From the IMG/VR virus record IMGVR_UViG_3300002835_000249, positions 1-54,738 of that record: a DNA stretch of 54,738 nucleotides. One strand, 5' to 3'. This stretch comes from a virus. Under the pieces are notes generated by a model. That model had not been told where the DNA came from. It saw only the letters and a list, made by a program, of their open reading frames with translations, and did not search any database. Below, one piece after another: positions 1 through 54,738 of this stretch (positions are counted from its first letter, which is position 1; every line of letters begins with the position of its first letter). Made by a program: the position numbers and the translations under genes.

Positions 1-2
1 CA

Positions 3-209
3 TATATCAACGAGAACCTTAATAAGGTTAAAACCGAGTTAACTGATTTAGTTAAACAAGTTAATGACAAAACAACTGAAATTAAGTTAAACGAAGTTAT
101 AACGTTGATAAAGCCAATATCTAACAAGTCGTCTGTAAAAGATGAACATTTAGTAGCATTACTTCAATATCAGCAACTAGCTGAGGAAATTAAGAAAGTA
201 AATGGATAA
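3..209 (+). CDS. C-terminal end of an unidentified phage protein (5' truncated)
   Basis: An open frame runs from the window edge to a TAA at 207-209 and gives 68 residues ending in EEIKKVNG. It is rich in Lys, Glu, Asn and Leu, with helix-like spacing (for example KVKTELTDLVKQVNDK) suggesting a coiled coil. The next gene starts inside it with an 8-base overlap, which supports co-translation. In T4-type genomes the portal (gp20) and small prohead core genes lie just upstream of the protease. This could be such a gene, but nothing in the visible part identifies it. Confidence 0.55.
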   Translation, partial: YINENLNKVKTELTDLVKQVNDKTTEIKLNEVITLIKPISNKSSVKDEHLVALLQYQQLAEEIKKVNG

Positions 210-849
210 GAAAAAATTAGGAATTAAACTTAAAAAAGAAACATCGGCCACAGGAACCGGTGCTTCTGTAACTCCAGGTGTTGGTATGGGCGTAGCTACA
301 AAATATGCTTTTAAGAAAAAAGTAAAAGAAGATGCCCCACAACTAGCAGCTGGTAAAGTAAAAGATAACTATGCTGTGTCTCATTTTGGTTTTACTAATG
401 CTCCATCTAAACCAAATCGTTCTTCAAAAGCAATTGACTATAAAGAACTATGGGAAGCAGGTGAATATGAGTCTTTAGCAGATATGTTAGCACAATTAGG
501 TGCTGAAGAAGATGCTGTTAAAGTACTTGTAAAAGCAGTTGAAATGGGAGCTTTAAAACCAACTGATGCTATTGAAATTGTTAAAAAAACAGTTAGCTTA
601 AATGAAGGATACGCTCAGTTTAGAAATGAAACTAAAATGCGTTCTAAACCAGATCAATTCCATCAAGCAGTTAAACAAATAAAAAGAAAAATGAACGAAA
701 TCAATCGTATATTTGAATACGTTGATCGTTTAAAAAGTGAATTAAGTGAAGGTGAAGATTTAAAATATAAAAAATATACTGAAAATGCATTCCAACAAAT
801 TAAAGAGAGTGCAAAATCATTATTTTTAAAATCTACAAAACTAAAATAA
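202..849 (+). CDS. Hypothetical prohead-region protein with TGTG-TPG N-terminal signature
   Basis: The product has 215 residues and no recognised enzyme domain. Residues 16-35 hold a Gly/Thr-rich stretch (ATGTGASVTPGVGMG) that resembles the segment around residues 60-75 of the capsid protein in this window. The middle (about 80-135) looks like short helical repeats (LWEAGEYESLADMLAQLG), and the C-terminal third is Lys/Glu-rich and probably coiled coil. It overlaps the preceding frame by 8 bases and is 1 base from the next gene, so the capsid-assembly genes are probably one operon. I infer a prohead core or head-associated structural role from position only. Confidence 0.75.
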   Translation: MDKKKLGIKLKKETSATGTGASVTPGVGMGVATKYAFKKKVKEDAPQLAAGKVKDNYAVSHFGFTNAPSKPNRSSKAIDYKELWEAGEYESLADMLAQLGAEEDAVKVLVKAVEMGALKPTDAIEIVKKTVSLNEGYAQFRNETKMRSKPDQFHQAVKQIKRKMNEINRIFEYVDRLKSELSEGEDLKYKKYTENAFQQIKESAKSLFLKSTKLK

Positions 850-850
850 A

Positions 851-1708
851 ATGGCAGATAATTTTGACATGAAACAATTCCTAGTTGAAAACAAATTAGG
901 TGCTTATTCTAAATTAAGAGAAAATCCAGAGCAACAATATTATGTTCATGATGAAGAAGGATTAGAAGAACCAATTGGTCCTTTCTCATTAGAACAAGCT
1001 AAAGCTGAAGTAATTAAACAAGGTGAAGGCTGGAAATTGATTGATGCTGAAACAGCTAAAGAAATTTGGTCACATTTAGGTGAAGGTGAAGCTGCTTATG
1101 AATATGAGAAAGGTAAAGCCGCTGGTGAAAAAGAAGAAAAAGAAAAATTAGCTAAAGAAGATCTAGGACAAGATCGTACTGATGCTGAAGCTGAAAAAAT
1201 GATGGATTTCTTAGCTGAGAAAAATGTAGAAGAAGCAAGTCAAGGTAGTCTTATGGCTATTGATAGAATTGAAGAAATTGTTAGTAATTTAGCTCGCAAT
1301 ATCTCAACTAGTTCAAATATTCCAACACAAGAAAAAATAGGTTTAGTACAAGCTCTTAAAGAATTAAAAGACTTAGTTGAAGATTTAGGTGTTGAACTTG
1401 AAATGAATGAAACTAAAAAACCAGTAAAAGAAGGTGAAGATATTTTCGCTGATATTGAAGATGATCTTATGCATGGAACTGATAGTAAGAGAGATCAAAT
1501 TGAATACTTACAAGAAGTTATTGACTGGTGTCAAAATAAAATAGAGAAAATTAAAGACACTAATATGGATGAAGCTATGGGTGGTAAAAATCCAGAAGGT
1601 GATAAATTAGTATTACGCTTTTTAAAAGGTGTAGCTAAAAAATTTGACTACCCTGTAGCACAAGCTGCTATATTTGTTAAAGATACAATTAAAAGTTTAG
1701 GATATTAA
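851..1708 (+). CDS. Acidic prohead-core-like hypothetical protein
   Basis: The product has 285 residues, is strongly charged (many Glu and Lys) and is probably mostly helical. Its N-terminus, MKQFLVENKLGAYSKL from residue 7, resembles the short amphipathic leaders of T4-type prohead proteins that are trimmed by the gp21 protease after L/I-x-E sites; FLVE at residues 10-13 would fit. It lies between two other small head-region genes, two prohead-core-type positions upstream of the protease. A role as a gp67/gp68-like core component is plausible, but I do not recognise the family with certainty. Confidence 0.75.
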   Translation: MADNFDMKQFLVENKLGAYSKLRENPEQQYYVHDEEGLEEPIGPFSLEQAKAEVIKQGEGWKLIDAETAKEIWSHLGEGEAAYEYEKGKAAGEKEEKEKLAKEDLGQDRTDAEAEKMMDFLAEKNVEEASQGSLMAIDRIEEIVSNLARNISTSSNIPTQEKIGLVQALKELKDLVEDLGVELEMNETKKPVKEGEDIFADIEDDLMHGTDSKRDQIEYLQEVIDWCQNKIEKIKDTNMDEAMGGKNPEGDKLVLRFLKGVAKKFDYPVAQAAIFVKDTIKSLGY

Positions 1709-1710
1709 TT

Positions 1711-1836
1711 ATGGCAAAAGCAATAAGAGGCGAAAGCCGCAAAGTTACATTTGGTAAACGTAAAGGCGGTAACGCTAAAAAATCATATAACAAACATAGC
1801 CCTCGCCCAAAAGCATATCGTGGTCAGGGCCGTTAA
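1711..1836 (+). CDS. 41-residue highly basic protein
   Basis: The ATG lies 2 bases after the previous stop. The frame encodes 41 residues, of which roughly a third are Lys or Arg (for example VTFGKRKGGNAKKSYNK and a C-terminal YRGQGR). It is too short for standard gene callers but has coding-like composition and fits exactly into the operon gap. Small basic proteins occur at this place in T4-type head clusters (gp67/gp68 region), so it may be a core or DNA-associated head component. Function is unknown. Confidence 0.7.
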   Translation: MAKAIRGESRKVTFGKRKGGNAKKSYNKHSPRPKAYRGQGR

Positions 1837-1843
1837 TATTTAT
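1835..1843 (+). promoter_or_regulatory. ATATTTAT motif, putative late promoter
   Basis: AATATTTAT overlaps the stop of the 41-residue gene and ends 4 bases before the ATG at 1848. The same 4-base spacing occurs before the genes at 22800, 44446 and 50468. Confidence 0.45.
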
Positions 1844-1847
1844 TAGT

Positions 1848-3530
1848 ATGAAAAAACCAATCAACGAAATAGAAAGACTTAAACTTATCGCTGGTTTAAT
1901 TAACGAAATTAATTATAATGACTCAGTATACGGCGTTAAAAGAACAACATTAACTGAGGGTAAAAAGAAAAAAGAAGTTAAAGAATTATCTATAGACGTT
2001 GCTAACCCGTACGAATACCGTATGGGTCTTCAATATGAACTAGAGCAAATGGATGACTATAGTAATGAATCTTTAGAAAAAGCTAAATCAATTGTATTGA
2101 AGAACTTAGCTAAAGATGTTAACTTCTATACTACTTTACTTAACCAAGATCAATCACCTTATAAGTTTGAAGCTCCTGAAACAGACAAACCAGGTATGCA
2201 AGCTAAAGCTGATGGTTATTTAAAGAAAGAATTAAAGAAAGATGCTAAAGCTAATGTACAAGATACATTAGGTAAAAAAGAAGCAGGTAAGAAAAAACCT
2301 AAAGGTGTTAAAGTAATGCCTGATAAAGGTGTAACTGGCTCTGAAAAAACCATTAAAGAGAATCTTATTAATGAGGTAATATTAAAAGTATATCATTATG
2401 ATCCCTCATCAGGTGATTTAGAAGATGTGGATGTTGAATATTTTAGTTCTGAAGAAGAAGCTAAAAAAGCTGCTTTAGCTCATCATTGGCAAATAGCTTT
2501 TGATAATGGAGATACAGATCTTAGTAAAGAAGATTTTATATCTCAAACTAACTTTGATGACTTTGAACCATATAACAACTACGATTATAAAATAGTATCT
2601 GATAAAGGTAATATTAAAGAAGGATTAGAAGTTACACAAGATGATAATCAAATACATATATCAGCTGACAGTGGTGACTATAGTGGATTTGTAGAGAAAG
2701 ATGGTAAGGTAAGTTTTTCTTTAGATTTTGAATTTGATATGGATAGAATAGAGGATGAATTTGGTGAAGAAGGTATTACTGATGATAACTGGAGAGATGT
2801 TTTAGGACCAGACCATGCTTTTGTTAAAATTATAGATAAGATTGGCGGTGATATTGAAGCAGCAGGTGATTATGTTATGATCACTGTTGACGCTGATAAA
2901 TTAAAATCTATTAAAGAAGGATTAGAAGAAGCTTCAAAAGATCCACATGACAAAGCTAAGGTAATGAAAGTGGATGGTAAATTCGAAGTTTATACAACTC
3001 AAGATGGTGAAATAAAAACATTCGATAAAGAAGCTGATGCTAAAGCATTTGCTGATAAATATAACAGTAAGAATGTTAAAGAAGGTTCATTCATGGGTGG
3101 TGTTGACTTAGGTACTTCATTTGACAAAATGAAAGGACAAATGAATGCTGAAGAAGAATTTAATTCATTAATGTCTAAGTATGACTGGTATTATGAAATG
3201 AGCGATGATCCACGTGCTTATGATCGTGGAACAGCTATGAATAGTAAATTAAAGATGTTAGGTAAGCAAATTGGTGTTGATAAAGCTATTGAATTATTCA
3301 ACTCTAAAGCTCCATCTGATAGAAAAATAACATCTTCTTTCTTTATGGAAGGTGAAGATAAGCATTCTAAAATTAAAGAAGCATTAAAAGCTGCTTTAAA
3401 GAAAGCTTTAAAAGAAGAAGATCCAGCTATGGCTAGAATAGAAAAAGACGAAGAAGCCGCTGAAAAAGCTTTAGCACAAATATTAACAAAGAAAGCAGCT
3501 GTATTAGCTAAACCAGGAACCCAAGGATAA
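1848..3530 (+). CDS. Multidomain prohead core/scaffold-associated protein
   Basis: The product has 560 residues, is acidic overall and appears to be built of several small domains. The N-terminus (IERLKLIAGLINE, residues 8-20) has the RL.LAG pattern seen in T4-type scaffold proteins and at the C-terminus of the scaffold gene here (RMQQLAGI). A domain near 370-406 (KVDGKFEVYTTQDGEIKTF) looks like a small alpha/beta unit. Domain junctions carry IKE or VKE (169-171, 256-258, 355-357, 410-412, 509-511) and INE (18-20, 174-176), which match the L/I-x-E rule for gp21 cleavage. The C-terminus is Lys/Ala/Glu-rich and helical. It overlaps the protease gene by 1 base. I infer an internal head protein cut during maturation. 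Confidence 0.7.
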   Translation: MKKPINEIERLKLIAGLINEINYNDSVYGVKRTTLTEGKKKKEVKELSIDVANPYEYRMGLQYELEQMDDYSNESLEKAKSIVLKNLAKDVNFYTTLLNQDQSPYKFEAPETDKPGMQAKADGYLKKELKKDAKANVQDTLGKKEAGKKKPKGVKVMPDKGVTGSEKTIKENLINEVILKVYHYDPSSGDLEDVDVEYFSSEEEAKKAALAHHWQIAFDNGDTDLSKEDFISQTNFDDFEPYNNYDYKIVSDKGNIKEGLEVTQDDNQIHISADSGDYSGFVEKDGKVSFSLDFEFDMDRIEDEFGEEGITDDNWRDVLGPDHAFVKIIDKIGGDIEAAGDYVMITVDADKLKSIKEGLEEASKDPHDKAKVMKVDGKFEVYTTQDGEIKTFDKEADAKAFADKYNSKNVKEGSFMGGVDLGTSFDKMKGQMNAEEEFNSLMSKYDWYYEMSDDPRAYDRGTAMNSKLKMLGKQIGVDKAIELFNSKAPSDRKITSSFFMEGEDKHSKIKEALKAALKKALKEEDPAMARIEKDEEAAEKALAQILTKKAAVLAKPGTQG

Positions 3531-4159
3531 TGAACAAACAAGTATTAATAGAATATTATTCATTTACACCTTCGCCTCGTGCTTTGCATGAGGCAAAGTT
3601 GTCTCCATCTAAAAACTTAATTGTTGAAGGTGTAGTACAACGCGCAGATGCTAAAAACCAAAACGGACGTGTTTATCCTAAAGATACATTAGAACGTGAA
3701 GTAGAAAAATATATAGCTGGACCTATAGCTGAAAATAGAGCATTAGGTGAATTAGACCACCCAGATTCATCAATCATTAACTTAAAGAATGTATGTCATA
3801 ACATTAAGTCTTTATGGTGGGATGGTGATGATTTAATGGGTAAAATTGAAGTATTACCTACACCAAGTGGTAATATATTAAAAGAATTATTTTTAAATAA
3901 TATAACTGTTGGTATTTCTTCTCGTGGTATGGGTTCAGTAAAACCACTAGGTGAAGGAACAATGGAGGTACAAGATGACTTTGAATTATTATGTTGGGAT
4001 TTTGTTTCAACACCATCAACTCAAGGTGCATTTATGAGACCAACAGGACTAAGTGAAAGTTATGTACCTGGTACTCGTTCATTTGGTAAGTATACTAAAG
4101 TAAATAATTTAATTTCAGAAATTATTTGTAGCCAAACAGGTGTTTGCTGCATTAGATAA
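3530..4159 (+). CDS. 21: Prohead core maturation protease, T4 gp21-like
   Basis: The product has 209 residues, close to T4 gp21 (212). Like gp21 it should be a serine protease of the herpesvirus-assemblin-like fold that works inside the prohead, cutting scaffold, core proteins and capsid N-termini after L/I-x-E. Visible hallmarks are the NGRVYP segment near residue 45, the His-containing GELDHPD near 72-78 and the Ser-containing GISSRGMG near 130-137, spaced as in the family. The start overlaps the previous gene's stop by one base. It is followed by a strong terminator at 4191, which separates it from the scaffold gene. Confidence 0.9.
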   Translation: MNKQVLIEYYSFTPSPRALHEAKLSPSKNLIVEGVVQRADAKNQNGRVYPKDTLEREVEKYIAGPIAENRALGELDHPDSSIINLKNVCHNIKSLWWDGDDLMGKIEVLPTPSGNILKELFLNNITVGISSRGMGSVKPLGEGTMEVQDDFELLCWDFVSTPSTQGAFMRPTGLSESYVPGTRSFGKYTKVNNLISEIICSQTGVCCIR

Positions 4160-4190
4160 GCCCCGCTATAGTCTCAGTATTATAGCTCTG

Positions 4191-4219
4191 AACCCAGCCC
4201 CGTAAGGCTGGGTTTCATT
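4191..4219 (+). terminator. Intrinsic terminator after the protease gene
   Basis: A perfect 9-bp stem (AACCCAGCC at 4191-4199, GGCTGGGTT at 4206-4214) with a 6-base loop is followed by a T-rich stretch. It ends the prohead-core operon. Confidence 0.85.
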
Positions 4220-4243
4220 TTTATCGCTTTGAGCACTTTTCAC

Positions 4244-4251
4244 ATATTTAT
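4244..4251 (+). promoter_or_regulatory. ATATTTAT motif, putative late promoter for scaffold and capsid genes
   Basis: The motif lies 30 bases after the terminator and 101 bases before the scaffold ATG. It would give a leader of about 95 bases containing two hairpins. Confidence 0.55.
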
Positions 4252-4264
4252 GAACATCCCACAT

Positions 4265-4351
4265 ATGAGATCTCCAATATCTCATTAATTTAACGTTTTT
4301 AATCTTATATTGCTTCCCCTACTAATAAGCAATCAAAAAGGAGAAAATTCA
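4265..4351 (+). promoter_or_regulatory. Structured scaffold-gene leader with consensus Shine-Dalgarno
   Basis: Two inverted repeats are visible: ATGAGAT (4265-4271) with ATCTCAT (4279-4285), and ATTGCTT (4309-4315) with AAGCAAT (4327-4333). Directly after the second comes AAAGGAG (4337-4343), 9 bases before the ATG. A consensus Shine-Dalgarno is rare in this window, which suggests that scaffold translation is set deliberately high or is regulated. Confidence 0.5.
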
Positions 4352-4352
4352 G

Positions 4353-5690
4353 ATGACAAATCAAGAATTATTCAGTCAAGCAATTGCTGATGCTAAAGCT
4401 GTTCGCGACGCTGCAGTAGCAAATGCTAAAGCCGCTCTTGAAGAAACATTTACTCCAAAAATCATGTCTATGCTTTCAGCTAAATTAAATGAGTTGGAAG
4501 AAGAAGGATTAGAAGAGAAAATGGAAAAAGAAGAAGAAGGCTACAAAAAAGAAGAAGGCCATGAAGCCGAAATTGGTTATGGAGCTGCTTCACAAAAACC
4601 TCAAATTGAAGGTGAAATGGAAGAAGCTGACAACATGGAAGAAGCTGATCTAGAAGAAATCTTAGCCCAACTTGAAGCTGAAGAAAAAGGCAAGAAAGAA
4701 GAAGGCAAAGAAGAAATGGAAGAAGCTAAAAAAGAAGTAGAGGAAGGTAAAAAAGAAGTTGAAGAAGCTAAGAAAAAAGACAACGACAAAAAAGAAAAAG
4801 TTGAAGAGTCTTTAGAAGAAGCTGAAGGTGACGACGAAGTTACTGAACTCACTGTCGATGAGCTTAAAGACATTATCCGTGACGTATTAAAAGACGTAAT
4901 GGGTAGTGGAGAAGAAGCTGGTGAAGAAGAACTTGAAATGGATGATGAAGCTGGTGAAGAAGAGGAAACTGAAGATGAAGAATCTATCAGCCTCGATGAA
5001 TTATTAGCTGAATTAGACAAAGAAGAAGGTAAGAAAGTTGAAGAGAAAAAAGAAGTTGAGGAAAAGAAAGAAAAAGTTGAAGAAGCCACAGAAGTAGAAG
5101 AAGGCATCTCTGATGTTAAAAATTTCTTCTTAAAAGTAGCTGATGACATTAAAAAAGGACTTGGTTTAGCATGTGTTCAAGAATACAATGCTGCTATCAA
5201 AGCTGGTAAATCAGACAAAGAAGCAAGAATCATATATGACACTTGCTTATCTGGTGAAAAAGGCGGATTCCAAGGTCCATCTGTTACTAAAGCTACATCT
5301 GGTATCGCTGAAAAGAAAGATGAAATGGAAGAAGCTAAGAAAGACTTAGAAGAAGCTATTTCTACTATCAAGACTTTGCAAACTGAACTTAACGAAGTTA
5401 ATCTCTTAAATGCGAAACTTCTTTATACAAATAAGATCTTCAAAGCTAAGTCTTTAAATGAAGCTCAAAAAGTTAAGGTATTAAAAGCTTTTGATAAAGC
5501 TACAAATGTAAGCGAAGTTAAAACTGTTTACAACACTTTATCTGAGTCTTTTGAAACTAAAACTAAAACTACAATTAAAGAATCAGTTGGATTTGCTTCT
5601 AAAGCAGTAGGTGTTGCCCCTGCCCAACCGATTGTAGAAGGTGATGCCGCTATTCGCCGTATGCAACAATTAGCGGGAATCGTAAAATAA
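4353..5690 (+). CDS. 22: Prohead scaffolding core protein, T4 gp22-like
   Basis: The product has 445 residues and is extremely rich in Glu and Lys, with long predicted coiled coils (about 45-250 and 320-370), as expected for the major internal scaffold around which the capsid protein assembles and which gp21 later degrades. The position between protease and capsid protein is the T4 order. The C-terminus RRMQQLAGIVK matches the scaffold C-terminal pattern of T4-type phages. It is longer than T4 gp22 (269), mainly through expansion of the Glu/Lys-rich region. A more globular insert with two Cys lies near 255-310. The start is supported by the AGGAG ribosome site. Confidence 0.85.
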   Translation: MTNQELFSQAIADAKAVRDAAVANAKAALEETFTPKIMSMLSAKLNELEEEGLEEKMEKEEEGYKKEEGHEAEIGYGAASQKPQIEGEMEEADNMEEADLEEILAQLEAEEKGKKEEGKEEMEEAKKEVEEGKKEVEEAKKKDNDKKEKVEESLEEAEGDDEVTELTVDELKDIIRDVLKDVMGSGEEAGEEELEMDDEAGEEEETEDEESISLDELLAELDKEEGKKVEEKKEVEEKKEKVEEATEVEEGISDVKNFFLKVADDIKKGLGLACVQEYNAAIKAGKSDKEARIIYDTCLSGEKGGFQGPSVTKATSGIAEKKDEMEEAKKDLEEAISTIKTLQTELNEVNLLNAKLLYTNKIFKAKSLNEAQKVKVLKAFDKATNVSEVKTVYNTLSESFETKTKTTIKESVGFASKAVGVAPAQPIVEGDAAIRRMQQLAGIVK

Positions 5691-5719
5691 ACAATTTAAA
5701 AAACAAAAATTCATTCAAA

Positions 5720-7387
5720 ATGAGTCAAATTCAATCTTTAATCGAATCTGCTAACCCATGGCAGTCACAGCAAGGCGAGGCTTCTCGTTTAGCTAACAAG
5801 TGGGAAAAATCAGGTTTGTTAGAAGGTCTTACTGACTACAACAAATCTAATATGGCTGTAATGCTTGAGAACCAAGCTAAGCAATTAGTTGTTGAGCAGT
5901 CAAACACTGGAACTGGTGGTACTTTTACTCCAGGAACTGGTGAGCAGTGGGCTGGCGTAGCTTTACCACTCGTTCGTAAGGTATTCGGACAAATCGCTTC
6001 TAAAGAATTCGTTTCTGTACAACCAATGAGCTTACCAGCTGGTTTAGTGTTCTTCTTAGATTTCCAATACGGAACTAATAAAGATCCATTCACTTCTGGT
6101 AATTCACTTTATGGTACAGCTTACACTCAAGGTGATTCTGGCTTTGGTAACTTAGCTCAGGGTGGTCTTTATGGTGCTGGCCGTTGGGGTTATTCAGTTA
6201 ACCAATTCTCAGCTTCATTAACTAATGCTACAAATGCAGCTGCTGCTACATTTGATGCTATCAACTGGGATTCTGATTATTCTCAGTCTATTGTTAATAG
6301 CAAGATCATTCAAATTTCTTTCACAACTGGTTCAGCTGGTTTCCCAACTAACTTTGATGTGAATGGTGTTCGTGATCTTTATTTGATCGATGGTACTCCT
6401 GCTTCTCCAGGAACTGTTATCACTTCAGCTACATTATTACCTCAGTTTACTACAATTGCTGGTGGTACAGTTAAGTTATTCGTAACTGCTTCTGGTGTTG
6501 CTGCTGTTAACGCTATCACAGGTGGTATGACTTTATTCTTCAACAAGAAGACTGCTGATAACGCTCGTGGTGATTTCGAAGATGCTGCTGGTGCTGGTTA
6601 TCCAAACGCAGAAAGCAATACAGAAATCGTAATCCCAGAGATCAATGTACAATTACGTTCTGAGACTATTGCTGCTAAAACTCGTAAGTTAAAAGCACAA
6701 TGGACTCCAGAATTCGCTCAAGACTTAAACGCTTACCAAAACTTGGATGCTGAAGCTGAATTAACTTCTATGTTATCAGAGTACATCTCTTTAGAGATCG
6801 ACTTAGAAATCATGGATATGTTAATCCAGAACGCTCCAATCGTTGAACAATGGTCAGCTAAAGTGGGCGGTACTGTAACTGCAGGTTCATCTAACATTGC
6901 TTACAACACATCAGGTGTTTATTACACTCAGATGACTTGGTTCCAAACTTTAGGTATCAAATTACAAAAAGTTTCTAACCAAATTCACCAACGTACTTTA
7001 CGTGGTGGTGCTAATTTCATGGTAGTTTCTCCAACTGTAGCTACTATCCTTGAGTCAATTCCAGGATTTGCAGCTGATACAGACGGTGCAGCTGACAACA
7101 TGAAGTATGCATTCGGCGTACAGAAAATTGGTCAATTAAACAGCCGTTACAAAGTTTACAAGAATCCTTACATGATCGAGAATACCATCTTAATGGGATT
7201 CCGTGGTAACCAATTCTTAGAAACTGGTGCTGTTTATGCTCCATATATTCCATTGATCATGACTCCATTAGTGTACGATCCAAATACCTTCACTCCAAGA
7301 AAAGGTATCATGACTCGTTACGCGAAGAAAATGGTACGTCCTGAATTCTACGGTAAGGTATTTATTGCTGACTTACAAGTTATCTAA
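5720..7387 (+). CDS. 23: Major capsid protein, T4 gp23-like
   Basis: The product has 555 residues (T4 gp23 precursor is 521). The N-terminal region KWEKSGLLEGL (about 28-38), the SNMAVMLENQAKQLVVE segment (41-57), and ALPLVRKVFGQIASKEFVSVQP followed by LPAGLVFFLDFQYG near 83-117 are classic for this HK97-fold family. The gp21 protease probably removes about the first 57 residues, for which VVE is a candidate cut site. A variable insertion of roughly 100 residues (about 185-290, Gly/Thr/Ala-rich) probably forms a surface domain. The C-terminus (RKGIMTRYAKKMVRPEFYG) is also conserved. A strong terminator follows, consistent with a very highly expressed gene. Confidence 0.95.
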   Translation: MSQIQSLIESANPWQSQQGEASRLANKWEKSGLLEGLTDYNKSNMAVMLENQAKQLVVEQSNTGTGGTFTPGTGEQWAGVALPLVRKVFGQIASKEFVSVQPMSLPAGLVFFLDFQYGTNKDPFTSGNSLYGTAYTQGDSGFGNLAQGGLYGAGRWGYSVNQFSASLTNATNAAAATFDAINWDSDYSQSIVNSKIIQISFTTGSAGFPTNFDVNGVRDLYLIDGTPASPGTVITSATLLPQFTTIAGGTVKLFVTASGVAAVNAITGGMTLFFNKKTADNARGDFEDAAGAGYPNAESNTEIVIPEINVQLRSETIAAKTRKLKAQWTPEFAQDLNAYQNLDAEAELTSMLSEYISLEIDLEIMDMLIQNAPIVEQWSAKVGGTVTAGSSNIAYNTSGVYYTQMTWFQTLGIKLQKVSNQIHQRTLRGGANFMVVSPTVATILESIPGFAADTDGAADNMKYAFGVQKIGQLNSRYKVYKNPYMIENTILMGFRGNQFLETGAVYAPYIPLIMTPLVYDPNTFTPRKGIMTRYAKKMVRPEFYGKVFIADLQVI

Positions 7388-7405
7388 TAAATAACCCTTA
7401 GAGTT

Positions 7406-7442
7406 AAAGAAAGACCCGAGCGCAAGCTCGGGTTTTTTCTTT
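7406..7442 (+). terminator. Strong intrinsic terminator after the capsid gene
   Basis: ACCCGAGC (7414-7421) pairs with GCTCGGGT (7426-7433) around a GCAA tetraloop. Flanking AAAGAAA and TTTTTTCTTT extend the stem and supply the T tract. Confidence 0.92.
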
Positions 7443-7443
7443 C

Positions 7444-7451
7444 ATATTTAT
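7444..7451 (+). promoter_or_regulatory. ATATTTAT motif, putative late promoter for phoH-like gene
   Basis: The motif immediately follows the capsid terminator and ends 15 bases before the ATG at 7467. Confidence 0.55.
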
Positions 7452-7466
7452 AGCAAATAATGTTAT

Positions 7467-8135
7467 ATGCGTGAACCAAATCGTGAGAGGAAGAATGACA
7501 TTAAATCTATTAATGCGTTACAGTTAAATGAAGAACAAAAAGAAGCAAAACGATTAATAGTAGAAAATCAAGTAGTAATTATAACAGGTAGAGCGGGATC
7601 AGGTAAATCATTAGTATGTGCTCAAGCCGCCTTAGATTTTCTTAAGAAAAAACAAATTAGTTGTATATATAATACTCGCGCAGCTATTGAAGTAGGTAAA
7701 TCATTAGGATTTCTACCAGGTGATATTAATGGTAAGTTTGATCCATACATGGAAGCATTAGTTGAAAATCTAGTTAAATGTTGTTCAAATAAAAATGAAG
7801 TACCTGAATTAATTGAGGAAGGTAAAGTTAAAGCTATGCCTGTACAATTTATTAGAGGTAAAACTATAGACGACATACTAATTGTAGAAGAGGCTCAAAA
7901 CCTAACTAAAGGCGAAATGTTAGCTATATTAACTCGTTTAGGTAAAACAGGTAAAATAGTGATTAACGGCGATAATGAGCAAACTGATATCAAAACACCT
8001 ACTGGTGAAATAAACGGGTTATCTTACGCTATTGAATTATCTAAAAAGATTGAAGAAATTAAGTGGATTAAACTAAAAGAAAACCACAGATCTGATTTAG
8101 TAGGTAAAATACTTGAATACGAATACGGGAAATAA
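7467..8135 (+). CDS. phoH: PhoH-like P-loop ATPase
   Basis: The product has 222 residues. A Walker A motif GRAGSGKS spans residues 41-48, and a Walker B-like segment DDILIVEEAQN ends at residue 145. The C-terminal LKENHRSDLVGKILE is typical of the PhoH/superfamily 1-like family, which is common in large marine and freshwater phages. The family couples ATP hydrolysis to nucleic acid work, and its role in phages is not settled. The gene stands alone between the capsid terminator and the neck genes, with its own promoter motif. Confidence 0.88.
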   Translation: MREPNRERKNDIKSINALQLNEEQKEAKRLIVENQVVIITGRAGSGKSLVCAQAALDFLKKKQISCIYNTRAAIEVGKSLGFLPGDINGKFDPYMEALVENLVKCCSNKNEVPELIEEGKVKAMPVQFIRGKTIDDILIVEEAQNLTKGEMLAILTRLGKTGKIVINGDNEQTDIKTPTGEINGLSYAIELSKKIEEIKWIKLKENHRSDLVGKILEYEYGK

Positions 8136-8137
8136 TA

Positions 8138-8145
8138 ATATTTAT
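8138..8145 (+). promoter_or_regulatory. ATATTTAT motif, putative late promoter for neck genes
   Basis: It lies just after the PhoH-like stop and overlaps the left arm of the inverted repeat at 8141-8167. Confidence 0.5.
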
Positions 8146-8167
8146 ATTAGAATAATACTAATATAAA
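8141..8167 (+). promoter_or_regulatory. Perfect 10-bp inverted repeat abutting the gp13-like start codon
   Basis: TTTATATTAG (8141-8150) and CTAATATAAA (8158-8167) flank a 7-base AATAATA loop. The last paired base is the A of the ATG. The left arm overlaps the ATATTTAT motif, so only read-through RNA would be expected to form the hairpin. Confidence 0.5.
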
Positions 8168-9807
8168 TGGCGCAAAACCTTACACAATTATACGGGGCTG
8201 GTAATATATCAACTGGATTTAGTTCTTTAACTACAGTTAAAGGCAATACCCCGTTTGGATATTTTGATAATGATACAGAATTTGTTAGAGATGCTAGAAA
8301 CTGTACTGTATTTGTTGCTCAACGTTTAGGTATTACATCTGGTATTGGTGCTGGATTATTTTTAAATTTAAGTGATATTGGTGTTTATGCTGCATTTGAA
8401 GAAGCAGTATTGACATACGGTAACATGGTTTACCAATATAAAATCAGAGATAACTATATTAACTTAGAAGGCTCTGAAACAGATGTATTTAACCAATCTA
8501 GCACAACTTTAATTAATAGTGTTTCTAACAGAACACCTATATTCTGGTCTCCAGCTCGTACTGCTAAATGGGATGAAATTGGAAATGATACTTTCTATTC
8601 TCAATCTATTGTAGATAGTGAGGTATTTGTAATGTCAGCTTCATTAAGTGACTTTGTTGCTCCAAATTTAGATTTTTTAAATAACTTTACTTTAGCAGGT
8701 GATGCTTTTTATAACGGCAGCAATAATGTTAACTTATCAAGAGTAGTATTAAATCAATTTAATAAAGTAGCTGGCCCAACTTCTGGATCAAACAATATTA
8801 TAACTAATGGTAGTGACTTTATTTATTTCTTCACTGTTGATCCAGGTGTGAGTGGAGGATATCCATCTCGTTTTAATAACTATTCTACAAATGGTATTCC
8901 AACAGTTTATTATCAAGCTCGTTTACAAAACGAATTAAATAATAAAGTATTAAATAATAACTTAGCAGCTCAAATTAGAATAGCTGACACTTATGGAGGT
9001 GAAGCTAGTGTAGGTGGTACAGTATTAGAATATACTGGATCACTTACTTTAATTCCTAACCAACAAAATTATGACTTAAATGCTTGGGCCGCTGATTCTG
9101 CTTCATTAGAACCAGGAGATAGTATAGAAGTAAGACAAATATTCTATCAAGAACCTCCTGCTATTGTAAGATATTTTGATCCATATGCTGGTACAGGTAC
9201 TGGTGTTCAAGGATTATTAGAAACATTTGGATTTGGTTCTTACTCACCTGGTATTAACTTTATGTTAATGCCTGTATATTGGGATATTCAAAAGATTCAA
9301 GCTATTGAATTTAATGACCAAGTAAGAAAATCAGCATTTAGCTTTGACTTAGTAGATAACCAACTCAGATTATTCCCTGTACCTGGTGACATATATATAG
9401 GGCATAAATTATGGTTTAGATATGTTAAGAAGATGGATAAAAACAAACCTACAGTTGATACTGTAAGAAATGTTGTATCCGATGTGATGAGAGTTCCTTA
9501 TCGTAATCCAATTTACTCTAATATTAACCATGTAGGTAGAATGTGGATTTATAGATATACTTTAGCCATCTGTAAAGAAATAGAAGGACAAGTTAAAACA
9601 GCCTTAGATACAGGACAGATCCCAGGTATGTTTAAAGGTACTGAATTATTAACTGATGCTAGACAAGAAAAACAAGATTTGATGACTGAATTAAAAGAGA
9701 TGCTTAATGAAGTTTCTCGTAGAGCTCAATTAGAGCGTAAACAACAAGAGGCTGACTTTACTCGTCAATCAATGAATCAAGTACCATTATTAATTTACGC
9801 TTTATAA
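8167..9807 (+). CDS. 13: Neck protein, T4 gp13-like
   Basis: The product has 546 residues, larger than T4 gp13 (309). The N-terminal region has the helical pattern around FVAQRLG and [22 protein letters not shown] (about residues 50-105) seen in gp13-type neck proteins. The C-terminal region ([19 protein letters not shown], then [20 protein letters not shown]) matches the conserved gp13 end, where a W..RYTLA.KE..G segment precedes a Glu/Lys helix. The middle (about 120-320) is a Ser/Asn/Gly-rich insertion absent from T4. It should form part of the ring that joins head and tail. It is followed by a gp14-like gene, the T4 order. Confidence 0.75.
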
Positions 9808-9811
9808 TATT

Positions 9812-10579
9812 ATGTTTTCAAATACTTATCCAAGAAGATTTTTCATGCCTGATGATCCAAATGATGGAAATGGACCTATAAACCAAGCTACACCAACTCC
9901 AACACCAACACCAGGACCAACATCTACTCCTACACCAACACCAACTGTTACACCTACTGGAGCCCCTACATTCACACCAACACCTACTCCATTACCAACA
10001 GCTACTCCTACTCCAACTGAAACTCCTATACCTACAGATACACCAACCCCAACTCCAACTCCATCACCAACACCACAATGTATTGATTTTGCTAGTCCTC
10101 AATTAGTACAAGCATCATTAGTATCATTTTTAACAGATAGAGTACTTTACTATAAGTTAAATTTAGAGCAAACTCAAAAGAATATATATGGTGAATCATT
10201 AGAAAAATGGTATTATGAGGCTATAGAAACAAAAGGAGCTGTAACAAGAGATCCTGAAACTATAGATAATGAAATGTTTGGACCTGATATAATGCAACAT
10301 ATTACTATTCAGTTACCTGAGGCTGTATTAAATCCAAACAATCCATTTAATATCATTACACCTATAAACATAATACCAGAAATAGGAGATATAATTTTTG
10401 ATATTGGTAGAGAAAGATATTATGAAATACATAATATAGTAATAGACTATTATCCTATAGTTTCAAATATTGGTGTTACAAGTCTAAGTTGCCCTCCAGT
10501 TAAAATACTGAAGTATGATTTAGATTGTTATATGACAAGAGTAAGTAGACTTAATTTATTACCTTATAAATTATTATAA
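9812..10579 (+). CDS. 14: Neck protein, T4 gp14-like, with N-terminal Pro-Thr repeat
   Basis: The product has 255 residues. Residues about 27-88 are an almost pure Pro/Thr repeat (PTPTPTPTP interrupted by Gly, Ser, Ala, Glu), an extended linker that T4 gp14 lacks. The folded part starts at about residue 90 ([17 protein letters not shown]) and contains QKNIYGES and [19 protein letters not shown], which fit the gp14 pattern of a GD(I/L)I(Y/F) strand followed by an EI-containing strand. The position between the gp13-like and gp15-like genes supports this. The gene ends in a one-base overlap with the next. Assignment to gp14 is by pattern and synteny. Confidence 0.65.
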
Positions 10580-11817
10580 TGCCTAAAACTAGAAAACCAA
10601 GACCAAAAAATCTTCGTGAGATATATGATGAAGCATTAGGCACTAATGCTCAAGATCCTAATTTAGGATTAAGAGCATCAGATAACTTTGTCAATAGAGG
10701 AAACGAAGTATCTACAAAAGGTGATAGAACAAAAGATATATCCATCAGTATAATGGATATTGATACTTCTATTATTAAGTATATTGAACAAAAAGTTAAA
10801 CCATCTATAATGCAAGATGGTAATCGACTTCAAGTACCTGTAATGTATGGTTTCCCAGAGCGTTGGGCTACAATTCAAGAAAAAGGATTTTTAAGAGAAT
10901 ACTCAGGAAGATTTGTAGCGCCTGTTATTGTATTGAAACGTGACAGTTTAGAAGCTAATAGAACTTTAGGAACTAAAATTGATGCTAACCGACCACAAAA
11001 TATATATGCGTTTGAAGTACCATATACAAAGAAAAATCAATATGATAATTTCGCAGCTCTCTCAAATAGAATCCCTGTTAAGGAATATAGGATGGTTGTA
11101 ATGCCTGAATATGTCACTTTAAAGTATAGCGCTGTTGTATTCACAAACCACTTAGAACAGAATAATAAAATTATAGAGGCGTTACAGTATGCAGCTAACA
11201 CATATTGGGGTGAGGAAGGTAGATTCCAATTTAGAGCTAATATTGGTTCTTTTACAACATCAACTGAATATAGTGTAGGACAAGATAGAACAACAAGAAC
11301 TAATTTTGATATTACTTTAAATGGATATATCATTCCAGACACAGTAAATAGAGATATTTCTTATCCTAAAAAATATTTATCAAAAGCACAATTAGTATTT
11401 AATTTAGAAACTGATGATGTAGATATATTCACTATTGGAACTACACCATCAAATACTGTTAAAAAACAAGCTGTTAACTTCCCAACACCAGCTCAAAATA
11501 TTGAGATTGTAGATGCTTCAAATGCTGTTGTAGCTTATTTAGCAGGTATTGTGACTAAAACTGGAGGTGACTTACAAATTATGAGTTACAACACTTTACG
11601 TGTATTAAATAGTACCATAACACCAGCACCACCTCCATTACCTCCTACTGATAAAACTGCTTTTGAGGTGGTAATCAACGCAACTTATATACCTAACAAC
11701 CTTATTGTATCTGTAACACAAAATGGAGCTAATGTTGATATAGTTATTGACACAGTAGGATTAGGGTACAATTTAACAACAACAAATGGAGTTTCAGTAG
11801 TTGGTAAATTCTCGTAA
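10579..11817 (+). CDS. 15: Tail completion / sheath stabiliser, T4 gp15-like
   Basis: The product has 412 residues (T4 gp15 is 272). The core matches the gp15 layout: an initial RLQVPVMYGFPERWA strand region (about 83-97), a RFVAPVIVLKRDS strand (about 111-123), a YRMVVMPEYVTLKYSAVVFT segment (about 170-189) followed by a helix (NNKIIEALQYAANTYW), and a final TRTNFDITLNGYIIPD strand (about 238-253). The family caps the tail tube and holds the top sheath ring. The last 150 residues, with a Pro-rich APPPLPP linker and a beta-rich tail, are an extension. The next genes are fibre-related. Confidence 0.68.
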   Translation: MPKTRKPRPKNLREIYDEALGTNAQDPNLGLRASDNFVNRGNEVSTKGDRTKDISISIMDIDTSIIKYIEQKVKPSIMQDGNRLQVPVMYGFPERWATIQEKGFLREYSGRFVAPVIVLKRDSLEANRTLGTKIDANRPQNIYAFEVPYTKKNQYDNFAALSNRIPVKEYRMVVMPEYVTLKYSAVVFTNHLEQNNKIIEALQYAANTYWGEEGRFQFRANIGSFTTSTEYSVGQDRTTRTNFDITLNGYIIPDTVNRDISYPKKYLSKAQLVFNLETDDVDIFTIGTTPSNTVKKQAVNFPTPAQNIEIVDASNAVVAYLAGIVTKTGGDLQIMSYNTLRVLNSTITPAPPPLPPTDKTAFEVVINATYIPNNLIVSVTQNGANVDIVIDTVGLGYNLTTTNGVSVVGKFS

Positions 11818-11822
11818 AAAAC

Positions 11823-12095
11823 ATGGCAAATTTAATACAAGGATATCAGTTAGACATACCATTTTACCTGAGCGGAAGTTCAGGTACATTTTTATTTAGT
11901 GGGAGTTATGTTGAAATTAATTCTATAACTTCTAGTACTGATTTCTTTATTATTAAAGATAATGGACAACAAGTATTTAAAGTTAACAAACAGGGTGTTG
12001 TTGAATTTAAAGAGATTTTAAACACACCAACAGTTGTAACTGGAGGTTTATTTTATAGTGCCTCAGATGAATGGTTTTTATATCATAGACAATAA
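11823..12095 (+). CDS. Small fibre-associated structural protein
   Basis: The product has 90 residues and is Ser/Gly/Phe-rich (FYLSGSSGTFLFSGSYVE), with a DNGQQVFKVNKQGVVEFKE segment. That segment resembles the short DG..VF.V...G.V pattern that ends or joins beta-structured fibre proteins in many phages, and a comparable one occurs in the next gene (FTINNQGVAIMK). It opens the adhesin region right after the gp15-like gene. It is probably a virion decoration or fibre-linking protein. No enzyme motif is visible. Confidence 0.65.
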   Translation: MANLIQGYQLDIPFYLSGSSGTFLFSGSYVEINSITSSTDFFIIKDNGQQVFKVNKQGVVEFKEILNTPTVVTGGLFYSASDEWFLYHRQ

Positions 12096-12101
12096 TTAAT
12101 A

Positions 12102-12521
12102 ATGGGTACTTTTTTAAAAATAGCGCCCCAATACAGTAATGTTACCTTTAACTCTGTAGAAGCAAGTACAACTATCTCTGCTACTTCAGCTTCATTTTCT
12201 ACAGCATCAGGTTATTTTACAGGTACATTTAGTGGATCATTTATTGGTTTACCTACTAGTAGTAATTTAACACCATTTAGTGTCACCGCCTCTAAAGGTT
12301 ATTTAACATATACTAATACATCAACTTTAACAATAGTTAACACTGGATCTACAGACAATATATTATCTGTACAAAACTCAACAGGAAGTGCATTCACTAT
12401 TAATAATCAAGGAGTAGCGATTATGAAAGTATGTACAGGATCTATACCTACTCCAGTATTAGGTGGTATTTACTTTGATTCTTATGATATGTATATCGGA
12501 ATAGAGGACATAGCTCCTTAA
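12102..12521 (+). CDS. Small fibre-like protein with Ser/Thr-rich beta repeats
   Basis: The product has 139 residues. It contains ATSASFSTASGYFTGTFSGS, the same Thr/Ser/Ala-Ser-(Y/F) style as the giant fibre downstream, and an FTINNQGVAIMK segment like the end of the preceding protein. The C-terminal part (PVLGGIYFDSYDMYIGIED) resembles that of the 90-residue gene (VVTGGLFYSASDEWFLY), so the two are likely paralogues of different length. Function is inferred from composition and position only. Confidence 0.65.
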   Translation: MGTFLKIAPQYSNVTFNSVEASTTISATSASFSTASGYFTGTFSGSFIGLPTSSNLTPFSVTASKGYLTYTNTSTLTIVNTGSTDNILSVQNSTGSAFTINNQGVAIMKVCTGSIPTPVLGGIYFDSYDMYIGIEDIAP

Positions 12522-12540
12522 AATTAAAATATAAAACGCC

Positions 12541-13518
12541 ATGGCAGGTTGGAAAAAAATAATAGTATCAGGTAGTAACGCGATACTTAATCAATTAAAT
12601 GTTGGAACTAATCAACAAATTAGTACCTCTCCATCAACTACATTTTTAAGTGGTTCATTTAGTGGATCATTTGAAGGTAATTTTGTTGGTACTACTAACC
12701 TTCCTGACTTAACTCAAGGTGTAGGTATTGTACCATTTATATATGATGGTGCTACAACAGCCACAGTAGCAGTTAGTGGTGCCTCTAGTTTAAATACTAA
12801 TGCTATTACAAAGTGGACTGGTGATGCATTTGCTAATTCAAGTTTAACAGATGATGGTACTGTAATATCTGGTTCTACTTCAATTGTATTAACCGGTGCT
12901 AATTCAAGTTTAACTGGTTCATTTAGTGGATCATTTAAAGGTGATGGTTCTCAATTAACTGGATTAGTTACAACTTTAAAAATTACTGGATCAAATGGTA
13001 CTAGTGGATCTGTTGATTTATTAACTCAAGGTTTAACAATTACAGGTACAGCTAATGAAATTGAAACTTCAGTTTCTAACCAAACTGTAACTATTGGATT
13101 ACCTAATGATATTATTGTTTCAAATGATTTAACTGTATTAGGTGACTTAACAGTTGCTGGTACAGCTAGTTTTAATAACCAAACATCACTTTTAATAGCT
13201 GATAGATTTGCTTTATTAGCATCTGGTTCTAACACATTAACAGATGGTGGTTTAATTATAAGTTCAGGTCCAGGATTATCAGGTTCAGCTTGGTATTTAG
13301 AATCAACTTCAACTGGTGATTACGGAAGATGGGCTGTAGCTCCAAATGTTAATGCTGGTGAATCATCAGTAACAGCTGATGAATATGCTGTAACAGCTAA
13401 ATTAGATGCTTCAAACGCTCCATCAGATTCTGTCCCTCCAACATGGGGTGGATCAACAAATGGTAAAGGTAATCTTTGGATCAAAGAAGATACAGGTGAC
13501 ATTTATATATGGGCTTAA
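12541..13518 (+). CDS. Fibre protein sharing its N-terminus with the giant fibre
   Basis: The product has 325 residues. Residues 1-20 (MAGWKKIIVSGSNAILNQLN) closely match the start of the 1885-residue protein (MPNWKKVIVSGSNATLNSVN), which suggests a common attachment or trimerisation tip. Repeated SGSFSGSFEG/KG units occur near 38 and 125. The C-terminal part (SLLIADRFALLASGSNTLTDGGL, then a domain ending in GNLWIKEDTGDIYIWA) looks like a beta-structured tip domain common in fibre proteins of environmental phages. It overlaps the following gene by 10 bases. Confidence 0.72.
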   Translation: MAGWKKIIVSGSNAILNQLNVGTNQQISTSPSTTFLSGSFSGSFEGNFVGTTNLPDLTQGVGIVPFIYDGATTATVAVSGASSLNTNAITKWTGDAFANSSLTDDGTVISGSTSIVLTGANSSLTGSFSGSFKGDGSQLTGLVTTLKITGSNGTSGSVDLLTQGLTITGTANEIETSVSNQTVTIGLPNDIIVSNDLTVLGDLTVAGTASFNNQTSLLIADRFALLASGSNTLTDGGLIISSGPGLSGSAWYLESTSTGDYGRWAVAPNVNAGESSVTADEYAVTAKLDASNAPSDSVPPTWGGSTNGKGNLWIKEDTGDIYIWA

Positions 13519-13796
13519 TAAATAAAATTACAAATACAGTTATGGGATTTAAATTTAATAAGGTTTCAATTAAGAACGAGACAGACAATAAAGAAAATAT
13601 AACAGAAGAGACAATTAAATCTCAACCCGAGGTGGTTCAACAAGCATTGTTTGAACCACCATCTGTTCATTTAACTAAAGCTGAAGTTGAGACATTACTA
13701 ATCATGGTTCGCCAAGCTTCATTTAAAGGTGAACATGTACAATTAGTATATGATCTTGTTTCAAAACTTCAAAAATACTATACTCAGTTACCTTAA
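13509..13796 (+). CDS. Small hypothetical protein with an internal RNA hairpin
   Basis: The product has 95 residues, with a basic N-terminus, an acidic centre and a helical C-terminal half (LTKAEVETLLIMVRQASFKG). The ATG at 13509 overlaps the previous gene. An in-frame ATG at 13542 is an alternative start that would remove 11 residues and the overlap. The coding DNA contains a perfect 10-bp inverted repeat (13631-13640 with 13651-13660). The C-terminal LVYDLVSKLQ pattern resembles small phage proteins of unknown function. I do not recognise the family. Confidence 0.65.
   Translation: MGLINKITNTVMGFKFNKVSIKNETDNKENITEETIKSQPEVVQQALFEPPSVHLTKAEVETLLIMVRQASFKGEHVQLVYDLVSKLQKYYTQLP
13631..13660 (+). 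repeat. Perfect 10-bp inverted repeat inside a coding region
   Basis: GGTGGTTCAA (13631-13640) and TTGAACCACC (13651-13660) flank a 10-base loop, in which CAA (13641-13643) can also pair with TTG (13647-13649). It is the strongest hairpin I saw inside any coding region here. Confidence 0.6.
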
Positions 13797-13803
13797 TTTT
13801 TTC

Positions 13804-13811
13804 ATATTTAT
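13804..13811 (+). promoter_or_regulatory. ATATTTAT motif, putative late promoter for the giant fibre
   Basis: It lies 8 bases after the previous stop and 87 bases before the ATG at 13899. It overlaps the left arm of the outer helix of the structured leader. Confidence 0.5.
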
Positions 13812-13894
13812 TACAAATATACTGTTGGCCGAAAGGAAGTAGGCATATACACGGCATAAGTGTATGTATCTAACCACAGTTAAAATTTGTAATA
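13809..13894 (+). ncRNA. Structured leader of the giant fibre gene (candidate cis-regulatory RNA)
   Basis: Nested pairings are visible by eye. The outer helix is TATTACAAAT (13809-13818) with ATTTGTAATA (13885-13894), 10 perfect pairs. The second helix is ACTGT-T-GG (13821-13828) with CCACAGT (13874-13880), 7 pairs with one bulged T. The inner hairpin is 13845-13852 with 13860-13867, 8 pairs including one G-U, closing a GGCATAA loop. A CC-GAAA-GG tetraloop (13829-13836) sits between them. The outer helix ends 4 bases before the ATG. No energy calculation was possible. Confidence 0.5.
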
Positions 13895-13898
13895 TACT

Positions 13899-16800
13899 AT
13901 GCCAAATTGGAAAAAAGTCATTGTTAGTGGCTCAAATGCTACTTTAAACTCTGTAAATGTTACAACAAATGTTGTAGCTCAATCATTCACAGGCTCCTTA
14001 CAAGGTACATCAAGCTGGGCTGTAAGTGCTTTAACCGCGTCATATGCTGATAATTTTACAGTAGCTGGTACTTTAACAGCGCAAACAATTGTTGTACAAA
14101 CAATAACTTCCAGTACAGACTATGTTACTGGTTCAACCATATTTGGCTCTCAATTATCCAACACTCACCAATTTACAGGTAGTGTATCAATCACAGGTTC
14201 ATTAACTGTTAATGGAGTAAGTAATTTAACAGCATCAAATGCTGTAACTGCGTCTTATGCTTTAACAGCATCAAATGTACAAGGTGGAACTCAATATTAT
14301 GTTCCGTTATGGGATACAAATACTAGTTTAGCTAGCAGTTACTTAAATCAATCAGGTAGTGTTTTAAAAACAATATATAGTGGATTAGATAAAGGTTTAA
14401 CTTTAGATTATAATTTTAATAGTTTTATTTTAGGTAACGCTGGAACTGGAAATAATACTTACTTACAAGTATATGATGGTGGAAGCACTATCAATATATA
14501 TAGCCCTAATTACACTTATTTCAATGATAAAGTTGGTATTAGAATTATACCAACAAATCCAGGTTTAGCAGTATCAGGCTCTTTAGAAGTAACAGGTCCT
14601 GGTACTAGTAAATTCATGAATAGTAATGTTCAAATAGATGGAAATCTATTCATGAGTGGTTCTAATAGATTAGTTTACAATAATGATGCTACTAATAACA
14701 TGCTATTTGGTATGTTTGATGGTAGTACAATTCATGGTCCATATTATCAATTATTTGGTAACAACTATTCAAATATAGTTCAAAGAGGCTCAGCTGAGTT
14801 TGTTTATGATAATAGAAATGGAGGTGATAGTGGCTTTAACATTGCTTCATTTAATGGATCTACTTGGACTAGAAAATTTAGAGTAGATGATAATGGAGCT
14901 CAAGTAACAGGTTCATTAATTGTAACAAACGGAATCACAGGTTCATTATATGGTACAGCTAGTTGGGCTGAAAACGCGGTTAATGCTTTATCAGCTGAAA
15001 CAGCATCTAATATTCAAGGTGGTGCTACTAACTATATACCTGTATTTAAAACACCTACCTCATTATCTAGTAGTGTAGTATATCAATCAGGATCTCACAT
15101 TGGTATAAATGAAACTAATTTCACAAGTGGTGATCCTGAAGCATTATATGTTTTCCAAACACATCCTACATCATTCAATGTTATAACAGGTAAAGGTAAC
15201 TCAAATAACTACTTACAACTTAATATCCAGAATACTAATACAGGTACCACTGCTTCTTCAGACGTTGTAGCTACAGCAGACAACGGTACTGAAACTAGTA
15301 ATTATATTGATATGGGTATCAATGGATCTAATTTCTCAGGTCCAATTGGTGATCCAAATGATGCTTATTTATATTCTGCAGGTAATCACTTACATATTGG
15401 TAATATAACACCTGGCCAACCATTACAATTCTTTGTTGGAGGTGATGATACCAATTTAAATAGAAAATTACAATTAAACGATAATAACCAGCATAACATG
15501 ACTGGTTCATTAAATGTAAGTGGAAGCGTTACAGCGTTTAGTTTTACAGGTTCACTACAAGGTACATCTAGTTGGGCTGAAAATGCTATAACAGCCTCTC
15601 ACGCTGTAAATGCTTTAAGTGCCTCATATGCTTTAAACGCTACAAATGCTATAAGTGCATCATATGCTACAAGCGCCTCTCATGCTAACAACGCTACTAG
15701 TGCATCATATACTTTAATAGCTACAAGTGCTTCATTTGCCTCAACTGCATCATATATTAATCCTTTAAATCAACTAGTTATAATAACAGGCTCTCTTATT
15801 CAAGGGTTAGAGGGAAATATAGCGACAGGAGAATACTCACATGCTGAAGGAAGTATTACTAAAGCAACAGGAGACTACTCGCATGCTGAAGGAGATTTTA
15901 CCCAAGCGAAAGGAAATTATTCACATGCTGAAGGTCAAGAAACAATAGCATCAGGCTCATATTCACATGCTGAAGGTTATCAAACAATAGCATTAGCCAA
16001 TCATCAACACGTACAGGGCCAATTTAACACTGTATCATCTGTACCTGCAGCTTTTATTGTAGGTAATGGAACTGACGATGGTAATAGATCAAACTTAATA
16101 TATGCTCATGATTCTACAGTTGAAATAACAGGATCATTAGAAGTAAATGGAGGTATAACAGGATCATTACAAGGTACAGCAAGCTGGGCTAATAATGCTA
16201 CTAATGCAATAAATGCCGCTACTGCCTCATCAGCAGATAATTTTACCGTTAGAGGTACTTTAACTGCTCAAACAATTGTTGTCCAAACAATAACATCCTC
16301 TACTGAATTTATAACTGGATCAACTAAATTTGGTACTCAATTAACAGATACACACCAGTTTACTGGATCAGTATCAATAACTGGTAGTTTATTTACTAAT
16401 GGATCAAATACATTAGTTGGTTCTACTACATTAACTGGTAGTTTAAATATAACTGGATCTACTACTCAAACAGGTAATAATACTTTAATTGGTAATACAA
16501 CATTATCAGGTAGTATTATAATATCAGGATCTACTGGACCTGGTGCTGCAACAGCATCAGTACAAATATATGGTGATATTAGACAAACAGGTTATCATAG
16601 ATTTGATCCTGTAACTACAAATATAGATACTTCAATAACTGCATCTTACATTTATGTAAGTGGATCTACAAACGACTTATATTTTTCTCAAAATAGTGCT
16701 GGGTATAGTAACGTAACCCGTTTACGTTGGTTAGAAGGTAACTTATATACTGGTTTGTTACATGGTGGTTTAATTACAACCCAATCATCTACTGTTTATC

Positions 16801-19556
16801 AAGTAAGTAGTGGTAGTGGTATTATAGTAAACTTAAATGCAAGTTTAAGTGATGATCCATACCCAACAATACAATATCTTAAATGGGGTAATTTATCAGC
16901 TAGTATTGCTCCTTTAACATCATCTTATCAACAAGCCTTTGTTGGTATTGATTCAACCAATAACATTTACGCTCAAGGAACACCATTTAGTAATGGTCAA
17001 TTTGACTATATAATAAACATTGGTAACGTATTATTCCAAAACCAATCTACAATTAATGGTGTTAAAACACAGCCTTCTGTAGCATATGGATTTGAACAAC
17101 AACAAAATATATTTAATAGAGCATTTGGACCTTTAAAATTATCAGGATATACTTTAGCACCTAGTGGATCAAGTACAGGTAGTTTAGTTGTAGGAAGTGG
17201 TACTGCATATTCTCCTGGTTCTAACTATACTATAGATCCAAACGAACCTTATTATACAGTTGATAATGGCACCAATGTATCTAAAATATTTAGATATTAC
17301 CAATCAGGATCTAGCTGGGTTTATTTAACAAACGCAGGTGCTGGTTTTGCAACTATTGATCCAACACAATATTCAAATAACGGAGTATTAACATTAGTAC
17401 CTTCACCTGTAGGATCAAGGTGGACTATCCAAAGAGTATTCTGGTTCCCTAATTCAGTAACAAAAGCAATAGTTGTTTACTATGGTAATACAGTATATAC
17501 AAGCGAATCAGAAGCTATTGCTAATATTAATATAGAACCATTTGTAGAAGCCCCTAATACAGCAGCTAATGCAATTTATCTGGGTGCTATTGTAATTAAC
17601 GGTGATGGTGTATTTACAGATGTTAATGACTTTACAATAGTACCTGGAGGCTTATTTAGACAAGTAGGAGGATCAGGTGGTGGAGGTTCTATAATAACAC
17701 AAACACTATCAGGATTATCTGATGTATTAATCTCAGGACCTACAGATGGTCAAGCATTAGTTTATGATACAACTGCCGCTAAATGGAGAAACTTATCATC
17801 TATTAGTGCCTCTATCTCAGGAAATGCTGCTACCGCTACTACTGCTTCATATGCTGTGACTGCTTCATACGCACTAAATGCTATTAGTGCATCATATGTA
17901 TTAAATGCTATTAGTGCTTCTTACGCTACAACATCATCTTATACTATAAACGCTATAAGTGCATCGTATTCAGCAACAGCTACAAGTGCATCATACGCCT
18001 TAACATCATCTTATAGCAACAATAGCACCTCAGCTTCATACGCATTAAATGCTACAACAGCATCATATGCTTTAGTAGCTACAAGTGCTTCATATGCATT
18101 AGCCGCTACAAGTGCTTCTTATTCATTAAGTGGATCTTATGCTGTAAATGCTACAACAGCATCGTATGCTACAACATCATCTAATATATTAGGTGGTGCT
18201 CAATACTATGCAGCAATATGGAAAGATGGCACTAGTTTAACAACAGGATCAATTTTTAATAGTGGATCTTTTGTTGGTATAAATAAAACAAACCCATCTT
18301 ATTCTATTGACTCTAGTGGAGTAATTAGCAGTGATGGATTTCTTCCTTATCTTGGTTTCTCTAATCCTGTAGGCAGAACATTTAATTATGTTACTAGTTT
18401 TGGCTCAGGTAATACAATAAATTATCCTGGTACTGGAACAGCTGGTTTTCAATATAATTATTTCGCAAATAATGAATTTTATACAACAGCAGGAGGTACA
18501 TCTAACTTACTAATGGTTGGTTTTAGAAATCAAAATTATGTTAGGTCAACGGTTAGTACTGTACCTTTCCAAATGATCGCTTTAAATAACTTACTTGTTG
18601 CAAATGATGCCAATGATTTAGGAACACTTGGACAATTATATACAGTATTTACTAGTTTTAATAGAGAAGCTACAGCTAGCCCACTTGGTGGTAATTCTAT
18701 AGCGTATCATTTTAATACACAAACAAGATTAAGATCTGGCTTTTACACTACTACAAGATGGGGTAACGAAAACTTACAAGTAGCAGATACAGCAGGCTCA
18801 CAAGCATCTACTATAACAGATTATGATTTCCTTTTAAATACAACTAACGTTGGCTCAACATCAGGTGGCCCAGGTACAATCACAAACTTTTATCTATTAC
18901 GTCATGTTACCAATATTGGTGCTACTGGTACAATTACCAACAGATGGGGATTATATTTAACTGATTCATCATTCAAAAGTTACCACGCGGGTAACTTCTT
19001 ATTAGGCACAACAGATAATCCAGGATATAAATTAAATGTATCTGGATCTGGTAACTTTACTAATAATTTAACTGCTACTGGATCAATTACATTTCCAAGT
19101 CTTTCTAACATAAATCAAAATAATGTAGTTGGATATGATACAACAACAGGTCAATTATATTACCAATCAACTAGTTCATTAAGTGTAACTAGTGCTTCAT
19201 ATGCAGCTACTGCGTCACACGCCAATAATGGGTTTACTATTGGTATCACACAAACATACACCAATACAGTAGCATCATCAGTAGTAGGTTCAAATAATGT
19301 ATTTACCCAAACAACAGGTTCTTACACATCCGCTTTCTACAAATACACTGTGTCAAATGGTGCTAATGCTAGATCAGGTGAAGTAATAGCTGTATGGAAT
19401 GGATCTTCAGCTCAATACACTGATTATTCAACATTAGATATTGGATCAACATCAGGTGTAATACCATCAGTATCTGTGGTTGGTTCAGATGTTTTATTTA
19501 ACATTACTACAGGTACATCAGGATGGAGATTAAAATCAACAGTAACTTATTTATAA
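13899..19556 (+). CDS. Giant tail fibre/adhesin with YadA-head-like and SASYA repeats
   Basis: The product has 1885 residues, the largest protein in the window. The N-terminus (MPNWKKVIVSGSNATLN) is shared with the 325-residue fibre gene. A module TLTAQTIVVQTITSS...[13 protein letters not shown] occurs near residues 55-105 and again near 785-835. About 645-700 holds four 14-residue YSHAEG repeats, the spacing and S-x-A-x-G signature of trimeric autotransporter (YadA) head domains. Two stretches of SASYAL-type 9-residue repeats (about 560-620 and 1310-1425) separate globular parts. GSLQGTSSWA recurs as a linker. The C-terminus (about 1720-1885) is a beta-rich tip. I infer a trimeric receptor-binding fibre made of exchangeable modules. 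It has a structured leader and its own promoter motif. Confidence 0.8.
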   Translation: MPNWKKVIVSGSNATLNSVNVTTNVVAQSFTGSLQGTSSWAVSALTASYADNFTVAGTLTAQTIVVQTITSSTDYVTGSTIFGSQLSNTHQFTGSVSITGSLTVNGVSNLTASNAVTASYALTASNVQGGTQYYVPLWDTNTSLASSYLNQSGSVLKTIYSGLDKGLTLDYNFNSFILGNAGTGNNTYLQVYDGGSTINIYSPNYTYFNDKVGIRIIPTNPGLAVSGSLEVTGPGTSKFMNSNVQIDGNLFMSGSNRLVYNNDATNNMLFGMFDGSTIHGPYYQLFGNNYSNIVQRGSAEFVYDNRNGGDSGFNIASFNGSTWTRKFRVDDNGAQVTGSLIVTNGITGSLYGTASWAENAVNALSAETASNIQGGATNYIPVFKTPTSLSSSVVYQSGSHIGINETNFTSGDPEALYVFQTHPTSFNVITGKGNSNNYLQLNIQNTNTGTTASSDVVATADNGTETSNYIDMGINGSNFSGPIGDPNDAYLYSAGNHLHIGNITPGQPLQFFVGGDDTNLNRKLQLNDNNQHNMTGSLNVSGSVTAFSFTGSLQGTSSWAENAITASHAVNALSASYALNATNAISASYATSASHANNATSASYTLIATSASFASTASYINPLNQLVIITGSLIQGLEGNIATGEYSHAEGSITKATGDYSHAEGDFTQAKGNYSHAEGQETIASGSYSHAEGYQTIALANHQHVQGQFNTVSSVPAAFIVGNGTDDGNRSNLIYAHDSTVEITGSLEVNGGITGSLQGTASWANNATNAINAATASSADNFTVRGTLTAQTIVVQTITSSTEFITGSTKFGTQLTDTHQFTGSVSITGSLFTNGSNTLVGSTTLTGSLNITGSTTQTGNNTLIGNTTLSGSIIISGSTGPGAATASVQIYGDIRQTGYHRFDPVTTNIDTSITASYIYVSGSTNDLYFSQNSAGYSNVTRLRWLEGNLYTGLLHGGLITTQSSTVYQVSSGSGIIVNLNASLSDDPYPTIQYLKWGNLSASIAPLTSSYQQAFVGIDSTNNIYAQGTPFSNGQFDYIINIGNVLFQNQSTINGVKTQPSVAYGFEQQQNIFNRAFGPLKLSGYTLAPSGSSTGSLVVGSGTAYSPGSNYTIDPNEPYYTVDNGTNVSKIFRYYQSGSSWVYLTNAGAGFATIDPTQYSNNGVLTLVPSPVGSRWTIQRVFWFPNSVTKAIVVYYGNTVYTSESEAIANINIEPFVEAPNTAANAIYLGAIVINGDGVFTDVNDFTIVPGGLFRQVGGSGGGGSIITQTLSGLSDVLISGPTDGQALVYDTTAAKWRNLSSISASISGNAATATTASYAVTASYALNAISASYVLNAISASYATTSSYTINAISASYSATATSASYALTSSYSNNSTSASYALNATTASYALVATSASYALAATSASYSLSGSYAVNATTASYATTSSNILGGAQYYAAIWKDGTSLTTGSIFNSGSFVGINKTNPSYSIDSSGVISSDGFLPYLGFSNPVGRTFNYVTSFGSGNTINYPGTGTAGFQYNYFANNEFYTTAGGTSNLLMVGFRNQNYVRSTVSTVPFQMIALNNLLVANDANDLGTLGQLYTVFTSFNREATASPLGGNSIAYHFNTQTRLRSGFYTTTRWGNENLQVADTAGSQASTITDYDFLLNTTNVGSTSGGPGTITNFYLLRHVTNIGATGTITNRWGLYLTDSSFKSYHAGNFLLGTTDNPGYKLNVSGSGNFTNNLTATGSITFPSLSNINQNNVVGYDTTTGQLYYQSTSSLSVTSASYAATASHANNGFTIGITQTYTNTVASSVVGSNNVFTQTTGSYTSAFYKYTVSNGANARSGEVIAVWNGSSAQYTDYSTLDIGSTSGVIPSVSVVGSDVLFNITTGTSGWRLKSTVTYL
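14050..14215 (+). repeat. Shared fibre module, copy 1
   Basis: This stretch encodes TLTAQTIVVQTITSSTDYVT and the following [13 protein letters not shown]. Matching copies lie at about 16235-16400 in the same gene and about 23285-23455 in the collagen-like fibre. Confidence 0.7.
15575..15760 (+). repeat. SASYA-type repeat block 1
   Basis: The encoded protein alternates A-S-(Y/H)-A units with Asn/Thr/Ile (ALSASYALNATNAISASYAT) at roughly 7- to 9-residue spacing. The DNA is diverged by silent changes rather than identical. Confidence 0.7.
15829..16008 (+). repeat. Four 14-residue YSHAEG repeats (YadA-head-like)
   Basis: YSHAEG recurs every 14 residues (42 bases) four times, and a degenerate fifth copy reads HQHVQG. 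This is the period of the left-handed beta-roll in trimeric autotransporter heads. Confidence 0.8.
16235..16400 (+). repeat. Shared fibre module, copy 2
   Basis: This stretch encodes TLTAQTIVVQTITSSTEFIT and [13 protein letters not shown], nearly identical in protein to copy 1 but with many silent differences. Confidence 0.7.
17845..18180 (+). repeat. SASYAL 9-residue (27-base) repeat block 2
   Basis: About a dozen units of the form (A/T)-(T/I)-S-A-S-Y-A-L-x occur in tandem, most at exactly 9-residue spacing, forming a long low-complexity stalk segment. Confidence 0.75.
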
Positions 19557-19568
19557 AAATATTAAATT

Positions 19569-19742
19569 ATGTTTCAAGTACAAATGCAATTTATCCCAGG
19601 AAGTAATACAATTTGGGTAGCAAGACTAAACCCAGATGATCCAATTTATCAGTATGATAATGAACCTGAGGCTCAAGATAAAGCAACTGAATTACAAAAT
19701 GCTGATACAACAGGAAGAAAATATAGAGTAGTAAAAATATAA
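19569..19742 (+). CDS. 57-residue hypothetical protein between fibre genes
   Basis: The ATG at 19569 is 12 bases after the giant fibre stop. The frame encodes 57 residues (MFQVQMQFIPGSNTIWVARL, then an acidic DDPIYQYDNEPEAQDKA and a basic GRKYRVVKI end) and stops 5 bases before the next ATG. The fit between neighbours and the coding-like composition support it. The layout, two beta strands, an alpha helix and a last strand, resembles a small accessory protein. Function is unknown. Confidence 0.7.
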   Translation: MFQVQMQFIPGSNTIWVARLNPDDPIYQYDNEPEAQDKATELQNADTTGRKYRVVKI

Positions 19743-19747
19743 TTGTT

Positions 19748-20458
19748 ATGGGATTAAATTATGGACCAACTATAATAACAGATGGTTTAACTTTATTGTT
19801 AGATGCAGCTGATATTAACTCTTATCCAGGATCAGGTACTGTTTGGAAAGATCTTGCTCAAGGATTAACATTTAATTCATATGGTACTACAACTTCTTGG
19901 AGCACTGTTGGTGGAAGCAGAGCATTTACATTTAACGGCTCAGGTTATTGGGAGTGTGGTTCAGGATTTAGTAATGTTAATTTAGGAGGTGATTGTACAA
20001 TAATATTATGGTTATATGAAGTAGGACATAGTGTTAGAAAAACTATTTTTGAAAAAGCAGGAACAACATATGCATCTTATCAACAAGAAGTAGCTATGAC
20101 TTGGGAAGTAGGACAAGATATATCTTGGTATAGTAGAGCTATACCAGATTATGACTACGCCAATACTAATGCTTGCACAACTAATGCTTGGAATATGATG
20201 GCTATTAAAATGTCTACAGGATTAACTTCTATTTCTAGAACAGGATTTTATAGTAAAAACGGTGGTTCTTTTATATCAGCATATACTTCACGCAGTAATA
20301 CAGCATTAATACCTGCTGGTGCTATAAGAGTAGGAACAGGCTATGCTGGAACAGTAGATAATGGTAGTGTATCTATTGTATCATGTTATAATAGAATGTT
20401 AAGTGATGCTGAAATAACTCAAATATATAACATTCAAAAAACAAGATTCAGATTATAA
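19748..20458 (+). CDS. LamG/concanavalin-like lectin protein 1
   Basis: The product has 236 residues. It opens with TDGLTLLLDAADINSYPGSG and W.DL, continues with FTFNGSGYWE, CTIILWLYE and WNMMAIK, and ends in a VGTGY...VSIVSCYNRMLSDAEITQIYN tail. This is the laminin G-like jelly roll used in phage carbohydrate-binding proteins. Two longer relatives follow directly. It is likely a fibre or baseplate decoration that binds host surface glycans. No catalytic residues are apparent. Confidence 0.78.
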   Translation: MGLNYGPTIITDGLTLLLDAADINSYPGSGTVWKDLAQGLTFNSYGTTTSWSTVGGSRAFTFNGSGYWECGSGFSNVNLGGDCTIILWLYEVGHSVRKTIFEKAGTTYASYQQEVAMTWEVGQDISWYSRAIPDYDYANTNACTTNAWNMMAIKMSTGLTSISRTGFYSKNGGSFISAYTSRSNTALIPAGAIRVGTGYAGTVDNGSVSIVSCYNRMLSDAEITQIYNIQKTRFRL

Positions 20459-20459
20459 T

Positions 20460-21566
20460 ATGCCAAGCTCATCAGGACCAAATACTGTCAACGACTCGAT
20501 CATATTTGCTTATGATACTGGAGATGCAGCTAATAGCTATAAAGGAGAACCTACCATTAATTATTGGAATGGCAATCAATTTAGCATTTATAATGACGGT
20601 GCTACTAATATTAGAAACTCTACTGATATAGCTCCTCCTATACCTGGATATGAGGTAGTAAAAGTAACAGCTAATACTATTGGATCTTATGGACAATGTA
20701 TTTTATGGAATGCTACTTATCCAAATAATAATGTTGCTACTATCACAAATAGTATTTATGCTTATTTAACAATAGGAGATTATGTACAAGTAGGTCAACA
20801 CTGGTTTCCTTGGTATTATGGTACACAACAAGCTATTACAAAATATCAGTGGGTTAGAATATCTGAAACATATACTATTAATGAAGGAAACAGTTATGGA
20901 AATGCTGCTTTAACTTATTCAACTAATGGTATAGCTTACTTTGCTATGCCACAATATGAATATAAAAGTCATGTTACTCCATTTATTGGAGCTAACCAAA
21001 CTAGATCTACAACACAAGGCTTATTAGATATATCAGGTAAAAGTAACACTATTGACTTAGTTAATATGACCTACAATGCCGCCGCATTGCCTGTTTTTGA
21101 TGGAACCGATGACTACACTGATGTTACTAGCAATTTGGGTACTTTAAATGAATATACAATAGAACATGTTTCTTATAAAGGATCAAATGATAGAATGCCT
21201 ATAGCTTTTAGAGGAGGACCTGTTTTCTATCAATATGGAGATAATAGCTGGTATTATACACACGGCGGTGTGTCCGGAGAGTATTACTATCCAAAAAGTT
21301 TTACAATAAATGGTTGGGGGCATTGGGTAATAGTATATAATGGATCTTTTGTAAGAATATATAGAAATGGAGTATATGAAGGACAACAAGCAACATCAGG
21401 AACAGCTAATTGGACTAATGGAATGAGAATAGGATATTGGCCTTATGGAGGAAATTATGCATGGAATGGACAAATAGCTATTGTAAAAATGTATAATAGA
21501 GCTTTAAGTGACACTGAAGTAACAAACAACTATCTAGCATACAAAACACGTTTTAATCTCTCATAA
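20460..21566 (+). CDS. LamG/concanavalin-like lectin protein 2
   Basis: The product has 368 residues. The N-terminal half (SIIFAYDTGDAANSYKGEPT, with Trp/Tyr-rich strands to about 185) looks like a second carbohydrate-binding beta-sandwich. The C-terminal half (about 190-368) is a LamG-type domain with LPVFDGTDDYTDV, WGHWVIVYNG and the terminal MYNRALSDTEVTNNYLAYKTRF. That tail closely matches the proteins on either side, so the three genes are tandem paralogues. It starts 1 base after the previous stop. Confidence 0.78.
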   Translation: MPSSSGPNTVNDSIIFAYDTGDAANSYKGEPTINYWNGNQFSIYNDGATNIRNSTDIAPPIPGYEVVKVTANTIGSYGQCILWNATYPNNNVATITNSIYAYLTIGDYVQVGQHWFPWYYGTQQAITKYQWVRISETYTINEGNSYGNAALTYSTNGIAYFAMPQYEYKSHVTPFIGANQTRSTTQGLLDISGKSNTIDLVNMTYNAAALPVFDGTDDYTDVTSNLGTLNEYTIEHVSYKGSNDRMPIAFRGGPVFYQYGDNSWYYTHGGVSGEYYYPKSFTINGWGHWVIVYNGSFVRIYRNGVYEGQQATSGTANWTNGMRIGYWPYGGNYAWNGQIAIVKMYNRALSDTEVTNNYLAYKTRFNLS

Positions 21567-21567
21567 T

Positions 21568-22788
21568 ATGGCAGTAGGAACAGGATATAGTAAAGTAACA
21601 ACAAATGGATTAACATTCGCCTATGACACAGGCGACACCTATAACTCATATTTAGGTCGCCCTACAACTAATATTTTAGCAAATGCTGGAATGTCTATAT
21701 ACAATAACGTTCCTGGAAGTGTATCTGCTACTTTAACAACTACAGGTGAAACTTATAGAGGTGCTCCTGTTTATGTAGAAACTTTAACAGCCTTAGATGG
21801 ATCAGGTGCTTCTTGGTTAAGCGGATGTAATAATCCAGGTATAGGTGTTGTAACTAGTGGTGGTGGAGGCACTGGAGGTGTTTACACAGGCCATTCTATT
21901 TTTTTTAAACCAACTGTACCAATGTGTGGTTGTCCTTGTTATACTAACTATTCTAATATTGGAGGTTGGCAATCTAACTGTAACATAGAAAACATGGGAG
22001 ACGGTTGGTTTAGAGCTTATGTTTTATGGTATGATACAGTATCAAGATCAGATGGAAAATATTGGGCTATTAATCCTGCTTCAACATCAGTAGGACAAAC
22101 AGTAACAATATATTGGGCAGGTCCATTTAGAGAAGATCTAAATAGTACTACTATTTCTCAATTTGTGAATGGAACTAGATCAACCTCTCAAGCTGTAGTT
22201 GATATAGGTGCTGGGCGTAGTATGACAGTAAATAATAATCCATTTACTAGTCCTGCTATTAACCCACAATTAAACTTTGATGGTTCTGATGACTATTTAG
22301 ACTTAACTCCATCATCAGTAGCATCAGGCAATGAAATATCAGTTGAATTTGTATGCGCTTGGAATGGGGGTTTACAATATAATTCCATAATAGCAGGAGG
22401 AGCTGGTGGAAACCAAGATTTAAGTTTACACTTACCTTGGAGTGATGGTGTTGTTTATTGGGATGCTGGAAGACCATTTAATAGAATTAATAAATTTGCT
22501 CAACCATCTGAATATTTAGGAAACCACCACTGGGTATGTACAAAAAATGCTAATACAGGTATAATGGAAATTTATTTAGATGGAAATTTGTGGCATAGTG
22601 GTGGTGGATTAACATCATCAATTCCTTCATTAGCTGAAGTAAATATAGGAAGATATAATAATGGAGCTACTAGAGCATATTATTACAAAGGAAATGTATA
22701 TGTTGCCAAAATATATAATACAGCATTATCATTATCTCAAGTAAGAGATAACTACTTTCACTACAAAACCCGCTTCAACTTACCTTAA
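21568..22788 (+). CDS. LamG/concanavalin-like lectin protein 3
   Basis: The product has 406 residues, with the same two-part plan as protein 2: TTNGLTFAYDTGDTYNSYLG at the N-terminus, then PQLNFDGSDDYLDLT near residue 230, HHWVCTKNANTGIMEIYLDG and a terminal IYNTALSLSQVRDNYFHYKTRFNLP. A Cys-rich loop (MCGCPCYTNY near residue 117) is unique to this copy and may be disulfide-linked or bind metal. It is the last of the lectin array. A promoter motif follows at its stop codon. Confidence 0.78.
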   Translation: MAVGTGYSKVTTNGLTFAYDTGDTYNSYLGRPTTNILANAGMSIYNNVPGSVSATLTTTGETYRGAPVYVETLTALDGSGASWLSGCNNPGIGVVTSGGGGTGGVYTGHSIFFKPTVPMCGCPCYTNYSNIGGWQSNCNIENMGDGWFRAYVLWYDTVSRSDGKYWAINPASTSVGQTVTIYWAGPFREDLNSTTISQFVNGTRSTSQAVVDIGAGRSMTVNNNPFTSPAINPQLNFDGSDDYLDLTPSSVASGNEISVEFVCAWNGGLQYNSIIAGGAGGNQDLSLHLPWSDGVVYWDAGRPFNRINKFAQPSEYLGNHHWVCTKNANTGIMEIYLDGNLWHSGGGLTSSIPSLAEVNIGRYNNGATRAYYYKGNVYVAKIYNTALSLSQVRDNYFHYKTRFNLP

Positions 22789-22795
22789 TATTTAT
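22788..22795 (+). promoter_or_regulatory. ATATTTAT motif, putative late promoter
   Basis: It overlaps the stop of lectin protein 3 and ends 4 bases before the ATG at 22800. Confidence 0.45.
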
Positions 22796-22799
22796 TTGT

Positions 22800-23150
22800 A
22801 TGACAGAAAATATATTTCCTAATAAACGTTGGTTAGTGATACCAACATCAATAACAAACTCAATTGATTTTTCACAAGTTGAAGAATCATCTATTGATAC
22901 TTTACGTTTATCTATAGATGAAACAGAAACATTTGTAAAATATCCTGTCACTGTAGTAACAGCATCTTACACACAAAGTTGGTATGACCCACAAACACAA
23001 ACAACACAAAGTTATATAATAGAAGCAGGAACATATGGTCGTCCATCAATATATTCACCTGAATATCCTGAGTATCTCTATCCAGAAATATTAGAACTTT
23101 TAGCTACACCTTTTTGGACAAATCCTATTACAGGTAGCATATCTCTTTAA
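22800..23150 (+). CDS. 116-residue hypothetical protein in the fibre region
   Basis: The product is acidic, with WLVIPTSITNSIDFSQVEES near the N-terminus and a Tyr/Pro-rich segment (SPEYPEYLYPEILELLATPF) toward the end. The ITNSIDFSQVEESS pattern occurs in small phage proteins of unknown role that lie next to fibre genes. It sits between the lectin array and the collagen-like fibre and has a promoter motif at both ends. It may be a fibre chaperone or decoration, but I do not recognise it. Confidence 0.65.
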   Translation: MTENIFPNKRWLVIPTSITNSIDFSQVEESSIDTLRLSIDETETFVKYPVTVVTASYTQSWYDPQTQTTQSYIIEAGTYGRPSIYSPEYPEYLYPEILELLATPFWTNPITGSISL

Positions 23151-23157
23151 TATTTAT
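23150..23157 (+). promoter_or_regulatory. ATATTTAT motif, putative late promoter for the collagen-like fibre
   Basis: It overlaps the preceding stop codon and lies 44 bases before the ATG at 23202. Confidence 0.5.
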
Positions 23158-23196
23158 ACCAAACCCGTATCTCAGGGACAGTGAACTGAGGTAATA
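23155..23196 (+). promoter_or_regulatory. Possible structured leader of the collagen-like fibre gene
   Basis: Two competing pairings are visible: ATCTCAG (23169-23175) with CTGAGGT (23186-23192), and TATACC (23155-23160) with GGTAATA (23190-23196, one bulge). They share the GGT and cannot both be complete, which leaves room for a switch. This is weaker than the leader at 13809. Confidence 0.3.
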
Positions 23197-23201
23197 TAAG
23201 T

Positions 23202-26200
23202 ATGGCTAATGAATTTGTTGCTCGCAATGGTATCATTGCGTTGAATGACTCTCAAATAACCGGATCGTTAAGTGTTGGCAGTAATGTTACTGCCTCTAAT
23301 GCGCTTATCACAGGTACAATAACTGCCCAAACTTTATTAGTACAGAATATTACCTCATCTAGAGATTATGTGACGGGTTCTACTGTATTTGGATCATCAC
23401 TTTCTAACACACATCAATTTACAGGTTCTGTTTCAATAACAGGAAGCTTAACAATTCCATCAGTACCATTAGGTACTACTGAAACTAATATTTTAGTAAT
23501 AGATGCTAATGGTGGATTCAAATATAGAAATAATTTAAGTTTACAAGGTGCTCAAGGTGCTACTGGTCCACAAGGTGCTCAAGGAGCCCAAGGTGCAGTT
23601 GGTCCTCAAGGTGCCCAAGGTGCTGTAGGACCTCAAGGCGCCCAAGGCGCAACTGGACAAAGAGGTGGTGTACCTTATAACTTCTCTACATCTACATTAA
23701 ATGCAGATCCTGGTAATGGTGTAGTTGCTTATAGCAGTGCTACAATTAGTTCAGTTACATCAATCTATATAGATAACTTAGACCAACTTGGAAATACCCA
23801 AACTGCGTGGTATAACACATGGGATGACTCTACCAATATAGCAAATAGAGGTACACTTACTTTTTATAGTAGAGATACAGGAACTGTAGTTAATATTTTT
23901 AATGTTACAGATGTTAATGCTAAAATAGGATATTTTCAAGTTACTGTTAGTTATGTAAGTGGTACTTTACCAGCTAACGGTGAACAATTAGCAGTAGCAT
24001 TTTCTAGAACAGGTAATTTAGGAGCTCAAGGTGCCCAAGGCGCTACAGGTCCACAAGGTGCACAGGGTGCTCAAGGCGCTACAGGTCAACGTGGTGGAGT
24101 ACCTTATAACTTTACAACATCAACTACAAACGCTGATCCAGGCGCTGGTGTGGTAGCATATAATAATGGAGTAATTGGCTCTGTATCAGCACTTTATATT
24201 GATAACGTAGACCAATTAAGTAATTCTCAAGCAGCATGGTTTGACACTTGGGATGATAGTACCACTACAGCCACCAGAGGTGTAATTACATTATATAGTA
24301 GAGATACTGGAACAGTAGTAAACCAATTTCAAGTCACTGGTGCTGTAACTGCTAATGTAGGTTATTACACTATACCAGTGTCTTATATCAGTGGTACATT
24401 ACCAGCTAATAGTGCTCAATTAGCAATTCAATTCAGTAGAACTGGTAACTTAGGAGCCCAAGGCGCTCAAGGAGCTACAGGTCCTCAAGGTTCACAGGGT
24501 GCCCAAGGTGCCCAAGGTGCAACAGGACCTCAAGGTATACAGGGTATTCAAGGTGCTCAGGGAGCAGTAGGCCCACAAGGTGCTCAGGGAGCTCAAGGAG
24601 CTCAAGGGGCAGTTGGACCTCAAGGTGCCCAAGGTGCTCAAGGAGCACAGGGAGCTGTTGGGCCGCAAGGTATACAAGGTATACAAGGCGCACAGGGTGC
24701 AACAGGCCCACAAGGCGCTCAAGGTGCTCAAGGAGCCCAAGGAGCTACAGGTCCTCAAGGAGCCCAAGGAGCTACAGGTCCTCAAGGTGCCCAAGGTGCT
24801 ACAGGACAAAGAGGAGGTGTACCTTACAATTTCTCAACTACAACAACAAACACAGACCCAGGTAATGGTGTGCTTCAGTATAACAATGGTGTTATAGGAT
24901 CTGTTTCTGCAATTTATATAGATAATTTAGATCAACTTGGAACTACACAAACTGGATGGTATGATACATGGGATGACAGTACAACTACTGCCACAAGAGG
25001 TGTTTTAACTCTTTATAGTAGAGATACAGGCACTGTAGTAAACCAGTTTCAAGTTACTGGAGCTGTAACTGCTAATACAGGATACTACACAATTCCTGTT
25101 TCATATATAAGTGGTACTTTACCTGCTAATGGTGTTTTACTTGCTATATCTTTTTCTAGAACTGGTAACTTAGGCGCTCAAGGCGCTCAAGGTGCAACAG
25201 GACCTCAAGGTGCTCAAGGCGCTCAAGGAGCTCAAGGTGCTACAGGTCCTCAAGGTATACAAGGCATCCAAGGTATACAAGGTATACAAGGCGCACAGGG
25301 TGCAACTGGACCTCAAGGTACCCAAGGCGCACAAGGTGCACAAGGTGCTGTAGGACCTCAAGGTATTCAAGGTATCCAAGGTATTCAAGGTATACAAGGA
25401 GCTCAAGGTGCTACAGGTCCACAGGGTGCCCAAGGCGCTCAAGGAGCTCAAGGCGCAACAGGACCTCAAGGTATCCAAGGTATTCAAGGAGCTCAAGGCG
25501 CAACAGGACCTCAAGGTATCCAAGGTATTCAAGGAGCTCAAGGCGCAACTGGACCACAAGGTATCCAAGGTATTCAAGGAGCTCAAGGTGCTACAGGCCC
25601 TCAGGGTGCCCAAGGATCTCAAGGTGCTCAAGGCGCCCAAGGCGCAACTGGTCCACAAGGTATTCAAGGTATTCAAGGCGCCCAAGGTGCTACAGGTCCA
25701 CAGGGTGCCCAAGGCGCACAGGGAGCCCAAGGTGCTACAGGTCCTCAGGGAGCCCAAGGCGCCCAAGGAGCTCAAGGCGCTACAGGACCTCAAGGTATTC
25801 AAGGTATTCAAGGTGCCCAAGGTGCTACAGGACCTCAGGGTGCCCAAGGTGCACAGGGAGCCCAAGGTGCCCAAGGAGCAACTGGGCCTCAAGGTGCACA
25901 AGGCGCTCAGGGAGCCCAAGGCGCGACTGGACCTCAAGGCGCTCAAGGTAACCAAGGCGCTCAGGGAGCCCAAGGTGCACAAGGTATTCAAGGTATTCAA
26001 GGTATTCAAGGTATTCAAGGCGCTCAAGGTTCACAAGGTGCCCAAGGTTCTCAAGGTGCACAAGGTGCAACTGGGCCTCAAGGAGCTCAAGGTGCTACTG
26101 GTCCAAATGCAGGTATAACTTCATATACAAATCCAGGCGATAATAGAGTATTAACTTCAGTTAACTCATCTACTATCAATGCTGAGACAAATTTAACATT

Positions 26201-28310
26201 TGATGGATCTACATTAACTGTATCTGGAAGTACAGCAAATAAAGTATCAGTTATAGGTTCAGGTAGTGGTGTAAATACAACTTTATTCTCAATAGACGGA
26301 GCTAATGGTAGATTATTTGAAGTAACAGATGATTTATCTAACTCAATATTCTCAGCTAATACAATTGCTGGTTTACCTGTAATTGAAGCATTCGCTGATA
26401 ACACAGTTAAATTAGGTAAGTTTGGAGCTGAAGCTATTGTAATATCAGGAAGTAACAATACAACTCAGATTAGTGGTTCTATTAAATTACCGAGTTTAGG
26501 ATCTACATCTGATACTACAGTTGTTACTTTTAATACAACAACAAAAACTATTGGATATAATACAGTAGCAGGTCCTCAAGGAGCTCAAGGTGCACAGGGT
26601 GCTCAAGGTGCACAGGGTGCTCAAGGTGCTCAAGGTATTCAAGGTATTCAAGGTAACCAAGGAGCCCAAGGCTCTCAAGGTGCACAGGGTGCTCAAGGTG
26701 CTCAAGGTATTCAAGGTATTCAAGGTAACCAAGGAGCCCAAGGCTCTCAAGGTGCCCAAGGAGCCCAAGGTGCAACAGGCCCTCAAGGTGCCCAAGGTGC
26801 ACAAGGCGCTCAAGGAGCCCAAGGCGCGACAGGCCCTCAAGGTGCTCAGGGTAGCCAAGGCGCTCAAGGAGCACAGGGTGCCCAGGGAGCATCTGGCGCC
26901 ACTATCTTAGGTAGTAATAATACATGGACTGGTGCTAACTATTTCCAAAGCAATCTTGGTGGATATGCTGGTGTTTTAAGTGGTCCTCCTCTTCAAGCAT
27001 ATTCAACATCTAACAACTCAGCATTTATGTCTTTTCATAAAGGAGGAGTATATGCTGTTAATATGGGATTAGATGCTGATGATGTTTTAAGAATTGGTGG
27101 ATGGAGTGCTTCAGCTAATAGATGGCAACTTGACATGAGCGGTAATAATACTGTTGCTAGTTCTTTCAGAGCCCCAATATTCTATGATTCGGATAATACA
27201 GGATATTATTTAAATCCTGCTAGTACAACTAATTTAAATACTCTTTATGTTAATGATTGGTACTACTTAAATGGAAGTAATGGATTATATTTTAATTCTT
27301 ATAGTTATGGTTTGCGTTCAGCACATGGTGAAGGAAACTCATATGGTAACGCTACAACACACAATGTTGGTAGAAATGGATGGAGTGGATGGGGATTATA
27401 TACACGATTCGCATGGATGACTGATATCAATAATGGTGGTGGTACTATGGGTATGCATGATAATAGTCTTGGTTGGGTATGGAGATGGATACCAGATTCG
27501 TATTTTATTGTAGATAGAGGATATAGCCAATTTGCTAATAGTGCTCGTGCTCCAATATTCTATGATTCAGATAATACAGGATATTATTTAAATCCTGCTA
27601 GTACAAGTTTTCTTTATCAACTAGACACAGCTAACAATGGTGGTACAGCGATTTTTATAGGTAATCAAAGTGTTTCAACATCCAATCCTCTTAGAATTAA
27701 CTTCCATACAGATGGTGATTTAAACTATTATATAGGAAAACCAGCTGGTGCATGGACTCAACCTCTTAATGTTTGGTTTTATACCGGTGTGACTATAGCA
27801 TCTCACCATTCATATAATGCTGGTACTAGAATATATAATATAGCTACAGGTAATACTGTAGCTAACTTTGGTAATGGTGGAGATAATATTTATCTAAACT
27901 ATGCTACATATTGTCCTATAATGTATGATTCAGCTAATACAGCATATTACTTTGATGGTTCAGCTACAGGTGACTCAATTCGTGTAGCTGGTGATGTAGT
28001 AGCTTATTACTCAGATGAACGTTTAAAAGATATTAAATGTAATATATCAGATGCTTTATCTAAAGTAATGACTTTAAATGGTTTCTATTATGAACCAAAT
28101 AAAATAGCTCAGTCATTTGGATATGAGAAAAAATTACAAGTAGGATTATCAGCCCAACAAGTAGAAACTGTTTTACCTGAAGTTATTAAAGATGCTCCTA
28201 TAGGAAATGGATATAAAACATTAGATTATTCTAAATTAGTACCATTACTTGTTGAAGCCATCAAAGAACAACAAAAACAAATTGATGAGTTAAAAACTAA
28301 ATTAAAATAA
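23202..28310 (+). CDS. Collagen-like tail fibre with C-terminal S74 intramolecular chaperone
   Basis: The product has 1702 residues. The N-terminal module (about 28-85) is shared with the giant fibre. Gly-x-y collagen stretches ([15 protein letters not shown]) lie at about 116-153, 274-296, 418-536, 658-968 and 1124-1233. Between them are three homologous ~120-residue domains, each starting RGGVPYNF (154-273, 297-417, 537-657), and one different globular domain (about 969-1123). The C-terminal region has two [19 protein letters not shown] units and ends in a Peptidase_S74 endosialidase-type chaperone: SDERLKDI begins at Ser1604, the expected self-cleavage point, and [20 protein letters not shown] forms the final helix. 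It is a trimeric fibre that folds with the chaperone and then sheds about 99 residues. Confidence 0.9.
23285..23455 (+). repeat. Shared fibre module, copy 3
   Basis: This stretch encodes [20 protein letters not shown] and [13 protein letters not shown], the same module found twice in the giant fibre. Confidence 0.7.
23547..23657 (+). repeat. Collagen-like Gly-x-y block 1
   Basis: About 37 codons of GAQ, GAT, GPQ and GAV triplets precede the first RGGVPYNF domain. Confidence 0.85.
24453..24809 (+). repeat. Collagen-like Gly-x-y block 3
   Basis: About 119 codons of uninterrupted Gly-x-y lie between the second and third RGGVPYNF domains. A shorter block of 23 codons lies at 24021-24089. Confidence 0.85.
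25173..26105 (+). repeat. Collagen-like Gly-x-y block 4 (longest)
   Basis: About 311 codons of Gly-x-y (some 103 triplets, chiefly GAQ, GPQ, GIQ and GAT) use varied synonymous codons. The DNA repeat is imperfect while the protein repeat is strict, which suggests selection on the protein. Confidence 0.88.
26571..26900 (+). repeat. Collagen-like Gly-x-y block 5
   Basis: About 110 codons of Gly-x-y. It includes two nearly identical stretches encoding [18 protein letters not shown], which suggests recent duplication. Confidence 0.85.
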
Positions 28311-28317
28311 AGTTTTT

Positions 28318-29229
28318 ATGGCTTTACCAGCTAGTGGACAAATATCAATGAATAATATTAGAACTGAGTTAGGGATATCTACTCAATCACCTTTCTCTCT
28401 AGATACTGCTATAGATGGTGGATATGTTTATCTTAATGAATGTAGCGCTGCTAGACCAAACGCTGCTACCCCACAAAAAATAAGTGAATGGTATAGCTAT
28501 AATCATAGCGCTGTTTGTACAAATAGAGGTAGTTTTAAATTTAGCAGCACTAGTTGTGCTGATGCTTGTACTGGGCCTTTCACAACAACTCTTTATTCTT
28601 GTGGATTATCAATAGGAAATGTTCTTAGATCAGGATTAATATCTCCAGGTAACTACTGTGGAGGTCCTGTTATTAATATTGTTGGATATTATAGCAATGG
28701 AACAACATGTTATCAAGTTACTGATCAAACTATTGTAGCTATATCTTCTTGTCCTACTCCAACACCTACACCAACACCAACCCCTACTCCAACACCAACA
28801 CCTACTCCAACACCTACACCAACACCTTCATCAGGTGTTACTATTACAGTATATACTAAACAAAATACTAATGGTGTTGGAAATGGATATAGTGTTTATT
28901 ATCGTCTAAACGGATGTAGTGGAAAGGGTGCATGGCAACAGTTATCTTGTGGTAGTTGCCCAACTAGTGATAGCTGCTCAGCTTGCTCTGGTACTATCTC
29001 AGCTAATTCAAACCAAGATATATCAATCGCTATACTAGATTGTAGTCTTGGAACAGGTATATCATTTAATGCTAGTGATAATACAAGTACTTGTCCTTCA
29101 AACGCAGCTAACTATTGTGATAATGCTGACTGTACAGGTACACCATTCACATTTAATTCTGGTACATCAAATAAAAATATAGCAATTAATGTTTATACAG
29201 GTAAACTTGGATATTTGTATTGCTTATAA
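28318..29229 (+). CDS. Cys-rich tail protein with Pro-Thr linker
   Basis: The product has 303 residues. It starts MALPASGQISMNNIRTELG, a start seen in many phage tail-associated proteins, and the first domain ends near ISEWYSYNH. A Cys-rich domain (about 60-145) is followed by a pure Pro-Thr repeat (about 145-170) and a second Cys-rich domain (about 172-303, with CGSCPTSDSCSACSG). The Cys spacing suggests disulfides formed outside the cell or a metal site. It is probably a fibre-tip or decoration protein. The Pro-Thr linker is like that in the gp14-like protein. Confidence 0.72.
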   Translation: MALPASGQISMNNIRTELGISTQSPFSLDTAIDGGYVYLNECSAARPNAATPQKISEWYSYNHSAVCTNRGSFKFSSTSCADACTGPFTTTLYSCGLSIGNVLRSGLISPGNYCGGPVINIVGYYSNGTTCYQVTDQTIVAISSCPTPTPTPTPTPTPTPTPTPTPTPTPSSGVTITVYTKQNTNGVGNGYSVYYRLNGCSGKGAWQQLSCGSCPTSDSCSACSGTISANSNQDISIAILDCSLGTGISFNASDNTSTCPSNAANYCDNADCTGTPFTFNSGTSNKNIAINVYTGKLGYLYCL

Positions 29230-29243
29230 TAAATTAATTAATT

Positions 29244-30098
29244 ATGCCATATAGTGAAGGTACAAAACAATCTGTTGGAAGAAGTAAAGTAACAAATTAT
29301 TCAATACCAGATCCAAATATTTTTGCTGAAGGTGGTAGTATATCAGTACCTAGAGTATTAAATTACACAAATAATGGTATAAATGCTTTTCCTATAATGC
29401 ATAGAGCATTTAGAAACTTAGAGATAAAATATGCTAATGCTTTAGTAGCCGCAGCTTGTGAATATAGAGGTGTCAATGCTGATGATTTAAGAGTTTTAGA
29501 TATTGGATATGGATTGGGATACAGTACTCAAAGATTTTTTGAATTAGGAGTTGGTACTTATCACTGTGTTGAAATAAATGAAAGTATATGGAATGACGCT
29601 AATGGCCATGATTATTCTCAAGGCAGTGGTTTAGCAACGATTCCTCCTTTAAGCTATCAGTTTTTTTGGAATAGTTTTACTAACTACTCAAATAATTTTA
29701 ACCCAGAAAAATCTGAAGTTGATATTCCTTATGATATAATATATTATAGCCCAAGTAATGATGATTTTGGTAATGTGGAAATATTTAATATCCTTAGACG
29801 AGTAAGTAAACAAGGTACTATATTAGGTGTCCAAGGTATTCCTTTATTTGGTAGCGTGGTGAATATAGGTGACTTTGTTGTTCAAACACCAAGTGGAGTA
29901 GCTCCAGATGCTGATGTTTATGATTCTTCTTTTACAGTTGGTATGTATAATGCTCTAAATAATATAGGATATTTTAGTGTATATTTTCAATACTTAAATT
30001 GTAGTGGAGGAGGTGGATTCGAGGGTCTTCCAGGACTTATTGAGCCTGGAAATCCATGCGGTAATGGAACATGGATGTCTGATCAACCACGTTTATAA
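29244..30098 (+). CDS. Class I SAM-dependent methyltransferase-like protein
   Basis: The product has 284 residues. Residues about 83-93 read LRVLDIGYGLGYS, the glycine-rich SAM-binding motif I, and the following strand ends in VEIN with an acidic residue in the place that binds the ribose hydroxyls. YDIIYYSPSNDDFG near 163-176 could be motif IV. The N-terminus (RSKVTNYSIPDPNIFAEGG) and the Gly/Pro-rich C-terminus are unlike typical stand-alone enzymes. Lying between fibre genes and oxygenase/glycosyltransferase genes, it may modify a fibre protein or a glycan. The substrate is unknown. Confidence 0.65.
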   Translation: MPYSEGTKQSVGRSKVTNYSIPDPNIFAEGGSISVPRVLNYTNNGINAFPIMHRAFRNLEIKYANALVAAACEYRGVNADDLRVLDIGYGLGYSTQRFFELGVGTYHCVEINESIWNDANGHDYSQGSGLATIPPLSYQFFWNSFTNYSNNFNPEKSEVDIPYDIIYYSPSNDDFGNVEIFNILRRVSKQGTILGVQGIPLFGSVVNIGDFVVQTPSGVAPDADVYDSSFTVGMYNALNNIGYFSVYFQYLNCSGGGGFEGLPGLIEPGNPCGNGTWMSDQPRL

Positions 30099-30132
30099 AA
30101 ATTACAATTTGGTTACCTTACAAATCTAATAT

Positions 30133-30140
30133 ATATTTAT
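30133..30140 (+). promoter_or_regulatory. ATATTTAT motif, putative late promoter
   Basis: It lies in a 61-base intergenic gap, 19 bases before the ATG at 30160. Confidence 0.5.
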
Positions 30141-30159
30141 ATATAACAATAAATAAATT

Positions 30160-30618
30160 ATGGGAAAAATCACATTAAAGTTACATGAAATTTATTCACT
30201 ACATGGTGAATTAAACGGTTTAGTAAATAATCAAACTGGTGAAGTTGTTTCAAAAGGATTATTAGCTGAAAAACTTAAACTAAGTACCAAATACTATGTT
30301 ACTGAATTAGCTAAAACCGTTGATAAAGAAAGAGAAATAGTTGATAAAGTAAAAGAAGAATTAATTAAAAAACATGGTGAAGTAGATGAAAATGGAGGTG
30401 TTTTCATTTCACGATTTATCAACACTGTAAAAAATGAAGAAGGTAAGATCATATCAGGAGATATTAATCCTAAGATAATATCTTTTGAAAAAGAATTTAA
30501 TGAGTTTCTTCAAGATGAAAAAACCATTGAATATAAAGAATTTAAACTATCTGATTTTGATGGTATTGAAACTGAAGGTATTTACACTACTTTTTTTAAA
30601 CTTGTAAAACCTGAATAA
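30160..30618 (+). CDS. 152-residue hypothetical protein
   Basis: The product is Lys/Glu-rich and mostly helical in its first half (LKLHEIYSLHGELNGLVNNQ, then LAKTVDKEREIVDKVKEELIKKHGE). The second half is more mixed, ending FFKLVKPE. Proteins of this pattern occur in T4-type phages near tail genes without assigned function. It has its own promoter motif. A tail chaperone or regulatory role is possible, but nothing in the sequence decides. Confidence 0.7.
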   Translation: MGKITLKLHEIYSLHGELNGLVNNQTGEVVSKGLLAEKLKLSTKYYVTELAKTVDKEREIVDKVKEELIKKHGEVDENGGVFISRFINTVKNEEGKIISGDINPKIISFEKEFNEFLQDEKTIEYKEFKLSDFDGIETEGIYTTFFKLVKPE

Positions 30619-30625
30619 TTTTTAA

Positions 30626-30633
30626 ATATTTAT
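30626..30633 (+). promoter_or_regulatory. ATATTTAT motif, putative late promoter
   Basis: It ends 12 bases before the ATG at 30646. A T4-consensus TATAAATA overlaps it on the plus strand at 30631-30638, the only such case I noticed. Confidence 0.5.
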
Positions 30634-30645
30634 AAATAAAATAAA

Positions 30646-30996
30646 ATGCCAACTACTTATACATTTGCTGTTACTGAATTGTTAGTTGCTCCAACTGGAA
30701 GTGATGACCATAATGATGTTGTGACTCGTGTTAAATACAATTATAAAGGAGTAGATGAAAACGGATATAGTGGATCATTTGCTGGTGTAACACCAATGCC
30801 TACTCCATCTGGAAGTTTTATTCCATTTGAGGATTTAACTGAGGAAGAAGTTATTGATTGGTTAGAAGTTGTTACTACTGGTTCTCAACAACATATGCAA
30901 CAACAAATTCAAAAACAAATTGGCAACCAAATAGCCCCACAATACGTCCCAGCTCCATTACCATGGTCAACTGGTTCAGTACCTCCAACTCTTTAA
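30646..30996 (+). CDS. Small DUF7936-like hypothetical phage protein
   Basis: The product has 116 residues. YTFAVTELLVAPTGSDDHND and VVTRVKYNYKGVDENGYSGS form beta strands, FIPFEDLTEEEVIDWLEVV is an amphipathic helix, and QQQIQKQIGNQIAP leads to a Pro-rich PLPWSTG end. This layout is shared by small proteins in many cyanophages and other T4-type marine phages, usually called DUF7936 or hypothetical. The function is not known. Family assignment is from memory of the pattern. Confidence 0.68.
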   Translation: MPTTYTFAVTELLVAPTGSDDHNDVVTRVKYNYKGVDENGYSGSFAGVTPMPTPSGSFIPFEDLTEEEVIDWLEVVTTGSQQHMQQQIQKQIGNQIAPQYVPAPLPWSTGSVPPTL

Positions 30997-31013
30997 TGTT
31001 AAAATAATAAGTT

Positions 31014-31922
31014 ATGGCTCATGAATCTAACAATGAAAATGTACTATGGTACATTGACTCAATTAATCCAAATGGGGCTACTTATGAAGTAGCTGGATGG
31101 ATTTCTCATAAAACATCAGAAATTATTAGTTTATCATTAGGTGATAAAGATATTAAATACAGTATTGTTTATCGCCCTGATGTGATAGCAGTTTATCCAT
31201 CTTTTAATACTTTTGGTTTTAAATTTACTGCAAATAAAGATGATATTAAAAAACCAATAAATGTTCATTTAAAAAATGAAATAATATATAATGTTGGTAA
31301 TTTAGAATCTCAAGTTATTTTAAAATCAGGTTTTACAAACTCTCCTAAAAGTTTAATTATTGTAGATAATTTTTATAATGATCCTGATATGATCAGAGAT
31401 TATGTTATAAAAAATGTAAAATTTGATTTCTCAACATATCATACAGGTAGAAGAAGTTTAGATCGTTTTATATTAGAAGGAACAAAAGAAAAATTTGAAG
31501 AACTTTTAGGTAGACCTATACATAATTGGAATCATCCAACTTATGCAAATGGAAAATTCCAATATTGTACTTCACAAGACCGAGTTGTATATCATATAGA
31601 CACACAGAATTATGCTGCCATGGTGTATTTAACACCAGATGCCCCATTACAAACAGGTACTGCCTCTTATAGAAGTAAATTAACAGGAGCTACTCGTTTT
31701 GAAAATGGAGAGGAAGGAGAGTTATATCAAAAAACATTTAAAGGAGTTAGTAATGAACTAAACTTCTATGATAAATCAACTTGGGAAGAAGTAGATAGAA
31801 TAGCAAATGTATATAATCGTTTAGTTATGTTTGATGCTAAAAGGTTACACTCAGCAACAGAATATTTTGGTGATGCTCTAGAAAATGCTAGACTGTTCCA
31901 TTTATTCTTCTTCGATATTTGA
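31014..31922 (+). CDS. 2-oxoglutarate/Fe(II) oxygenase-like protein (DUF6445 type) with N-terminal beta domain
   Basis: The product has 302 residues. Residues about 8-100 form a beta-sandwich-like domain (YEVAGWISHK, YRPDVIAVYPSFNTFGFKF) of a kind often attached to glycan-modifying proteins. The rest matches prolyl-hydroxylase-like oxygenases: His194-x-Asp196 in YHIDTQNYAAMVYLTPDAP, a distal His279 in RLHSATEYFG and Arg293 for 2-oxoglutarate. All predicted metal and cosubstrate ligands are present. The substrate is unknown. Next to two glycosyltransferases and a collagen-like fibre, protein or sugar hydroxylation is a reasonable inference. Confidence 0.72.
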   Translation: MAHESNNENVLWYIDSINPNGATYEVAGWISHKTSEIISLSLGDKDIKYSIVYRPDVIAVYPSFNTFGFKFTANKDDIKKPINVHLKNEIIYNVGNLESQVILKSGFTNSPKSLIIVDNFYNDPDMIRDYVIKNVKFDFSTYHTGRRSLDRFILEGTKEKFEELLGRPIHNWNHPTYANGKFQYCTSQDRVVYHIDTQNYAAMVYLTPDAPLQTGTASYRSKLTGATRFENGEEGELYQKTFKGVSNELNFYDKSTWEEVDRIANVYNRLVMFDAKRLHSATEYFGDALENARLFHLFFFDI

Positions 31923-31941
31923 TCGATACTTAAAAATTGTT

Positions 31942-33078
31942 ATGACAAATCCAACTATTTGTTTTGCAACTATTTGCAAAAATGAATCTCACATCATTAA
32001 AAGAACCTTAGAATCTGTATACAAGTATATAAGTTACTGGGTTATATGTGACACTGGCTCTACAGATAATACTAGAGAAATAATTACTGAGTTTTTTAAA
32101 GAAAAAAACATACCAGGAGAACTCCATATTGATGAGTTCAAAGATTTTGGTTATAATAAGAGCTTGTTAATGAAACGAGCTCAATATAAAGCAGATTATA
32201 TTTTACAAATTGACGCTGATGATCCTCTAATTGGTGAGTTTAAATTTACTCAACAAGATGTTGGTCATGATGTTTATTTAGCTAATGTAAAGAGAGGTAC
32301 AACTAATTATAAAGCATTTACTTTATTTAACGCTAAACGCTTATGGAAATTTTGTAGTGTAGCTCATACAGTTATTAAAACTATAGATAATCCTTATTTT
32401 ACAACAGGTGACTTAACCCATTATGATTTTTATGTTTCATCTGAAGATATAGGAGCCAGAAAAGCAGATCCAGAAAAATATCTTAAAGATGCTAAAAAAC
32501 TTAAAAAACAATTTTTTGACACCTTACTTGATGATCCAGATGATTTAAATCTTCGTTCTATTTTCTATACAGCGCAAAGTTATATGGACTATGGAATGCA
32601 TGAAGAAGCAATTAGATGGTATAGATTATATACTAAGATAAGAGGTAATTGGCTTGAAGAACATTTTGAAGCACAATTAAGAATAGCTAATTGTTATATT
32701 AGACTAGATGCTGGTTCTAATTTAATAGAACATGAAATGAAAAAAGCCATTGACATTTATCCAGATAGAGCAGAACCATATTTTATTTTAGGTAATTATT
32801 TTAATAATAAAAAACAATCAGAAAAGGCATATTATTATCTTAAACAAGCTCAATCTAAAGATGTAGAGTTAGTTAAACAAAAATACTTACTATTCATAAA
32901 TGAGTTTAACTATGGAAAGTATGTGAATGATGAATTATCAGTGGCTTGTTATTGGACATATAGATATGATGAAGGAATAAAACTAATAGAAGAAATCATT
33001 GATGATCCTAAACACAATCATGATAACAAACGATTACTAGATAATTTGAATTTCTTAAAACAAAAAATTAATAAATGA
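31942..33078 (+). CDS. Family 2-like glycosyltransferase with TPR-like C-terminus
   Basis: The product has 378 residues from the ATG at 31942. An upstream ATG at 31885 is less likely because it lies inside the previous gene. TICFATICKNESHIIKRTLE, then VICDTGSTDNTREII and a DADDP motif (the DxD-type nucleotide-sugar/metal site) define a GT-A fold over residues 1-100. The second half holds helix pairs such as YMDYGMHEEAIRWYRLY and AEPYFILGNYFNNKKQSEKA, typical of TPR repeats fused to this group. It probably transfers a sugar to a protein or glycan acceptor. The stop overlaps the next start by 4 bases (ATGA). Confidence 0.85.
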   Translation: MTNPTICFATICKNESHIIKRTLESVYKYISYWVICDTGSTDNTREIITEFFKEKNIPGELHIDEFKDFGYNKSLLMKRAQYKADYILQIDADDPLIGEFKFTQQDVGHDVYLANVKRGTTNYKAFTLFNAKRLWKFCSVAHTVIKTIDNPYFTTGDLTHYDFYVSSEDIGARKADPEKYLKDAKKLKKQFFDTLLDDPDDLNLRSIFYTAQSYMDYGMHEEAIRWYRLYTKIRGNWLEEHFEAQLRIANCYIRLDAGSNLIEHEMKKAIDIYPDRAEPYFILGNYFNNKKQSEKAYYYLKQAQSKDVELVKQKYLLFINEFNYGKYVNDELSVACYWTYRYDEGIKLIEEIIDDPKHNHDNKRLLDNLNFLKQKINK

Positions 33079-34895
33079 TAAAGTTACATTTATTAACTCG
33101 TTGTACTAGATTAAGCAATTTAAGAATCATTAGAGACACTGTATTCCCTAGTCCCTTAGATGTGACATGGCATATAATTTTTGACACTAGTATTGTAAAA
33201 AGTTTTAATAAGGTTTTAATAAATGAATTAAAACAACTTCCAACAAAAATTTATTACATAGAAAGTAATGGTACTGACTATTTATATCCTCAACTAAGTG
33301 ATATTATAGGTACTATTGATGAAGGATTTGTGAGTATATTAGATGATGATAATATTATACATTCTGATTTTTACAATAAAATTAAAATAGCAATTGAACA
33401 AAATCCAGATAAAAAAGCATTTGTTTATAAACAATATATTGGAGGTAAAGATTTTACAGGCTTAAAAGTTAGAGATATAGGTCCTGAACATATGAAACTC
33501 CAACATATAGATTCAGCTCAATATATAATTGAAGCTAATTTATATAAGACAAGACAATATGAAGAAGGATATGATGCTGATGGTAGATTTATAGAACCAT
33601 TCTATAAAGAACATGCTGATAAATTTTGTTTTGTAGATGAGATATTATGTTATTATAATCATTTAACATTTTCTAGAAAAGCTAATTTACCAAGAATATT
33701 ATATATAGGCCCAGGTTTGCCAGAGCTTAGATCTAAACAGCTTTATAATTATGAGGAAGATAAATTAGATGTTTTTTATACAACAAATGATAACAACATT
33801 GATTCTATTTTAATAAATTATGATCCAAATGCTATTGTCACTATAGGTGAAAAAGATAGTGATTTTCCTAACTTATATAGACAACCAACTGAAGTAAGAA
33901 AAAAATGGATTCATGTTAAAGATGTTGATTTAGATTTAGGCACTAAAGCATACTATTGCGCTATGATCCAAATGTTAGAAGATAACACATCTGAATTAAT
34001 ATCGTTTTTTACTCCAATTTATAAAACTGGAGAAAAATTATATAGAACATATCAATCATTAGTTGACCAAACTTATAAAAATTGGGAATGGGTTTTAATA
34101 GATGATTCTACAGATGAATTAACAACAAAAATAGCTGAAGAAATAGCGTCAAAAGATCATAGAGTAAAAGTATATAGTTTTAAAGAAAAGAGTAATGGTA
34201 ATATTGGTGATGTAAAATACAGAGCAGCTATGTTATGTAGAGGTTACTTATTAGCCGAATTAGATCATGATGATATATTAACTGAAAAATGTGCTGAGTA
34301 TCTATACATTGCTAGCAAAACATATCCAGATGCTGGTTTCTTTTTTACAGACTGGGCTGAAGTAAGTGAACATATGGATTCATATTGTTATGAAGAAGGA
34401 TTTGGATTAGGATATGGTAGATATAGAGAAGAAAAATATAAAGGATATATAATAAAAGTATGTGACCAACATAATATCAATCCTAAAACAATACGTCATA
34501 TTGTAGGAATACCTAATCATATTAGAGCATGGAAGCGTGATGTCTATTTATCAATTGGAGGACATAATAGAAATTTAACTGTAGCTGATGATTATGATAT
34601 AGTTATAAGAACATTTCTAAAAACTAAGTTTTGTAAAATACCAAAATTAGGTTATCTTCAATTTATATACTTACACCAGAATAAAACAGATGAAAATAGT
34701 CAAGCAGACTCAAGATCTGATATTCAAAGACGTATTAGAACTATAGCTAATTTTTATAATGATGCTATAAGAAAAAGATTTGAGGAATTAGGTGTTGAAG
34801 ATTGGGCTTATTTAACTAATGGATGTGATATACAAGACATACCTAGTAGATATGGTGATCAAGAAAATTATGTAAATTATATACTTAATATTTAA
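33075..34895 (+). CDS. Large multidomain glycosyltransferase (two GT-A-like domains)
   Basis: The product has 606 residues. An N-terminal domain (1-200) has FVSILDDDNIIHSDFYNKI, a DDD metal site as in GT-A enzymes. A central part (about 205-300) with PRILYIGPGLPEL and AIVTIGEKDSDFPNLYRQP resembles one lobe of a glycosyltransferase. The C-terminal domain (about 310-560) is a clear family 2-like transferase: FFTPIYKTGEKLYRTYQSL, WVLIDDSTDE, LLAELDHDDIL and later VADDYDIVIRTFL. It overlaps the preceding glycosyltransferase by 4 bases, so both are co-translated and probably build one glycan. Confidence 0.85.
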   Translation: MIKLHLLTRCTRLSNLRIIRDTVFPSPLDVTWHIIFDTSIVKSFNKVLINELKQLPTKIYYIESNGTDYLYPQLSDIIGTIDEGFVSILDDDNIIHSDFYNKIKIAIEQNPDKKAFVYKQYIGGKDFTGLKVRDIGPEHMKLQHIDSAQYIIEANLYKTRQYEEGYDADGRFIEPFYKEHADKFCFVDEILCYYNHLTFSRKANLPRILYIGPGLPELRSKQLYNYEEDKLDVFYTTNDNNIDSILINYDPNAIVTIGEKDSDFPNLYRQPTEVRKKWIHVKDVDLDLGTKAYYCAMIQMLEDNTSELISFFTPIYKTGEKLYRTYQSLVDQTYKNWEWVLIDDSTDELTTKIAEEIASKDHRVKVYSFKEKSNGNIGDVKYRAAMLCRGYLLAELDHDDILTEKCAEYLYIASKTYPDAGFFFTDWAEVSEHMDSYCYEEGFGLGYGRYREEKYKGYIIKVCDQHNINPKTIRHIVGIPNHIRAWKRDVYLSIGGHNRNLTVADDYDIVIRTFLKTKFCKIPKLGYLQFIYLHQNKTDENSQADSRSDIQRRIRTIANFYNDAIRKRFEELGVEDWAYLTNGCDIQDIPSRYGDQENYVNYILNI

Positions 34896-34898
34896 AAT

Positions 34899-35486
34899 AT
34901 GTCATTTTTATTTTCAAAAGAATTAAACGATCCTCAAAATTATTATTACTATACAAATGGTTTTAATAGTGAAGAATTAGACAAAGTTTATAAAGATGTA
35001 GCTACATTAGATTTTGAACAAGCAACTACTATAGACTCAAAATCAAATGGTAAAGAAATTAGATCATCATCTGTTAAATGGATACCAAACACATCACAAT
35101 GGAGCTGGTTGTATTTTAAATTAATGGATCTAGCTGTACAAGCTAATAATGCGTTATGGCATTTTGACTTATACTCAGTACAAGATTCAATTCAATATAC
35201 AGAATACTATGCTACAGAAAATGGACATTATACATGGCATCAAGATTTTGGACCAGGTACTCCATCATTAAGAAAAATATCAATCACAGTTCAATTATCA
35301 GGACCTGATGAATATGAAGGCGGTGATTTAGAATATTGGCAAGGCGGAAATAATATTATACAAGCCCCTAAAGATAAAGGTGTTGTATTTATATTTCCAT
35401 CATATATGATGCACCGTGTAACACCAGTAACTAAAGGTATACGTCGATCATTTGTTTTATGGGTAGGAGGAGAACATTATAAATAA
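34899..35486 (+). CDS. 2-oxoglutarate/Fe(II)-dependent oxygenase
   Basis: The product has 195 residues, single domain. WHQDFGPG holds the His114-x-Asp116 iron ligands, HRVTPV the distal His172, and GIRRSFVLWVGG the Arg that binds 2-oxoglutarate. This matches the small prolyl-4-hydroxylase-like (PKHD type) oxygenases common in T4-type phages. EGGDLEYWQGG lies in the expected double-stranded beta-helix. It starts 3 bases after the glycosyltransferase stop. The substrate is unknown; fibre collagen, another virion protein or a nucleobase are options. Confidence 0.88.
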   Translation: MSFLFSKELNDPQNYYYYTNGFNSEELDKVYKDVATLDFEQATTIDSKSNGKEIRSSSVKWIPNTSQWSWLYFKLMDLAVQANNALWHFDLYSVQDSIQYTEYYATENGHYTWHQDFGPGTPSLRKISITVQLSGPDEYEGGDLEYWQGGNNIIQAPKDKGVVFIFPSYMMHRVTPVTKGIRRSFVLWVGGEHYK

Positions 35487-35512
35487 ATTTGGTTGTTCTT
35501 TAGACTTCATAT

Positions 35513-35520
35513 ATATTTAT
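35513..35520 (+). promoter_or_regulatory. ATATTTAT motif, putative late promoter
   Basis: It lies 20 bases before the ATG at 35541, in a 54-base gap after the oxygenase gene. Confidence 0.5.
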
Positions 35521-35540
35521 ATCAAATAAAATAAATTATT

Positions 35541-35792
35541 ATGGTAACATTTTTAATTCTAGCTGCTGTTATTTCTGTTGTTGTTGGACTTTGGCTTCTT
35601 AATCAAAAACAAAATGAAGAGTTAAAAGAAATTAATAGTAATACTCATCCATGGGTTGATGATTTAGCACCTGAAGTTACCCCAGCTCCAATTGCTGAAA
35701 CTATTGCTAAGAAAAAAGCCGCTAAGAAAAAACCAACTGTAGTTAAAAAAACACCAGCTAAAAAAGTAGCTAAGAAAACTACTAAAAAATAA
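35541..35792 (+). CDS. Small membrane protein with Lys/Ala-rich tail
   Basis: The product has 83 residues. Residues 2-21 (FLILAAVISVVVGLWLLNQ) form one transmembrane segment at the N-terminus. A short acidic stretch follows, and the last 30 residues are a histone H1-like Lys/Ala/Pro/Thr tail (KKKAAKKKPTVVKKTPAKK). The tail should be cytoplasmic or bind nucleic acid or acidic partners. The combination could tether DNA or protein at the membrane. It pairs with the next gene, 2 bases away. Confidence 0.7.
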   Translation: MVTFLILAAVISVVVGLWLLNQKQNEELKEINSNTHPWVDDLAPEVTPAPIAETIAKKKAAKKKPTVVKKTPAKKVAKKTTKK

Positions 35793-35794
35793 TT

Positions 35795-36025
35795 ATGGGA
35801 GTTATATCTAAAAAATTAACAGAAGAAGAATTAAAATCTATTAGAGATATTAAACAAGAGTACACTAATTTAGCTTTAGCATTAGGTGAATTAGAATTAC
35901 AAAAATTAGGTGCTCATGAAACATATAAACAACTAGTAGAAAAAGAAAATAAAATAGCTGAGCAACTTCGTGGAAAATATGGTGATGGAACAATTGATCT
36001 TTCTACAGGAGAAATAAAAGCATAA
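35795..36025 (+). CDS. Small coiled-coil hypothetical protein
   Basis: The product has 76 residues, nearly all helical (LTEEELKSIRDIKQEYTNLA, then LGELELQKLGAHETYKQLVEKENKIAEQL), with a short C-terminal strand pair (YGDGTIDLSTGEI). Two helices joined by a turn suggest a prefoldin-like or helical hairpin fold. Similar small proteins are common in phages of Bacteroidota and of marine T4 type with no assigned function. It is co-transcribed with the membrane protein and followed by a terminator. Confidence 0.7.
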   Translation: MGVISKKLTEEELKSIRDIKQEYTNLALALGELELQKLGAHETYKQLVEKENKIAEQLRGKYGDGTIDLSTGEIKA

Positions 36026-36056
36026 TATGTATTGTTAGGTGTTAGGAGTTAATATA

Positions 36057-36096
36057 GAAGAAAGCCTCGACAGCAATGTCGGGGCTTCTTCGTTTT
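36057..36096 (+). terminator. Strong intrinsic terminator before the tail sheath gene
   Basis: The arm at 36057-36071 (ending GCCTCGAC) pairs with 36078-36091 (starting GTCGGGGC) over about 14 pairs with one bulged A, and TTTT follows. Confidence 0.9.
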
Positions 36097-36110
36097 ATAA
36101 TACACTCTAT

Positions 36111-36118
36111 ATATTTAT
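36111..36118 (+). promoter_or_regulatory. ATATTTAT motif, putative late promoter for the tail sheath
   Basis: It starts 14 bases after the terminator and ends 24 bases before the ATG at 36143. Confidence 0.55.
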
Positions 36119-36142
36119 CAGTAGACAAAATCTATTTAAAAC

Positions 36143-38278
36143 ATGGCGCAAGAAACATTAATTTCTCCAGGCGTACTCGCACGCGAGAATGATTTATCAC
36201 AAATAACACAAGGTCCAGTTACAGTTGGTTTAGCTTTAGTTGGTCCAACAGTTATGGGTCCAGTAAATGTACCTACAGTAGTTACTTCTTTTAGTGACTT
36301 TAAAAACAAATTTGGTGGTATGTTTACTAGTGGTGGAGCTAATTATGAGTTCCTAACATCAATATCTGTTAGAAATTATTTCCAACAAGGTGGTACTACA
36401 GCTTTAATTACCAGAGTAACTAAGACTAATTATAGCCCAGCTACATCTAGTGCTATTCCAAATAATATTCCTGGTGCTACAGCCGCTAACGCTGGTGCTT
36501 CTATTGATTTAACAACATCACCTATCTTTAACCTAGTAGCTGCTCGTGTTGATTTAGGATCTACTAGTGTAAATCTTATTGGTACAACATTTGATAATTA
36601 TCAAGTTGATAGTAACGGAAATAAGAGTGTTTTCTTCAACATGTATAATGATTATACAGTTGATACTTTCGGATACTCAGCTTCAAAAGCAGTTAATGAA
36701 ACTAGCGGATTAAGCATGTTAACTTCTAGTTATAATGCTGGTACTAATGTGTTAATTATTAGTGCCTCTTCAGCTGGTACTGCGGCTAACAGTTGGACAA
36801 TGTATGCTGGTCAATATTATTTCTATGAAAATTCATTCTTCCCACTTAGTGATTCATTTACAGGTGGTATTGATGGTAGTGGCCAACCAACATTTGTATT
36901 AGAAACTTTATCTAATGGTATTTTAATGAACAACTCAGGTTCTATTTTATCTGATAATTCATTAATAAGTGGTTCAACAGATAATTTAAGATGGGAAATT
37001 CAAAATGCTAATACTTCAAGTGGTACATTTACATTATTAGTTCGTCAAGGTAATGACAATCAAAACAGTAAAATTGTTTTAGAAACATATTCTAATGTTT
37101 CATTGGATCCAAATCAACCTAACTATTTAGAGGCTGTTGTTGGTAACCAATCAAAAACTGCTGTTAAAGACGCTGATGGTCAATATTATATTCAAGTATC
37201 TGGTGACTATCCAAACAATAGCCGCTATGTACGTGTAAAACAAGTTAATTACACAACTCCAAATTATTTTGATAATGCTGGAAACGCTAAAAACGAATTC
37301 ACACAATCAATCCCAGTAAATGGTAGTGGTTCTCAAGGTGGTGCTTTTGGTGGTGCCTCTGGTGATGATTTAAATAATATTGGAAATACTTTATTTACTA
37401 ACATTGGTTCAACAACTCAAGGTTTAGTTCAAGGTAACTACGCTACAGCTTCTGCTTTATTGAGTAATAAAGATGAATTTGATTTCAATTTAGTAGCTAC
37501 TCCAGGTTTGATCCAATCATTACACTCTTCAGCAGTAGGTAATTTTATCAGTTTAGCTGAAGAAAGAGGTGATTGTTTCTACATCACTGACTTGTCACCA
37601 TATGGTGTTACACTTAAAACTGTAACTAACCAAGCAGCTGGTTTAGATACTAACTATGCTGGTGTTTACTGGCCTTGGGTTCAAGTAATATCTCAAGAAA
37701 CTGGTAAGCGTGTATGGGTTCCAGCTTCAACAATTATGCCAGGTGTATATGCATTTAATGATAATGTAAGTGCTGAATGGTTTGCTCCAGCTGGTTTAAC
37801 AAGAGGTGGATTAGGTAATGTATTACAAGCTGAAAGAAAATTATCTCCAACAGATCGTGATAATCTATATGCTGGTAAAGTTAATCCAATTGCTACTTTC
37901 CCTAATATTGGTGTAGCTGCATTTGGTCAGAAAACATTACAGAAAAAAGCTAGTGCTTTAGATCGTATCAACGTTCGTCGTCTATTAATTGCTCTTAAGC
38001 GTTACATTGGTAATGTATCTGAAAACTTAGTATTCGAACAAAATACAGCTGTAACTCGTAATGCGTTCTTAGCTCAAGTTACTCCATACTTAGAAAGTGT
38101 ACAACAACGTCAAGGTTTATACGCGTTTAAAGTAGTAATGGATGAATCAAATAACACTCCAGATGTAATTGATCGTAACCAATTAGTAGGTCAGATCTAT
38201 TTACAACCAACTAAGACTGCTGAATTTATCTTATTAGATTTCAACATCTTACCAACTGGTGTAGAATTCGGTTCATAA
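36143..38278 (+). CDS. 18: Contractile tail sheath protein, T4 gp18-like
   Basis: The product has 711 residues (T4 gp18 is 659). The N-terminus ISPGVLARENDLSQ and the conserved first-domain strands (VTVGLALVGPTVMGPVNVPT) are typical, as is SFSDFKNKFGG near residue 50. The C-terminal domain carries VQVISQETGKRVWVPASTIM, the RINVRRLLIALKR helix and the last strands that link neighbouring subunits (LQPTKTAEFILLDFNILPTG). The middle (about 115-420) holds variable protruding domains. The gene has a terminator upstream and its own promoter motif, in line with very high expression. Confidence 0.95.
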   Translation: MAQETLISPGVLARENDLSQITQGPVTVGLALVGPTVMGPVNVPTVVTSFSDFKNKFGGMFTSGGANYEFLTSISVRNYFQQGGTTALITRVTKTNYSPATSSAIPNNIPGATAANAGASIDLTTSPIFNLVAARVDLGSTSVNLIGTTFDNYQVDSNGNKSVFFNMYNDYTVDTFGYSASKAVNETSGLSMLTSSYNAGTNVLIISASSAGTAANSWTMYAGQYYFYENSFFPLSDSFTGGIDGSGQPTFVLETLSNGILMNNSGSILSDNSLISGSTDNLRWEIQNANTSSGTFTLLVRQGNDNQNSKIVLETYSNVSLDPNQPNYLEAVVGNQSKTAVKDADGQYYIQVSGDYPNNSRYVRVKQVNYTTPNYFDNAGNAKNEFTQSIPVNGSGSQGGAFGGASGDDLNNIGNTLFTNIGSTTQGLVQGNYATASALLSNKDEFDFNLVATPGLIQSLHSSAVGNFISLAEERGDCFYITDLSPYGVTLKTVTNQAAGLDTNYAGVYWPWVQVISQETGKRVWVPASTIMPGVYAFNDNVSAEWFAPAGLTRGGLGNVLQAERKLSPTDRDNLYAGKVNPIATFPNIGVAAFGQKTLQKKASALDRINVRRLLIALKRYIGNVSENLVFEQNTAVTRNAFLAQVTPYLESVQQRQGLYAFKVVMDESNNTPDVIDRNQLVGQIYLQPTKTAEFILLDFNILPTGVEFGS

Positions 38279-38294
38279 AAAAACAAAATTATTA

Positions 38295-38302
38295 ATATTT
38301 AT
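38295..38302 (+). promoter_or_regulatory. ATATTTAT motif, putative late promoter for the tail tube
   Basis: It lies in the 40-base gap between sheath and tube genes and ends 16 bases before the ATG at 38319. Confidence 0.5.
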
Positions 38303-38318
38303 ATAAAATAACAATACA

Positions 38319-38804
38319 ATGGCAGTATTAGATCCAAATGAAATAATGTTCACCGCGTTTGAACCTAAAGTTCAGAATCGCTTTTTGATGTACATCGGTG
38401 GTATTCCATCATATTTAATCAGAAAGGCTTCTACACCATCATTCAACGCAGGTGAAATTGTATTAGATCATATCAACGTTTACCGTAAAGTTAAAGGTAA
38501 AGTTCGTTGGAACGATATGAGTTTAGAATTATATGATCCTGTAAACCCAAGCGGTGCTCAAGCTGTAATGGAATGGGCTCGTTTAGCACACGAATCAGTA
38601 ACTGGACGTGATGGATATTCAGATTTCTATAAAAAAGATTTACGTTTAGATATCTTAGGACCAGTTGGTGATGTAGTAGGTGAGTGGATTATCAAAGGTG
38701 CTTATGTTAAAGAAGCTAACTTTGGTGAGTATGATTGGGCAAATGAAGCTTATGTAAGCATCACTACCACAATCGCTATGGATTACTGTATCTTGAACTA
38801 CTAA
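38319..38804 (+). CDS. 19: Tail tube protein, T4 gp19-like
   Basis: The product has 161 residues (T4 gp19 is 163). It starts with a helix and strand (FEPKVQNRFLMYIGGIPSYL), then RKASTPSF and KVRWNDMSLELYDPVNPSGA, and ends with DWANEAYVSITTTIAMDYCIL, the usual pattern of tail tube subunits. It stacks as hexamers inside the sheath. The order sheath, tube, terminator is as in T4-type genomes. Confidence 0.93.
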   Translation: MAVLDPNEIMFTAFEPKVQNRFLMYIGGIPSYLIRKASTPSFNAGEIVLDHINVYRKVKGKVRWNDMSLELYDPVNPSGAQAVMEWARLAHESVTGRDGYSDFYKKDLRLDILGPVGDVVGEWIIKGAYVKEANFGEYDWANEAYVSITTTIAMDYCILNY

Positions 38805-38828
38805 TTCAGTTCAACATATTTTAAAGAG

Positions 38829-38854
38829 CCGTCCTTTTGGACGGCTTTTTTTAT
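38829..38854 (+). terminator. Strong intrinsic terminator after the tail tube gene
   Basis: AGCCGTCC (38829-38836) pairs with GGACGGCT (38841-38848) around TTTT, followed by a T7 run. Confidence 0.95.
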
Positions 38855-38862
38855 CTTTGTAT

Positions 38863-38870
38863 ATTTATAT
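38863..38870 (+). promoter_or_regulatory. ATATTTAT motif, putative late promoter
   Basis: It begins 8 bases after the terminator T run and ends 21 bases before the ATG at 38892. Confidence 0.55.
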
Positions 38871-38891
38871 ATATAAAACAATAAATACGTT

Positions 38892-39650
38892 ATGGAAGAA
38901 AAATTAAAGTTTCCAACTGAACAAGTAGAATTACCATCAAAAGGTTTACCTTACTCACCTGACTCTCCATTATCTAAAGGTGTACTTGAAATGAAGTACA
39001 TGACTGCTAAAGAAGAAGACATTTTAACCAATGTTAACTTTATTAAACAAGGTATTGTAATTGATAAGTTATTACAATCATTGATTGTTACTCCTATTAG
39101 TTATAATGATTTATTAATTGGTGATAAGAATGCCTTATTAATAGCTGCTCGTATTTTAGGATATGGTAAAGATTATGAGTTTGAATATGATGATCCAGAA
39201 ACAGGAGTTAAACAAAATGTTACTGTGGATTTATCATTACTTGATCCTAAACCAATACATTCAGTTTTAAAACAAGGTAAAAATGAGTTTGAATTAACTT
39301 TACCAAGTAAAACTATTGTTACTTTTAAGTTATTAACTCATGGTGATGAAAAAAGAATTGATAAAGAAGTTGAAGGATTAAAACGTGTTAATCCAAATGG
39401 TTCTTATGATATCACAACACGTTTGAAACATATGATTACTTCAGTTAATGGAAGTAGAGAACAAGAAGATATTAGAAAATATGCTGATTCTATGTTAGTA
39501 GGTGATTCAAGAACTTTAAGAAAAAAATATAAAGAAATTGAACCAGATCTTCCATTAAAGTTTAATTATACTACACCAGGTGGTGACGTTGTGGAGGGCG
39601 TCAATTTACCAATAGGGATCAACTTTCTTTGGCCTGATACCAGCTTATAA
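38892..39650 (+). CDS. 26: Baseplate hub assembly protein, T4 gp26-like
   Basis: The product has 252 residues. LPSKGLPYSPDSPLSKGVLE and MKYMTAKEEDILTNVNFIKQG (about 15-55), followed by IDKLLQSLI, are the family signature of the T4 baseplate protein group that contains gp26. FELTLPSKTIVTFKLLTHGDE near 135-155 and LRKKYKEIEPDLPLKF near 210-225 also fit. The protein helps assemble the central hub. The position just before a small gene and the tape measure gene agrees with a tail-assembly chaperone-like role. Confidence 0.8.
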   Translation: MEEKLKFPTEQVELPSKGLPYSPDSPLSKGVLEMKYMTAKEEDILTNVNFIKQGIVIDKLLQSLIVTPISYNDLLIGDKNALLIAARILGYGKDYEFEYDDPETGVKQNVTVDLSLLDPKPIHSVLKQGKNEFELTLPSKTIVTFKLLTHGDEKRIDKEVEGLKRVNPNGSYDITTRLKHMITSVNGSREQEDIRKYADSMLVGDSRTLRKKYKEIEPDLPLKFNYTTPGGDVVEGVNLPIGINFLWPDTSL

Positions 39651-39654
39651 GCCT

Positions 39655-39662
39655 ATATTTAT
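39655..39662 (+). promoter_or_regulatory. ATATTTAT motif overlapping the start codon at 39661
   Basis: The last two bases of the motif are the first two of the ATG, as at 50030. If it is a promoter, translation would be leaderless or begin at the next in-frame ATG (39727). Confidence 0.35.
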
Positions 39663-39903
39663 GACTGAAATCCATGATTTGGTTTATCATGGAAATGGTG
39701 GATTTATTTATAGTGAGGTGTATAATATGCCTATACAAATACGTAAGTTTCATATTCGTAAAATCAATGATTATATTGAAAAACAAAATGAACAATATGA
39801 AAACGCTAGAAAAGGTACACAAGTAACAAATAATAAACAACCAGCTCGCCCAAACATACCACAAGCTGATTTTACTACATCAGCTAAAGCGCCCAAAAAA
39901 TAG
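39661..39903 (+). CDS. Small tail-assembly protein between hub factor and tape measure
   Basis: The product has 80 residues. IHDLVYHGNGGFIYSEVYNM leads into MPIQIRKFHIRKINDYIEKQ, a pattern of small T4-type proteins located between gp26 and the tape measure (LP/MP..(L/I)R.(W/F)...). These are probably tail chaperones. The C-terminal half is Gln/Asn/Pro/Lys-rich and disordered. The start may be the in-frame ATG at 39727 (MPIQIRK) if the overlapping ATATTTAT is a real promoter. The stop TAG lies inside the terminator hairpin. Confidence 0.65.
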   Translation: MTEIHDLVYHGNGGFIYSEVYNMPIQIRKFHIRKINDYIEKQNEQYENARKGTQVTNNKQPARPNIPQADFTTSAKAPKK

Positions 39904-39911
39904 GGCGCTTT
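39886..39911. terminator. Terminator hairpin containing a stop codon
   Basis: AAAGCGCCC (39886-39894) pairs with GGGCGCTTT (39903-39911) over 9 perfect pairs. The loop includes most of the TAG that ends the preceding gene. A/T runs on both sides could let it work in both directions. Confidence 0.8.
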
Positions 39912-39912
39912 C

Positions 39913-39920
39913 ATATTTAT
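39913..39920 (+). promoter_or_regulatory. ATATTTAT motif, putative late promoter for the tape measure
   Basis: It starts 2 bases after the terminator and ends 24 bases before the ATG at 39945. Confidence 0.55.
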
Positions 39921-39944
39921 ACGCGGTAAAACTTAATATTTTAA

Positions 39945-42347
39945 ATGGCAGCACCAACTCCAGAAGAGTTAAGAAGGCAACAAGAATTTGAAGCCAGCAT
40001 TAGACGAGTACAAGAGTACTATAAGGCTATGGGCTTCTCTGTTGATACTATTAGAAAAAATACTGAGACACTTAGAGAAGATCAAGTAGCTTTAGCTGAG
40101 GCAGCTCGTGTAGCTGATGACTATTTTGATAGGATGGCTTTTTCAACTCGTGATTTAGCCAAAACTTTCGCTAATGTTTTAGGTGATGTAAAAGGATTAA
40201 ATGTAAACGCTAATAAAGGAGTTGTAGCATTTAAACAGTTAAATACTATAGCAGATGACTTAGCTCGTCATCAAGAAGGTATTAATAAATTAAGTGCTAA
40301 AGATTTAGAAAACTTACAGAAAAAATTTAAGAAAAATAAAGATATTCTCTTTAATGCTGTTGACATTATTAAAGCTAAAGGAGCTGAAACTGAATTAGAG
40401 AGAAATTTAATAAAAGAATATGACGAAGCTGTAGCTAAAGGATATGATAGACTTCAAATTGAAGAAATATTAGGTAAAAAAATAAGTGATTCTTTAGAGA
40501 AAGAAAAAAATATCACTAAGGAACTTAATATTAGAGGAGCAGTATTACAAGGAGCAGCTGGGTTAATGGATAAACTTGGGTTAGGTGCTTTTACCCAAGT
40601 TATGAATCTTGAAGCTGCTAATGAAGAATTAAAAGAAGAATATGAGCGTACAGGTGATTTAAACGCAGCATTTAAAAAAGCAACTAGTACATTATTTGAT
40701 GGACTAAAAAGAGCATTAAATGATCCAGCTACAAGTTTAGCTGTGTATAGTTCAATAGCTAAAAAAGCATTTAGTTCATTAGGTAATGATCTAAAAAATT
40801 TATATAATGGTTTCTTAGAAGTAAATAAACAAGTAGCTGGTTTAGGTCGTTCATTAGGTACTAGTACAGAACAAGCTAAAGTACTAATTGGTGAAGCTAA
40901 GAGTGTAGGCCGCGAAATGGGTGATGTAACATTCACTGGAGCCGATTATGCTAAATCAATGGCTGCAGCTGCTGAATCTTTAGGATTACAAGTTCAGTTA
41001 AGTGGAGAAACTTATCATGAGTTAACCAAGATGACTGAACAAATGGGATTACAAGTAGATGAATCTACTCAAATATATAAGTTAGGAGTTTTAAATAATC
41101 AAGAATTAAGTGATACAAATAAAGTTATAGCTGCTGGTATTGTTCAAGCACAAAGACAATTTGGAATACAAGTTAATGCTAAACAAGTATTTGCTGAAAT
41201 AGGAAAACTAAGTAAAGCTACATTAGCTAATTTTAAACAAAACCCAGAAGCATTAGCTAAAGCAGTAGTACAAGCTAAAGCATTGGGTTCTAGTTTAGAT
41301 AAAATGGATGCTTCAGCTCAATCACTTTTAAACTTTGAATCATCAATTCAAAATGAACTTGAGGCTGAATTGTTAACTGGTAAAGCTATTAACTTAGAAA
41401 AAGCCAGAGAAGCAGCTTTAAATAATGACCAAGTTGGATACATGAATGCTATAGCTGAACAAACAGGTAATATTCATGAGTTCAATAAAATGAATAGAAT
41501 ACAACAAGAAGCTGTAGCTAAGGCTCTTGGTTTCTCAAGAGAAGAATTAGCTGGTATGTTAACTGAACAAGAAACTTTTAACAAGTTAGGTGATGTGACA
41601 GGTAAAACAGCTGAAGAACAACTTAGAATAGCTCGTGAAAGAGGATTAAGTGAACAAGATTCTTTAGTTGTGAGTCTACAACAACAAGCTTCAGCTGAAA
41701 AATTAGAAAAAACATTCCAGAGTTTAAAAGAAACTATTGCTGGTTTAGTTGAAGGTGAACTAGGACAAATGGTTGGTAGTATAGCTGAGATGTTAAATTC
41801 AACAGCTGGTATAGCTACAGTTATTACTGTTATGGCAACTAGTGGTATAACTAAACTTTTAGTTGGATTTGGATCATTAATTAAAGCAGCTAGAGCCTTA
41901 AAGGCGTTAGAAATAGGATCAGCTATAGCATCAGGTTGGAGAGCAGCTATGAGTAGTCCAACATCATTACTCACTGGAGGTTTAGCTGGTTTAGCTTTAG
42001 GAGGTGTATTAACAGCAGCTATTATGTCTTCTGTAGGTAGTGTCAAAGCAGACGATATGTTTTCTGGTTATGGTGACAGAACATTAATAACACCTAAAGG
42101 ATCATATGCTTTAAACAATAATGATACTGTAATTGCTGGTACAAATCTATTTAGAGGAAATGATGTAATATCAGGTCCAGTAGATTCAATTAATTTAACT
42201 GGTGGTGTAGAATCTAAATTAGAAGCTATGACAAGAAGTATAGCAGATTTAGCATCAAGACCAGTAACAGTTAACGCAGGTACTGATGCTATTTTACGAC
42301 TTCAGACAGCCCAATCACAATATGGTGCACCTAACTCATTTGCTTAA
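39945..42347 (+). CDS. Tail tape measure protein
   Basis: The product has 800 residues. It is mostly helical and coiled coil (for example EELRRQQEFEASIRRVQEYY at the start and long Ala/Lys/Glu-rich helices to about 580). It has hydrophobic segments near 620-705 (GIATVITVMATSGITKLLVG and GGLAGLALGGVLTAAIMSSVG) that could cross the host membrane during ejection. The C-terminus (DDMFSGYGDRTLITPKGSYA) is the usual tape measure tail. It fills the tube and sets tail length, as T4 gp29 does. It follows the hub assembly genes and precedes baseplate genes. Confidence 0.9.
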   Translation: MAAPTPEELRRQQEFEASIRRVQEYYKAMGFSVDTIRKNTETLREDQVALAEAARVADDYFDRMAFSTRDLAKTFANVLGDVKGLNVNANKGVVAFKQLNTIADDLARHQEGINKLSAKDLENLQKKFKKNKDILFNAVDIIKAKGAETELERNLIKEYDEAVAKGYDRLQIEEILGKKISDSLEKEKNITKELNIRGAVLQGAAGLMDKLGLGAFTQVMNLEAANEELKEEYERTGDLNAAFKKATSTLFDGLKRALNDPATSLAVYSSIAKKAFSSLGNDLKNLYNGFLEVNKQVAGLGRSLGTSTEQAKVLIGEAKSVGREMGDVTFTGADYAKSMAAAAESLGLQVQLSGETYHELTKMTEQMGLQVDESTQIYKLGVLNNQELSDTNKVIAAGIVQAQRQFGIQVNAKQVFAEIGKLSKATLANFKQNPEALAKAVVQAKALGSSLDKMDASAQSLLNFESSIQNELEAELLTGKAINLEKAREAALNNDQVGYMNAIAEQTGNIHEFNKMNRIQQEAVAKALGFSREELAGMLTEQETFNKLGDVTGKTAEEQLRIARERGLSEQDSLVVSLQQQASAEKLEKTFQSLKETIAGLVEGELGQMVGSIAEMLNSTAGIATVITVMATSGITKLLVGFGSLIKAARALKALEIGSAIASGWRAAMSSPTSLLTGGLAGLALGGVLTAAIMSSVGSVKADDMFSGYGDRTLITPKGSYALNNNDTVIAGTNLFRGNDVISGPVDSINLTGGVESKLEAMTRSIADLASRPVTVNAGTDAILRLQTAQSQYGAPNSFA

Positions 42348-42348
42348 C

Positions 42349-42356
42349 ATATTTAT
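42349..42356 (+). promoter_or_regulatory. ATATTTAT motif, putative late promoter
   Basis: It begins 2 bases after the tape measure stop and ends 23 bases before the ATG at 42380. Confidence 0.5.
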
Positions 42357-42379
42357 ATCAAACATTAAAACGTAACAAA

Positions 42380-42676
42380 ATGTCAATAAGAAACCAATTA
42401 AATGGATCTACACCTCAGGGTTTAAGTTTACAAGGTCAACCTGGTCCTAACTTTGAGAATGAAGGACAACGTACAACTTCAGATATTCAAGCTTTAGTTA
42501 ACTCTAACGCTTTACAAGCCTCTCAAGACTTGTTAACTGGAAGAGTACAAGGTTCATTTTTAACACCTCAATCTAATCCTCCAGTATCTGTACCTAATAA
42601 CTTTGCTGGTAGACCTTACTATCCATCTTTAGGTGGAGTTTATAGAGACAGAGGTCCTCGTGATGGTAGATACTAA
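42380..42676 (+). CDS. 98-residue hypothetical tail protein
   Basis: The product is Gln/Asn/Pro/Gly-rich with little predicted structure (GLSLQGQPGPNFENEG, NNFAGRPYYPSLGGVYRDRG). A short helix (TSDIQALVNSNALQASQDLL) lies in the middle. Situated between tape measure and baseplate genes, it is likely a small virion component or assembly factor. No family is recognised. Confidence 0.7.
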   Translation: MSIRNQLNGSTPQGLSLQGQPGPNFENEGQRTTSDIQALVNSNALQASQDLLTGRVQGSFLTPQSNPPVSVPNNFAGRPYYPSLGGVYRDRGPRDGRY

Positions 42677-42690
42677 AATAAAATTAGTGA

Positions 42691-44400
42691 ATGCCGTTTA
42701 TCACTCTAAATAATAACTGGAGCAGTTATGCTCCATACTACAATACTACTAATAATAATGGTAGTTTTGCGGGTACGGCTAACGCTCCAAATGTAACTAA
42801 TACTCAAAAACCAACTATTCCAACTGATGGTAATCAATATAGATTAGCTGATGATGGATTTATACGTGGTGGGGCTTTAAATGTTGCTCTAGCAGTAAGA
42901 CAAGATGTATCTCGTCTGGGAAGATTTGTTACAAGAGGAACAGATAACAACGCTAGAGGTGTTTTATTTTTACTTAAACAAGTTGGTTTACAATTATCTA
43001 ATCCTAGACTAGAATGGAGAGGAAACCCAAATACACCTCCTCCATTATTAGGTGGATTTAACCGCCAATATACTGGTATTGGTACTGCTTTATCTGTAGC
43101 AGGAACTGCTTTTGGATTACACTTTGACCAACCAGGACTTTTAGGTAATGTTCAAGATACTCAAAAATATGGAGGTGATGTTGATAGTCCTGTAGGTGGA
43201 GTAGCTTATTTTAATAATTTTGGATCTGACGGTTTAGGTAATGGTACAAATAATTTTTCTATCAATAAAGATGCTAGAAATAAACTTCTTAGATATACTT
43301 CTAAAATAACATCTCCAACTGATTCAAATGTGGATAATATTGTTTTAGATCGTTATTTAGGAGGATCTAATTCAGTATATGGTATTGGACAAACTACTGT
43401 TAGATCTTACTTTAATAGAACAACAGTTAGAACTGATGATATAACAGGCAGACTTAAAAACTTATTAAATGGTTTTAAACCATTAACAAGTGAAAAACTA
43501 GGTGAACAAACTAAAGCTTTAGTTGATCCAATAACAAATGCTGTTGATTTAACATCTGTTTTAAATACATCTCCATTATATAGTATTAATGATGTTAATA
43601 ATAATATTGAAGCTAAATTAGGTGTTTCTACACCTAGTAAAGTTGACTCTATTAATGTTATTAAAATTGTTAATAGTAAAGTATTTTACGAAGATAATAA
43701 AAAGAAAAAAACAAGTGAAGTAGCTGATGCTATATCTACAGAAGTAAAAAATAAAGTAGATGGAGATTTTGGTAAAGATTTAATTAAATTTAGAATTGAA
43801 TTTTTAAATAATAATGTTTTAGGTACACAAACAAACAGTGGTACTATAGTGAATACAGATGTATTAGCTTTTAGAGCTTATATAGATAACTTTGATGATG
43901 GAATGACAGCTAAATGGAGTCCATATCGTTATATGGGTCGTGGTGAGGAATTTTTTGTATATGATGGGTTTACAAGAGATATAGGAGTAGCTTTTACAAT
44001 ATTTGCTCATACCAGAGCTGAACTAGATCCTATATATGATAAACTAAATTATCTAATGTCAACATTTACTCCTGATTACAGTTCTCAATTAAAAATGAGA
44101 GGTAATATAGGATATTTAACAGTTGGTGATTATATATTTAGACAACCAGGTGTGTTCACAGATATTAAAATAGGTGGTTTATTTGATGGTCCATGGAATG
44201 TTGGGTTAAATAACAATGATTCTCGTCAGCCTATAACACAACATTATGGTGATAATGAATTACCAATGATGTTAAAGATAAATTTATCATTTAAACCAAT
44301 ACATACTTTCTTACCTAGAAAAACAACAGCTAACAGCTTTATACCATTTATTGGTGTAGATCGCAGAGCATATCCTTATAAAGAAGTACCGTCAACTTAA
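42691..44400 (+). CDS. Baseplate/tail-tube initiator-like structural protein
   Basis: The product has 569 residues. The C-terminal third has YMGRGEEFFVYDGFTRDIGV, AHTRAELDPIYDKLNYLMST and FTPDYSSQLKMRGNIGYLTV, then LPMMLKINLSFKPIHTFLPR. This pattern recurs in baseplate-to-tube connector proteins of T4-type and jumbo phages and is reminiscent of the gp48/gp54 tube-like fold. The N-terminal half (FIRGGALNVALAVRQDVSRL and a Gly/Asn-rich stretch) is likely specific. It is followed by a gp53-like gene. I infer that it caps the hub and starts the tube. Confidence 0.65.
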   Translation: MPFITLNNNWSSYAPYYNTTNNNGSFAGTANAPNVTNTQKPTIPTDGNQYRLADDGFIRGGALNVALAVRQDVSRLGRFVTRGTDNNARGVLFLLKQVGLQLSNPRLEWRGNPNTPPPLLGGFNRQYTGIGTALSVAGTAFGLHFDQPGLLGNVQDTQKYGGDVDSPVGGVAYFNNFGSDGLGNGTNNFSINKDARNKLLRYTSKITSPTDSNVDNIVLDRYLGGSNSVYGIGQTTVRSYFNRTTVRTDDITGRLKNLLNGFKPLTSEKLGEQTKALVDPITNAVDLTSVLNTSPLYSINDVNNNIEAKLGVSTPSKVDSINVIKIVNSKVFYEDNKKKKTSEVADAISTEVKNKVDGDFGKDLIKFRIEFLNNNVLGTQTNSGTIVNTDVLAFRAYIDNFDDGMTAKWSPYRYMGRGEEFFVYDGFTRDIGVAFTIFAHTRAELDPIYDKLNYLMSTFTPDYSSQLKMRGNIGYLTVGDYIFRQPGVFTDIKIGGLFDGPWNVGLNNNDSRQPITQHYGDNELPMMLKINLSFKPIHTFLPRKTTANSFIPFIGVDRRAYPYKEVPST

Positions 44401-44433
44401 TAGAATCCAAGTTAAAAAAAGTAAGTTAAGTTC

Positions 44434-44441
44434 ATATTTAT
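44434..44441 (+). promoter_or_regulatory. ATATTTAT motif, putative late promoter
   Basis: It ends 4 bases before the ATG at 44446. Confidence 0.45.
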
Positions 44442-44445
44442 TATC

Positions 44446-44745
44446 ATGGATCGCTATGAATTTAACAATATAATTAAAACGGAAAATACACCGCGATATC
44501 GTTCATCAACACGATATCCAAATATTCCTTTATCAATAGATGACGCTTATATTATCACTCAGTATGGTGATAGGTTAGATAATTTGGCTTACCAATTTTA
44601 TCAAGACTCATCATATTGGTGGATCATATCATCAGCTAATCCTGATTTACCTAAAGATAGTTTATATCCGCCTTTAGGATATCAATTAAGAATACCAGTA
44701 TTCAATGCTGATATAATTAGAAGTTTGGATATATTAAACGCTTAA
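44446..44745 (+). CDS. 53: Baseplate wedge protein, T4 gp53-like with LysM-like fold
   Basis: The product has 99 residues, about half of T4 gp53. DRLDNLAYQFYQDSSYWWII (about 45-64) followed by PLGYQLRIP matches the gp53/LysM-type segment (LA..IYG...YWW.I...N) that clamps wedge and hub in contractile baseplates. The N-terminal 40 residues are an arm. It lies between the connector-like protein and the large hub-like protein. Confidence 0.72.
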   Translation: MDRYEFNNIIKTENTPRYRSSTRYPNIPLSIDDAYIITQYGDRLDNLAYQFYQDSSYWWIISSANPDLPKDSLYPPLGYQLRIPVFNADIIRSLDILNA

Positions 44746-44752
44746 TTAAGTT

Positions 44753-47700
44753 ATGTCTATATTTAAAGACACATTAAAACAGTATGTTCAAGATCAATTA
44801 ACTGCTAGACAGGTTGTTGTATCACAACAAGGTAAACCTGGTCAGCAAGTTAATAGTGTTTATCGTGATGATAAATTTTTACGTTATGTTGCTGGAAAGA
44901 ACGCGTGGGTTAAAATGCAATCTTTTGTTGATTGTTACAATCCAATATTTGATAATAACAGTAATATTACTGGATATGAAGGAGTAAAAATAGGTACTAA
45001 AACATATAAAGGATCTGAATTAGCTAGAAAGTATATTTTAGAAGGAGGAACATTATTTGAAGAAAAAGATAGTCAAGGAATAGGTACAAATAGATTCACT
45101 TTAAGATCTGGTATTGGTAAAGGAAGTAGTACTTATGCTTCTGATATTGACTTAGGAGGAGACAGACCTCTTGGTTATAGACCATTACCTGGTATTACTT
45201 CTATTCAAATAAATAACAAATCAGCTTATGGTTCATTAAGAGAAGCTACTGTTAAATTCTATGCTTGGGATAAACATCAATTAGAAGAGTTAGAATTATT
45301 ATACATGAGAACAGGTTATTCTGTTCTACTTGAATGGGGATGGTCTCAATATCTGCAATCAGGTAAATTCATTAAAAAAGATGATGGAACTGAGAATTAT
45401 AGTAACACTTTAGATAATATATCTATAAGAAACTTTGACACCCCTACTATTGATATTTTCTATGATAATGACATTTTATCACCTCCAGAAAATTTAACAT
45501 CTGATGAGGTTATATATAGAAAAATAGAATCATTAAACCAATCAACAAATGGTAATTATGATGCTATGTTAGGTTATGTTAAAAACTTTTCATGGCAATT
45601 AATGGAAAATGGAGGTTTTGAATGCACAACAGTATTAATATCTAGAGGTGAGGTTATTTCAACTTTAAAATTAAGTAGTAATGGACCATCTTTTGTATCA
45701 ACATTAGATGCTTCAACTTCTACTCCACCATTATCTTTGTTTGAATCATTAATGTTGAATTATTCAGCTGTAATTAATGAAAAAGAATTTTCAAATAATA
45801 ATCCAAACTCAGTAGGACAATTTGCTACAACAGCTAGTGCTGTAACTAACACATCAGTGACTGATTTTGTAAATGATTTTAAAAATAGACTTGAGTATCC
45901 TTTATACGCTATTTCAGGTCCATCAGTAGCATTATATAATAAAACAATACAAAGTACTTTGTATCCATCAGATGGAAATACTAGACAATTTGGTAAATTT
46001 CTTTTAACAGATGGTAATACAGATAGTGGAGTTGGTATTGAATATATTAAAATGGATTATTTTATAGCTCTTTTAAATTTATATTTTAATTTTAAAGATG
46101 CTAATAATAAAACTATATCACAAATATTAATACCAAATGACACACCTTGTTTAGCTAGTAAAAACTCAGTTTCAATAGATCCAAGTACATGTATTATATA
46201 TAATAGTAAAGCTACTTTTATAACAGGTTTACCTCAAGGTGCTTTACCAAAAACAATGGTTAAATATGATCCTACCACTAATTTATATTATTATGATAAT
46301 GATGCTTCAGTAGGTGATGAGCAATTTTTAAACTCAGATGGATTAGGTAAAATAGGTAATATTTTTATAGCTATACCTAAAATACTTGAAATATATCGCT
46401 CTGAGTCAGGAGGTACTACTGATGTTTCAGTTATATCTTTTTTAAAAACATTACTAAATAAAATATCTCAGGCTTTAGGTGGAATAAATGACTTTCAATT
46501 ATATACAACTAAAAGTTCAGCTCAAATAATTGATGTTAAATATTTAGAAAAAGGAGCAGGTAAAACAAAATATGAGTTTGATTTATTAGGACTAAAAAGC
46601 ATATGTCGAGATGTTAAAATAACATCTAGAGTATTTGAATCTCAGTCTACTATGATGGCTATAGCAGCTCAATCAGGTAATGCTAATGTAGGTGACTTAT
46701 ACTCATCAACTCAAAATTATTTTAATCGTGGATTAAGAGATAGAGTAGCACTTGATAAAGTAATATGGAATGATAAATCCCTAACTTACTTAGCTTATAT
46801 AAAGAAAATATTTACTAATTTAGTTGTATTACAAAATTACATTAATAGTAAATGTATAGGAGTTGATGTTTCACCAAATATAGGAAAAATAACTTATCCA
46901 ACTCCAACTGAAATATCTAATGCTTCATCTTTATTAAAAACATTTTATCTTCAATTAAATGGAGATGATATAAATTTCAAAGCTATTATTCCATTTGAAC
47001 TAGAAATAATATTAGATGGTATAGCTGGTTTAGTACAAGGACAGATTTTTAAAATTAATAAAAACATATTACCATCTCAATATAGTAATAGTAATATAGG
47101 ATTTATCATAACAGGATTATCTCATAGTTTGCAAAATAATGACTGGACAACAGTGGTTAAAACTCAGGTTTGTCTTCTAGATAATGAAAATATTAAACAA
47201 GAGTTAGTTGATTTAAATAAACTTAATGAAGAATTAGGTAAACTTATTGAAAGAAGAGAATCTAATATTATTTTATGGAGTGTGTTAGCTGATTATATGG
47301 TTAAAATATCTTTAGATGTTTATGGTTATACATTAGCTTATATAAATAAAACATCTTTAGCTGATATTACTGGTGATGAGACTGTTTTTGGTTTAGAAAT
47401 TTCAAAAAAGACACCTAAACAATCAGAATTAACTTGGAGAGATGTGACAGATGCTTTAGCAGATGCTGGGGCTAAGTATTTTAATGAATCAGATAAAGAC
47501 CATTACTTTTTTGCTTATAATACTTATGGAAGACGTGGTGGTGATACTTATCCATTAGCGCTTGTAAATTCAACAACATTTGGAGATATATTTGAACCAG
47601 ATGTAGCTAAATATTATACTAATGTTTGGAGACCAGCCGCTATAGCTAAAGCAACCAATGATGGAAACACTGATTTAGTTACAAAACTAAATAATTTCAA

Positions 47701-48148
47701 AACACTTGATGATGTTAGAGCGTTAGCTGAAATAACAGTAAATGGAAAAAACATAACTACATCTGTTCCTGTAACAATACCTAATCTTGATAAATTTTTA
47801 TCATTTCCATTAAAACTTAAATCATCACCAAATGATTATTTAAAAGATTCATTTGTATTTAGAAGTCCAGATTATGTTGAATTTACTAAAAGTAATACAA
47901 CTCCTACCCCTGCCACTGACGGTAGTATTGTACAATATACTTTTAATAATAATGCTTTAGTACAAGATGGGCTTTTCATATCAACATCAGATCCACAAAC
48001 TTTTTATTATAGATTTCCAAAAAATAATAGTGATTTATTTAAAATATATTATAATTATATAGTGGACTCTGGATTTTTTAATTTAGAAGCTCAATTCCAA
48101 CCAAGTAAAACAGAATTAAACGCTGGAAAAGTATTTTCTATATATTAA
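44753..48148 (+). CDS. Large baseplate hub-like protein
   Basis: The product has 1131 residues. Residues about 150-205 (ITSIQINNKSAYGSLREATV, WDKHQLEELELLYMRTGYSV) form the first hub-type domain. Residues about 740-810 (FELEIILDGIAGLVQGQIFK and GFIITGLSHSLQNNDWTTVV) match the end of gp27/gpD-type hub proteins, which have a G..G...G..F strand followed by F.VTG..H....NDWTT. The last 300 residues are an extension with a repeat-poor mixed fold. No lysozyme motif is apparent. It is far longer than T4 gp27 (391), so it may combine hub and other baseplate parts. Confidence 0.72.
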   Translation: MSIFKDTLKQYVQDQLTARQVVVSQQGKPGQQVNSVYRDDKFLRYVAGKNAWVKMQSFVDCYNPIFDNNSNITGYEGVKIGTKTYKGSELARKYILEGGTLFEEKDSQGIGTNRFTLRSGIGKGSSTYASDIDLGGDRPLGYRPLPGITSIQINNKSAYGSLREATVKFYAWDKHQLEELELLYMRTGYSVLLEWGWSQYLQSGKFIKKDDGTENYSNTLDNISIRNFDTPTIDIFYDNDILSPPENLTSDEVIYRKIESLNQSTNGNYDAMLGYVKNFSWQLMENGGFECTTVLISRGEVISTLKLSSNGPSFVSTLDASTSTPPLSLFESLMLNYSAVINEKEFSNNNPNSVGQFATTASAVTNTSVTDFVNDFKNRLEYPLYAISGPSVALYNKTIQSTLYPSDGNTRQFGKFLLTDGNTDSGVGIEYIKMDYFIALLNLYFNFKDANNKTISQILIPNDTPCLASKNSVSIDPSTCIIYNSKATFITGLPQGALPKTMVKYDPTTNLYYYDNDASVGDEQFLNSDGLGKIGNIFIAIPKILEIYRSESGGTTDVSVISFLKTLLNKISQALGGINDFQLYTTKSSAQIIDVKYLEKGAGKTKYEFDLLGLKSICRDVKITSRVFESQSTMMAIAAQSGNANVGDLYSSTQNYFNRGLRDRVALDKVIWNDKSLTYLAYIKKIFTNLVVLQNYINSKCIGVDVSPNIGKITYPTPTEISNASSLLKTFYLQLNGDDINFKAIIPFELEIILDGIAGLVQGQIFKINKNILPSQYSNSNIGFIITGLSHSLQNNDWTTVVKTQVCLLDNENIKQELVDLNKLNEELGKLIERRESNIILWSVLADYMVKISLDVYGYTLAYINKTSLADITGDETVFGLEISKKTPKQSELTWRDVTDALADAGAKYFNESDKDHYFFAYNTYGRRGGDTYPLALVNSTTFGDIFEPDVAKYYTNVWRPAAIAKATNDGNTDLVTKLNNFKTLDDVRALAEITVNGKNITTSVPVTIPNLDKFLSFPLKLKSSPNDYLKDSFVFRSPDYVEFTKSNTTPTPATDGSIVQYTFNNNALVQDGLFISTSDPQTFYYRFPKNNSDLFKIYYNYIVDSGFFNLEAQFQPSKTELNAGKVFSIY

Positions 48149-48150
48149 TC

Positions 48151-48741
48151 ATGTATATACCAGTATCAAATATTATATCTAGTGGATTTACTAATGGAGG
48201 AGACTTTATTATTAAGTCAAATGGCCAAGCCTATAGCGGATATTATTTTACAACTACTGATAATAAATTTTATACTGGAAAAATATGGACTGAGAGTAGT
48301 GTTGAATTAGAAAGTTTATCTCAATCATTAAGTAATGCTAATATATTTGGGGGTATTTATTCTACACTTAATCCAAACTCATTACCTAAAACAGCATTCA
48401 CACCTGATTTTATAATGCCTACACAACAGGATTATAATAATGGTTATTTTATACGATATATATTAAAACCAACTATTAGTTCTCAATTAAATAATTTTAT
48501 TGAAGTAAAATCTGATAAGTATAACCAAGTAGTTCAAAGCAATGACTTACAAACATTATATAAATTTGCTAATGTTGTTTGGAAACTAACAGGCCCATTA
48601 TATGACACTTACAAAGACAATATCAGAATAGCCTCAGGCATAATTGACACTAATAAAAGATCAATTCAAGAGGCTGAAAAATTCATACCTAACTTATCTT
48701 TATATTTCACAGACTTAATCCAGTTTGGTAAGCCAAGTTAA
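48151..48741 (+). CDS. Hypothetical baseplate-associated protein
   Basis: The product has 196 residues. It starts MYIPVSNIISSGFTNGGDFI, then AYSGYYFTTTDNKFYTGKIW, a Y.GYY...(D/G)..Y(T/S)G pattern that recurs in small virion proteins next to hub genes in related phages. The C-terminal part (SNDLQTLYKFANVVWKLTGP) is helical. It starts 2 bases after the hub-like gene. Its stop codon overlaps the first base pairs of the hairpin before the polymerase gene. Confidence 0.7.
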   Translation: MYIPVSNIISSGFTNGGDFIIKSNGQAYSGYYFTTTDNKFYTGKIWTESSVELESLSQSLSNANIFGGIYSTLNPNSLPKTAFTPDFIMPTQQDYNNGYFIRYILKPTISSQLNNFIEVKSDKYNQVVQSNDLQTLYKFANVVWKLTGPLYDTYKDNIRIASGIIDTNKRSIQEAEKFIPNLSLYFTDLIQFGKPS

Positions 48742-48771
48742 CCTTGTTATATTTAACCTATAATAAAGGTT
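48740..48771 (+). promoter_or_regulatory. Hairpin abutting the polymerase start codon
   Basis: AACCTT (48740-48745) pairs with AAGGTT (48766-48771), and inside that TTAT (48747-48750) pairs with ATAA (48760-48763). The hairpin ends directly at the ATG. Its loop holds the near-match motif ATATTTAA (48749-48756). It could act as a translational operator. Confidence 0.4.
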
Positions 48772-50028
48772 ATGTATTACATTGTTGAAACAGAAGAACA
48801 ACTTAAATACTTAGGCAAACCAGAATCAAACAAATGTTTTGTTAATATTATCACAACAAATGATAATCGCCATCCTTCTTTAACTAAACCATGTTTAGTA
48901 TATTATAATGATGGAGAAAAAGGTTATATATTACCTATCGACCATAGTGAAGCATTTAAATTAGATTGGTTAACAGTCAAACAATTTATATATAGCATTG
49001 AGAAAGTATATGTGTTAGACAAGAAATTTCATTTGTATTTCTTATCAGGTGATAATTTAATTGATGTTAATTTTAATGATTATATTGATGAATCACAATT
49101 TGATACTAAAGTACATATTGACTTTAATCGTGAAAAATATTATATAAATGAATTAAACACACTGATACCAATACCTAAACATTATGAGAAATGGGAAAAA
49201 ATATACACTAGTGTGATAGATAAATTACTTCTTTCTAAGTGGCATGGTGACAATTCATTTTTAAATTCTCATTATACTGAAGTATTTTATCAGATTGAAA
49301 AAAACGGTATAGGAATTGATCCACGTAAGTTTAACAAGCACTTTGAAACTACTTGGAAAGATAATTCGATTTACGGGAATACAGTTTATACACAATATAA
49401 TTTATATAATGTAACTACTCGTCCTTCAAACGCATTTAATGGCGTTAATTTCGCGGCTTTACCTAAGGACGGCGCACGTGAATCATTTGAACCAAATAAT
49501 TATATATTTGTTGAATTTGATTATAGTGCTTACCATCCACGAATTATTGCTAAGGCAATTGGTTATACATTTGAAGGTGAACCATATGATGAAATACCTA
49601 AAGAAATAATGTTTCAAAACATATATGGTGGTATTAGAGATGAATATGCATGGTTTCCATTTTTTAGTAAACTAAATGAGTGGTTAGATAAACAATGGCA
49701 GGATTTTAAACATACCAACCATTTAAAATTACCTAGTGGTCCTAATATATGGGCTGGTCAAATAAAAGAACCAAATAAAAATAAAATATTAAGCTATCTA
49801 ATCCAGGCTTACGAAACATATTATAACACAATGACATTACAGCGTGTGTTAAAACTACTATATAGTAAAAAAACTAAAATAGTATTATACACATATGATT
49901 CAATATTACTGGATGTAGCTAAAGAAGATATTAAACTATTACCAAAAATTAAACAAGAATTAGAAGCTGATGGTTTTCCAACTTGCATGAGTATTGGCGA
50001 GAACTATGGTGCTTTAATTAAAAAATAA
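48772..50028 (+). CDS. Compact, divergent family A DNA polymerase
   Basis: The product has 418 residues, about half of a usual Pol I. The palm motifs are clear: TTRPSNAFNGVNFAALP (215-231, the TGR.S...NLQN.P region), motif A FDYSAYHPR with catalytic Asp250 and Arg257, motif B K277EIMFQNIYGG with the Lys and Tyr-Gly spacing of the O helix, LIQAYETYYN (343-352) and motif C YTYDSILLD with Asp376. The Arg that normally sits four residues before the motif B Lys is Asp273, and motifs A and B are only 27 residues apart. The N-terminal 160 residues resemble a 3'-5' exonuclease fold (CFVNIITTN) but lack its acidic residues. It precedes the gp32/UvsX module. Confidence 0.8.
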   Translation: MYYIVETEEQLKYLGKPESNKCFVNIITTNDNRHPSLTKPCLVYYNDGEKGYILPIDHSEAFKLDWLTVKQFIYSIEKVYVLDKKFHLYFLSGDNLIDVNFNDYIDESQFDTKVHIDFNREKYYINELNTLIPIPKHYEKWEKIYTSVIDKLLLSKWHGDNSFLNSHYTEVFYQIEKNGIGIDPRKFNKHFETTWKDNSIYGNTVYTQYNLYNVTTRPSNAFNGVNFAALPKDGARESFEPNNYIFVEFDYSAYHPRIIAKAIGYTFEGEPYDEIPKEIMFQNIYGGIRDEYAWFPFFSKLNEWLDKQWQDFKHTNHLKLPSGPNIWAGQIKEPNKNKILSYLIQAYETYYNTMTLQRVLKLLYSKKTKIVLYTYDSILLDVAKEDIKLLPKIKQELEADGFPTCMSIGENYGALIKK

Positions 50029-50029
50029 C

Positions 50030-50037
50030 ATATTTAT
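50030..50037 (+). promoter_or_regulatory. ATATTTAT motif overlapping the start codon at 50036
   Basis: Its last two bases are the first two of the ATG, as at 39655. Confidence 0.35.
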
Positions 50038-50455
50038 GACATGGAATTTAACAATAGAGGAATTGGCAAACAAGTTATTCGCAACCTTCTCAAAGAAGGA
50101 AGACATAAATCAAACAATTGAGGTTATTACAGCCCGCTATTCTATCTTATTCAATAAAATTTTTATTTTAGAGTCTAAGGATAGTGATGAATTTATCTGC
50201 ACATATAATATTGATCCAGGTAATTTAAGTACAACCACTGTATTACCTAATACTATATTATTACATCGCAAGAAAGAGTCAAATACATTATATACTATTA
50301 ACGCTTTGAATACTTTAATCAAAACGTTGAATAATGGTTACGCTGATCCTAATTATAAAGTTGAGTGGAACGATTACAAGAATACCATTTTATTAACAAA
50401 CGGTCCAGATCTTCGCAAGTTAGAAACAACTATCTATAAGATAGTTAATCTCTAA
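50036..50455 (+). CDS. 139-residue hypothetical protein
   Basis: An N-terminal helix (WNLTIEELANKLFATFSKKE) is followed by mixed strands (YSILFNKIFILESKDSDEFI, TTVLPNTILLHRKKESNTLY) and a final helix. The pattern of alternating strands and two helices suggests a compact alpha/beta fold. It lies 7 bases after the polymerase, so it may be a replication accessory protein. I do not recognise the family. Confidence 0.68.
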   Translation: MTWNLTIEELANKLFATFSKKEDINQTIEVITARYSILFNKIFILESKDSDEFICTYNIDPGNLSTTTVLPNTILLHRKKESNTLYTINALNTLIKTLNNGYADPNYKVEWNDYKNTILLTNGPDLRKLETTIYKIVNL

Positions 50456-50463
50456 ATATTTAT
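50456..50463 (+). promoter_or_regulatory. ATATTTAT motif, putative late promoter
   Basis: It begins one base after the preceding stop and ends 4 bases before the ATG at 50468. Confidence 0.45.
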
Positions 50464-50467
50464 TATT

Positions 50468-50842
50468 ATGAAACTAATAGACATTTTAAAAGAAGCAGTT
50501 GATCCATTTTCTCAATATAAGCTTTTATCTAAAAAAAGAGAAAGAGATATGTTTGGATCTTCTACTATATATGAATATCTTTTAAATGATGAAGATTATA
50601 AAACACCATCAGGTTTAAAATTTAATTTAAAAACTATAGGTTATGCTATGGCTGAGGGAAGAGAAAAAAATCTTTACCATATAAAAACAGATGTTTACTA
50701 TAAAGGAAAATTACTAACAGAACCTAGTGGTATTCCTGGAGCACGTGATGTAGTTTTTTCTGTTAATAAAGCTAAGAAATGGCTAGATAAGAATGGAGAA
50801 GATTTTATTAAAGGAAAAAAATATCAATACAAAAGTACTTAA
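50468..50842 (+). CDS. Small basic protein, candidate internal (ejected) head protein
   Basis: The product has 124 residues, Lys-rich. The first ten residues, MKLIDILKEA, look like the T4 capsid-targeting sequence (MKTYQEFIAEA), which gp21 removes after the x-I/L-x-E site. ILKE at 6-9 would be the cut. The body has a mixed fold (YGL-type strands, GLKFNLKTIGYAMAEGRE, VFSVNKAKKWLDKNGEDF). It is separated from its neighbours by a promoter motif and a terminator. The targeting signal is an inference from similarity by eye; if it is wrong, this is just a small unknown protein. Confidence 0.65.
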   Translation: MKLIDILKEAVDPFSQYKLLSKKRERDMFGSSTIYEYLLNDEDYKTPSGLKFNLKTIGYAMAEGREKNLYHIKTDVYYKGKLLTEPSGIPGARDVVFSVNKAKKWLDKNGEDFIKGKKYQYKST

Positions 50843-50852
50843 TAACAAAATA

Positions 50853-50880
50853 GAGCCTTCAGAAATGAAGGCTCAATTTA
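50853..50880 (+). terminator. Intrinsic terminator-like hairpin before gene 32
   Basis: GAGCCTTC (50853-50860) pairs with GAAGGCTC (50867-50874). Only a short AATTT follows, so termination may be partial. Confidence 0.6.
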
Positions 50881-50888
50881 ACCTAAGT

Positions 50889-50903
50889 TTGGCCTTCGGC
50901 TAA
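50889..50903 (+). promoter_or_regulatory. Small GC-rich hairpin in the gene 32 leader
   Basis: TTGGCC (50889-50894) pairs with GGCTAA (50898-50903) around a TTC loop, 37 bases before the gp32-like ATG. T4 gene 32 is autoregulated through a structured leader, so this is a candidate element. Confidence 0.3.
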
Positions 50904-50912
50904 TCTTATCTT

Positions 50913-50920
50913 ATATTTAA
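50913..50920 (+). promoter_or_regulatory. Near-match ATATTTAA motif upstream of gene 32
   Basis: It differs from ATATTTAT in the last base and lies 20 bases before the ATG at 50941, the usual spacing. Confidence 0.35.
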
Positions 50921-50940
50921 TTCTAAAATAATAAACAGTT

Positions 50941-51744
50941 ATGGATTTAGCACAAATCAAGCAACGTATGCAATCGTTGCAAAACAAAGGTAAAGGCGGC
51001 GGAAACAAAGATGACCGTGCCAAGAATTTCTGGGTTCCACCAGTTGGTAAATCAGTGATTCGTATTGTTCCATCTAAATTCAACAAGGCAAATCCGTTCA
51101 AAGAAGTAATGTTCCATTATGGTATTGGAAACAAAACCATGTTGTCATTAACTAACTTTGGAGAAAAAGATCCAATTGTTGAGTTTGCACAGCAACTTCG
51201 TAAAACTAGTGACAAAGAAAATTGGTCATTAGCTAAGAAGATTGAACCTAAAATGAGGGTGTTTGTACCTGTTATTGTCCGTGGTGAAGAAGACAAAGGT
51301 GTTCGCATGTGGCAGTTTGGTAAAGAAATGTATCTCGAATTGTTAGGTATTGCTGAAGATGAGGATATCGGAGACTACACCGACATTATGGAAGGTAGAG
51401 ATTTAACAGTTGATACAGTTGGTCCTGAAGTTACAGGTACTAAGTTCAACAAATCATCTATTCGTATTAAACCGAAAACTAGCCCATTGACTGAAGACAA
51501 TGAAGTTATTAAGAAATGGATTAGTGAACAGCCTGATGTTTTATCACTCTATAAAAAGTATGAGTTTGATGAAATGAAGACTATGTTAATGGAATGGTTA
51601 GAACCATCTGAGGACAATGGTGAAGAAACAACTGAAGAAGTTACTGAAACACCAGTACAAGAAGCTCCTAAGGCTAACTATACCCTTAACACTAAGAAAA
51701 AAGGGTTTGATGAAGATGAATTTGATGAACTATTTAACAAGTAA
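50941..51744 (+). CDS. 32: Single-stranded DNA-binding protein, T4 gp32-like
   Basis: The product has 267 residues (T4 gp32 is 301). The N-terminal region is basic (MQSLQNKGKGGGNKDDRAKN), followed by the OB-fold start FWVPPVGKSVIRIVPSKFN, then FHYGIGNKTMLSLTNFGEKD and KMRVFVPVIVRGEEDKGVRM. The C-terminus is acidic and ends GFDEDEFDELFNK, the tail that recruits replication partners. The Cys residues that bind zinc in T4 gp32 are absent. It coats ssDNA for replication and recombination. It is 5 bases from uvsX. Confidence 0.9.
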   Translation: MDLAQIKQRMQSLQNKGKGGGNKDDRAKNFWVPPVGKSVIRIVPSKFNKANPFKEVMFHYGIGNKTMLSLTNFGEKDPIVEFAQQLRKTSDKENWSLAKKIEPKMRVFVPVIVRGEEDKGVRMWQFGKEMYLELLGIAEDEDIGDYTDIMEGRDLTVDTVGPEVTGTKFNKSSIRIKPKTSPLTEDNEVIKKWISEQPDVLSLYKKYEFDEMKTMLMEWLEPSEDNGEETTEEVTETPVQEAPKANYTLNTKKKGFDEDEFDELFNK

Positions 51745-51749
51745 TTAAA

Positions 51750-52859
51750 ATGGCTAAATCTGCTAAAAGTGTAAATGCAAGTGTATCACAAGCAATTAAG
51801 GGTACATTTGATCTTGATAAGTTCAAGAAAACTAAAAAGCTAGACCAATCGTCTAACTTTAAAACCCAAAAGTGGATTCCATTTTCACCAGCTGTACAAG
51901 ACGCTCTCTCAATACCAGGCGTGCCTATGGGACATATTACCATAGCTAGAGGCGGCTCGGATACAGGTAAAACAACATTAATGATTGAAACAGCGGTGAA
52001 TGCTCAGAAAATGGGCATTCTACCGGTGTTTATCATTACTGAGATGAAATGGGATTTCGCTCATGCTCAAAAAATGGGCTTTCAATGTGAAGCTGAAGCT
52101 GATGAAGCTACAGGTGAAGTAATAAATTACAAAGGTTTTTTTCTATATGTTGATAGATCAACTCTTAATTCAATTGAGGATGTAGCAGCATTTATGGCTG
52201 ACATTTTAGATGAACAAAAGAAAGGTAACTTACCTCATGATTTATTATTCTTATGGGATTCAGTAGGTTCTATACCATGTGATATGAGTATTGAACAAGG
52301 TAAAAACAATCCAATGTGGAACGCTGGAGCAATGGCTACACAGTTTGGTAATTTTATCAATCAGAAAATCCCACTATCACGTAAAGAATCATATCAGTTT
52401 ACTAACACATTCTTTGTAATTAATAAAACAGGTGTTCAACCAGCTTTAACTCCTATGAGTCAACCTCGTATGACTAATAAAGGTGGTAATACAATGTATT
52501 GGGACGCCTCAATTGTAATTACATTTGGTAATGTTACAAATAGTGGTACAAGTAAGATTCACGCTCAACATAAGGGTAAGAAAGTAGAATTTGCTAAACG
52601 TACTAAGATCGCTATCGATAAAATTCATGCTGATTGTGGAATTGCTACCACATCAACAGTAATTGTTACACCTCATGGATTCATTCCAGATGACAAAGAT
52701 GATGAGAAAGCTTATAAAGCAGCTCATGCTCATGAATGGTTTGGTGAGGGAGTAAAAATTGATGAGATAAAGGTTACTGAGGATAATAGTGAGTGGGAAG
52801 AAAGTAGTAAGATATCTCCAATGATTGAAATCGATAATGACGATGAACAAGACGTTTAA
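51750..52859 (+). CDS. uvsX: UvsX/RecA-like recombinase
   Basis: The product has 369 residues (T4 UvsX is 391). Walker A is GGSDTGKTT (about 68-76), with the catalytic Glu region at FIITEMKWDF and a Walker B-like LLFLWDSVGS near 165-174. The DNA-binding loop region (QPRMTNKGGNTMYWDASIVI) and acidic C-terminus (DNDDEQDV) also fit. It forms filaments on ssDNA coated by gp32 for strand exchange and recombination-dependent replication. It sits between gp32 and RNase H genes. Confidence 0.92.
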   Translation: MAKSAKSVNASVSQAIKGTFDLDKFKKTKKLDQSSNFKTQKWIPFSPAVQDALSIPGVPMGHITIARGGSDTGKTTLMIETAVNAQKMGILPVFIITEMKWDFAHAQKMGFQCEAEADEATGEVINYKGFFLYVDRSTLNSIEDVAAFMADILDEQKKGNLPHDLLFLWDSVGSIPCDMSIEQGKNNPMWNAGAMATQFGNFINQKIPLSRKESYQFTNTFFVINKTGVQPALTPMSQPRMTNKGGNTMYWDASIVITFGNVTNSGTSKIHAQHKGKKVEFAKRTKIAIDKIHADCGIATTSTVIVTPHGFIPDDKDDEKAYKAAHAHEWFGEGVKIDEIKVTEDNSEWEESSKISPMIEIDNDDEQDV

Positions 52860-53871
52860 AGATATACTGTCCAATATTAAGAATACTAAGCAAGAAGCCT
52901 TGTATTTAAACAGTAAGGTACTCTTAGTAGACTCAATGAATACCTTTTTAAGAAGTTTTGCCATGATCAATCATATGAATCCAAGTGGAGCCCACATCGG
53001 TGGGCTCACTGGGTTCTTAAAATCGATTGGTTTTGCAATTCGTCATATTAAGCCTACAAGAGTTATTTTAGTATTTGATGGCAATGGTAGCACTACTAAT
53101 AAAAAGAATCTATACCCAGAATATAAAGCACATAGAAAACTACAACGTATAACTAATTGGGATGGTTTCGATGGTAAAGAAGATGAATCAGCCTCTATTG
53201 AAAATCAAATGTTACGTTTAGTAGAGTATTTAAAGTGTTTACCTGTTGATTTATTATCTATTGATAAAGTAGAAGCTGATGATGTTATAGGTTATATAAC
53301 AAATAAATTAGATGGTGAAGTACATATAATGTCTGCTGACCAAGATTTTCTACAATTAGTAAATGATAAAGTAACAGTGTACTCACCTATTAAGAAGAAA
53401 TTCTATACACCTAAATTAGTAAAGGAAGAGTATGGTTTATATCCTCAAAACTTTATTAATAAAAAAATATTAATGGGTGATGATTCAGATAATATACCTG
53501 GTGTTAAAGGATTAGGACCTAAAAAACTATTTAAATTATTCCCAGAATTAGAGGCTAATTTTGCAGTCACATTAGATAGTATATTTACTAAGTCTGAAGA
53601 GTTAGTTAACGAACATGGATTATATGGTGATATAGTTAACTTTAAAAAACAACTACTTATCAATCAACAACTAATGGATTTGTCTGATCCTGACTTACCA
53701 GAAGACAGTTTAGAAGAAATAGAACAAGTATTAACAAATGAACCTAATAGATTAGATAAGTTACATTTCATAAAGTTTTACAATGAAGACAGATTAGGTA
53801 ATTCAATCCCTAACGTAGAGATTTGGCTTAACGAAATTTTTTCTTATCTTCAGGTATATAAATTAAAATAG
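52837..53871 (+). CDS. rnh: RNase H / 5'-3' exonuclease (T4 Rnh-like, FEN family)
   Basis: The product has 344 residues from the ATG at 52837. ATG 52843 is equally possible, and a TTG at 52825 is unlikely. Acidic metal-binding clusters are in order: LLVDSMNTFLRSF, VFDGNG, VEADDVIGYI, SADQDFLQLV and GDDSDNIPGVKGLG, the last beginning the helix-three-turn-helix. It should remove RNA primers and flaps on the lagging strand, as T4 Rnh does. The start overlaps uvsX by 23 bases, and the next gene begins 2 bases after its stop. Confidence 0.9.
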   Translation: MTMNKTFKDILSNIKNTKQEALYLNSKVLLVDSMNTFLRSFAMINHMNPSGAHIGGLTGFLKSIGFAIRHIKPTRVILVFDGNGSTTNKKNLYPEYKAHRKLQRITNWDGFDGKEDESASIENQMLRLVEYLKCLPVDLLSIDKVEADDVIGYITNKLDGEVHIMSADQDFLQLVNDKVTVYSPIKKKFYTPKLVKEEYGLYPQNFINKKILMGDDSDNIPGVKGLGPKKLFKLFPELEANFAVTLDSIFTKSEELVNEHGLYGDIVNFKKQLLINQQLMDLSDPDLPEDSLEEIEQVLTNEPNRLDKLHFIKFYNEDRLGNSIPNVEIWLNEIFSYLQVYKLK

Positions 53872-53873
53872 TT

Positions 53874-54738
53874 ATGGTTGCTTTTAGCAAATTAAATCAG
53901 TATGGTTTGAATTTTCAAACCAAGGTTATTAGCTCGCTTTTAAAGAATAAAAAATTCTTACTTAATATTCGTGATGTTGCTACACCAGAATATTTTGATA
54001 ACCAAGCACACCAATGGTTAGTAGAAACAATTATTAAGTATTTTGATAAATGGCATGCTACTCCTACATTAGACACTTTACATATTGAGGTAAAGAAAAT
54101 AGATAATGAAGTATTAAAAACATCAGTAGTAGAACAATTAAAAGAAGCATATAAAGCAACAAATGAAGATGCTGAATATGTTGAAGCTGAATTTAGTAAT
54201 TTTTGTAAAAACCAACAACTAAAGAAAGCATTATTAACATCTGTAGATTTACTACAATCTGGAATGTATGATGATATTAGACATTTAATTGATTCAGCGT
54301 TAAAAGCAGGTATGGATAAGAATTTAGGCCATGAATATGAAAAAGATGTTGAAGACAGATATCGTGAAGAATATAGAAATCCAGTTGCCACACCTTGGCC
54401 TGGTATTAATCAGTTACTACAAGGTGGACTAGGTGGAGGAGATTTTGGACTAATATTTGGAGGTCCTGGTGGTGGTAAGAGTTGGTCATTAATTGCTTTA
54501 GGAGCAGCAGCTGTACAAGCTGGATTTAATGTTAATCACTATACACTTGAGTTAAGTGAAGCATATGTTGGTAAACGATATGATGCTTGTTTTACTAACA
54601 TATCAGTAAATAACATTCAAAACCATAGAACAGACGTTGAAAAAACAGTATCTAATTTATCTGGTAAATTGGTTATTAAAGAATATCCAACAGGTAAAGC
54701 AACTATAAGTACTATTGAAGCACATATTCAAAAATGTA
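53874..54738 (+). CDS. 41: Replicative DnaB-type helicase, T4 gp41-like (3' truncated)
   Basis: The frame starts at 53874 and stays open to the window end (288 codons visible; T4 gp41 is 475). The N-terminal helical domain (YGLNFQTKVISSLLKNKKFL) is followed by the RecA-type core: TPWPGINQLLQGGLGGGDFG, Walker A GGPGGGKSW (about 196-204) and HYTLELSEAYVGKRYDACFT, the H1a region of DnaB-type helicases. It unwinds the fork in front of the polymerase and works with a primase not seen here. It lies directly after rnh. Confidence 0.9.
   Translation, partial: MVAFSKLNQYGLNFQTKVISSLLKNKKFLLNIRDVATPEYFDNQAHQWLVETIIKYFDKWHATPTLDTLHIEVKKIDNEVLKTSVVEQLKEAYKATNEDAEYVEAEFSNFCKNQQLKKALLTSVDLLQSGMYDDIRHLIDSALKAGMDKNLGHEYEKDVEDRYREEYRNPVATPWPGINQLLQGGLGGGDFGLIFGGPGGGKSWSLIALGAAAVQAGFNVNHYTLELSEAYVGKRYDACFTNISVNNIQNHRTDVEKTVSNLSGKLVIKEYPTGKATISTIEAHIQKC

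Follow-up and report, generated by a model that had tools for sequence, protein, structure and literature searches.

The closest described relative of the gene considered here is gp001 of Flavobacterium phage immuto (NC_055915, KNV73_gp001), which is annotated as 'DNA polymerase family A', has 34% identity to it and carries the same motifs. The gene, which we call mini-PolA (protein P0001), lies in a 54.7-kb genome fragment, the whole of which is referred to below as the window. In immuto it is followed by genes in the same order as in the window, that is small ORFs, SSB, recombinase, 5'-3' exonuclease and helicase, and immuto also resembles the window's phage in having a full polymerase elsewhere (gp199). 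Immuto gp001 differs in that helix O1 of the fingers is kept, and the companion replicase of immuto differs in being a full family A enzyme and not gp43. As the immuto homologue already carries its annotation, the family A call for mini-PolA is not new; the open-licence literature that was searched yielded no account of a family A polymerase lacking its thumb, nor of such a second polymerase in phages.

The Klenow fragment shares with mini-PolA the palm motifs A, B and C, an exonuclease-like N-terminal domain and the equivalents of Arg668, Lys758, Phe762, Tyr766 and Gln849, but has a thumb, exonuclease acids, Arg754, Glu710 and an HDE motif C, all of which mini-PolA is without. T4 gp43 comes from the same type of phage, and a homologue of it is encoded by the same species as mini-PolA, yet gp43 is a full-length, proofreading enzyme of family B. 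Rhodothermus phage RM378 is likewise T4-related and has an unusual divided polymerase, although by our reading of the motifs this is a family B enzyme whose exonuclease and polymerase parts are encoded by different genes, and mini-PolA was not found in the RM378 genome. The idea that RM378 set an earlier example of a family A polymerase among T4-type phages was rejected, its polymerase reading as family B. Y-family translesion polymerases have small fingers, lack proofreading and are encoded alongside a replicase, features by which mini-PolA may be regarded as analogous to them, but their fold and motifs are different from the family A palm of mini-PolA.

Family A features kept and lost in mini-PolA

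Mini-PolA is encoded on the + strand at 48772..50028 by an ORF of 418 codons (418 aa) that starts with ATG and contains no internal stops, exactly as a preliminary description of this DNA had it, and the opposite strand of 48772-50028 has many stops. Comparison with seven relatives gives a dN/dS of 0.15-0.23, and PHROG_17 'DNA polymerase' matches the single sequence at 2e-5. As read from the sequence, it is a genuine gene, beyond chance.

Its placement as a reduced family A DNA polymerase draws on this match and on a family profile, a structure model and residue conservation. From IMG/VR 75 relatives were gathered, and a search profile built from 25 members matches the Klenow fragment (E 1e-6), aligning with it motif by motif. 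This match came via the family profile, with no match found in a PDB search using P0001 as a single sequence. A Pfam search with P0001 alone did not match DNA_pol_A either, which does match 12 of the 25 relatives (best 4.6e-11), the immuto member being above the cut-off. The AlphaFold2 model of mini-PolA (pLDDT 84.9, pTM 0.84) finds only family A enzymes in the PDB among the matches listed, all 50 of them with E from 6e-15 to 1e-12, Pol theta being one, and the viral matches that are named are PolA-type polymerases. Such a structure model had been proposed as a check in the preliminary description, and with family A palm enzymes as the only PDB matches listed, together with the profile and the conserved residues, its Pol I-type assignment is borne out; it is virtually certain that mini-PolA has the fold of a family A DNA polymerase.

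In the profile-Klenow alignment D250 corresponds to D705, H255 to E710, K277 to K758, F281 to F762, Y285 to Y766, Q345 to Q849 and D376 to D882, the columns being named by E. coli Pol I residue numbers (D705, E710, R754, K758 etc.). Conservation was counted over 248 homologues, with some columns covered by only 245 or 246 of them. R217, D250, H255, K277, F281, Q345 and E176 are invariant in the 248. The equivalent of Pol I R668, Arg217 (49420..49422, + strand, as are all the sites given here), is identified by its motif (TxRP = TGR), and Asp250 (49519..49521) is the motif A metal ligand. Motif B comprises Lys277, Phe281 and Tyr285-Gly286 (49600..49629), with the Tyr differing in a single homologue (247/248), and motif C is Tyr375-Asp376 (49894..49899), the equivalent of H881-D882, with the Asp present in all 246 sequences that cover it. 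The motif sites had thus been correctly picked out beforehand as D250 (A), K277 with the later Tyr-Gly (B) and D376 (C).

A number of other parts are lost or altered. The N-terminal domain (residues 1-165, limits approximate; 48772..49266, + strand) has in the model a strand-helix order resembling that of the Pol I exonuclease domain, but the columns of the exonuclease DxE and of the later Asp residues are not conserved among the 248 homologues, so that the missing catalytic acids pointed out in the preliminary description are a feature of the whole family. In place of the Pol I thumb there is a short linker (residues 177-216; 49300..49419, + strand), the thumb region taking up ~43 profile positions against ~131 residues in Klenow, i.e. 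~88 fewer. The spacing from E176 to R217 is 23-43 in every homologue, and the long thumb helices are absent from the AlphaFold2 model. Judging by the sequence alignment and the secondary structure of the model the thumb appears to be lost, and its absence makes mini-PolA a reduced variant of family A.

The O-helix Arg (R754) column holds Asp273 in P0001, four residues before K277, as had been read from the sequence at the outset. This Arg is kept in 4 of 245 homologues and lost in 241, and is treated here as a variable residue whose loss does not decide family A membership. Motif C reads YD[SA] in the family in place of HDE, with the His replaced by Tyr and the Glu by Ser or Ala. A distance of only 27 residues between motifs A and B had also been singled out, which is right for P0001, although it is not a family trait. 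The spacing is 27-28 in 40 of 245 homologues and 37-48 in the others. The short form is seen only in the clade of the window and in a sister group, both of which have lost helix O1 of the fingers.

At the steric-gate position of Pol I (E710) there is His255 (49534..49536, + strand), and a His is found here in 248/248 homologues. Changing the steric-gate Glu in Pol I relaxes the exclusion of rNTPs, which raises the idea that the invariant His relaxes discrimination against ribonucleotides and that mini-PolA makes or extends RNA-containing primers. Phe281 is retained, however, a DnaG primase is annotated in immuto, and none of the family A DNA polymerases known to us works as a primase, so a role with RNA primers seems very unlikely, and the identification of mini-PolA as a primase was set aside as improbable given the DnaG of immuto.

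With the thumb, the O-helix Arg, the steric-gate Glu and the acids of the exonuclease all gone, mini-PolA could also be taken for a pseudo-polymerase, a structural or DNA-binding member of a recombination complex that carries out no DNA synthesis. This is improbable, as a dead enzyme is not expected to retain invariant catalytic residues, yet both metal-binding Asp and the equivalents of Lys758, Phe762, Arg668 and Gln849 are invariant in the 248 homologues (D376 in the 246 covered). The catalytic residues are thus under strong selection, and mini-PolA is very likely to be catalytically active.

The main replicase and the polymerases that accompany mini-PolA

Mini-PolA heads a replication block and no match to PF00136 (DNA polymerase family B) was found in the 54.7-kb window, which could suggest that mini-PolA is itself the main replicase of the phage; the window is, however, a fragment. 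A second contig, G006 (32 kb), overlaps it over 5,878 bp at 99.3% DNA identity and carries ~21 kb downstream of mini-PolA a complete family B polymerase (gp43) of 862 aa with both polymerase and exonuclease domains. The gene after it, of 243 aa, occupies the place of the clamp gp45, a label given by position, the gene having no match in a Pfam search.

The same kind of PolB is found in the near relatives G013 and G029. It is divided into two ORFs in G001 and G002, with the first half found in G015, G017 and G028. Single PolB genes are present in phage Mel-JY01 (an 855-aa frame) and in 12 of 14 further long records, and immuto and G030 each encode a full family A enzyme (770-778 aa). The remaining two of these 14 records, which may be incomplete, showed neither a PolB nor a full PolA, and the same holds for some of the shorter contigs.

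Since a full-length polymerase is present as well in the same phage species and in most of the long relatives, we are highly confident that mini-PolA is not the main replicase, and the opposite reading is barely credible. The preliminary description had left two alternatives, the replicase of this lineage or a second, proofreading-free polymerase. With a full gp43 in the overlapping contig the first of these falls and the family call, as had been foreseen for this case, stands. The second is favoured by sequence and model and is to be read as a prediction.

In immuto the full PolA (NC_055915.1 37898-40231) lies where relatives have gp43, and likewise in G030, which is an exchange of the replicase within one phage group. 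As the full polymerase may be either PolB or PolA among the relatives, mini-PolA is kept across changes of replicase type.

The divided PolB genes have features of their own. In G001 (L327 = G001:C1:10500-18500, 114-5890) the gene is split before motif C into ORFs of 586 aa and 307 aa, and the ~3 kb between the halves holds four ORFs that by eye are oxygenase-, cupin-, halogenase- and methyltransferase-like. There is no obvious homing endonuclease among these four, which look like metabolic or modification genes. The 484-kb phage LR756508.1, an unannotated record, has the same mini-PolA block (L159 9476-16055) and a PolB in at least two pieces.

The gene block and the proposed role of mini-PolA

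Directly downstream of mini-PolA, and on the same + strand, are a companion gene, g139 (139 aa; 50036..50455), and an ORF of 124 aa (50468..50842) that is confined to near relatives, with only 4 matches. These are followed by genes for a gp32-like ssDNA-binding protein (50941..51744; PHROG_1192, 1e-21), a UvsX-like recombinase (51750..52859; PHROG_97, 6e-18), a FEN-type 5'-3' exonuclease that is T4 Rnh-like (52837..53871; PHROG_107, 5e-35) and whose immuto counterpart is annotated as a 5'-3' exonuclease, and the start of a gp41/DnaB-like helicase, an open frame at 53874..54738 that leaves the window. The helicase label follows from its position and from the relatives, in which a helicase is annotated at the same place. 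The view that mini-PolA heads a gp32/UvsX/Rnh/gp41 block is therefore upheld, by PHROG matches for the first three and by position and annotation for the last. In contigs that are long enough the order is an upstream gene, mini-PolA, g139, gp32, uvsX and FEN exonuclease.

Between the 124-aa ORF and gp32 there is a perfect hairpin of 9 bp at 50853-50874 (GAGCCTTC...GAAGGCTC), which is terminator-like on the - strand and is not conserved among relatives. A promoter scan gave fewer promoter-like sites than the shuffle mean.

The link of g139 with mini-PolA is a close one. Amongst metagenomic loci of sufficient length g139 is found at 67 of 68 mini-PolA loci and mini-PolA at 48 of 52 g139 loci. 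Of the four g139 loci without it, L220 in G054 has a DNA_pol_A match as large as mini-PolA immediately outside the stretch analysed. Searches of the family libraries with g139 gave nothing reliable, and whilst its model is confident (pLDDT 90), a fold search with that model gave no significant structural match to any known fold.

It is rather probable that mini-PolA is an accessory polymerase whose synthesis, during recombination or the filling of gaps, is short, distributive and free of proofreading. As a second, family A polymerase with a family A palm and most of the residues that contact dNTP and template, it would make short DNA tracts, in a distributive manner and with no proofreading, at gaps or at intermediates of recombination, which would be prepared by the gp32, UvsX and FEN exonuclease encoded just downstream. 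A weak grip on DNA and low processivity would follow from the missing thumb, and low fidelity from the missing exonuclease, with g139 perhaps compensating for the absent thumb. Together with the separate FEN exonuclease, mini-PolA could thus fill gaps as Pol I does in cells. That it acts at such sites is suggested by the fixed neighbours gp32, UvsX and FEN exonuclease, and a role drawn from gene order is indirect. Without a thumb, binding of DNA may fail, and the O-helix Arg, steric-gate Glu and HDE of motif C, important in Pol I, are lost, which counts against this reading.

The main rival is a role in translesion synthesis, for which the fit is almost as good. Here the reduced fingers, together with the lack of thumb and proofreading, would leave an open active site able to tolerate a damaged template, in a manner convergent with the Y-family. 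The exonuclease acids are absent, the O-helix Arg is lost in 241/245 homologues, the fingers are shortened and the same phage has a full, proofreading replicase. Family A does have translesion members; one of them is Pol theta, which is among the fold matches of the model. Set against this, no lesion-specific feature was identified in mini-PolA, and its site beside gp32, UvsX and the FEN exonuclease is no less suited to gap filling or recombination. A translesion polymerase is considered unlikely, and synthesis in gap filling or recombination is somewhat favoured over lesion bypass.

A broader and tentative proposal, somewhat less likely than not, is that mini-PolA stands for a separate class of accessory polymerases in phages, two-part enzymes in which a thumbless family A core would be given its grip on DNA, or its recruitment, in trans by g139, serving recombination, gap filling or lesion bypass and being retained while the main replicase swaps between families B and A.

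If active, mini-PolA would be a natural, thumbless polymerase of family A with an unusually small size, and would offer a test of how much of a 'hand' a polymerase needs, of its fidelity and sugar selectivity and of lesion bypass. Such activity would also mean that T4-type phages retained an accessory polymerase while the replicase itself was exchanged.

Spread of the family and further features of the window

Two scans of IMG/VR gave at least 583 and at least 588 confirmed relatives of mini-PolA, so the family is larger than the set examined here. Thus >580 IMG/VR stretches encode mini-PolA, in contrast to only 6 of 50,697 deposited phage records with a full-length homologue, and precisely these six records also contain g139. 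The homologue set includes pairs that are only 26-32% identical, and amongst its most distant members is a mini-PolA of 452 aa in LR756508.1, an uncultured phage. The homologue in Mel-JY01 is labelled 'hypothetical', the label that one of the six deposited records gives its copy.

A cellular origin of mini-PolA was considered and rejected, as only five MAG contigs carry the gene and these are most likely phage DNA. Three of the contigs with mini-PolA (L322, L324 and L326, from genome_contigs) are binned to MAGs of Flavobacteriales, Winogradskyella and Flavobacteriaceae. The MAG-binned contigs are probably phage DNA, and these bins give a hint of Bacteroidota hosts for part of the group.

Elsewhere in the window, an ORF of 1702 aa at 23202-28310 contains long runs of collagen-like GAQGAQGPQGIQG repeats, resembles a tail-fibre chaperone domain in its C-terminal part, and is probably a tail fibre. 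A PhoH-like ATPase gene, assigned by eye, is situated at 7467-8135, directly 3' of the gene for the major head protein. A PhoH-like gene after the major head protein has been reported for Far-T4 phages (PMC4360716), and immuto has a PhoH-like gene in the same arrangement.
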